From: a virus
Length of the DNA stretch: 25,702 nucleotides
Reading direction: 5' to 3' (one strand)
Virus record (IMG/VR): IMGVR_UViG_3300030106_003856
Location: 1-25,702 of that record
This document shows, in pieces, positions 1 to 25,702 of the stretch (positions are counted from its first letter, which is position 1; each line of letters opens with the position of its first letter). The translations under genes and the position numbers were made by a program. Under the pieces are notes generated by a model that saw only the letters and a list, made by a program, of their open reading frames with translations, was not told the DNA's origin and did not search any database.

Positions 1-8
1 TGTTTTCT

Positions 9-36
9 TTGGTTTACCTATACTCCTTTATATAAT
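9..36 (+). promoter_or_regulatory. Weak promoter candidate for the first ORF
   Basis: TTGGTT (9-14), a 16-nt spacer and a perfect TATAAT (31-36). Transcription would start near 43, leaving 6-12 nt before the GTG/ATG starts at 49 and 55. The -35 box is poor, and the upstream context lies outside the window. Confidence 0.35.
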
Positions 37-54
37 CTTCTTCATCTTGTGGAA

Positions 55-306
55 ATGAAAGTAATTCGCGCAATCTTTACAGACGGGGCTGAAAGTCTTT
101 GGCAGGTTTGGTTAACTGATAAAAATCTACCCTATAAGATAAAAGTTTACAACTTAATATGGAGAGAGCCGAATGGCTTCCCTTCGGGCTACTGGACAGT
201 TGGTGAGCTTCAAGATACAATGAACGCGCACGACATTGGAGGCTCACCCGATGAATTTAAATCATCTTTAAACTCTTTAATAGAACACGCAAGCGAAAAT
301 GGATGA
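55..306 (+). CDS. Hypothetical protein, 83 aa
   Basis: No family recognised. The product is a small soluble-looking protein with aromatic patches (SLWQVWL, SGYWTV) and an acidic, helical C-terminus. ATG 55 is chosen over the in-frame GTG 49 because ATG dominates in the neighbours; both remain possible because the TATAAT at 31-36 would give a leader of only a few bases. The stop overlaps the start of the next small ORF, suggesting translational coupling. It is the first of a series of short rightward genes. Confidence 0.55.
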   Translation: MKVIRAIFTDGAESLWQVWLTDKNLPYKIKVYNLIWREPNGFPSGYWTVGELQDTMNAHDIGGSPDEFKSSLNSLIEHASENG

Positions 307-391
307 CACAGTAACACTAGTATTGGCAATCGGAATGGTTGTTTTTATTGCTTTGGTAGCCCTCGGGAAGACGATAGCATACCTTCTCTAA
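299..391 (+). CDS. Small single-pass membrane peptide, 30 aa
   Basis: The ORF starts MDDTVTLVLAIG and has one long hydrophobic segment (about residues 5-21) followed by a short basic tail with two lysines. Its ATG lies inside the last codons of the upstream gene (8-bp overlap, ATGGATGA), which fits coupled translation. No Shine-Dalgarno motif is seen. Membrane peptides of this size recur between units of this arm (1966-2073, 5192-5254), which supports it being real. Function unknown. Confidence 0.4.
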   Translation: MDDTVTLVLAIGMVVFIALVALGKTIAYLL

Positions 392-419
392 GTCACTGCA
401 AAAAAAACAATAAAAGTGT

Positions 420-448
420 TTGACTAGGTTCTCATCCTATGGTATAGT
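420..448 (+). promoter_or_regulatory. Sigma70-like promoter, predicted leaderless
   Basis: TTGACT (420-425), 17-nt spacer, TATAGT (443-448). The ATG of the next gene begins only 6 nt after the -10 box, where transcription should start, so the mRNA is predicted to have no 5' leader. Confidence 0.7.
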
Positions 449-454
449 TACTAC

Positions 455-706
455 ATGAATAACGAAGAAGCATACAACCACGGTTATAACGGCACTCTCA
501 CCCTCGACGAGCTTATGGCTATGTTCCCCCCTTGCGGGTTGCGGGATGAAGAGCCTTCGCAGTTTTCTGCGTGGCGGTCAGGTCGGCAGGATGCCGAGTA
601 TGATGCCGAGCCTGAAGACCGCATGACGGACGCAGAGGCTGATGCCGACGCGCTCGCCTCCGCTGGCTGGGGCATGGATGAGGATTACGCCTGCGATATG
701 TTCTAA
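455..706 (+). CDS. Acidic hypothetical protein, 83 aa
   Basis: Not recognised. The product is strongly acidic (repeated DAE/EDR/DAD runs in the second half, residues about 47-67) and contains CGLRDEE and ASAGWGMDEDY patches. The start is fixed by the promoter: the -10 box lies 6 nt upstream and there is no ribosome-binding site. It is a single-gene unit followed directly by the first triple-hairpin repeat. Base composition is more GC-rich than flanking genes. The high negative charge could suggest a DNA mimic or inhibitor, but that is speculation. Confidence 0.6.
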   Translation: MNNEEAYNHGYNGTLTLDELMAMFPPCGLRDEEPSQFSAWRSGRQDAEYDAEPEDRMTDAEADADALASAGWGMDEDYACDMF

Positions 707-708
707 GT

Positions 709-780
709 CCCTAAGCCTTAAGGAGTTAGGGCCAGCGGGCCACCCCGCGCCCGTAACTCGTTGACAGTCAAGGACTTATG
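709..780 (+). repeat. Triple-hairpin intergenic repeat, copy 1
   Basis: Degenerate left arm (TTAAGGAGTTAGGG), GC-rich centre with GCGGG-CCAC-CCCGC, then right arm GTAACTCGTTGA-CAG-TCAAGGACTTA. One of five related copies (709, 2076, 3034, 4054, 5731) in the left arm. Confidence 0.75.
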
Positions 781-781
781 A

Positions 782-807
782 ATTAAATTCATTAAAATGA
801 ATTTAAT
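782..807 (+). promoter_or_regulatory. Perfect 12-bp AT-rich palindrome upstream of a promoter
   Basis: ATTAAATTCATT-AA-AATGAATTTAAT, ending 2 nt before the -35 hexamer at 810. Its symmetry and position fit an operator or activator site. An UP-element role is also possible because it is entirely A/T-rich. Confidence 0.5.
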
Positions 808-809
808 AG

Positions 810-838
810 TTGCATGGTTGCCACCCCCGTGATATATT
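810..838 (+). promoter_or_regulatory. Sigma70-like promoter with a leader
   Basis: TTGCAT (810-815), 17-nt spacer, TATATT (833-838). The gene starts at 880, so this unit has a leader of about 35 nt, unlike most promoters here. The initial leader (TTACTGCGTAATTAA) resembles that of the DUF932 gene promoter (TTACCGAGTAATTCA). Confidence 0.6.
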
Positions 839-879
839 TACTGCGTAATTAACTATTTAAACTCTATTTAAATCATCCT

Positions 880-1047
880 ATGCCCTCTTTGCTTTCTGTG
901 ATCCTCCCCTTCCTTATCGGTGGCACTATTATCATGTGCGTGACTTCAATCTTACTAGACAAAAATATTGATGTGTTTAGCTTCTGGGGGACAGCCTGCA
1001 TACTCGCGCTCCCTCCTTTCCTAACTTTTTTAATCTCTTTTATATAA
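880..1047 (+). CDS. Small two-pass membrane protein, 55 aa
   Basis: The ORF has two hydrophobic helices (about residues 4-25 and 36-55) joined by a short charged loop (LLDKNIDVF). There is no recognised family. A promoter at 810-838 and the palindrome before it support expression. No Shine-Dalgarno sequence is visible before the ATG. The size and topology resemble small phage inner-membrane proteins such as exclusion or holin-like peptides, but nothing specific identifies it. Confidence 0.5.
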   Translation: MPSLLSVILPFLIGGTIIMCVTSILLDKNIDVFSFWGTACILALPPFLTFLISFI

Positions 1048-1054
1048 TTCGCCC

Positions 1055-1083
1055 TTGACACGAAGCCAACCCTGTGTTATATT
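1055..1083 (+). promoter_or_regulatory. Sigma70-like promoter, predicted leaderless
   Basis: TTGACA (1055-1060), 17-nt spacer, TATATT (1078-1083), then 6 nt to the ATG at 1090. Strong consensus match. Confidence 0.75.
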
Positions 1084-1089
1084 CTCCTT

Positions 1090-1362
1090 ATGATACCACA
1101 AAACGAACACCTCGCCTTTCCCGCTAACCCAATCCACCTTGCTTCCCTGCTTACAGGTAAGACGGTGCGCTACAAGAACGCAAAGCGTTCGACCGTCACC
1201 AACGATGGAGTGCGCGTCTTCAAGATCAAAGATGTTGAAGATGTTTTTACTTCTCAGAACAGTGGCAGAAAGTGTGTGACCGTTAGCGTCCACGACATCG
1301 ACGACTCTAATACAGTGAAGTATCGCACCCTTCACGTTGCTGGTATCCAGTCAGTAATCTAG
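1090..1362 (+). CDS. Hypothetical protein, 90 aa
   Basis: No family recognised. The sequence suggests a small mostly beta protein: basic segments (GKTVRYKNAKRST) alternate with short strands (VRVFKIKDVEDVF, CVTVSVHDIDD, YRTLHVAGIQSVI). A role in binding nucleic acid is possible from the basic strands but unproven. The start is set by the leaderless promoter. The unit ends in a strong hairpin at 1378-1418. Confidence 0.6.
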   Translation: MIPQNEHLAFPANPIHLASLLTGKTVRYKNAKRSTVTNDGVRVFKIKDVEDVFTSQNSGRKCVTVSVHDIDDSNTVKYRTLHVAGIQSVI

Positions 1363-1377
1363 GTAAGAGCAGAGAGA

Positions 1378-1424
1378 GGGGTGGTGGGGGTTTTCGTTTC
1401 TTGTTCCCCCACCACCCCAAATAA
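1378..1424 (+). terminator. Strong hairpin, probable terminator
   Basis: A perfect 13-bp stem, GGGGTGGTGGGGG pairing with CCCCCACCACCCC, around a 15-nt loop, 15 nt after a stop codon and just before the next promoter. The trailing sequence (AAATAATTTTCC) is only modestly T-rich, so termination strength is uncertain. Confidence 0.55.
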
Positions 1425-1430
1425 TTTTCC

Positions 1431-1459
1431 TTTACAAACACTAAAATATACATTATAAT
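1431..1459 (+). promoter_or_regulatory. Sigma70-like promoter, predicted leaderless
   Basis: TTTACA (1431-1436), 17-nt spacer, perfect TATAAT (1454-1459), then 6 nt to the ATG at 1466. Confidence 0.75.
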
Positions 1460-1465
1460 ATAGCC

Positions 1466-1681
1466 ATGCCTAAACAGCCCGAATCCGTCCGTATCGAAGT
1501 TAAAACTAAAGATCAAGCAACTCTGCTCAACTATGCCTTGGGTGTAGTCCATAGCGAACTCGCTGGTAACTTGGAATCAGTTGCCGATGAAAAGCTAGAT
1601 GATTACATGGAGAATGTGAAGTGGACACGCAAACACGCGAACACATTGAACGAAAAGTTTTCTTTGGCTCCGCAGATATAA
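1466..1681 (+). CDS. Hypothetical protein, 71 aa
   Basis: Not recognised. A short beta strand (SVRIEVKT) is followed by charged, probably helical sequence (LLNYALGVVHSELAGN, KLDDYMENVKWTRKHANTLNEKF). Its start is fixed by a -10 box 6 nt upstream. The last codons overlap a TATAAT (1677-1682) that could start the structured RNA that follows. Confidence 0.6.
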   Translation: MPKQPESVRIEVKTKDQATLLNYALGVVHSELAGNLESVADEKLDDYMENVKWTRKHANTLNEKFSLAPQI

Positions 1682-1689
1682 TCTCGCGA

Positions 1690-1945
1690 GAGGGTAGCTG
1701 GACAAGGACAAGACCTAGATGGCAATCTGAGGTAAGTCTTAGCAAAGCCCCCATCAGACAAAACTGATGGTTAAAAAGCCAGCACTAAACAATCCCCCGA
1801 TGTCTCAGTGAGGAGGGGGAGGGTAAAATCACACTGAGGCTCTCGGCAGTGGGTACAACTGCAAGTGAGAGAGGAAAGCCCCAACGGAGCGCTACCTCTC
1901 AAACGCCCCTCTCCCGTTCTTCTAGACAACGGGGGAGGGGTTAAC
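1690..1945 (+). ncRNA. Candidate structured RNA of ~250 nt
   Basis: No credible ORF, but many complementary segments. GCTGG (1697-1701) pairs with CCAGC (1779-1783) and encloses two hairpins, AAGAC..AGAT/ATCT..GTCTT (1710-1740) and CCATCAG/CTGATGG (1751-1770), making a three-way junction. Downstream, CTCAGTG (1804-1810) pairs with CACTGAG (1832-1838), GCAGT with ACTGC (1846-1862), and a 13-bp stem with one G-T wobble (1906-1918 with 1928-1940) ends the block before TTAACTCTTT. A TATAAT at 1677-1682 could initiate it. It could be an independent ncRNA or the leader of the membrane peptide at 1966. No known family recognised. Confidence 0.5.
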
Positions 1946-1965
1946 TCTTTAAACGCATAAAACAA

Positions 1966-2073
1966 ATGGAAGCAATTAAACTAGTCCTCATCACGCTCAC
2001 GGCATTCATCGCCATTGTCCTTGCTGGCCTTGCCATCATCGCTGGCATGGTTCTAATCGGAACACCAGCGTAA
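1966..2073 (+). CDS. Small membrane peptide, 35 aa
   Basis: The ORF is almost entirely hydrophobic (MEAIKLVLITLTAF, then a run of Ala/Ile/Leu/Gly), one long transmembrane helix with a single lysine near the N-terminus. It lies 25 nt after the terminal hairpin of the structured RNA region and just before triple-hairpin repeat copy 2. No Shine-Dalgarno sequence is next to the ATG. If the upstream RNA is its leader, it may control this peptide; small toxic peptides with structured leaders (type I toxin-like) are one possibility, not supported by any direct match. Confidence 0.4.
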   Translation: MEAIKLVLITLTAFIAIVLAGLAIIAGMVLIGTPA

Positions 2074-2075
2074 GT

Positions 2076-2147
2076 CACTCAGGCTCAACGAGTTAGGGCG
2101 GCGGGGCCACCCCGCGCTCGTAACTCCTTGAGGATCAAGGAGTTATA
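2076..2147 (+). repeat. Triple-hairpin intergenic repeat, copy 2
   Basis: Degenerate left arm (CTCAACGAGTTAGGG), centre GCGGGG-CCA-CCCCGC, perfect right arm GTAACTCCTTGA-GGA-TCAAGGAGTTA. Followed by the promoter at 2176. Confidence 0.8.
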
Positions 2148-2175
2148 CATACCAATAAAAAACAATAAAAAAGAC

Positions 2176-2204
2176 TTGCGCGAGTTTCAAGGCTGTGGTA
2201 TAGT
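2176..2204 (+). promoter_or_regulatory. Sigma70-like promoter, predicted leaderless
   Basis: TTGCGC (2176-2181), 17-nt spacer, TATAGT (2199-2204), then 6 nt to the ATG at 2211. Apart from the -35 it matches the promoter at 420-448 closely (GGTATAGTTACTRCATGA). Confidence 0.7.
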
Positions 2205-2210
2205 TACTGC

Positions 2211-2378
2211 ATGAGCCAAAAAGAAGACCTCTTAGAAGTCGTAACCCATTGGATTCACGACATAAACGATTACCTCGCGGCTGACTCCATCGCTGCGGAT
2301 AATCACCAACACGACGTAATGCAAAAGTTAGTTTCCATGAAAGCTGAAATCACTGAATACCTTGACTCAGATTACTAA
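2211..2378 (+). CDS. Hypothetical protein, 55 aa
   Basis: A small acidic, probably all-helical protein (MSQKEDLLEVVTHWIHDIND at the N-terminus, ending EYLDSDY). It is the first gene of a four-gene unit; its start is fixed by the leaderless promoter. The stop is one base before the ATG of the next gene, so the two are likely co-translated. No family recognised. Confidence 0.55.
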   Translation: MSQKEDLLEVVTHWIHDINDYLAADSIAADNHQHDVMQKLVSMKAEITEYLDSDY

Positions 2379-2379
2379 T

Positions 2380-2568
2380 ATGTCTTATACTATTGATTAC
2401 TGGGATGAGAAAGGCGAACACCTTGGTTGCTCCGCCTTACTTAACTTCACTGACAACACCTACACAATGGAATACCTTGAAAACTTGGCAAGGGATGAAA
2501 TGAACAGGGGCTTCTTCCCTGGTGCGGTTGATTATCAAATCTCAGAACAGGAGGCAGTTGCAGAATAA
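2380..2568 (+). CDS. Hypothetical protein, 62 aa
   Basis: A short alpha/beta protein with a strand (MSYTIDYWDEKGEHLGCSAL) then a helix (YTMEYLENLARDEMNRGFF) and an acidic tail. The ATG at 2380, one base after the upstream stop, is preferred to the in-frame TTG at 2362. Its stop overlaps the next ATG (TAATG). The strand-helix layout resembles the small paralogs at 5412 and 11549-12199, but similarity is too weak to claim homology. Confidence 0.55.
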   Translation: MSYTIDYWDEKGEHLGCSALLNFTDNTYTMEYLENLARDEMNRGFFPGAVDYQISEQEAVAE

Positions 2569-2843
2569 TGAGTTACGACTTCAATCAAGATATGCGCCAG
2601 TGGGCAGACATTGAGGGAACGTTTCACCCCGACAATCAGTGGTTGCTTTCATCTGCTGACACATGGCATGAAAACCCTCATTACAAGGGAGATCCTCAAC
2701 CACACCCCGATGATGAGGTTGGCGAGAACAATCAAGAGCCTGATGTAATAAACTGTAGCGAAGGTGCGCTAATAGCACTCCGAGACAACATCAAGCACAT
2801 GATAGACGAACAGTTTAAAAAGTTTGGAATAGAAAGCCCATGA
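2568..2843 (+). CDS. Hypothetical protein, 91 aa
   Basis: Not recognised. Rich in Asp, His, Trp and Pro in the first two thirds (QPHPDDEVGENNQEPD region), with a helical C-terminus (ALIALRDNIKHMIDEQFKKF). Coupled at both ends: TAATG with the upstream gene and ATGA with the next. An AGGAGG lies 12 nt before the ATG, rather far for a standard ribosome-binding site. Confidence 0.55.
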   Translation: MSYDFNQDMRQWADIEGTFHPDNQWLLSSADTWHENPHYKGDPQPHPDDEVGENNQEPDVINCSEGALIALRDNIKHMIDEQFKKFGIESP

Positions 2844-3031
2844 GCATACCACACCAACCCGACATTAAAGACCAAGAACGCGCAGAGGTTATGCATAACC
2901 TAGCGCAAGTAGTAGGCGATGCCTGTGAAGCGTGGCTAAGAAGGCGTGGCATGGGAACGCAAAGTTTCCGTGAGACGATTAGCCAGCACATCACAACGGA
3001 ACACGCAAAAAAGAAAGCGTCGGGTAAGTAG
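2840..3031 (+). CDS. Hypothetical helical basic protein, 63 aa
   Basis: Starts within the last codon of the upstream gene (4-bp ATGA overlap). Mostly helical and charged (DIKDQERAEVMHNLAQVVGD), with an RRRG patch and a lysine-rich C-terminus (AKKKASGK) that could bind nucleic acid. It is the last gene of the four-gene unit and is followed directly by triple-hairpin repeat copy 3. Family unknown. Confidence 0.55.
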   Translation: MSIPHQPDIKDQERAEVMHNLAQVVGDACEAWLRRRGMGTQSFRETISQHITTEHAKKKASGK

Positions 3032-3033
3032 CT

Positions 3034-3103
3034 GACAGTCAAGGAGTTAGGGTGAGGCGCCCGCCCCGCGCCCGTAACTCGTTGATACTCAACGAGTTAC
3101 ACA
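3034..3103 (+). repeat. Triple-hairpin intergenic repeat, copy 3
   Basis: Left arm reduced to GACAGTCAAGGAGTTAG, GC-rich centre (GCGCCCGCCCCGCGCCC), perfect right arm GTAACTCGTTGA-TAC-TCAACGAGTTAC. Confidence 0.8.
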
Positions 3104-3146
3104 GGTTAACACGCAGAAAAAAAAATTCGTTTTAATGAAAAAAGCG

Positions 3147-3176
3147 TTGGACACAAAGCAAATCGTGTGGTATACT
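3147..3176 (+). promoter_or_regulatory. Sigma70-like promoter for the DUF932 gene
   Basis: TTGGAC (3147-3152), 18-nt spacer, TATACT (3171-3176). The gene starts at 3212, so a leader of about 30 nt is expected, unlike the leaderless units. Confidence 0.6.
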
Positions 3177-3211
3177 TACCGAGTAATTCAACATCAAATC
3201 CTTAATTAATT

Positions 3212-3985
3212 ATGAGCCTAATACTAGCAAAAAACAAAGTAAACATCGAGCAACTCGCAACCGTGGCAACACCTGAGCGAACAGACACACACACCCCAAT
3301 ACCACACGCCATGTTGGTTGAGCGCACACATCAGGCACTTGATCGGGCTGGCTTGGAAGTCACTCAGGAGGAACACGCGCTTGGGCGTGGTGGTCTTCGT
3401 TACTTCGGCGGGTTTGCCCTCAAGGGTAACGACATCGAAGCCAGTGACCGTCAGTTGGTGCTTGGTCTTCGTAACGCACACGATAAGTCCTTCGCGGCTT
3501 CCGTCTGCATCGGCAATCAGATGCTGGTTTGTGAAAACCTTTGCTTCTCTTCTGATGTGAAGCTCGCCCGTAGGCACACGCTCAACATCGTGCGCGACCT
3601 TCCGCTGGTGCTTGGCTCTGCCATCTCTCGCGTGGTTTCTCACTGGACGGACATGGGCAAGCGCATCGACGCTTACAAGCAGACCGAAGTCCAGCGCGAC
3701 CGTTGCGCCGACATGATCGTTGACCTCGTAGATGCCAAGGCGTTTCCCGCCCGTGACGTTTACAAGGCGGTGCAGGAGTTCCGCAACCCTCGCCACGACG
3801 AGTTCAAGGGTGGTTCTCTTTGGACTCTCTACAACGGCATCACCGAACACCTCAAGGGTGGCGACCTCACCAAGTTGCCCCAACGCACGATGACTGTGCA
3901 GTCGGTTTTCGACAAGATCGCAGGACACGCTCCCGTGATCGAAGCTGTCGAAGTTGAGGAGGAAGCACTGGTGCTTCCCGCGTAA
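3212..3985 (+). CDS. DUF932 family phage/plasmid-like protein, 257 aa
   Basis: Resembles DUF932 (phage/plasmid-like TIGR03299 group): the central block RQLVLGLRNAHDKSFAASVC, followed by a conserved CENLCFSSDVKLARRHT-type segment and a long helical part, is typical. The biochemical function is not established; such genes occur on phages, plasmids and integrative elements. The final ~20 residues are acidic and variable. It is one of the largest genes of the left arm, with higher GC and well-adapted codons, suggesting high expression. It has its own promoter with a short leader and its own terminator at 4007-4039. Confidence 0.8.
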   Translation: MSLILAKNKVNIEQLATVATPERTDTHTPIPHAMLVERTHQALDRAGLEVTQEEHALGRGGLRYFGGFALKGNDIEASDRQLVLGLRNAHDKSFAASVCIGNQMLVCENLCFSSDVKLARRHTLNIVRDLPLVLGSAISRVVSHWTDMGKRIDAYKQTEVQRDRCADMIVDLVDAKAFPARDVYKAVQEFRNPRHDEFKGGSLWTLYNGITEHLKGGDLTKLPQRTMTVQSVFDKIAGHAPVIEAVEVEEEALVLPA

Positions 3986-4005
3986 CCCCCAACAAAACCC
4001 CCATG

Positions 4006-4039
4006 ACCCCTAGCCGAAAGGCTAGGGGTTTCTTTTTAT
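4006..4039 (+). terminator. Rho-independent terminator of the DUF932 gene
   Basis: CCCCTAGCC-GAAA-GGCTAGGGG, a perfect 9-bp stem with a GNRA loop, followed by TTTCTTTTT. It lies 20 nt after the stop codon. The strongest classic terminator in the left arm. Confidence 0.9.
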
Positions 4040-4053
4040 CCGCGTGTTAACTG

Positions 4054-4132
4054 TTGTAACTCCTTGATCCTCAAGGAGTTACGGCTGCGGGGCCACCCGC
4101 GCCCCCTAACTCGTTGATGCTCAACGAGTTAT
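4054..4132 (+). repeat. Triple-hairpin intergenic repeat, copy 4
   Basis: Perfect left arm GTAACTCCTTGA-TCC-TCAAGGAGTTAC, GC-rich centre, right arm TAACTCGTTGA-TGC-TCAACGAGTTA. Both palindromes are intact. It follows a separate terminator, so it is not simply a terminator itself. Confidence 0.85.
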
Positions 4133-4161
4133 ACACACACATACTTTAAATACATTTTTAA

Positions 4162-4189
4162 TTGACATCTGCGGTGGTTGTGTTATATT
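4162..4189 (+). promoter_or_regulatory. Sigma70-like promoter, predicted leaderless
   Basis: TTGACA (4162-4167), 16-nt spacer, TATATT (4184-4189), then 7 nt to the ATG at 4197. Confidence 0.75.
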
Positions 4190-4196
4190 AGAAGCT

Positions 4197-4448
4197 ATGA
4201 AAAAAGAAAAAACCTTTGCCGTTACCTATCGCAAATCAGAAAGCGCAACAGCCCCCTTCGGGTATATCTTTAGCTGGCATGATGGCGAGAAAGAAACTTT
4301 TTTACCTGTGTCCTTGCATGGCGCACTTGCACTAGCAGGACATTTTGATTCCATCGGTTACCTTGATATGGTGGATATAGCTCCAACGCATCACGAATAC
4401 ATTGAGCTTAACTATAGAGAAAAAAGCGAAGTTCCCTTGGCTGATTAA
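4197..4448 (+). CDS. Hypothetical protein, 83 aa
   Basis: Not recognised. Likely alpha/beta: basic N-terminus (MKKEKTFAVTYRKSES), a strand containing FGYIFSWHDGEKETFLPVSL, a helix (HGALALAGHFDSIGYLD) and an acidic end. A single-gene unit with its own leaderless promoter. The next unit's promoter begins 14 nt after its stop. Confidence 0.6.
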   Translation: MKKEKTFAVTYRKSESATAPFGYIFSWHDGEKETFLPVSLHGALALAGHFDSIGYLDMVDIAPTHHEYIELNYREKSEVPLAD

Positions 4449-4461
4449 AAATTCATTTAAA

Positions 4462-4490
4462 TTGACAGCACCTAAACTCTAGCTTATAGT
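4462..4490 (+). promoter_or_regulatory. Sigma70-like promoter, predicted leaderless
   Basis: TTGACA (4462-4467), 17-nt spacer, TATAGT (4485-4490), then 6 nt to the ATG at 4497. Drives the four-gene unit to 5633. Confidence 0.75.
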
Positions 4491-4496
4491 TACGCT

Positions 4497-5198
4497 ATGC
4501 CTATTCTAAACCAAGGAAACCATAAAACCATCAAGGGGGAAAAGTATGGTTGGAAAACATACGGGATTCACCTATCACCCAATACAGTAAGCGGTTATAA
4601 TGTTTGCTTTGATGCCACCGAAGGTTGCATTGATGCTTGTCTTGATACTGCGGGACGTGGCGCAATGCCAAGTGTGCAGACTGCCCGAACAAACAAAACA
4701 AAAAGATTCTTTGAAGATCGCAAAGGATTCTTAACTGACCTTTGGAAAGAAGTTACCTCTGCCGTTAAGTCAGCAACAAAAAAAGAATTAAAGTTTTGTA
4801 TGCGCCCAAACTTAACCTCGGATCTCCCGTGGGAATCAATCAAGCACAAGGGGCAAAGCTTAATGGATGCTTTCAATCCTTGTCGCTTCTATGACTACAC
4901 GAAAAGCTTAAAACGTTTTACTCGTTTCCTTAACGGTGAGTTGCCAGAGAATTACCATCTTACATACTCCCGCAGTGAGGAAACAACAGATGCATTGGTG
5001 ATTGCCCTATGCAAAAGCCGTGGCAACGTGGCGGTGGTTTTCCGTGATCACCTGCCCGACAAATACTTAGGCATTGACGTTCTCAACGGTGACGACAATG
5101 ACCTGCGCTTCCAAGATACCCCAGGTTGCATTGTGGGGCTTGTTGAAAAAGGACTTGCAAAGAAGGATCAAACGGGCTTTGTTGTTGAACCATGCTAG
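4497..5198 (+). CDS. gp88-like phage protein (Gene product 88 family), 233 aa
   Basis: Resembles the GP88 family named after a mycobacteriophage protein. The signature near the N-terminus is GYNVCFDATEGCIDACLDTAGRG (here residues 33-55, Cys37, Cys44, Cys48), a cysteine-rich motif that could bind a metal or cluster, followed by a conserved RTNKTKRFFEDR segment. The C-terminal part has alternating strands (HLTYSRSEE, VAVVFRDH) and another Cys near CIVGLVEKG. The family is widespread in phages but has no demonstrated activity that I can name. First gene of a coupled four-gene unit. Confidence 0.75.
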   Translation: MPILNQGNHKTIKGEKYGWKTYGIHLSPNTVSGYNVCFDATEGCIDACLDTAGRGAMPSVQTARTNKTKRFFEDRKGFLTDLWKEVTSAVKSATKKELKFCMRPNLTSDLPWESIKHKGQSLMDAFNPCRFYDYTKSLKRFTRFLNGELPENYHLTYSRSEETTDALVIALCKSRGNVAVVFRDHLPDKYLGIDVLNGDDNDLRFQDTPGCIVGLVEKGLAKKDQTGFVVEPC

Positions 5199-5254
5199 AT
5201 GCCTCCACTTTCCTATTCTTCTTAATACTATTCTACTTAACACTAATACGATAA
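5192..5254 (+). CDS. Tiny membrane peptide, 20 aa
   Basis: MLDASTFLFFLILFYLTLIR, a single hydrophobic helix with one terminal Arg. It starts inside the last codons of the gp88-like gene (7-bp overlap) and its stop overlaps the next ATG (TAATG), so it bridges two genes in a coupled chain. It may be a real peptide or simply a translational bridge that carries ribosomes to the next gene. Confidence 0.4.
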   Translation: MLDASTFLFFLILFYLTLIR

Positions 5255-5412
5255 TGAAAACAAAAGGCACAAAACAGAAAATCCAAGAAGCTAAAACCAC
5301 AAAACAACTTACCAAGCTAGAGAAAAGGGCTAGTAAGTTTCAGCTTGCATCACCTCGAACTATGCGTAAGATAGAGAGAGCAATCAACGCCAAGAGAAAG
5401 GAGTTAAGCTAA
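5254..5412 (+). CDS. Basic hypothetical protein, 52 aa
   Basis: A lysine/arginine-rich helical protein (KTKGTKQKIQEAKTTKQLTK at the N-terminus, RKIERAINAKRKELS at the C-terminus) with a coiled-coil-like heptad pattern and very few acidic residues. ATG 5254 overlaps the stop of the upstream peptide and is preferred over upstream in-frame starts that lie inside the gp88-like gene. The stop overlaps the next ATG. It probably binds nucleic acid, judged by charge only. Confidence 0.55.
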   Translation: MKTKGTKQKIQEAKTTKQLTKLEKRASKFQLASPRTMRKIERAINAKRKELS

Positions 5413-5633
5413 TGCAAGAGTATAGCGTAGAAGTCCCTGAGATCCACCTTGCCACCTATGTTGTGGAAGCACACACACCAGCAGGAGCAATACAAGCTGT
5501 ATGGAATGGAGAGGGTGATCAAGTCAACGCCATGTTCTCGCATGGTATAGAGTCAAAATATGGGGACTGGATACCTCGCCCGCGTGTTGATGGCAAGGTG
5601 CAACCCTTTCCCCAGCAGGACGAGGACGAATAA
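5412..5633 (+). CDS. Small beta/alpha protein, 73 aa
   Basis: The first half follows the pattern strand - strand - helix (MQEYSVEVPEIHLATYVVEA then TPAGAIQAVWNG), which matches the layout of the small paralogs at 11549, 11890 and 12020 (aromatic-x-Val..., then V-x-A, then an Ala-rich helix). An AAGGAG precedes the ATG by 8 nt, one of the few clear ribosome-binding sites in this arm, and the start overlaps the upstream stop. C-terminus acidic. Function unknown; last gene of its unit. Confidence 0.55.
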   Translation: MQEYSVEVPEIHLATYVVEAHTPAGAIQAVWNGEGDQVNAMFSHGIESKYGDWIPRPRVDGKVQPFPQQDEDE

Positions 5634-5644
5634 AAACAATCACG

Positions 5645-5729
5645 CGGTTAGCTGGAAATAGAGCGTAGGGAGAGCCTGCGACGGGTTTTATGCTAGGTTA
5701 TGTTGCCCCATTGAACATCCAGTTAACCG
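5645..5729 (+). ncRNA. Candidate structured RNA, ~85 nt
   Basis: Non-coding and closed by a 12-bp stem: CGGTTAGCTGGA (5645-5656) pairs with TCCAGTTAACCG (5718-5729), with one G-T wobble. Inside, CGTAGG (5664-5669) pairs with CCTGCG (5675-5680), and a looser GGG/CCC element (5683-5708) follows, giving a three-way-junction shape. It shares TAGCTGGA with the closing stem of the RNA candidate at 1690. It lies 11 nt after a stop codon and directly before triple-hairpin copy 5. It could be an independent RNA, a 3' UTR element or part of the repeat complex. Confidence 0.4.
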
Positions 5730-5730
5730 T

Positions 5731-5808
5731 GTAACTCCTTGATCCTCAAGGAGTTACGGCCACGGGGCGGGCCACGCCCCGTAACTCGTTGAGTCTTAAG
5801 GACTTACA
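5731..5808 (+). repeat. Triple-hairpin intergenic repeat, copy 5
   Basis: Perfect left arm GTAACTCCTTGA-TCC-TCAAGGAGTTAC (identical to copy 4), centre CGGGGCG-GGCCA-CGCCCCG (perfect 7-bp stem), right arm with three mismatches. It is the only copy with no promoter behind it and marks the end of the rightward genes. Confidence 0.85.
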
Positions 5809-5821
5809 CATGAAAAACTTC

Positions 5822-5860
5822 TAAAAGAAAAAAAGAAAGCCCGCTGTTACGCGAGCTTGC
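5822..5860 (-). terminator. Rho-independent terminator of the leftward operon
   Basis: On the - strand AAGCTCGC-GTAACA-GCGGGCTT (8-bp stem with one T-G wobble) followed by a long T-rich tail (TCTTTTTTTCTTTT). It lies about 40 nt past the SprT-like gene and separates the two convergent gene sets. On the + strand the stem has a C/A mismatch and a weak tail. Confidence 0.8.
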
Positions 5861-5917
5861 TTATTTAATTGGTTTGGTTTGACCTAGACGCTTATTATGT
5901 CAGGCTCTCACGACCTG
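5861..5917 (-). repeat. Bipartite repeat, two tandem copies
   Basis: The - strand consensus is CAGATCGA-N12/13-AAATAA. Copies here: 5861-5887 (CTAGGTCA-N13-AAATAA) and 5891-5917 (CAGGTCGT-N13-AATAAG). The second overlaps the last codons and stop of the SprT-like gene. Confidence 0.5.
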
Positions 5918-6397
5918 CAACTTTCCTTGTGTCTCTGCCTTCTTGCCGACAACCCATCTTTGCGACCAATCTCTGAACTTTGGTTTGCGGTAGTATTCCT
6001 TATAAACTTTTCCTGTTTCTTTGTTTATCAGTTTATACTTTCCCTTTAGCTGTTTAACATCTCCACCATGGATCTCAGGGGTGTAGCATCTTTCGGGTCT
6101 TGCGCCCACCTTGATACACATCCTCTTCCAGTGGGCATCGTGTCCGTGACCCATCCCCGCAAGGGCATGGGCGATCTCATGAAGAACGACATCTTTACTT
6201 TCTTCTAGTGAGTTGATGTTGGCGAGTTGCTTGCTGACGCTGATCTCCTGCTTGTGGTATCGGCACTGACCGTATCGGCGCACTGCTTTGGTATCCCATA
6301 CGAAACACCAGTCGCACCCATAGCTACCAGTTAATCCCCACTTGTTGAGTTGCTCTATAGCAAACTCTTTTATCTTATGTAGTTTGATTAAGTCCAT
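5900..6397 (-). CDS. SprT-like zinc metalloprotease, 165 aa
   Basis: The zincin signature HEIAHAL (His73, Glu74, His77) followed by GHGHDAHWKRMC (a third His at 86 or 89) is the arrangement of SprT/Spartan-type peptidases, HExxH plus a downstream His before a Trp. Length 165 aa is usual for SprT-like domains. A Cys pair (CDWC, 28-31) lies N-terminal. In cells Spartan-type proteases act on DNA-protein crosslinks; in phages the role is not known. The C-terminus is basic (YYRKPKFRDWSQRW). Last gene of a leftward run, followed by a terminator. Confidence 0.8.
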   Translation of the reverse strand: MDLIKLHKIKEFAIEQLNKWGLTGSYGCDWCFVWDTKAVRRYGQCRYHKQEISVSKQLANINSLEESKDVVLHEIAHALAGMGHGHDAHWKRMCIKVGARPERCYTPEIHGGDVKQLKGKYKLINKETGKVYKEYYRKPKFRDWSQRWVVGKKAETQGKLQVVRA

Positions 6398-6446
6398 CTC
6401 TTTATAGCCGCGATTAATAACAAAACAAATAAAACAAATTCAAACA

Positions 6447-6749
6447 TTAGCAGTTCTCAAGGTGCATTACATGTTCAAGGGCATACTGTCTGAATGCAAT
6501 AAGATTATGCATGTGTTTAAGTCTCTCCTCCGTTGCACGTTTGAATGCAGACGGTGCTTCGTTGGCTGGGTCTTGCACATAGTAATCTCTGCCATGAAGA
6601 CCAACTTTGGAATCCCGAACTGCTTGGGATACTATGGCATAAGCCTCATCAAGAGCATCATTTAGTTTCTTTGCATCCTTGAGTAGCGTCTCTTGTGGAG
6701 TGCCATTCAGGTGAACGGTGGGTAGTGGGTAGTTTACGTTGACTATCAT
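6447..6749 (-). CDS. Conserved phage hypothetical protein (LNGT...HGRDYY family), 100 aa
   Basis: The pattern VHLNGTPQETLLKDAKKLND near the N-terminus, then LHGRDYYVQ in the middle and a helical R..HLH-type end, matches a family I know from many phages of proteobacteria and others; its function is unknown. Probably an all-helical bundle with a central loop carrying the GRDYY motif. The start at 6749 lies 6 nt after a possible -10 box and next to a palindromic operator candidate. 50 nt separate it from the SprT-like gene. Confidence 0.65.
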   Translation of the reverse strand: MIVNVNYPLPTVHLNGTPQETLLKDAKKLNDALDEAYAIVSQAVRDSKVGLHGRDYYVQDPANEAPSAFKRATEERLKHMHNLIAFRQYALEHVMHLENC

Positions 6750-6755
6750 ACGGTA

Positions 6756-6784
6756 AACCTACTACCACCTTCGGTGGTAGTCAA
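6756..6784 (-). promoter_or_regulatory. Promoter candidate with operator palindrome in the spacer
   Basis: - strand TTGACT (6784-6779), 17-nt spacer, TAGGTT (6761-6756), 6 nt to the ATG at 6749. The -10 is poor, but the geometry equals that of the leaderless promoters. A 9-bp perfect inverted repeat, ACTACCACC-TTC-GGTGGTAGT on the + strand (6761-6781), fills the spacer, as an operator would. Confidence 0.45.
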
Positions 6785-6934
6785 CATTTAAATTCATTAA
6801 AAATCCCGATAGAAATCCCTGAAGTTCATATAGATCATGATGCTGACCCCAAGTATATACAGGGGAATACAACACAAAACAAAACTGGTGGTTAATAGTA
6901 TACCTACGGTGCGGAATGTCACAGGCTAATACGC

Positions 6935-7211
6935 TTATTTAGTTTATGTCGCTCGACCTGCGCCTTTATTTAAGAAGGTAGGCTAGATCTGGGGTTAAGC
7001 ACCATATAGCAAACAAAAACAAAAGCCACCATACAACAGTGATCCAAGTTGTTTCGCCCCATTGTCTCATCGCATTATTTAGTTTGTTTTATTAGATCCG
7101 CGAATATTACGAAATGTTTCGCACGATCTGCCCCATATGTTTATTTACACGATCTCGGTCGATCCAGCAACTTTATTTATTTAGATTATTTCAGTTGATC
7201 TGCACTGATCC
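6935..7211 (-). repeat. Cluster of six to seven bipartite repeats
   Basis: Copies of CAGATCGA-N12/13-AAATAA read on the - strand: 6935-6960 (spacer 12), 6966-6991 (12), 7075-7101 (13), 7104-7130 (13, AAATAA replaced by TAATAT), 7141-7166 (12), 7177-7202 (12), plus an overlapping one at 7185-7211. Pitch is about 30-37 nt within subclusters. Some copies contain extra GATC sites. Confidence 0.55.
6966..7070 (-). CDS. Possible small membrane peptide, 34 aa
   Basis: The ORF starts MRQWGETTWITVVWW and continues as a Trp/Leu/Phe-rich helix (residues about 9-25), ending in LAYLLK. Its stop codon is the AAATAA of one bipartite repeat and its start follows another, as seen at the ends of larger genes. 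No Shine-Dalgarno sequence. It could be a chance ORF in a gene-poor region, though the hydrophobic composition is coherent. Confidence 0.35.
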   Translation of the reverse strand: MRQWGETTWITVVWWLLFLFAIWCLTPDLAYLLK

Positions 7212-7213
7212 AG

Positions 7214-7339
7214 CTAACCGTCTGACCAATAATCGTTGATTTCTTCGTCGTTGTGTGAAGTTTTCTCTCCATCAAAACAGGCTTTATAAGTAAGGTAAAG
7301 GAACCAAAACCAAAACCAAAAGGGGTAAAACCAATCCAT
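7214..7339 (-). CDS. Possible small aromatic membrane peptide, 41 aa
   Basis: The N-terminal half is extremely aromatic (MDWFYPFWFWFWFLYLTYKA), compatible with a membrane-associated helix, and the C-terminal half is polar and acidic (GEKTSHNDEEINDYWSDG). The stop lies just before a bipartite repeat. No ribosome-binding site. Probably a genuine amphipathic peptide gene because the polar/apolar halves are sharply divided, but no homolog is recognised. Confidence 0.4.
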   Translation of the reverse strand: MDWFYPFWFWFWFLYLTYKACFDGEKTSHNDEEINDYWSDG

Positions 7340-7489
7340 AATTATCGTAATCTAATTTAAATTATATTTAATTAATTAAAATTAGCAAGGAGTAATCGTC
7401 ATTTCCTCAACCTAATTCCAACAGTGTTTGCTTCTCTATTCTCTCTATACTCTCCCCTATATGTATTTGTCTCTATCCCTTGTAGATGT
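7340..7489. other. AT-rich tract followed by pyrimidine-rich tract, no gene
   Basis: 7348-7385 is almost pure A/T (TTTAATTAATTAAAATTAG-like), a possible unwinding element. 7428-7482 is a pyrimidine-rich run (TTCTCTATTCTCTCTATACTC). No ORF of note. Confidence 0.4.
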
Positions 7490-7579
7490 AGGGTATTGGG
7501 GCTAACGGGACGTAGGGGGCAACGTGAGGGCATTGAGGGGGTAATACGGGGTATTATGGGGCGCATTGGGGCGTAATGG
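7490..7579 (+). repeat. Phased G-tract array (origin or G-quadruplex candidate)
   Basis: Nine runs of 3-5 G in ~85 nt. The last five units are 10 nt apart (pattern GGGG + six mixed bases such as TAATAC, TATTAT, CGCATT), close to one helical turn. It lies beside the AT-rich tract in the longest gene-poor segment of the window. Confidence 0.5.
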
Positions 7580-7620
7580 TTTATTTATACAAACGTAAAA
7601 ACAAAAAGCTTGTTTTATAA

Positions 7621-7833
7621 TTACAAACAACTCTTTGGAACTATCACATTAGACAGTCCGATATTCTCATTCCACCCTCCTTCGAGAACCAAGTCACCCT
7701 TATTCAAACAAATAAGATCACCTTGATTGTTTTCTTTTATTACCTCTAGCTTCATTCCTTCTCTCAGTAAACACACTTTCTTGCTTCCTTGAAGATCGTA
7801 GAAGGCAGTATGCTTGATGGTTATTTCTCTCAC
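7621..7833 (-). CDS. Hypothetical protein, 70 aa
   Basis: Not recognised. A compact, mostly beta protein (MREITIKHTAFYDLQGSKKV, EGMKLEVIKENNQGDLICLN), possibly a small barrel. The start is a GTG whose last bases overlap the TGA of the upstream gene (GTGA, 4 bp), so coupling is likely. It is the last gene before the 870-bp gene-poor segment. Only a weak AT-only hairpin (AAACAA/TTGTTT) follows it. Confidence 0.55.
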   Translation of the reverse strand: MREITIKHTAFYDLQGSKKVCLLREGMKLEVIKENNQGDLICLNKGDLVLEGGWNENIGLSNVIVPKSCL

Positions 7834-8327
7834 AGTGCCAACTCGGTTTGATTTGCATCTTGCTCTATTTGTCCACTGGTATTAAACACTAATCCATCTG
7901 TAATCAAATCATCAAAACACATATCCCGAATTGATAACTCATGTCCATGCCCAACTAAATCAGACAGTCGCACCTTGTGAAGAAAGGGGAGTCCATTGTC
8001 AACACTCTTGTCCCAATGTCTCTGAATCTTATTAAGCAAATACTCTCTAATCTTTTCTACGGTTTCGTGAGCAGTTTTCTTCTGTTCTCCCCTATCATAA
8101 AAAGAAGAAGCTATTATTCTCTCCCACAAATCCTCGTAAGGCATGAACTCATATGCTTCACAGGCTGACTTCTCTACTGCCACTCTCCATGTCTTAGTCT
8201 TATGCTCGAAGTCCTCTAGGGTTACCTCATGGTCTTCCATGATATCCCACAGACAGTCGCACAGGTATGCACCCGCACCCATATTAGCAAAATTAATTTC
8301 TTTGGTTAGCTTTTCTTCCTTTGTCAT
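7830..8327 (-). CDS. Hypothetical acidic helical protein, 165 aa
   Basis: Mostly charged alpha helices (MTKEEKLTKEINFANMGAGA at the N-terminus, then DIMEDHEVTLEDFEHKTKTW). Two internal Cys (CDC at 23-25) and a segment LRE/REYLLNKIQRHWDK in the second half. No motif or family recognised. Five bases separate it from the upstream gene. No Shine-Dalgarno sequence. Confidence 0.55.
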   Translation of the reverse strand: MTKEEKLTKEINFANMGAGAYLCDCLWDIMEDHEVTLEDFEHKTKTWRVAVEKSACEAYEFMPYEDLWERIIASSFYDRGEQKKTAHETVEKIREYLLNKIQRHWDKSVDNGLPFLHKVRLSDLVGHGHELSIRDMCFDDLITDGLVFNTSGQIEQDANQTELAL

Positions 8328-8332
8328 ATTTA

Positions 8333-8548
8333 TTATTGCTTCTGTTTAGAATCTTGATACTCTTTTTCTATTCCTTCTGTTGTGAAGAAGTCGCCCCACT
8401 CGTTTGGTATATCCAAACCCATCTCCGTAGCGTGAACCTGAGTACCGTCCTCATGACCCACCCAAAGCTTCAAGTGTCCATCACAATCCCCATGCACAGT
8501 GTGTTGTTGACCATTAAGGTGAACAATCCATTTTTTTTCTTGCTTCAT
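8333..8548 (-). CDS. Hypothetical protein, 71 aa
   Basis: A small His- and Gly-rich protein: a strand pair (EKKWIVHLNGQQHTVHGD), then CDGHLKLWVGHEDGTQVHA, and an acidic/helical end (EGIEKEYQDSKQKQ). The ATG at 8548 is preferred to the in-frame TTG at 8557; it lies 2 nt after the upstream stop. Multiple histidines could suggest metal binding, but no clear motif is present. Confidence 0.5.
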   Translation of the reverse strand: MKQEKKWIVHLNGQQHTVHGDCDGHLKLWVGHEDGTQVHATEMGLDIPNEWGDFFTTEGIEKEYQDSKQKQ

Positions 8549-8550
8549 TA

Positions 8551-8715
8551 CTACCAAGTATTGTGTTTAATGTATGCCCAACGAGTGGGAATGATTGCTG
8601 AAATGAATAACCCCATACTAATGAAGTTGAATCCGAACATAACTATACCACCCAAACCAAGCAGTGTCAAGCCATATCCTATAATTAAACAGTCCTCTTT
8701 ACTGAGCTTTTTCAT
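8551..8715 (-). CDS. Small two-helix membrane protein, 54 aa
   Basis: After a charged start (MKKLSKED), two hydrophobic segments at about residues 10-27 and 30-43 and a basic end (RWAYIKHNTW). The ATG at 8715 has a good ribosome-binding site (AAGGAG, 9 nt away), which decides against the longer in-frame reading. It overlaps the last codons of the 32-aa ORF upstream. Function unknown. Confidence 0.5.
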   Translation of the reverse strand: MKKLSKEDCLIIGYGLTLLGLGGIVMFGFNFISMGLFISAIIPTRWAYIKHNTW

Positions 8716-8797
8716 TGCGCCATTCTCCTTGGGAATATACCTTGATGCCCCTCCATTGCTGGACATATTCACTTGCTGATAATAATTTATCTGTCAT
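8699..8797 (-). CDS. Small hypothetical protein, 32 aa
   Basis: MTDKLLSASEYVQQWRGIKV and a polar, basic remainder. The start overlaps the stop of the oxygenase-like gene (TAATG) and the 3' end overlaps the next gene start by 17 bp, so it sits in a coupled chain. Its length and position suggest a real but uncharacterised peptide; it also supplies the ribosome-binding site of the next gene. Confidence 0.4.
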   Translation of the reverse strand: MTDKLLSASEYVQQWRGIKVYSQGEWRNEKAQ

Positions 8798-9288
8798 TAC
8801 TTTCTGTTTGTTTTGATGTTCATACCAATGATTGTTTTTTCTTCTGCTGAAGGCAAGCAGTAATGTATTAAGTCAGGTTGCCAATACAAAATGTCTCCTT
8901 TTTTTACTGCAACATTCTCTTGTGTGTCGGTAAGTGGGTTGTAAAAATAAGTTCCATCTCCATCGTTTAGGTAAAGACAGGAGGCAACTGATGTCCCACG
9001 GTGCGTGTGTGGGGCGTGAAAACCACTATTTCTATCATATGTTTGAATCCAAGACTCTTGGAACTCTTCCTCATCTTTAATCGCATGATCTAAAACTTCT
9101 TTTATGAGTGGTTCATTATGCACTTGGCAATTTGTAAAGTATGTTGTTGTGTGGAATGATGGTTCATCCCGTTGTCCAACGTCCAAACAAAAAGCTTTAA
9201 CTTTTTCTATCCACTCATCACTTAGATTAAAGTGACCCACTCCCAAGTAAACAGGAGGAAACAAAATTTGGTTTCTTAGGGTAATCAT
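8797..9288 (-). CDS. Putative 2-oxoglutarate/Fe(II)-dependent oxygenase, 163 aa
   Basis: Resembles the 2OG-Fe(II) oxygenase group with the TIGR02466/PF13759 layout: ESWIQTYDRNSGFHAPHTHR (residues 78-97) gives the first metal-ligand pair (His94/His96, or His91), SVASCLYLNDGDGTYFYNP is the typical core strand region, and GDILYWQPDLIHYCLP carries the distal His142. A basic residue (Lys151) follows where the 2OG carboxylate ligand usually sits. Such enzymes are common in marine phages; substrates are unknown. Coupled to both neighbours by TAATG overlaps, including the HhH glycosylase-like gene upstream. Confidence 0.7.
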   Translation of the reverse strand: MITLRNQILFPPVYLGVGHFNLSDEWIEKVKAFCLDVGQRDEPSFHTTTYFTNCQVHNEPLIKEVLDHAIKDEEEFQESWIQTYDRNSGFHAPHTHRGTSVASCLYLNDGDGTYFYNPLTDTQENVAVKKGDILYWQPDLIHYCLPSAEEKTIIGMNIKTNRK

Positions 9289-9917
9289 TACTCTTCGTAA
9301 TTCAACCTTGCTCTCCTGAGATTAAGGTCATCATCTAACCGACCACTTTGTTTTGTCCAAATAAGCAAGTCGATTTGTGCATTGCTGAGATGTGGGTAAT
9401 GCAGTCTTGACAAAATCCTGTATCTGTTCTCTAGTTCAGCATAAACCTTGAGGTTGGTTGGGGTAGACTTCGGTGCATCTTCTACACCGTGATCTCTCAT
9501 CCATGACAGAATATGTGTATCAAGCACAGCATAATCACACTTATCTCTCGTATGCAACAAAAAGAATCGTGCGGTTTTATTGCCGACACCGTAGATGTCC
9601 AGCAAATCTTGCAGAGAACAATTCCTCAGATCAAGATCAAGGGACTGCATAATTCCTCTTGTTAGTCTAGTGTATTGCCCGACCCTATTTGCGACAAGCA
9701 TATTGTGAACTCCTGTCTGACCAATGGATTTAAAATAATTAAAAATACCCCCATCAGTGCCTTTATCTGCCGTATCTAACAATTTCTTTAAGCATTTTGA
9801 TGCCCAATCGCTATTTTTTCCTGCGACGAACATACAAAACAACCAAAAAGCTTGCAGTTGGTCAGTGTCCCGATTAAAATCAGTTATGTTTTTAGGGTCT
9901 ATTTGTGTTTTTAACAT
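9288..9917 (-). CDS. HhH-GPD DNA glycosylase/lyase-like protein (endonuclease III-like), 209 aa
   Basis: The helix-hairpin-helix LLDIYGVGNKTARFFLL (105-121) and the following VLDTHIL (131-137) match the catalytic heart of endonuclease III-type glycosylases. Lys114 and Asp133 align with the catalytic Lys and Asp of bifunctional glycosylase/AP lyases. The C-terminal four-cysteine iron-sulfur motif of endonuclease III is absent, and overall similarity elsewhere is low. It probably excises damaged or modified bases; whether it protects phage DNA or attacks host DNA cannot be told. Coupled to the oxygenase-like gene by a one-base overlap. Confidence 0.7.
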   Translation of the reverse strand: MLKTQIDPKNITDFNRDTDQLQAFWLFCMFVAGKNSDWASKCLKKLLDTADKGTDGGIFNYFKSIGQTGVHNMLVANRVGQYTRLTRGIMQSLDLDLRNCSLQDLLDIYGVGNKTARFFLLHTRDKCDYAVLDTHILSWMRDHGVEDAPKSTPTNLKVYAELENRYRILSRLHYPHLSNAQIDLLIWTKQSGRLDDDLNLRRARLNYEE

Positions 9918-10060
9918 TATAATTCAGATTTGTTTATTACTTCTCGTAAATCTTCCAGTTGCTCTTCTGTTATATCAAGAGTTTTTTCCACCCATACAGG
10001 ATGCTCTTTGATAACATAATCTGCAATTTTAATTATTGCTCTTAGATCGTCCCTATCCAT
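9917..10060 (-). CDS. Hypothetical acidic protein, 47 aa
   Basis: MDRDDLRAIIKIADYVIKEH and a second helix EEQLEDLREVINKSEL: a small acidic helical hairpin. It is coupled on both sides (8-bp overlap with the upstream gene, TAATG with the glycosylase-like gene). The tight chain with the glycosylase may indicate a partner or inhibitor, which is inference from position only. Confidence 0.5.
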   Translation of the reverse strand: MDRDDLRAIIKIADYVIKEHPVWVEKTLDITEEQLEDLREVINKSEL

Positions 10061-10361
10061 TGTCGTTAATTAAAATTTCGATAGCCTCCTTGGATTGCTT
10101 GAGCGTCACGACATCACCTGCTTGAGCATACTGCTTGAGCTTGGTAATTGAAACCCTCTTGTCTCCCCTCGTCTTTGCCTTATAGAATGTTACTTTTCCT
10201 ATGGTTCCGTCAGGATACCTGCATGATACCATGTTTTTATCTCCTGCTTCATGCTCAGAGTAATCAAAAGAAAATTCTTTGGCTAACTCGCAGACTGATT
10301 TGTTTGCGTCGATGATGCTTTTGTTGAGCATTGTATCTGTTAAATTGATTGTTGCTTTCAT
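10053..10361 (-). CDS. Hypothetical protein, 102 aa
   Basis: Not recognised. The C-terminal half is basic and beta-rich (TIGKVTFYKAKTRGDKRVSI) followed by a helix-turn pattern (KLKQYAQAGDVVTLKQSKEA) that could be a small nucleic-acid-binding domain. Only one base separates it from the stop of the upstream gene. No ribosome-binding site. Confidence 0.55.
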   Translation of the reverse strand: MKATINLTDTMLNKSIIDANKSVCELAKEFSFDYSEHEAGDKNMVSCRYPDGTIGKVTFYKAKTRGDKRVSITKLKQYAQAGDVVTLKQSKEAIEILINDNG

Positions 10362-10362
10362 G

Positions 10363-10614
10363 TTACTTGGTTTCTTGAACGACTTTTTTCTCTCCCGTTA
10401 CTACATCGGTTTCCTGCTGATTCTTAATGATCTCTTCCAACTGAGCAGTTATGCCTTCCCAGCACTCTTCGCTTTCAAGGTAACGGCAAGCTTGAACCCA
10501 CTCGACCTCATTGGAAATGACGTTTGGAAAATCTTCTTTTGTCCACCACGGCATAATAATGTTGCGCTTCGGATCAAGTTCTTTTAATGCTGTTATTAAT
10601 ACTTCTACTGTCAT
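10363..10614 (-). CDS. Hypothetical protein, 83 aa
   Basis: N-terminal helix typical of small phage proteins that begin MTVEVLITALKELDP, then a Trp-rich strand region (IIMPWWTKEDFPNV) and an acidic helical end. The opening motif (L..L..LDP...I) occurs in several unrelated phage ORFs of unknown function. Twenty bases separate it from the gene upstream. Confidence 0.55.
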   Translation of the reverse strand: MTVEVLITALKELDPKRNIIMPWWTKEDFPNVISNEVEWVQACRYLESEECWEGITAQLEEIIKNQQETDVVTGEKKVVQETK

Positions 10615-10634
10615 GGTTCTATTTTAATTGATTT

Positions 10635-10808
10635 TTAATTAGTTTCAAGTGTTTTTATTTCAATTCCCATCTCATCATAAGGTTTACAAGTTGTTCCTAT
10701 AACCTCATTCTTACTCCACGCATCAACCACTACTCCTTCGTCGTCCAGTTTAACGTGGATTTGAATACCGTCCTCAAGGTGCAAGTATATATATCTATCT
10801 TCTGTCAT
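10635..10808 (-). CDS. Hypothetical protein, 57 aa
   Basis: A short beta-rich protein: MTEDRYIYLHLEDGIQIHVK, then LDDEGVVVDAWSKNEVIGTT and a final helix/strand (CKPYDEMGIEIKTLETN). The pattern of a strand, a DDEGVVVD turn and an EVI strand suggests a small beta sheet. Three bases follow the stop of the upstream zinc-ribbon-like gene. Function unknown. Confidence 0.5.
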   Translation of the reverse strand: MTEDRYIYLHLEDGIQIHVKLDDEGVVVDAWSKNEVIGTTCKPYDEMGIEIKTLETN

Positions 10809-10811
10809 GGT

Positions 10812-10976
10812 CTAACTATCGTTCATGTCTAACAGGATGTCAACCTCATTTTGTCTTGAATCGGGTTGGTTGAAGCTTAGACTATTGCACTTAACACAAT
10901 ACTTCTTTTTTGCTTTTTCGTGAATGTAATCTTCCTCACACTCACAATCCCAATAGTTTTCGTTAGTCTCAATCAT
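10812..10976 (-). CDS. Small zinc-ribbon-like protein, 54 aa
   Basis: Two Cys pairs in the spacing of a zinc ribbon: WDCECEEDYIH (Cys11, Cys13) and YCVKC (Cys27, Cys30), followed by a conserved-looking NQPDSRQNEV segment. The combination NYWDCECE...YIH...C..C...QPDSR..EV is one I associate with a recurrent phage protein of unknown function. It overlaps the upstream gene by 8 bp. The Cys-x-Cys first knuckle is slightly unusual compared with Cys-x2-Cys. Confidence 0.6.
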   Translation of the reverse strand: MIETNENYWDCECEEDYIHEKAKKKYCVKCNSLSFNQPDSRQNEVDILLDMNDS

Positions 10977-11505
10977 AATAGTTTTCTTTTTTGATTGCTA
11001 TTAATCTGTTTGCATCGTGTTCCACCTCGTCCCACACATTAACAGAACTGTTTTCTTCCTTCTTGGCTAACTCCCGATACTTAACTAAAAGCTTCTCGTA
11101 TTGCTTTAGGGCATCTTTATAATTTTGTTCAAGCGAATGATGATCATAAACAAATCCCTCGACATACTCTTCTTCTATAGGTTGCTCATCTAAATCAACA
11201 GTATCTTTCCTTACGTCTAGGATGAGTTCAGTAGTATCTTGATACCGCAACATCACTTCGTATTCTACTCTTTCGTATGTTTCTTTGTGTTTACCTATAG
11301 CCTTTTGGTGCAAGGTTTCTCTTTGTTCTTCTGTTGCTTGTGGCACTACAGGAACACACGTTTTATCTTGTTCATTGTCTTCAATCTCTTTTATTGCCTC
11401 TTCGCATCTGTCTAGTATGTTTCGGATATGAGTGTCAATGACCTCATCGGGCATCCCATTGACAACTCCTTTTAATGCGGATAATGCGGTATCTAATTTG
11501 CTCAT
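10969..11505 (-). CDS. Hypothetical coiled-coil protein, 178 aa
   Basis: Long amphipathic helices at both ends (RNILDRCEEAIKEIEDNEQD near residue 30; LEQNYKDALKQYEKLLVKYR near 124) flank an acidic central region (DVRKDTVDLDEQPIEEEYVE). No family recognised; it may be a structural or scaffolding-type coiled coil. It is the first gene of a long leftward unit and its start is fixed by a leaderless promoter at 11512-11540. Confidence 0.6.
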   Translation of the reverse strand: MSKLDTALSALKGVVNGMPDEVIDTHIRNILDRCEEAIKEIEDNEQDKTCVPVVPQATEEQRETLHQKAIGKHKETYERVEYEVMLRYQDTTELILDVRKDTVDLDEQPIEEEYVEGFVYDHHSLEQNYKDALKQYEKLLVKYRELAKKEENSSVNVWDEVEHDANRLIAIKKENYYD

Positions 11506-11511
11506 GCTGGT

Positions 11512-11540
11512 AATTTAAATTAATTTAAATTCAAAGTCAA
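11512..11540 (-). promoter_or_regulatory. Promoter, predicted leaderless
   Basis: - strand TTGACT (11540-11535), 17-nt spacer, TAAATT (11517-11512), then 6 nt (ACCAGC) to the ATG at 11505. Nearly the same sequence precedes the gene at 12199, as if duplicated. Confidence 0.65.
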
Positions 11541-11548
11541 GGGGTTTT

Positions 11549-11731
11549 TTATTCATCTTCTTCAGCTACGCACTTGATAACATCAAAATCTTTCGCTCGG
11601 TCATAACCAATGTCGAACTCAAATTGTTCTCCTGCTTTTCTCATTGCTTCAGCTTCATTCTTGGCATCTACCATAAATGTATAGCTAAGAACATCTATAG
11701 GTGCAAATATTACTTCGTATTCTTTACTCAT
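11549..11731 (-). CDS. Small beta-strand/helix protein, paralog 3, 60 aa
   Basis: MSKEYEVIFAPIDVLSYTF, then MVDAKNEAEAMRKAGEQ: strand, strand with a V-x-A turn, then an Ala/Glu helix. This is the same layout as the proteins encoded at 11890 and 12020 and at 5412. ATG 11731 overlaps the upstream stop by 8 bp and is chosen over the longer in-frame reading, whose first 45 codons lie over the upstream gene. Function unknown. Confidence 0.55.
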   Translation of the reverse strand: MSKEYEVIFAPIDVLSYTFMVDAKNEAEAMRKAGEQFEFDIGYDRAKDFDVIKCVAEEDE

Positions 11732-11897
11732 CTTCTTCTTCGTTAAATTGTTTGCCCCATACATTGAATACGTTGAAGCACAGGGTTGTGTTATTGTCGT
11801 GGTATCCTTCTGTCTCAAATTCGTAATACCAGTTGCCTCCAACTTCTTTCTCAAGGAATTCCTCAAGCTTCGCTAAAAAATCTTCTGTTTTATTCAT
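11724..11897 (-). CDS. Hypothetical acidic protein, 57 aa
   Basis: An N-terminal helix (MNKTEDFLAKLEEFLEKEVG), a Trp/Tyr-rich strand (GNWYYEFETEGYHDN) and a second strand (CFNVFNVWG), ending in a run of acidic residues (FNEEEDE). It is embedded in a run of four overlapping small genes and is overlapped by 8 bp at each end. It does not share the paralog pattern of its neighbours. Not recognised. Confidence 0.5.
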   Translation of the reverse strand: MNKTEDFLAKLEEFLEKEVGGNWYYEFETEGYHDNNTTLCFNVFNVWGKQFNEEEDE

Positions 11898-12030
11898 TTA
11901 TCTTTTCAAAATTAAATGCCGTCACATCTTCATTGTTGTGAACATCAAAACAATATTTTATCATCTCATCGTAAGCTTGCTCTTCAGTCTCAGCTTCGAT
12001 TACGTCTTCAAAAGTAACTTTAAACTTCAT
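11890..12030 (-). CDS. Small beta-strand/helix protein, paralog 2, 46 aa
   Basis: MKFKVTFEDVIEAETEEQAY, then DEMIKYCFDVHN: strand, V-x-A-E-T-x-E-x-A turn, helix. The shortest member of the cluster. It overlaps both neighbours (11 bp upstream, 8 bp downstream). A 46-aa size suggests it works as a dimer or as part of a complex if it is functional. Confidence 0.5.
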   Translation of the reverse strand: MKFKVTFEDVIEAETEEQAYDEMIKYCFDVHNNEDVTAFNFEKINE

Positions 12031-12199
12031 CTTTTATCTCGTCGGTGTTGATTATCTCGTCAGAGTAGCTTATGTTAAAATCACAGTCATTTAATATCGC
12101 ATCGTTGCAATAATCTCTAACTTTGTTTTGTGCTTCTTCCTCTGAGTCTGCTTCGACTTCGAAGGTATTATATATTGTGATTCCTATTTGGTATCTCAT
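12020..12199 (-). CDS. Small beta-strand/helix protein, paralog 1, 59 aa
   Basis: MRYQIGITIYNTFEVEADSE, then EEAQNKVRDYCNDAIL: the F-x-V-x-A-x-S-E-E-E-A turn aligns with the corresponding segments of paralogs 2 and 3. C-terminus acidic. First gene of the cluster; its start is fixed by a leaderless promoter (12206-12234). Confidence 0.55.
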   Translation of the reverse strand: MRYQIGITIYNTFEVEADSEEEAQNKVRDYCNDAILNDCDFNISYSDEIINTDEIKDEV

Positions 12200-12205
12200 G
12201 CTGGT

Positions 12206-12234
12206 AATTTAAATCAATTTTAAATCGGGGTCAA
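12206..12234 (-). promoter_or_regulatory. Promoter, predicted leaderless
   Basis: - strand TTGACC (12234-12229), 17-nt spacer, TAAATT (12211-12206), 6 nt (ACCAGC) to the ATG at 12199. The block from the spacer through the ATGAG start is almost identical to that at 11505. Confidence 0.65.
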
Positions 12235-12237
12235 GAG

Positions 12238-12552
12238 TTATTTAATTAACTTCTTGTACTCTTTCTTAAAAATAGGAAACAAAAGATTGTCTACTGCTCT
12301 CACTAATGCTTCCTCGGTGTTCTCATCATCTAATATGTAACTCAAGCCACTCACTGAGAGGGAGGCATGATGAGCTTCATGCATGATGGTATCGAATATC
12401 TCTTCGTCACTCAAACCTTTACGGATGCAAATGATCTTTTTGTCAAAGTCCATCTCACCGAAGTCTCGCATCTCTTTAAAAACAATTTTAAATTCAATGC
12501 CTCCTATATTTAGTTTGGTGGGAGGGGAATATTTTTTTTTCTTCGCTACCAT
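12238..12552 (-). CDS. Small zincin metallopeptidase-like protein, 104 aa
   Basis: DTIMHEAHHASL (HExxH, about residues 55-66) followed 20-odd residues later by ENTEEALVR, whose Glu can be the third ligand, and a C-terminal hydrophobic helix (AVDNLLFPIFKKEY). This layout fits the minimal ImmA/IrrE- or phage-type zincins. It overlaps the RuvB-like gene by one base (TAATG). The target is unknown; ImmA-type proteins cleave repressors, so a regulatory role is conceivable. Confidence 0.65.
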   Translation of the reverse strand: MVAKKKKYSPPTKLNIGGIEFKIVFKEMRDFGEMDFDKKIICIRKGLSDEEIFDTIMHEAHHASLSVSGLSYILDDENTEEALVRAVDNLLFPIFKKEYKKLIK

Positions 12553-13472
12553 TATCCAATCTTCTCTAATGCCTTAGTTCCCTCGCCAGTGATTTCGCGC
12601 TTGCCATCAATACGCATAAAGCCTTGCTTGAGCAGGAATATCTCTGCATCCTTTTGGATAGCAGTCCTTGACATTCCCGTCACAGCAGACAGCATTTGCA
12701 GAGTGCAAGCACCTCGCTCCTTGAGAATACGCATGACCTGTAGCTCGGTATTGTTGATACCGAAAGGCATGATGCCCACTAGACCACACAATTCTTTCCA
12801 ATCAGCTTTATTAAACGTTGACTTATTGTGAACTTCGGCGTATGCACTAATTTCTAATGCACGTTTAATTGCGGATCGAGCATTGCCTCGAACAGTCTCG
12901 GCTATCTCGTCCATGATTCCATCCTCGAAGCTGATCCAATCAATCTTCTTCTTGATGATTCCTGCCAACTCACTTGATTTGTATGGTTGGAAATCAACCA
13001 CAGTCAAACGGTCGCGAAACGGAGGAAACAATTTATCCAGTTCGGTTGTCGCAAACAAGAATGTCTGACGCTCAAACTCAAACAGGAAGCTTGATTCACC
13101 AAATTCAAATCGTTTGGTCTTCGCACCCTCAATGTTAAAGATAGTCAGAAAAGACATAACTAAATCTTTCGGTAAGGCATGAGCCTCATCAAACAATATA
13201 GTAACATCCTTGTCCAAGATTGCAGGAATAAAGACCTGCTCAAAGAACTGCTCGGCATTACGAATGGTCGAACAGTTGACTTCGATCATTGGCTTGCCAA
13301 GAGACTTCGCAAAACACTTTGCGAATTCTGTTTTACCCAATCCCTTTGCCCCATTGAACATGAGAAAAGGAATTGTGCCAGTTGCATTCTTTGCCTCGGA
13401 GTAAAACTCCAGGCGCGTCTTGAGAGAATCTTGTCCAATAAGACCCTCGAACATATCGGGTTTGGTCGTCAT
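12552..13472 (-). CDS. RuvB-like AAA+ ATPase with C-terminal winged helix, 306 aa
   Basis: The AAA+ core is complete: FEGLIGQDSLKTRL N-terminal motif, Walker A GAKGLGKT (41-48), Walker B ILFDEAH (92-98), sensor 1 ATTE (141-144), arginine finger FRDR (152-155) and sensor 2 GNARSAIKRAL (196-206). A winged-helix domain follows (LKERGACTLQMLSAVTGMSR). RuvB is the closest match; typical RuvB is slightly longer (about 330-350 aa). No RuvA or RuvC is nearby, so it may drive branch migration alone, serve as a replication loader or do another remodelling job. Overlaps both neighbours by one base. Confidence 0.8.
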   Translation of the reverse strand: MTTKPDMFEGLIGQDSLKTRLEFYSEAKNATGTIPFLMFNGAKGLGKTEFAKCFAKSLGKPMIEVNCSTIRNAEQFFEQVFIPAILDKDVTILFDEAHALPKDLVMSFLTIFNIEGAKTKRFEFGESSFLFEFERQTFLFATTELDKLFPPFRDRLTVVDFQPYKSSELAGIIKKKIDWISFEDGIMDEIAETVRGNARSAIKRALEISAYAEVHNKSTFNKADWKELCGLVGIMPFGINNTELQVMRILKERGACTLQMLSAVTGMSRTAIQKDAEIFLLKQGFMRIDGKREITGEGTKALEKIG

Positions 13473-13708
13473 TAGCTGAATGAGTTAACAGAGAATTGAA
13501 TCTTCTCTTCGGGTTCTTCCGTGACCTCACGGATAGGTGTGCTTTTAGGAGTTGCTGGCTGAATGGTTAAACCAATCTCTTCCAACCACTTCTTCGACAC
13601 GACGATGGTCGCATTGGAACCTACTTGCTGCACTAGATCATTGATGTTGATTCTAGTGAACGATGTAGACCCTCTTGGGCGACCCCTCTTCTTAGATGTC
13701 TCGTTCAT
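13472..13708 (-). CDS. AT-hook-containing DNA-binding protein, 78 aa
   Basis: The N-terminus has an AT-hook core (KKRGRPRGS, residues 6-14), which inserts into the minor groove of AT-rich DNA. The rest (FTRININDLVQQVG, then VVSKKWLEEIGL) could be a short helical domain, followed by a Pro/Glu-rich linker. ATG 13708, not the longer reading from 13744, is chosen because the -35 and -10 boxes occupy 13716-13744. First gene of a three-gene operon with the RuvB-like ATPase and zincin; probably recruits them to AT-rich DNA. Confidence 0.7.
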   Translation of the reverse strand: MNETSKKRGRPRGSTSFTRININDLVQQVGSNATIVVSKKWLEEIGLTIQPATPKSTPIREVTEEPEEKIQFSVNSFS

Positions 13709-13715
13709 ATGGTCA

Positions 13716-13744
13716 ATTATAAACCATATAAAATGGGGGCGCAA
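13716..13744 (-). promoter_or_regulatory. Promoter, predicted leaderless
   Basis: - strand TTGCGC (13744-13739), 17-nt spacer, perfect TATAAT (13721-13716), 7 nt to the ATG at 13708. Confidence 0.75.
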
Positions 13745-13784
13745 GCGTTTTTTTTACTTAAATTGATTTTTTTTTCGCAACCAC

Positions 13785-14114
13785 CTATGCTGGTGGATCA
13801 CCACTAGGTGGTGGAGGTGGATTATTAATCCAGTTCCTCAGTGGAACAACCGCATTAGTGATAGCGTCCATCGCACCTGAGACTTCAGGCACTTCAGCAA
13901 TAGCTTTCCATAGATCGTTGGTTTCAATATATTCTATACCACCTTCCAACCCCATGTTTAGTTCCTTGTTGTTAGCGTCATAAGGTAGACATTTAATATT
14001 TAGTCGTCCCTCTGTCTCAGTTATTTCGATATTGATATTATTTAACCATATCGAATCATAAGTTTTCTCAGGTTCTGGTGGAGTAATGTAAGGTTCGTCC
14101 CTCGGAATAGCCAT
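13785..14114 (-). CDS. Hypothetical protein with proline-rich tail, 109 aa
   Basis: N-terminal polar region (MAIPRDEPYITPPEPEKTYD), a beta segment (WLNNINIEITETEGRLNIKC), an acidic middle (DLWKAIAEVPEVSGAMDAI) and a C-terminal polyproline stretch (NPPPPPSGDPP). Tails of this kind occur on virion-associated phage proteins, but no family is recognised. Upstream lies an 6+6 inverted repeat TACACT-N5-AGTGTA (14129-14145). Confidence 0.55.
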   Translation of the reverse strand: MAIPRDEPYITPPEPEKTYDSIWLNNINIEITETEGRLNIKCLPYDANNKELNMGLEGGIEYIETNDLWKAIAEVPEVSGAMDAITNAVVPLRNWINNPPPPPSGDPPA

Positions 14115-14128
14115 AACTTTATTTTTAT

Positions 14129-14145
14129 TACACTACTTGAGTGTA
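14129..14145. promoter_or_regulatory. Inverted repeat between divergent starts
   Basis: TACACT-ACTTG-AGTGTA, in the 40-nt gap between the leftward gene start (14114) and the rightward ORF (14155). Position and symmetry fit an operator. A related GTGTAA motif lies upstream of the starts at 15665, 20951, 21797 and 24036. Confidence 0.4.
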
Positions 14146-14154
14146 AAAAAGAAT

Positions 14155-14484
14155 ATGAACCTTATCGTTGTGTCTCACCTAACTACAAACGAAGGATTAT
14201 ATTTTAGGTATTTAACTATGACAGTTAAAAGCTATTTGGGAATGGATGTGCTGGTCGAAGCTCAGAAAGAACAAATAGATTACTATTATAAGCTACTCAA
14301 AAGAAAAGGATTGTACGATTACGTTTCAGAAATCCTGCCGCAAGATACAAAAGAAGAAGGAGTAAGATTAGATACGGAATTAAATTATCCCCTCACCGTA
14401 AAGACTAAAAACATTTCTGTTACTAACGTCAACACTCTAATCATGCAAATTAAATCGTTAGGTTATATTAAAAGAACAATTTAA
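14155..14484 (+). CDS. Orphan rightward hypothetical protein, 109 aa
   Basis: The only + strand gene in the right arm, AT-rich. Starts MNLIVVSHLTTNEGLYFRYL, with many Tyr/Lys residues (IDYYYKLLKRKGLYDYV) and a C-terminal beta/alpha part (LNYPLTVKTKNISV, TLIMQIKSLGYIK). ATG 14155 is preferred to the upstream TTG 14137 because the latter lies within the inverted repeat. No family recognised. The orientation suggests an acquired 'moron'-type gene with its own control. Confidence 0.55.
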   Translation: MNLIVVSHLTTNEGLYFRYLTMTVKSYLGMDVLVEAQKEQIDYYYKLLKRKGLYDYVSEILPQDTKEEGVRLDTELNYPLTVKTKNISVTNVNTLIMQIKSLGYIKRTI

Positions 14485-14509
14485 AAAGTTTTTCTCCACG
14501 CGCACACGC

Positions 14510-14576
14510 TTATTTGGCAAAAAATCGTTCGATCTGGGGCTTTTTACGCTTATTTGGGAAAATCGCAGTCGATCTA
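14510..14576 (-). repeat. Bipartite repeat, two tandem copies
   Basis: CAGATCGA-N13-AAATAA (14536-14510) and TAGATCGA-N13-AAATAA (14576-14550) on the - strand, 40 nt apart. The second begins with the TAG stop codon of the secreted-protein gene, which differs from the CAG of the consensus by one base. Confidence 0.65.
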
Positions 14577-15665
14577 GGGGTTTTCAACAGCCACCCAACC
14601 CGCAACCACTCTACCCAAACCGTAACGCAAGCTCAAGATGCTTGCCCATTGATCTAAAATAACTCCCGCTTCTACTGTGCGGCTATCAAGTTGCCACCAC
14701 CCTTTATTATAATCATCCCAAATTTCAGTTGTATAATTAATTTGAGAATCATCGGATTGCCAAATGACATTAAAGTATGGGTCACCAAATTCATCTAAAC
14801 TAAGATAAGTGTAAACCTGTGGTTTGGGCGGTATACTGGGGGTTGTCTTTTTAGGGTATGGAAAACCTTGGGGTGGATGTAAGACAACCTTTCCTCCAGC
14901 GCCTCTTGTTTGTATGATCAATGTATTAGGTATGAACTCTTCGCCAGCGTCTGAGACATCGCTGCCCAACTTCTTCCAGCCCTCGGTCATAAAGATATTG
15001 CCTTCGGAATAATAATATTGTTCGTAGTATGGATCAACACCCTCTGAATCACCATCTCTATATAGCCAAACAATGTCGCCCGTCATAGCATCACCCTTTT
15101 TAAATCCTTTGGACAGGTGTATCTTGGAATCATTCAGTGAAATTCTTGCAGGATAACCCCTATTTAAAAAGTTAAATCCATGCTGAACCCAATAAGTCAT
15201 GGGTTCCTGCCTGACATACCCACCAAAAGCCATATACCACTCAAAATCTTTTTTTGATTGTATAAAGAAAGCTTTATTTTGTGGGATAACATAATCCCCG
15301 ATATCATGATTGCCCCCACCTATATACCTCCAGCCCTCAGTTATACCAAAAGCTTCTATATTTGTGGCATTGTAGTAGATCTGCAACCAGATTCCAGACT
15401 CTTCCTTGACCCAAATTACGTCAGATTGGTTGGGCGTGGCACTAACCTTTAGATTAATTTCATTCTTTTCCCCAAAGATGTCAGAAATTGACCGATCACT
15501 TGTTCCATCAGCATTTTCAGCAACGTTAATGGCAACAGGAGTAAAACTATTTGGTTCAATTAACTCGTAATGGAAACCAAAGTAATCAGACGTAGCGTTC
15601 TGAGCCTCCACACAAGAGAGAAACGCTGATGTGAAGACCCCAAGTAAAGTAACTAGGAGTTTCAT
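14574..15665 (-). CDS. Secreted TIGR02597-like protein, 363 aa
   Basis: A signal peptide (MKLLVTLLGVFTSAFLSCVEA) precedes an extracellular beta-rich protein with repeated IWV/IWLQIYYN/TEGWRYIGGG motifs, glycine-rich G.FNFLNRGYP and IVWLYRDGD..YYEQYYYSEGN segments. This resembles TIGR02597, a family I associate with Verrucomicrobiota surface proteins. A separate C-terminal module (QSDDSQINYTTEIWDDYN, WWQLDSR) follows a Pro-rich linker. In a phage it may be a host-derived surface or virion adhesin. Its last codon is the start of a bipartite repeat. Confidence 0.6.
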   Translation of the reverse strand: MKLLVTLLGVFTSAFLSCVEAQNATSDYFGFHYELIEPNSFTPVAINVAENADGTSDRSISDIFGEKNEINLKVSATPNQSDVIWVKEESGIWLQIYYNATNIEAFGITEGWRYIGGGNHDIGDYVIPQNKAFFIQSKKDFEWYMAFGGYVRQEPMTYWVQHGFNFLNRGYPARISLNDSKIHLSKGFKKGDAMTGDIVWLYRDGDSEGVDPYYEQYYYSEGNIFMTEGWKKLGSDVSDAGEEFIPNTLIIQTRGAGGKVVLHPPQGFPYPKKTTPSIPPKPQVYTYLSLDEFGDPYFNVIWQSDDSQINYTTEIWDDYNKGWWQLDSRTVEAGVILDQWASILSLRYGLGRVVAGWVAVENP

Positions 15666-15691
15666 ATGTATATTTACACATGTACACTCTC

Positions 15692-15768
15692 TTATTTGAG
15701 AAAAACGCGCTTGATCTGCGACTTTTTACCGATTTGTTAATGTTCGATTAACTTTCGCAGTCGATCTG
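15692..15768 (-). repeat. Bipartite repeat, one full and one half copy
   Basis: Full copy CAGATCAA-N13-AAATAA (15718-15692). Half copy CAGATCGA (15768-15761) inside the last codons of the HNH gene, followed after 11 nt by its own TAA rather than AAATAA. Confidence 0.55.
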
Positions 15769-16275
15769 GGAGTCTGCCCTAAACTCACCAAAATATTTTT
15801 TCTCTGCTTCTATACGAGCTTGTATAGCATCTTCTTTTTCGTTGAAAATCCCTAAGTATTTGTAGTTACCACGAAGCTGCACTGTGGCTATCCATTTTTG
15901 CCTGCCTCGCCTCCAATGCACCCCAGTAAAACCGCTCGTATTATTTCGCCTTAAACCCTTATTAAAATTATTTTCTTGACAAGTCGCTAATCTAAGATTT
16001 TTAATTCTATCATCTGCTTTATTGCCATTTATGTGGTCTACCTGCTTTTCTAAGGGGTCTACGCCATGATACATATAATAAGCTATTCTATGAGAAAGGT
16101 AAATACTCCTTTTCAATTTTATCATTCTATAACCTTCAGAGTTTAAACATCCAGCTTGTTGACCAATTTTAATGCGGTAGGCTGGCCTTTTCTTCCAAAT
16201 AAATACTCCTGTATCTGAATTATAATCTAAATATTCTTTTAGTTCTTCTAGTGGTGGAAGTGGGTTGTATTTCAT
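15748..16275 (-). CDS. HNH-AP2 homing-type endonuclease, 175 aa
   Basis: A phage HNH endonuclease with the usual order: an N-terminal strand region, YLSHRIAYYMYHG (His62), the HNH core VDHINGNKADDRIKNLR (79-95) and a C-terminal AP2 DNA-binding domain (NTSGFTGVHWRRGRQKW through KYFGEF, about 114-165). All catalytic positions are present. Such free-standing enzymes cut intronless target genes and move themselves. A half copy of the bipartite repeat forms its last codons (SQIDCES). The ATG overlaps the stop of the upstream gene by one base. Confidence 0.85.
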   Translation of the reverse strand: MKYNPLPPLEELKEYLDYNSDTGVFIWKKRPAYRIKIGQQAGCLNSEGYRMIKLKRSIYLSHRIAYYMYHGVDPLEKQVDHINGNKADDRIKNLRLATCQENNFNKGLRRNNTSGFTGVHWRRGRQKWIATVQLRGNYKYLGIFNEKEDAIQARIEAEKKYFGEFRADSQIDCES

Positions 16276-16736
16276 TATTTAAATTTCTTTAATTGATGTT
16301 GCTCTACGCAATAGCCCTCCCCATGACCCAAATCTTTAATATTTTCGGGGCGCATAAATTCATTTTTCATTATATACCCCTTGATATCTACCTCGGAATC
16401 GCTCACCACACACAAAACATACATATCCACATCTGGATTTATTTTTTTTGTAGCTAGAAGTCTACCACTTTTATATGTGGTGGATTTAATATCATAAGCA
16501 TATCCTTTTAATTTTCCATCCGCACTTCCACTGCGGGGCGTTAAACCAAGATCTGGAAAGGTATTAAATTGTTTAGAAAATGCGTATTCAGCCTTCATAC
16601 CCATAACATCGGCTTCGCTACCATCTTGTGTGCCAATTTTAGCATCTGTTACGCCAGCACTTCGCGCAATCAGAGACCTCATTCTACCCAACTGTTCGCA
16701 AATCAATATTTCGTCGGGTTCTAGTCTTACAATCAT
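16275..16736 (-). CDS. Putative PD-(D/E)XK nuclease-fold protein, 153 aa
   Basis: The arrangement MKAEYAFSKQFN (Glu50), then GYAYDIKSTTYKSGRLL (Asp82, Lys84) fits the PD-(D/E)XK fold: helix-Glu, strand, D-x-K, then a strand with Gly-Arg-Leu-Leu. Length is typical of small phage nucleases. The N-terminal part (LEPDEILICEQLGRMRSLIA) is helical. Possible roles include resolvase or restriction-like cleavage; I cannot choose. It is followed immediately by the HNH gene and ends in LKKFK with an AAATAA stop. Confidence 0.55.
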   Translation of the reverse strand: MIVRLEPDEILICEQLGRMRSLIARSAGVTDAKIGTQDGSEADVMGMKAEYAFSKQFNTFPDLGLTPRSGSADGKLKGYAYDIKSTTYKSGRLLATKKINPDVDMYVLCVVSDSEVDIKGYIMKNEFMRPENIKDLGHGEGYCVEQHQLKKFK

Positions 16737-16739
16737 TGT

Positions 16740-16766
16740 TTATTTGGCAATTTCTTTTTCGATCTG
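16740..16766 (-). repeat. Bipartite repeat overlapping a gene end
   Basis: CAGATCGA-N13-AAATAA on the - strand (16766-16740); it encodes the C-terminal QIEKEIAK and stop of the upstream gene, 3 nt before the next ATG. Confidence 0.55.
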
Positions 16767-17222
16767 GAACCAATTCGGCGCCTCTCTCTTAGTCCACTTG
16801 GCGAAGTAAGCTTTCTCGCCATTGTAATAGGAGCGATAAGCTGTAACAGAACAATCGTTTTTGTATTCCTCTGGCATTGCTTGTGCAAAAGGGGTGAGTC
16901 CCTTGGATGGTATATTTAGCTTATGGTAATTAGATCCGCACCAACCGATAGCATTAAGAGACTTATGCACCTTGCCGTAGCGACGAGTATACTCTTGACA
17001 CATAGCGTATGCGTGATTGAGCAACCACTCGTAGTTCTCGACTGATTCTCTAGCCCACTTAGTGCAAGGGTGATTGTAGAATGCTCTCTTGTATGGGGCG
17101 TCCCCATTAGGGAACACAGCGCAAAGCATCTGCGCTGACTCAAGAATCATCTTGACTACATGTTTATCACACAATTGTTGTGCTGCGATTTTGGGGTCAT
17201 TGTCTACTGCAAATATATTCAT
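16740..17222 (-). CDS. Conserved phage protein, DKHVVKM-signature family, 160 aa
   Basis: The N-terminus MNIFAVDNDPKIAAQQLCDK is followed by HVVKMILESAQMLCAVF, YKRAFYNHPCTKWARESVEN, and EYTRRYGKVHKS: a signature I know from phage proteins that are often annotated as pyrimidine-dimer glycosylase/endonuclease V-like. I do not consider that activity established, because it does not look like T4 endonuclease V. Conserved His, Cys and Arg residues suggest an enzyme. Its 3' end carries a bipartite repeat. Overlaps its neighbours only marginally. Confidence 0.65.
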   Translation of the reverse strand: MNIFAVDNDPKIAAQQLCDKHVVKMILESAQMLCAVFPNGDAPYKRAFYNHPCTKWARESVENYEWLLNHAYAMCQEYTRRYGKVHKSLNAIGWCGSNYHKLNIPSKGLTPFAQAMPEEYKNDCSVTAYRSYYNGEKAYFAKWTKREAPNWFQIEKEIAK

Positions 17223-17444
17223 TTAATCAAAGTGTTGATACATCATTATGAAGCCTGCGCCGTTAGGCTGGACACCCATTACATTGTAATCAATCCATTC
17301 AATGGCTTCCTGCTCAGTCATCTTATCTCGTTCCATGAAGATTGCAAGCATTTTATTGTGATCATATATTAAGCGACCACAATCCGATTCTCCTGCAATG
17401 GCCTCATCCAAGCCATCTAAAATTAAAGCGTCGTCTCTAAGCAT
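17223..17444 (-). CDS. Small conserved phage protein, 73 aa
   Basis: Starts MLRDDALILDGLDEAIAGES, then YDHNKMLAIFMERDKMTEQE, EAIEWIDYNVMG: a pattern (DALILDGLDEAI, Y-D-x-x-K, Mxx-EA-E-I-D-N) that I recognise from several phages, function unknown. ATG 17444 overlaps the upstream stop by 8 bp and is preferred to the longer in-frame reading. Confidence 0.6.
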   Translation of the reverse strand: MLRDDALILDGLDEAIAGESDCGRLIYDHNKMLAIFMERDKMTEQEAIEWIDYNVMGVQPNGAGFIMMYQHFD

Positions 17445-17691
17445 CGTCGTCACCCCACACCCAATCTTCGGGCAGTTCATCAACAAGCACAGAGGTTTCC
17501 TCCGCAGTGAGCAACTCAAGGTTGTTTTCTATTTCTAGCGCCGCTCTCTCCTCACCGCCCTCCTCAGAAGTTACCCACCACACATAACGTGTAGTTCCCC
17601 CTGAGGTGTGATAGGCTAACCCTTTTGCCGCTCCCGCCTCGTCAGAACGCGCCATGGCATCTTTTTTATTATTAAATATTAAATATTTCAT
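17437..17691 (-). CDS. Hypothetical acidic protein, 84 aa
   Basis: MKYLIFNNKKDAMARSDEAG, then YHTSGGTTRYVWWVTSEEG and an acidic tail ending EDWVWGDDDA. The early part resembles small phage proteins near the tail-adhesin genes, an association by position. The downstream gene overlaps its stop. The C-terminal W/D-rich end is distinctive. Confidence 0.55.
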   Translation of the reverse strand: MKYLIFNNKKDAMARSDEAGAAKGLAYHTSGGTTRYVWWVTSEEGGEERAALEIENNLELLTAEETSVLVDELPEDWVWGDDDA

Positions 17692-17694
17692 TGT

Positions 17695-18549
17695 TTAAAA
17701 AACTGAATAGTAATCATTAGCGTTTGTTACGATAGCCACCCGATTATTTGTGGGGTCAAGACTTTGATTGGAATTCCAATGAACAATCTCTTGAACATAA
17801 CCCCTCCAACCATTACTACCACTGAACCGAGAACCTAGAGAAAAGCCGCTCATGGCCTGACTACCTGGGCTAAGGCTTGTCGCATTTACCCCGTTGATTG
17901 AGAGTTGTGAACTGCTACCCGCAAATACACCCAACCATATCGCCTGATCCTGATCATTGGCGGCGCTACCAGACCACCCGCCAGCCCAAAGACGCCTTTT
18001 GCTACCCTGTTGTCCGAGTAGATTACGGCCACCTGAGCCATCACCATCCACCAGATACAGCCCCGAGCTTGTGTTGTCACTTTTGACCACGGCAAGAAAA
18101 CTGTTCGGTTGCGATTCGGAACTTGCATCGCTACGCTGTAATAAATCGTTGTAGAAGTCTAATGCAACCCTACCATTGTAAACCTCTAGCGAACCAGAGC
18201 CAATTAGCTTTGGTTGTCTACTCTCCGTAGAAGTTGTTATATCGCGGTTATTTGCGGACTGGTCATACCATGTAACCGCCCTGACTGTATCGGAACCAGC
18301 CCAGTCTCCCAGTGTTGCTCCTGAACCGCCTGATAAATTAGCCACTCCTGAAGTAAGAGAAACAGTATTGTCTGAATCGAATTCGACATCTGCCTCATAA
18401 TCGTCTGCCTCACGCCTGACCTTGAGAGCGTAGCCACTATAATCAGTTCGCAATTTGCGGAGTGAATAACCCGCATCGGCAGGATAAGTATCCAATAATA
18501 AATTGGCCGTTCGTTTAGAGCCTGCTATTATTCCTAATTTATTAATCAT
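17695..18549 (-). CDS. LamG/arabinofuranosidase-B-like adhesin, paralog 1, 284 aa
   Basis: Central motif GYSLRKLRTDYSGYALKVRR followed by a strand region, then AVTWYDQSANNRDI and a jelly-roll-like C-terminal half (VYNGRVALDFYND, FLAVVKSD, LWLGVFAGS, GYVQEIVHW). This is the layout of concanavalin-type domains like the arabinofuranosidase B catalytic fold, often found in phage tail-associated host-binding proteins. No clear catalytic pair is seen, so a carbohydrate-binding role is more likely. Similar in order and key motifs to the protein at 19774-20670. Confidence 0.7.
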   Translation of the reverse strand: MINKLGIIAGSKRTANLLLDTYPADAGYSLRKLRTDYSGYALKVRREADDYEADVEFDSDNTVSLTSGVANLSGGSGATLGDWAGSDTVRAVTWYDQSANNRDITTSTESRQPKLIGSGSLEVYNGRVALDFYNDLLQRSDASSESQPNSFLAVVKSDNTSSGLYLVDGDGSGGRNLLGQQGSKRRLWAGGWSGSAANDQDQAIWLGVFAGSSSQLSINGVNATSLSPGSQAMSGFSLGSRFSGSNGWRGYVQEIVHWNSNQSLDPTNNRVAIVTNANDYYSVF

Positions 18550-18930
18550 TTATTTAGATGGGGGGAGGGAGTTTTTATACTCTTTTTGAATCCTGTCATA
18601 GAGTTTAGACCTGAAGCCTCTTTCCTCTTTCAGCATCGCTTTCGCTAAGATGGCGTAGTTAATGATGTCCTCACATGCGTCATCCACGCTTTCGTTTGGC
18701 ACTTCAAGTTTGCGGTCATTAGTGAATGACTGAATTCTCTGGATTTTATCAATCATCCTCATCAATATACCCTTAACTGGATGAATGTTAAGTATTTGTG
18801 CGGCCTTGAAGTTGGCGAATATATCCTTGGCGGTTTTGCCGCCCGTATAATCGTTGTTTTTCTTTGCCATTATATCCCTGCACTTGTCGCAGGTTTCCTC
18901 ATGGAGTTCCAATAAGTCTTTGATGGTCAT
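18550..18930 (-). CDS. DUF1599-like (nucleotide modification-associated) protein, 126 aa
   Basis: CRDIMAKKNNDYTGG (about 17-31), then ILMRMIDKIQRI and ESVDDACEDIINYAILAKAM fit the DUF1599 / Nmad1 group, an all-helical relative of MazG-type NTP pyrophosphatases: a K-x-N-x-D-Y motif, an M-x-D-K-x-x-R motif and an E-x-x-x-D-x-x-x-D motif. The acidic cluster in the last motif would bind metal. In phages such proteins associate with modified or depleted nucleotides. It lies between the two adhesin genes. Confidence 0.65.
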   Translation of the reverse strand: MTIKDLLELHEETCDKCRDIMAKKNNDYTGGKTAKDIFANFKAAQILNIHPVKGILMRMIDKIQRIQSFTNDRKLEVPNESVDDACEDIINYAILAKAMLKEERGFRSKLYDRIQKEYKNSLPPSK

Positions 18931-18938
18931 AATTTTTT

Positions 18939-19310
18939 TTAATCTACAGCCATTTCAAAAGAACTTCCCTCTGCCATCCCCGCTACCAATGTGCCACTAG
19001 AAATATCATAAACAAATAAGTCGTTGTGATGCATGGAATACTGCTTTAGATAAGCCAGCGCTTCTTCAAGAGTCGTTACTGTCTCCAAACGCTCATCGGT
19101 GACATCGTTCTGGATTCTTATTTCGTATTTCGAATTCGAACTGGCCCACTGGTAATCGGGGTCGGGGTTATTTGCGGGAAGATTAATAGATCTGGGGGTT
19201 TCTTTTGTTTTTAATTCCTCAAGCTCCCCTGTTTTTGTGGGAAGGAGGAACAGATAGATGCCTACACCGAGGCATATCCCCAAGATACTGATGGATGTGA
19301 ACGCTTTCAT
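18939..19310 (-). CDS. Membrane-anchored hypothetical protein, 123 aa
   Basis: An N-terminal transmembrane helix (MKAFTSISILGICLGVGIYL, 1-24) leads to a soluble domain with a Pro-rich linker (ETPRSINLPANNPDPDYQWA) and a beta/alpha part (YEIRIQND, LETVTTLEEALAYLKQY). It probably faces the periplasm. Overlaps the upstream membrane gene by 4 bp. No family recognised. Confidence 0.55.
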   Translation of the reverse strand: MKAFTSISILGICLGVGIYLFLLPTKTGELEELKTKETPRSINLPANNPDPDYQWASSNSKYEIRIQNDVTDERLETVTTLEEALAYLKQYSMHHNDLFVYDISSGTLVAGMAEGSSFEMAVD

Positions 19311-19561
19311 ACTGGGTCGTGGTCTTTGTATTGTTGTTTTTTATCTTCCATTCTGCGGATGTGGCGATCCCATATGTTTTCATTTTGTATTATTTGCTCT
19401 ACCTCCTTCAGCCTTGCGGTTGATGTGCGATATACCTGTATGGGAAAGGCAAGGAGCGAATGTAGCATTGCCGTAACGCCAACAAATACCGCCAGTAAAA
19501 TACCCACGGTTAACCCCGCGATGATAGATAAAATCAGATAAGGCAAATAACTAAGCTTCAT
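19307..19561 (-). CDS. Small membrane protein, 84 aa
   Basis: Two hydrophobic segments (about 5-22 and 26-42) and a charged helical C-terminus (RLKEVEQIIQNENIWDRHIR, DKKQQYKDHDPV). The stop overlaps the start of the next gene. Spanin or holin-associated roles are possible because its shape, a membrane anchor plus a cytoplasmic or periplasmic helix, is common in lysis accessory proteins, but it is not next to the endolysin. Confidence 0.5.
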   Translation of the reverse strand: MKLSYLPYLILSIIAGLTVGILLAVFVGVTAMLHSLLAFPIQVYRTSTARLKEVEQIIQNENIWDRHIRRMEDKKQQYKDHDPV

Positions 19562-19607
19562 ATGTGCCTACAGTGAAGCATGATCCCGTTGCCGTCAAGA
19601 AAAAATG

Positions 19608-19730
19608 TCAGAAATTTTCCTTGTTGGGATTTTTTATATTGGGCTTGCGTTGGAGTTGACGGTTGCCCCCGAGAATTGGTAATATAATTGAAAGGGCGAT
19701 TACCCAGGCGATAAAGATAACAAAATACAT
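19608..19730 (-). CDS. Small membrane peptide, 40 aa
   Basis: MYFVIFIAWVIALSIILPIL (one transmembrane helix) followed by a basic tail (GGNRQLQRKPNIKNPNKENF). It has its own promoter candidate at 19739-19766 with an 8-nt gap to the ATG. Positive-inside rule would place the tail in the cytoplasm. Function unknown. Confidence 0.5.
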   Translation of the reverse strand: MYFVIFIAWVIALSIILPILGGNRQLQRKPNIKNPNKENF

Positions 19731-19738
19731 TATTTAGC

Positions 19739-19766
19739 AGTATAAAACTAAATTGTAATTTGTAAA
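19739..19766 (-). promoter_or_regulatory. Promoter candidate, near-leaderless
   Basis: - strand TTTACA (19766-19761), 16-nt spacer, TATACT (19744-19739), 8 nt to the ATG at 19730. Confidence 0.5.
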
Positions 19767-19773
19767 GAGACTT

Positions 19774-20670
19774 TTAGTAAATCTTGTAGTAGGCGTTTAT
19801 GTCCCGCTCTATGGCTTCCCGTTCGGGAGATTTATCATCAGCGTAGAAAATTAGTTCCTGTAAGTGTCCGTTACAGAAGTAAGTTCCAGCGGCACTTCCC
19901 ATAACTCCATTATTAGCGGAATCAGTAAGGTTGGAAACGTCGAGGGGATTTGTGCCACTGCCTTGAACACCATCTTGGAACTGAGTAGCCACGCCTAATA
20001 TCGGGCCAGCGATATTCGTGACTAGAAACTGATTGTTACTTATAGCGTTAAAGGACACCTCAAAATCATCCGAATAATAAAACTCATGCTCGCTATTGTT
20101 TACAAGCAGCATGTAGTAGTTGTTTGTGTCGAAGCTCGCCACCCATGCGATTTTGGTAGTCGCATTAAATGCGTCGTGTTTTATAACGGTGAAGGTTGAA
20201 ATGTCTGCAAGATTTAAACCCGTTTCATCGAACGGAAAAAGATCATCGCTACCATCAAATGACGCAGCGTTCCTTCCATTAATTGTCATAAGGGCCGAAT
20301 TATCTATTATTTGTGGTTGTTTATCGTTGTCGGTTTGGGTTAGATCATAACCCAAAGACGACTGATCATACCAAACTCTGATCCACGCATCAGCAGTTGC
20401 TCCTGACAACCACGCGCCCAGTGTATCGCCTGAACCTCCAGTTTTATTAAAGACGGGTGAAGCGAGTGAGACCTCACCATTTACATCGAAACCCACATCT
20501 GCCGTCCAGTTGAATGCATACTGTCGCACCCGTACTGCCGCACCTGAATAGGCGCTGGTTAATTTTCTGAGAGAATAGGCTCGGGCAACACCCCCGCCAA
20601 ATTTATCTAATAGCAATCCTCCCGCCAAAGTAGCCGTGGGAAGTGATAATCTGTTACCCAGCGATAACAT
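19774..20670 (-). CDS. LamG/arabinofuranosidase-B-like adhesin, paralog 2, 298 aa
   Basis: Shares with the gene at 17695 the ARAYSLRKLTSAYSGAAVRV block, ADVGFD..GEVSL, GDTLGAWLSG and VWYDQSSLGYDLTQTDND motifs and the C-terminal order (INGRNAASFDG, STFTVIKHD, GHLQELIFYA). Identity outside these motifs is low, so the two copies have diverged. The Gly/Ala-rich N-terminus may anchor it to the virion. It probably binds host carbohydrate. Overlap-free but only 2 nt from the upstream small gene. Confidence 0.7.
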   Translation of the reverse strand: MLSLGNRLSLPTATLAGGLLLDKFGGGVARAYSLRKLTSAYSGAAVRVRQYAFNWTADVGFDVNGEVSLASPVFNKTGGSGDTLGAWLSGATADAWIRVWYDQSSLGYDLTQTDNDKQPQIIDNSALMTINGRNAASFDGSDDLFPFDETGLNLADISTFTVIKHDAFNATTKIAWVASFDTNNYYMLLVNNSEHEFYYSDDFEVSFNAISNNQFLVTNIAGPILGVATQFQDGVQGSGTNPLDVSNLTDSANNGVMGSAAGTYFCNGHLQELIFYADDKSPEREAIERDINAYYKIY

Positions 20671-20672
20671 TT

Positions 20673-20951
20673 TTAAGTATCATATTTGTAGAGGACCGCC
20701 TTACCTGAGAGTTGAACAGCCGTAAACTGGCCAAATAGGGTAGCACCCTTAGGAATAATTGCTCCTGAAATCCCGTCATTTTGGGGGTCACTACTGGATA
20801 CATTACCCACGGTACCTCCCATCATAGTGCAATCCTCAAGAGCTTGGACACCAAAATAATTACCCGCGCTAGTGCTGAGGCCCGTGAGGTATTCGCTACC
20901 CCAACCTCCCATTGATTGAAGTAAAAGTCCTTGTGGAGAAGAGTCTGGCAT
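20673..20951 (-). CDS. Small beta-rich protein, possibly virion-associated, 92 aa
   Basis: Starts MPDSSPQGLLLQSMGGWGSE, then YFGVQALEDCTMMGGTVGN and IIPKGATLFGQFTAVQLSG: a short beta protein with glycine-rich loops that looks like phage decoration or minor virion proteins I have seen next to adhesin genes. Nothing firmer. Start supported by a promoter candidate (20959-20988) 7 nt upstream. Confidence 0.55.
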   Translation of the reverse strand: MPDSSPQGLLLQSMGGWGSEYLTGLSTSAGNYFGVQALEDCTMMGGTVGNVSSSDPQNDGISGAIIPKGATLFGQFTAVQLSGKAVLYKYDT

Positions 20952-20958
20952 ATGTTTT

Positions 20959-20988
20959 ATTACACGAATTTAAAGCAAAATGTGTAAA
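20959..20988 (-). promoter_or_regulatory. Promoter candidate with TTACAC/GTGTAA inverted repeat
   Basis: - strand TTTACA (20988-20983), 18-nt spacer, TGTAAT (20964-20959), 7 nt to the ATG at 20951. The two boxes are themselves halves of an inverted repeat (TTACAC...GTGTAA, 16 nt apart), which could be an operator. Confidence 0.45.
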
Positions 20989-20999
20989 ATAATCTCGGC

Positions 21000-21533
21000 C
21001 TAGACAGACTCCATTGGAATGTGGTATTTCATGTAGGGAAGAAACCAATGCTCACAATCCTGCAAGACATCTTGCAATAACACCATCGACATCAAATCCT
21101 TGCGCCCCCTGCGAGTATACCCCTTGTGGAGGCACTGCTCCACTTTATAGACTTTATCACGCAGATCACACTTTTTCTTTGCGAGATTATACAAATCTAT
21201 ATTTTTAACGTGCAGAAAGAATGCGCCAAAATCAAAAGCAACCCAAAGTGGTGTACCATTCTCGTTGCACCAACCTGTTTTTCCTTGCACATTATAGAAC
21301 TCCAAGAGAATCTTACCCTCACGATGGGAATTTTTTATTCCTTTTAAATCTACTGTTTCGCCATTAACGACAAAATCCACATGCCCTATATCTTGCTGCT
21401 TCCTAGTTTTTTTAATTATTAAACCAGCGTTTAAGCAAGAATCATGGTAGCGATGTGTTGACTCATCACCAACCTTCATAGACCGCGCAACATGATTAGC
21501 GCCCGACAATCCCTTTGCTGTATTAGAAATCAT
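21000..21533 (-). CDS. Putative PD-(D/E)XK nuclease-fold protein, 177 aa
   Basis: IGHVDFVVNGETVDLKGIKN (residues 49-68) carries Asp53 and a D-x-K pair (Asp62, Lys64) on two strands, as in PD-(D/E)XK enzymes; a third acidic residue (Glu78, in LLEFY) lies on a later strand. The region LWVAFDFGAFFLHV is another core strand. The N-terminus is polar and the C-terminus Cys- and Lys-rich (KKKCDLRDKVYKVEQCLHKG). The leaderless promoter at 21541-21569 fixes the ATG. Its target is unknown. Confidence 0.55.
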   Translation of the reverse strand: MISNTAKGLSGANHVARSMKVGDESTHRYHDSCLNAGLIIKKTRKQQDIGHVDFVVNGETVDLKGIKNSHREGKILLEFYNVQGKTGWCNENGTPLWVAFDFGAFFLHVKNIDLYNLAKKKCDLRDKVYKVEQCLHKGYTRRGRKDLMSMVLLQDVLQDCEHWFLPYMKYHIPMESV

Positions 21534-21540
21534 ATGTTAG

Positions 21541-21569
21541 ATTATAACAGAAAAACCCCACCGCGTCAA
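21541..21569 (-). promoter_or_regulatory. Promoter, predicted leaderless, embedded in a terminator
   Basis: - strand TTGACG (21569-21564), 17-nt spacer, perfect TATAAT (21546-21541), 7 nt to the ATG at 21533. The -35 lies in the loop, and the spacer covers the 3' arm and T-run, of the terminator for the upstream gene. Confidence 0.75.
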
Positions 21570-21586
21570 GAGACAAACGGTGGGGT
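21549..21586 (-). terminator. Rho-independent terminator of the small membrane gene
   Basis: - strand ACCCCACCG (21586-21578) pairs perfectly with CGGTGGGGT (21563-21555) around a 14-nt loop, then TTTTCTG. It lies 29 nt past the stop of the gene at 21615. Confidence 0.85.
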
Positions 21587-21614
21587 CGAGAATCCTTACG
21601 GATCAATGGCAAGA

Positions 21615-21797
21615 TTATTTCTGCTTGGCTTTGCCGACGTTGAGAGCGAGCCAATCGATTACGCCGTAAACTTTTGACCACAGGCTCCCTTTGGCAGGAG
21701 TTGGGGTTGCTGCCGCGAAAGCTGACGCCAAAGCAATCGCCGCCGTCACAACGCCAAACCAAGGGTTATCTTGAACTAATTGTAGAATAGTATCCAT
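21615..21797 (-). CDS. Small holin-like membrane protein, 60 aa
   Basis: MDTILQLVQDNPWFGVVTAA then an Ala-rich hydrophobic helix (about 14-31), a PTPAKGS linker and a basic end (ALNVGKAKQK). I know near-identical architecture from small phage membrane proteins with the NPW.G..TA motif; some are annotated as holins. Its own terminator follows. A holin role is plausible because an endolysin and a second holin-like gene lie close by. Confidence 0.6.
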   Translation of the reverse strand: MDTILQLVQDNPWFGVVTAAIALASAFAAATPTPAKGSLWSKVYGVIDWLALNVGKAKQK

Positions 21798-21855
21798 TTT
21801 TATTATATTTGTTTGTTACCTATAATTACACCAAAACGGCTAAAGATGCAACCCG

Positions 21856-21996
21856 TCAGTGTCGTTTTCCCTGCCCTCGATACTTCTTTTTATAGTGAGT
21901 GCTAGTCTTACTCTTTGAGTGTTTATTCTTTGAGTGAATGCCTTTATTGCGCTTTTTTTTGGGCTTTGTGTAAGCCTTTCTTAGTTTCTGTGCCAT
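21856..21996 (-). CDS. Small highly basic protein, 46 aa
   Basis: MAQKLRKAYTKPKKKRNKGI followed by His/Ser/Lys-rich sequence (HSKNKHSKSKTSTHYKKKYR). More than a third of residues are Lys or Arg and no acidic residue occurs. Similar short proteins occur in marine phages. Most likely binds nucleic acid, perhaps as part of the virion. 12 nt from the upstream stop codon. Confidence 0.55.
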   Translation of the reverse strand: MAQKLRKAYTKPKKKRNKGIHSKNKHSKSKTSTHYKKKYRGQGKRH

Positions 21997-22008
21997 ATTT
22001 TATTATTT

Positions 22009-22452
22009 TTATTCCTTCATGTCCCCACGGTTTCTGAACCACTTGGGGCTGGGAAGGCCAAATACATCTTTAAAGTTCTGCTGCATCTCGTCAGTCATGC
22101 CACCTTTAAAATCCCAACCATCAGACGTTCCATCGGAAACGGGTAATTTTACGCTTTTTGGGGCAATCTCTTCAAGCTCCTTACAAATCCTAATTATTTC
22201 TGCCCTACCGATTTTACCCGCAGTATCCTTACCCTGAACAAGTTTTCTTAATTTATCTAACTCTTTATTAAAATAAATAAAATCTTCATCCTGCCCCATG
22301 ATTTTGGACTCCTGATGATCGTAAATAAATTCTTGCTGCACTTCATATTGTGTTGGATCTATACAATGCTCAATAGGATCAAATGAAGTTTTTCCAACTA
22401 CATAGTTGAAAATATCGGTGCGGTTAATATCTATCTCCTGTTTTTTATGCAT
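22009..22452 (-). CDS. Hypothetical protein, 147 aa
   Basis: Not recognised. Charged alpha-helical sequence (KELDKLRKLVQGKDTAGKIG; AEIIRICKELEEIAPKS) between polar regions, with a distinctive C-terminus (GLPSPKWFRNRGDMKE). ATG 22452 rather than 22455 is preferred because it gives the exact 6-nt gap to the -10 seen in the other leaderless units; the two starts are adjacent codons (ATGATG). Confidence 0.55.
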   Translation of the reverse strand: MHKKQEIDINRTDIFNYVVGKTSFDPIEHCIDPTQYEVQQEFIYDHQESKIMGQDEDFIYFNKELDKLRKLVQGKDTAGKIGRAEIIRICKELEEIAPKSVKLPVSDGTSDGWDFKGGMTDEMQQNFKDVFGLPSPKWFRNRGDMKE

Positions 22453-22458
22453 CATGTA

Positions 22459-22486
22459 ATAATAATGAGTTAATGTTTTGAGTCAA
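22459..22486 (-). promoter_or_regulatory. Promoter, predicted leaderless
   Basis: - strand TTGACT (22486-22481), 16-nt spacer, TATTAT (22464-22459), 6 nt to ATG 22452 (3 nt to ATG 22455). Confidence 0.6.
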
Positions 22487-22493
22487 GTGAATT

Positions 22494-23114
22494 TTACAGA
22501 ATTCTTATCCTGCTGCGAATTTTTGAAACGTGCCTATTTTTTTCCAGCACTGAGCCTCCCTCTCGGCTTCCTGCGCCATTGGTATTTCCCTCAATGGTTT
22601 TCACATAACCGCTAGAATCAGCATCCGCAACAGCCAAGCCGATATGGGAAAACGTAAACACCACAATATCCCCCGCTTTTATGTCCTCGTTTGTTGGTTT
22701 ACGAAGATCGATACCGTTTGCCGCTTGTTTCTTGGCCCAGTTTTCAAAATCCCAAGCCCCAGCAGTTCTCGGACGCTCAAATTCGACATTCTGCCCCTCT
22801 ATCGCTTCCTTTACTAACCAACAAATGAAAGCTGCACACCATGGCCAACCCTTATCTGGATCAAGCCACGTTGCGGCTTTGTATGTATCCACCATGGGGC
22901 CGCAATTGGTTCCATCTACTTCAGATACGCCGATTTGCTCTCGCGCCAGCGTTATCATTTTTTCTGAAACAGTTACGTTTCCAGTCACCTTCTCTCTAGT
23001 TGAAAGTTTCGACAGTATAGCATTCCAAGTAACTGGGCCGTCCGCACCATCTGCTGGGATTCCAAGTAGTTTTTGAACGGCTTTGATTACTTGTTTTTTA
23101 CCTTTAAATTCCAT
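22494..23114 (-). CDS. CHAP-type endolysin with N-terminal binding domain, 206 aa
   Basis: An N-terminal peptidoglycan-binding-like helical repeat (VIKAVQKLLGIPADGADGPV) precedes a CHAP/NlpC-like catalytic domain: WPWCAAFICWLVKEA (Cys93 nucleophile), then FSHIGLAVA (His157) and IEGNTNG (Glu175/Asn177). Such enzymes cut peptide bonds in peptidoglycan at the end of infection. No signal peptide is seen, so release depends on a holin. ATG 23114 is preferred to the GTG 23126 because AGAAGG lies upstream and the upstream gene's stop precedes it by 2 nt. Confidence 0.8.
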   Translation of the reverse strand: MEFKGKKQVIKAVQKLLGIPADGADGPVTWNAILSKLSTREKVTGNVTVSEKMITLAREQIGVSEVDGTNCGPMVDTYKAATWLDPDKGWPWCAAFICWLVKEAIEGQNVEFERPRTAGAWDFENWAKKQAANGIDLRKPTNEDIKAGDIVVFTFSHIGLAVADADSSGYVKTIEGNTNGAGSREGGSVLEKNRHVSKIRSRIRIL

Positions 23115-23116
23115 GA

Positions 23117-23722
23117 TTACCGACACCTTCTACTGAATGAAGCGCACACGGACATAACCCCACACAGGGCCATCAGTGTCCAAATAAACTCGCCAAATCT
23201 ATCTATTTTTTTATTTAAAATAGCAGATTGAGCCTCATTATGATACATTTTAGTGTCCATAATATTGTTAATTGCTTCAATAGTAGGCTCAGTCATTTCA
23301 TACATCTCAGGAATTGAGCCTTTGATCTTTTCGATATCTCCCGCCTTAGCCCAACCAATTAATTGATCAACATAGAGGCTTATTTTATCCTCTTGAGCAA
23401 ACACAAAATCTGCATAAGCTACTTCTTTGGGGGTGATGTCCTTTTTGTAACCCTCCAAATATTCATCCTTATAGCCACTTTCTTCCTCAAGGACTTCAAC
23501 CATTTCTTCTGGCGACATGATTCCATGTGATGTTTGAATAACAGAATTAACAATTATAACACCATACCAATCAAAGCACATACCTATTTCCATAATAGAT
23601 GATTCAGATTGGCGAGCATTCTCTTCTAATGTTGTTTTTATATCGTCATTTAGCTGTAAACCTTTCAATCCAAAGGCTAAACAAATAAATGATAAACAGT
23701 AAACTATAAATCTAGGTTTCAT
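23117..23722 (-). CDS. Two-TM protein with periplasmic helical domain in the lysis block, 201 aa
   Basis: Topology: an N-terminal hydrophobic helix (RFIVYCLSFICLAFGLKGL, 4-22), a long polar helical region (23-175) and a C-terminal hydrophobic helix (GEFIWTLMALCGVMSVCA, about 177-194) with a basic end (SRRCR). The layout resembles a chemoreceptor-type four-helix sensor without signalling domains, or a unimolecular spanin, which has two membrane-linked ends, although no convincing lipobox is visible. Position between holin and endolysin favours a lysis role. Confidence 0.5.
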   Translation of the reverse strand: MKPRFIVYCLSFICLAFGLKGLQLNDDIKTTLEENARQSESSIMEIGMCFDWYGVIIVNSVIQTSHGIMSPEEMVEVLEEESGYKDEYLEGYKKDITPKEVAYADFVFAQEDKISLYVDQLIGWAKAGDIEKIKGSIPEMYEMTEPTIEAINNIMDTKMYHNEAQSAILNKKIDRFGEFIWTLMALCGVMSVCASFSRRCR

Positions 23723-24036
23723 TTTTTTATGAACTGGGAGGGGTTCTTTTCGAATTTCTTGCCAAGCCTAACTATGCCCCCGATTACCTCGGGACTCACG
23801 ACGCCGATGATACCATAAGCAATCGCCTTTGTGAGCGAAGAGACATCGGTCTGCTCTAAAACAAACCAAGCTATGCCAGCAGCGATAGCCGCCGTAACAA
23901 TTCTTTTAAATTGTTGTTTTACCGATAATCCACTATCACCCGACAAAAGTCGCGCAAACATCGCCGCCGCGCCAACTAATGGGACTAACCAACCTCCATT
24001 CAGAAACTCTTTTATAATAGATTTTTCGGGTTCCAT
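23719..24036 (-). CDS. Holin (LydA/holin superfamily III-like), 105 aa
   Basis: Three hydrophobic segments (about 16-31, 47-63 and 70-90), a glycine/alanine-rich core and a basic C-terminus (RLGKKFEKNPSQFIKK), as in superfamily III phage holins of the LydA type: LVPLVGAAAMFARLLS, AAIAAGIAWFVLEQTD, GIIGVVSPEVIGG. Size 105 aa is typical. It overlaps the next gene by 4 bp and opens the lysis cassette. Confidence 0.75.
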   Translation of the reverse strand: MEPEKSIIKEFLNGGWLVPLVGAAAMFARLLSGDSGLSVKQQFKRIVTAAIAAGIAWFVLEQTDVSSLTKAIAYGIIGVVSPEVIGGIVRLGKKFEKNPSQFIKK

Positions 24037-24051
24037 ATCCCTTACTTACAC

Positions 24052-24086
24052 TTTATAAAAAAAAAGCCCCCCTTTCGGGAGGCTTT
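24052..24086 (-). terminator. Rho-independent terminator of the beta-barrel gene
   Basis: - strand AGCCTCCC-GAAA-GGGGGGCT (8-bp stem, one T-G wobble, GNRA loop) followed by nine T. It lies 27 nt past the gene at 24112. The + strand stem has one mismatch and a shorter T-run. Confidence 0.85.
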
Positions 24087-24111
24087 TTCATTATATTTTT
24101 AAACGTTTAAA

Positions 24112-24774
24112 TTAAAACTTAAACGTCAATCCTGCGCTCCAGAAGATTTCTTCATCGACCGCAAAAGTGGCAACATCAATGTCGTTATCGGCATAAGCGC
24201 CCTGAATATACACATCGGTATTGTCCTTGAGTGCGTATGTAGCCTTAACTCCAGCATGAAGCGCGTCATAAGCGTCAAACCAACTGCGCGTAATGAAAGG
24301 GGAAAGAGTAAGGTTCTTAATAGACGCGACAGACAAGTCACGCTTCACTGTTACCTCAATACCTTCCCAATCATACTCTAGATCACTCCAGAAATGCACA
24401 CCCACATCAGCAAAAGAGGTGGCAAGCCAGCCCCCCACACCGACTTCTTCAGAAGTTGGGAGCGCACCCTCAAACTGATGATAGCGGAATTGACCATCAG
24501 CCAACAGGCTCAGAGAACCCAGTTTGACCTGACGCGAAACGCCAACGCCGAAATGGCTCTCGGACTTACTGTCAGCAACCAGAGAGGCTGAAGCGTTAAC
24601 GCCAAAGCCTGCAACTGTCTGATCTGTTGACAGAGTGGTTGAGAAGGCATCTTTAGCCCTTCCAAGCCCACGATAGAACTGCTGATCTTCAGCCGCAAAA
24701 TCGAGGGTGATATCTCCCGCATTACTAAAAGTAATGCCCAACATGGTTATAAAACCGAGTATTAATTTGTTCAT
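24112..24774 (-). CDS. Outer-membrane beta-barrel protein, 220 aa
   Basis: An N-terminal signal peptide (MNKLILGFITMLGITFSNAG, cleaved near 18-20) precedes alternating amphipathic strands (SHFGVGVSRQVKLGSLSLLA, YDWEGIEVTVKRDLSV, DNTDVYIQGAYAD), and the chain ends in Phe (SAGLTFKF), as outer-membrane barrels do. The start is fixed by the promoter at 24782-24809. Not a known structural phage protein; it may alter the host surface during infection or lysogeny, for example by blocking receptors. Cargo-like, with its own promoter and terminator. Confidence 0.7.
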   Translation of the reverse strand: MNKLILGFITMLGITFSNAGDITLDFAAEDQQFYRGLGRAKDAFSTTLSTDQTVAGFGVNASASLVADSKSESHFGVGVSRQVKLGSLSLLADGQFRYHQFEGALPTSEEVGVGGWLATSFADVGVHFWSDLEYDWEGIEVTVKRDLSVASIKNLTLSPFITRSWFDAYDALHAGVKATYALKDNTDVYIQGAYADNDIDVATFAVDEEIFWSAGLTFKF

Positions 24775-24781
24775 ATCTCTT

Positions 24782-24809
24782 ATTATGACAATTTTGTCAT
24801 GTTTGTCAA
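24782..24809 (-). promoter_or_regulatory. Leaderless promoter with palindromic operator
   Basis: - strand TTGACA (24809-24804), 16-nt spacer, CATAAT (24787-24782), 7 nt to ATG 24774. A 7+7 inverted repeat, ATGACAA-AA-TTGTCAT on the - strand (24785-24800), fills the spacer and overlaps the -10, so a bound repressor would block RNA polymerase. It lies inside the 3' end of the dCMP deaminase gene. Confidence 0.7.
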
Positions 24810-25214
24810 GTTTTTCTTTACACATTTTATACCGTAGAAGTCAAAAATATTTAATGCTTTTGTGTCCCTGTGGTAGATATCTTTGTATATCACGGTTTCA
24901 ATGCCATAAGAAGCTATCATTGTCGCGCAAGAAGCGCATGGCATAAGGGTGCAAGCCAAGAGTTTCGCCTCCCCCTTTTTGAAAAGGCTCAAACAATTAA
25001 CCTCCGCATGGATCATGAATGGTCGCCTGTAGTGGCGATCCCCCCAAAAGGAATCTCCCACATCCTTTCCTGATGCAAGGCCGTTATAACCCACACCCAA
25101 AACCATATTTTCTTCGTTTAACGCGCAAGCCCCAACCTTGATATAGGGGTCCTCGCTTCTTTCAGAAGCTGCAATCGCAAGATTTAAAGCGTATTCTTCC
25201 CAAGAAGGTCGCAT
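24783..25214 (-). CDS. dCMP deaminase, 143 aa
   Basis: The zinc-dependent deaminase signature is complete: HAEVN (His69, Glu71) and PCASCA (Cys93, Cys96). The N-terminal KVGACALNEENMVLGVGYNG is typical of dCMP/ComE-type deaminases, which make dUMP for thymidylate synthesis. A good ribosome-binding site (GGGAG, 7 nt) precedes the ATG. The last ~25 codons carry the promoter of the next gene. Phage dCMP deaminases support DNA synthesis; a thymidylate synthase is not in the window. Confidence 0.85.
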   Translation of the reverse strand: MRPSWEEYALNLAIAASERSEDPYIKVGACALNEENMVLGVGYNGLASGKDVGDSFWGDRHYRRPFMIHAEVNCLSLFKKGEAKLLACTLMPCASCATMIASYGIETVIYKDIYHRDTKALNIFDFYGIKCVKKNLTNMTKLS

Positions 25215-25218
25215 GTTT

Positions 25219-25656
25219 TTACTCCCAAGAAAAGCTCAAAGTAACTCTGGGTTCGGAAATGATTGGTTCGTGGTAAATACCCTTTTTTATTATTAAACCA
25301 TCATTAGGCTTGAGCGTGATTATTCTACCGTCATCAAACCTGTAGCCAGTTTCACCTATAGCCTGAACTAATAAGACATCCATTGAATCCTTGTGGCGCC
25401 CGAAGGTTGAACTTTGCGTCGTCAATGAAGCGTAAACATGTAAAACTGTTATTTGGTCAGTCCGCTTAACCTCTTCGAAAGCTCTGTTAAGGCTATGTGG
25501 TAAAAAGGGGGAAGTTAGGACTAAGGAAGAAAAGCTATCCTCGGGATTAGCCAAAACATAATGCGGATAATCGCAAGCTTCCTTGTCAAATTTTTTTATT
25601 ACGTCGGCCCAAGTAACTTGGGCTGGAGCTTGCCATTTATTTATTACCGCTTCCAT
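25219..25656 (-). CDS. Putative cupin/JmjC-like Fe(II)/2OG oxygenase, 145 aa
   Basis: The double-stranded beta-helix ligands can be placed as His88-x-Asp90 (FGRHKDSMDV) and His129 (GIYHEP), with Arg137 (EPRVTLSFSW) in the usual position for binding 2OG. The N-terminal part is helical and the core has strands (ITVLHVYASL, VLLVQAIGET, IITLKPNDGLII). Length is short. A ribosome-binding site (AGGGAG, 7 nt) precedes the ATG. Substrate unknown. A second oxygenase-like gene is at 8797. Confidence 0.6.
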   Translation of the reverse strand: MEAVINKWQAPAQVTWADVIKKFDKEACDYPHYVLANPEDSFSSLVLTSPFLPHSLNRAFEEVKRTDQITVLHVYASLTTQSSTFGRHKDSMDVLLVQAIGETGYRFDDGRIITLKPNDGLIIKKGIYHEPIISEPRVTLSFSWE

Positions 25657-25702
25657 GGTAAAACTCCCTCTCTAAACGCCTGTATCTCGCATCAGAATGC
25701 CA
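25637..25702 (-). CDS. 3' end of an upstream gene (partial)
   Basis: The only frame open to the window edge on the - strand ends in WHSDARYRRLEREFYHGSGNK before its TAA and overlaps the start of the oxygenase-like gene by 20 bp. Overlaps of this kind are normal here. Too short to identify. Confidence 0.4.
   Translation of the reverse strand, partial: WHSDARYRRLEREFYHGSGNK

Follow-up and report, generated by a model that had tools for sequence, protein, structure and literature searches.

Introduction

How whole genes are swapped precisely at their borders in phages is a long-standing question, and dedicated phage boundary sequences, proposed long ago, have to our knowledge rarely been found. 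Among cassette arrays, a complete integron has a tyrosine integron integrase in cis, whereas CALINs lack the integron integrase. In phages, integrons and CALINs present arrays of ORFs running in one direction, each ending at a repeat (PMC9892861). Short boundary homology was earlier proposed for phage mosaicism, the conserved boundary sequences of mosaic phages being short direct repeats at the joints where homology breaks (PMC3029335), and the PeSL cassettes of T4-type phages are repeated intergenic elements tied to gene exchange in heavily shuffled regions (as cited in PMC4503421). The stoperators of mycobacteriophages are asymmetric sites between genes and point the same way as transcription (PMC3029335, PMC9283540).

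The window analysed here is a viral fragment of 25.7 kb to which no named phage is closely related at the DNA level, and it carries a bipartite repeat that invites comparison with all of these. The copies lie on one strand and are confined to two loci, genes run flush into them, their letters are constrained as DNA, and homology between relatives breaks at them. We read the repeat, with a probability of about 0.6, as an element that marks gene boundaries at the DNA level in an accessory-gene array whose cassettes are joined at the copies. One sequence, in many copies across a phage group, bound to its place and adjoining tRNA genes as well as ORFs, would then define the joints, and the question of precise swapping becomes testable by a two-site assay and by long reads of natural populations.

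Results and discussion

The repeat consists of box 1, a spacer of 12 or 13 nt and the box AAATAA, about 27 nt in all. A two-box scan of the window (CAGATCGA plus AAATAA, gap 12 or 13, at most two mismatches) locates 12 copies, all of them on the - strand and none on the +, against a mean of 0.75 and a maximum of 3 in second-order shuffles; at one mismatch or fewer there are nine copies, against 0.00 in shuffles. Every - strand position listed in the initial annotation holds a copy (three of them weak, the one at 5891 corrected to 5892-5917), its half copy is real, and its claim of a strict 12- or 13-nt gap is borne out, the other gaps tried (9-11, 14 and 15) giving only 0-1 matches each; the shuffles likewise uphold enrichment over base composition. 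The repeat is real, specific, one-stranded and limited to gaps 12 and 13. Spacers vary, and differ between coding and terminal copies, while both boxes and their spacing stay fixed. No palindrome is evident (palindromicity 0.43, 0.46 when shuffled), a stricter repeat pattern has zero matches in the bacterial genomes scanned, and named phages give no convincing match. Copies are listed in Table 1; of the 14 letters that make up the two boxes, 0-2 are mismatched in a good copy and 3 in a weak one. Two extra good matches (19118-19143 and 19168-19194) lie within the coding sequence 18939-19310, away from a gene end, and the boundary reading leaves both without explanation.

Table 1. Repeat copies and neighbouring genes in the window (genes called with our own simple caller, family names from sequence only)
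Feature	Position	Strand	Context
Weak copy, 3 mismatches	5861-5886	-	convergent gene junction; intrinsic terminator 5837-5858 comes next
Weak copy (CAGGTCGT..TAATAA), 3 mismatches	5892-5917	-	gives end (QVVRA-stop) of SprT-like gene 5900-6397
Copy, gap 12, tandem array	6935-6960	-	
Copy, gap 12, tandem array	6966-6991	-	
Copy, gap 12, tandem array	7075-7100	-	
Weak copy (TAATAT), 3 mismatches, tandem array	7104-7130	-	
Copy, gap 12, tandem array	7141-7166	-	
Copy, gap 12, tandem array	7177-7202	-	small ORF 7214-7339 stops 11 nt before it
Anchor gene F5, 109 aa, conserved	14155-14484	+	points toward array; Rossmann/HAD-like model
Constant terminal copy, gap 13	14510-14536	-	25 nt from stop of convergent gene 14155-14484
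Copy, gap 13	14550-14576	-	gene 14574-15665 stops at the TAG of this copy (TAGATCGA)
F44 gene, cassette-like, secreted-type, no family	14574-15665	-	
Copy, gap 13	15692-15718	-	between HNH gene and gene 14574-15665
HNH-AP2 gene F6	15748-16275	-	
Half copy, box 1 only	15761-15768	-	end of HNH gene 15748-16275
phrog_18407 gene, cassette-like	16275-16736	-	four different upstream contexts in relatives
Degenerate copy CAACATCAATTAAAGAAATTTAAATAA	16275-16301	-	end of gene 16275-16736 (QHQLKKFK-stop)
F7 gene, Pyr_excise, cassette-like	16740-17222	-	
Copy, gap 13, exact	16740-16766	-	last 9 codons (QIEKEIAK-stop) of Pyr_excise-like gene 16740-17222
F2 gene, DUF1599-type	18550-18930	-	upstream border of variable interval

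Relatives were gathered from metagenomic contigs by an exact-pattern scan and by protein scans for three genes, and twelve relative records were examined in full. Those found carry the same repeat, on one strand in each record. The phage group counts as unclassified, since even the best-ranked named phages have a DNA polymerase and terminase at most 30% identical to those of G001, a 104 kb relative. Strong matches (profile score >15) in the 84-104 kb relatives occur only in two neighbouring regions. Region c is the hypervariable interval from F2 to the oppositely pointing F5, and its gene content differs among relatives: Pyr_excise-type genes, HNH-AP2 and other nuclease-like genes, glycosyltransferases, a sulfotransferase-like gene, cupin, phrog_18407, a secreted protein and tRNAs, several of these names being readings of the sequence and not database matches. 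Region b/a begins after the tiny ORF 7214-7339 and ends behind the SprT-like gene. Many genes of region c run into a copy at their end, and all 28 anchor-gene regions examined have a terminal copy next to F5; distant homologues of F5 (L192, L193) have no repeat adjoining. The proteins of 17695-18549 and 19774-20670 are paralogous and related to 1111-1555 aa proteins in G003 and G011, a family perhaps of tail-fibre or adhesin type.

The window also holds a second repeated element of about 98 nt, with five copies in the rightward operon (704-801, 2071-2168, 3025-3122, 4057-4154 and 5732-5829). Its GC-rich core is flanked by two palindromic halves, each of the form TAACTC..TGA..TCA..GAGTTA. This operon (1-5633) has a low coding density, its small ORFs being separated by the element, and the copies at 704 and 3025 overlap the stop of the preceding gene. 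The element, also present in G001, G002, G003, G004 and G009, is possibly a second gene-boundary element.

At least five unrelated gene families, plus tRNA-Leu, run flush into a copy. An upstream stop lies within -15 to +30 nt of the copy start in 60 of 84 distinct gap-13 copies of the relatives, compared with 3.9% of random same-strand positions that have a stop within -15 to +27, in agreement with the non-random placement at gene ends proposed from the window. Genes overlapping a gap-13 copy enter it in a single frame, CAG ATC GAN, and four stops are used within it: a TAG replacing CAG, the TAA in CAGATCTAA, the TGA in GAATGA, and the final AAATAA. The Pyr_excise protein ends in WF/QIE.. at a copy and in WFHA or WFNDSPKNKV away from one, the HNH protein in GEFR../SQIDCES or, away from a copy, in GEFRRRN, and the F9 nuclease-like, glycosyltransferase-like and F44 families likewise have copy-type ends only when adjoining a copy. 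As the same families have other C-termini away from copies, the tail belongs to the place and not to the gene. Better versions of the degenerate copy at 16275 occur in relatives L167-L176, with the tail QSELKSFK-stop. F2 is copy-ended in most relatives, the window F2 having no terminal copy; in long F2 forms (L120, L122, L123 and L031) AAATAA has become AAATTA and the protein extends past the copy, and in L011 and L035 the long form ends in a second copy (GLHY/SQIEQENxK-stop).

These tails are constrained at the DNA level. Across 16 distinct F2 sequences the motif codons TCC-CAG-ATC-GAA never vary synonymously, while nearly all conserved upstream codons do, which indicates that the constraint acts on DNA. 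The motif Gln is replaced by Lys in some sequences, and the codons used are minority ones (CAG 25% for Gln, ATC 19% for Ile, TCC 7% for Ser). The initial annotation had suspected a DNA-level sequence imposed on gene ends, and both the synonymously invariant codons and the tail shared by unrelated genes agree with it.

The next gene or tRNA often begins 0-3 nt past AAATAA, or its start codon overlaps AAATAA, and this bears on whether the repeat could be a promoter (or a PeSL-like promoter/terminator) moving with each gene, box 1 being an activator site or -35 and AAATAA the -10. T4 middle promoters combine an activator box with a -10, a geometry that the repeat resembles, and occurrence on a single strand would also suit a promoter. 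However, a sigma-70-type promoter starts transcription about 7 nt past its -10 and ahead of the gene, and at the many copies with a start codon or tRNA 5' end 0-3 nt past AAATAA the transcript would be without its start, terminal copies face a convergent gene, and a sigma-70-type search gave no sigma-70-like match on any copy. The promoter suggested earlier from the spacing is therefore highly improbable.

Breaks of homology fall at the copies. In 60-nt blocks, identity between the window and G012 stays at 92-100% as far as the F7 copy; it ends exactly at the AAATAA of this copy, past which the two sequences are unrelated, at the random level. On the far side of the segment replaced relative to G012, the window keeps the half copy at 15761 where G012 has a full one. 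The window and a 96%-identical relative part exactly at AAATAA. The phrog_18407 gene has various upstream neighbours: F7 precedes it in the window and F2 in several contigs, whereas L175 has another gene there and L174 a terminator region. In the pairs compared, identity rises at AAATAA from about 0.3 to about 0.8. Of the 1914 BLAST homology termini over all regions, 494 are no more than 10 nt away from a copy, where random positions give 92 (maximum 115); the initial annotation's module-junction alternative, with copies at synteny breakpoints, is thereby strengthened. Within the same 3.5 kb, gene ends with a copy gather more breaks than those without (5.4 against 3.4, p=0.001). Both sets of counts share ancestry and hence are not independent. 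As the variable part of the genome coincides with the motif loci, a certain association with breaks would be expected for any function of the motif. Misjoined assemblies are an improbable source of the joints, since identity at the repeat extends over just 8-14 nt at a stretch and independent contigs show the same joints.

Module joints with direct repeats, and breaks at the copies, could also arise if general recombination used the copies passively as tiny homologies, with no dedicated protein. Yet the two boxes and their spacing are fixed though the spacers vary, and every region retains the tandem copies and the constant terminal one, which would be prone to loss if homology alone were at work; we regard a passive role as quite unlikely. 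The repeat might otherwise be a target of the HNH-AP2 homing-type nuclease of the array, as had also been suggested, given that HNH-AP2 genes cluster in the region c interval and that nuclease genes of phages have been described at the borders of exchanged segments (PMC10448857). The enzyme is not required, however, since relatives without the HNH-AP2 family, some of them fragmentary contigs, retain the repeat, and genomes that do carry the gene hold many intact targets, all of which leaves a nuclease target a most doubtful explanation.

The tandem array of region b lies in what the initial annotation took for an origin-like region. In relatives it is a tRNA and accessory locus holding tRNA-Leu/Met/Arg genes, which points away from that label, and the cumulative GC-skew extremes of G001-G003 fall away from the array, giving no positive evidence of a replication origin. 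The 3' end of tRNA-Leu(TAA) falls in the first two letters (C-A) of a copy in six loci, followed in some relatives by tRNA-Met and tRNA-Arg, and in other relatives tRNA-Leu is found in region c, where it starts 0 nt past a copy in L188 and 6 nt past one in L135; in the window ARAGORN finds zero tRNAs. The genes that separate array b from the convergent junction are missing from G001 and G003, which looks as though they, too, were units. Copies abutting the 3' ends of both tRNAs and ORFs would also be expected of an RNA processing signal, a possibility raised before. Their RNA folding is no better than that of shuffles (z about 0, no hairpin), no Rfam family matches the repeat, tRNAs with encoded CCA are present without an abutting copy, and the homology breaks would be left unexplained, so that a processing role appears very improbable.

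A pure cassette account does not explain the gene-free part of the tandem gap-12 array, and here the copies may have a second role, as roadblock or in replication. As an explanation of the repeat at large, a roadblock or terminator site (stoperator-like) would have a phage protein on an asymmetric site at operon ends halting RNA polymerase or a replication fork from one side only, the recombination breaks being a by-product. Copies invariably share the strand of the genes that run into them, and they stand in tandem at convergent operon ends, both of which fit. Transcripts must nonetheless cross the internal copies, where the next start overlaps or abuts the repeat (AAATAATG), so that these copies cannot be strong terminators; other convergent junctions of G001 (15900/15906, 31566/31569 and 69394/69401) have no copy; and no repressor or integrase was identified. 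A general roadblock function thus seems unlikely.

In the gene-boundary reading, units, either ORFs or tRNA genes, would sit between successive direct copies, each starting a few nt after AAATAA and entering the next copy with its 3' end, which often takes its last codons and stop from it. A protein may recognise both boxes, as these and their spacing are kept while the spacers differ, and recombination at or between copies would insert, delete and swap units. This may be site-specific recombination, or general recombination or end-joining of the phage; our slight preference is for general recombination at a conserved, putatively protein-bound boundary. Units in excised or circular form were not observed. 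Site-specific recombination would make the array a phage cassette system, integron-like but unrelated, with a bipartite, non-palindromic recombination site of 12/13-nt spacing at which a phage or host recombinase would insert ORF and tRNA units one after another between tandem landing sites, and we put this forward as a tentative and rather improbable candidate. No member of the tyrosine or serine recombinase families (PF00589 included) was found in 13 records, which are possibly incomplete. F5 was considered as a recombinase; its confident model (pLDDT 92) is that of a small Rossmann/HAD-like protein and not of a recombinase, with weak matches only, none at E<=0.001.

Comparison with known systems

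The array resembles the integrons and CALINs of phages (PMC9892861) in its one-way units with a 3' repeat, though not every unit has a copy. It differs in that no attC R'' RYYYAAC / R' GTTRRRY pair spans a copy, the copies form no palindrome, no integrase gene was found and tRNA genes are among the units. With mycobacteriophage stoperators (PMC3029335, PMC9283540) it shares asymmetric gene-end sites co-oriented with transcription, but here the site is bipartite, of ~27 nt, with no repressor known, and is associated with breaks in gene content. Only one stem-loop terminator (5837-5858) occurs at the copies, after one copy, and there is no terminator enrichment. The repeat also differs from the PeSLs, as cited in PMC4503421, in having no stem-loop or recognisable promoter and in lying flush with start codons, while sharing with them the repeated intergenic occurrence in shuffled regions of gene exchange. 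As in the conserved boundary sequences of mosaic phages (PMC3029335), short direct repeats mark the joints where homology breaks, but here one bipartite element of fixed spacing recurs at many joints, supplies stops and borders tRNA genes. Although the molecular hallmarks of PeSLs and integron arrays that were looked for are absent, the repeat may by analogy work in the manner of conserved boundary sequences, PeSLs and integron arrays.
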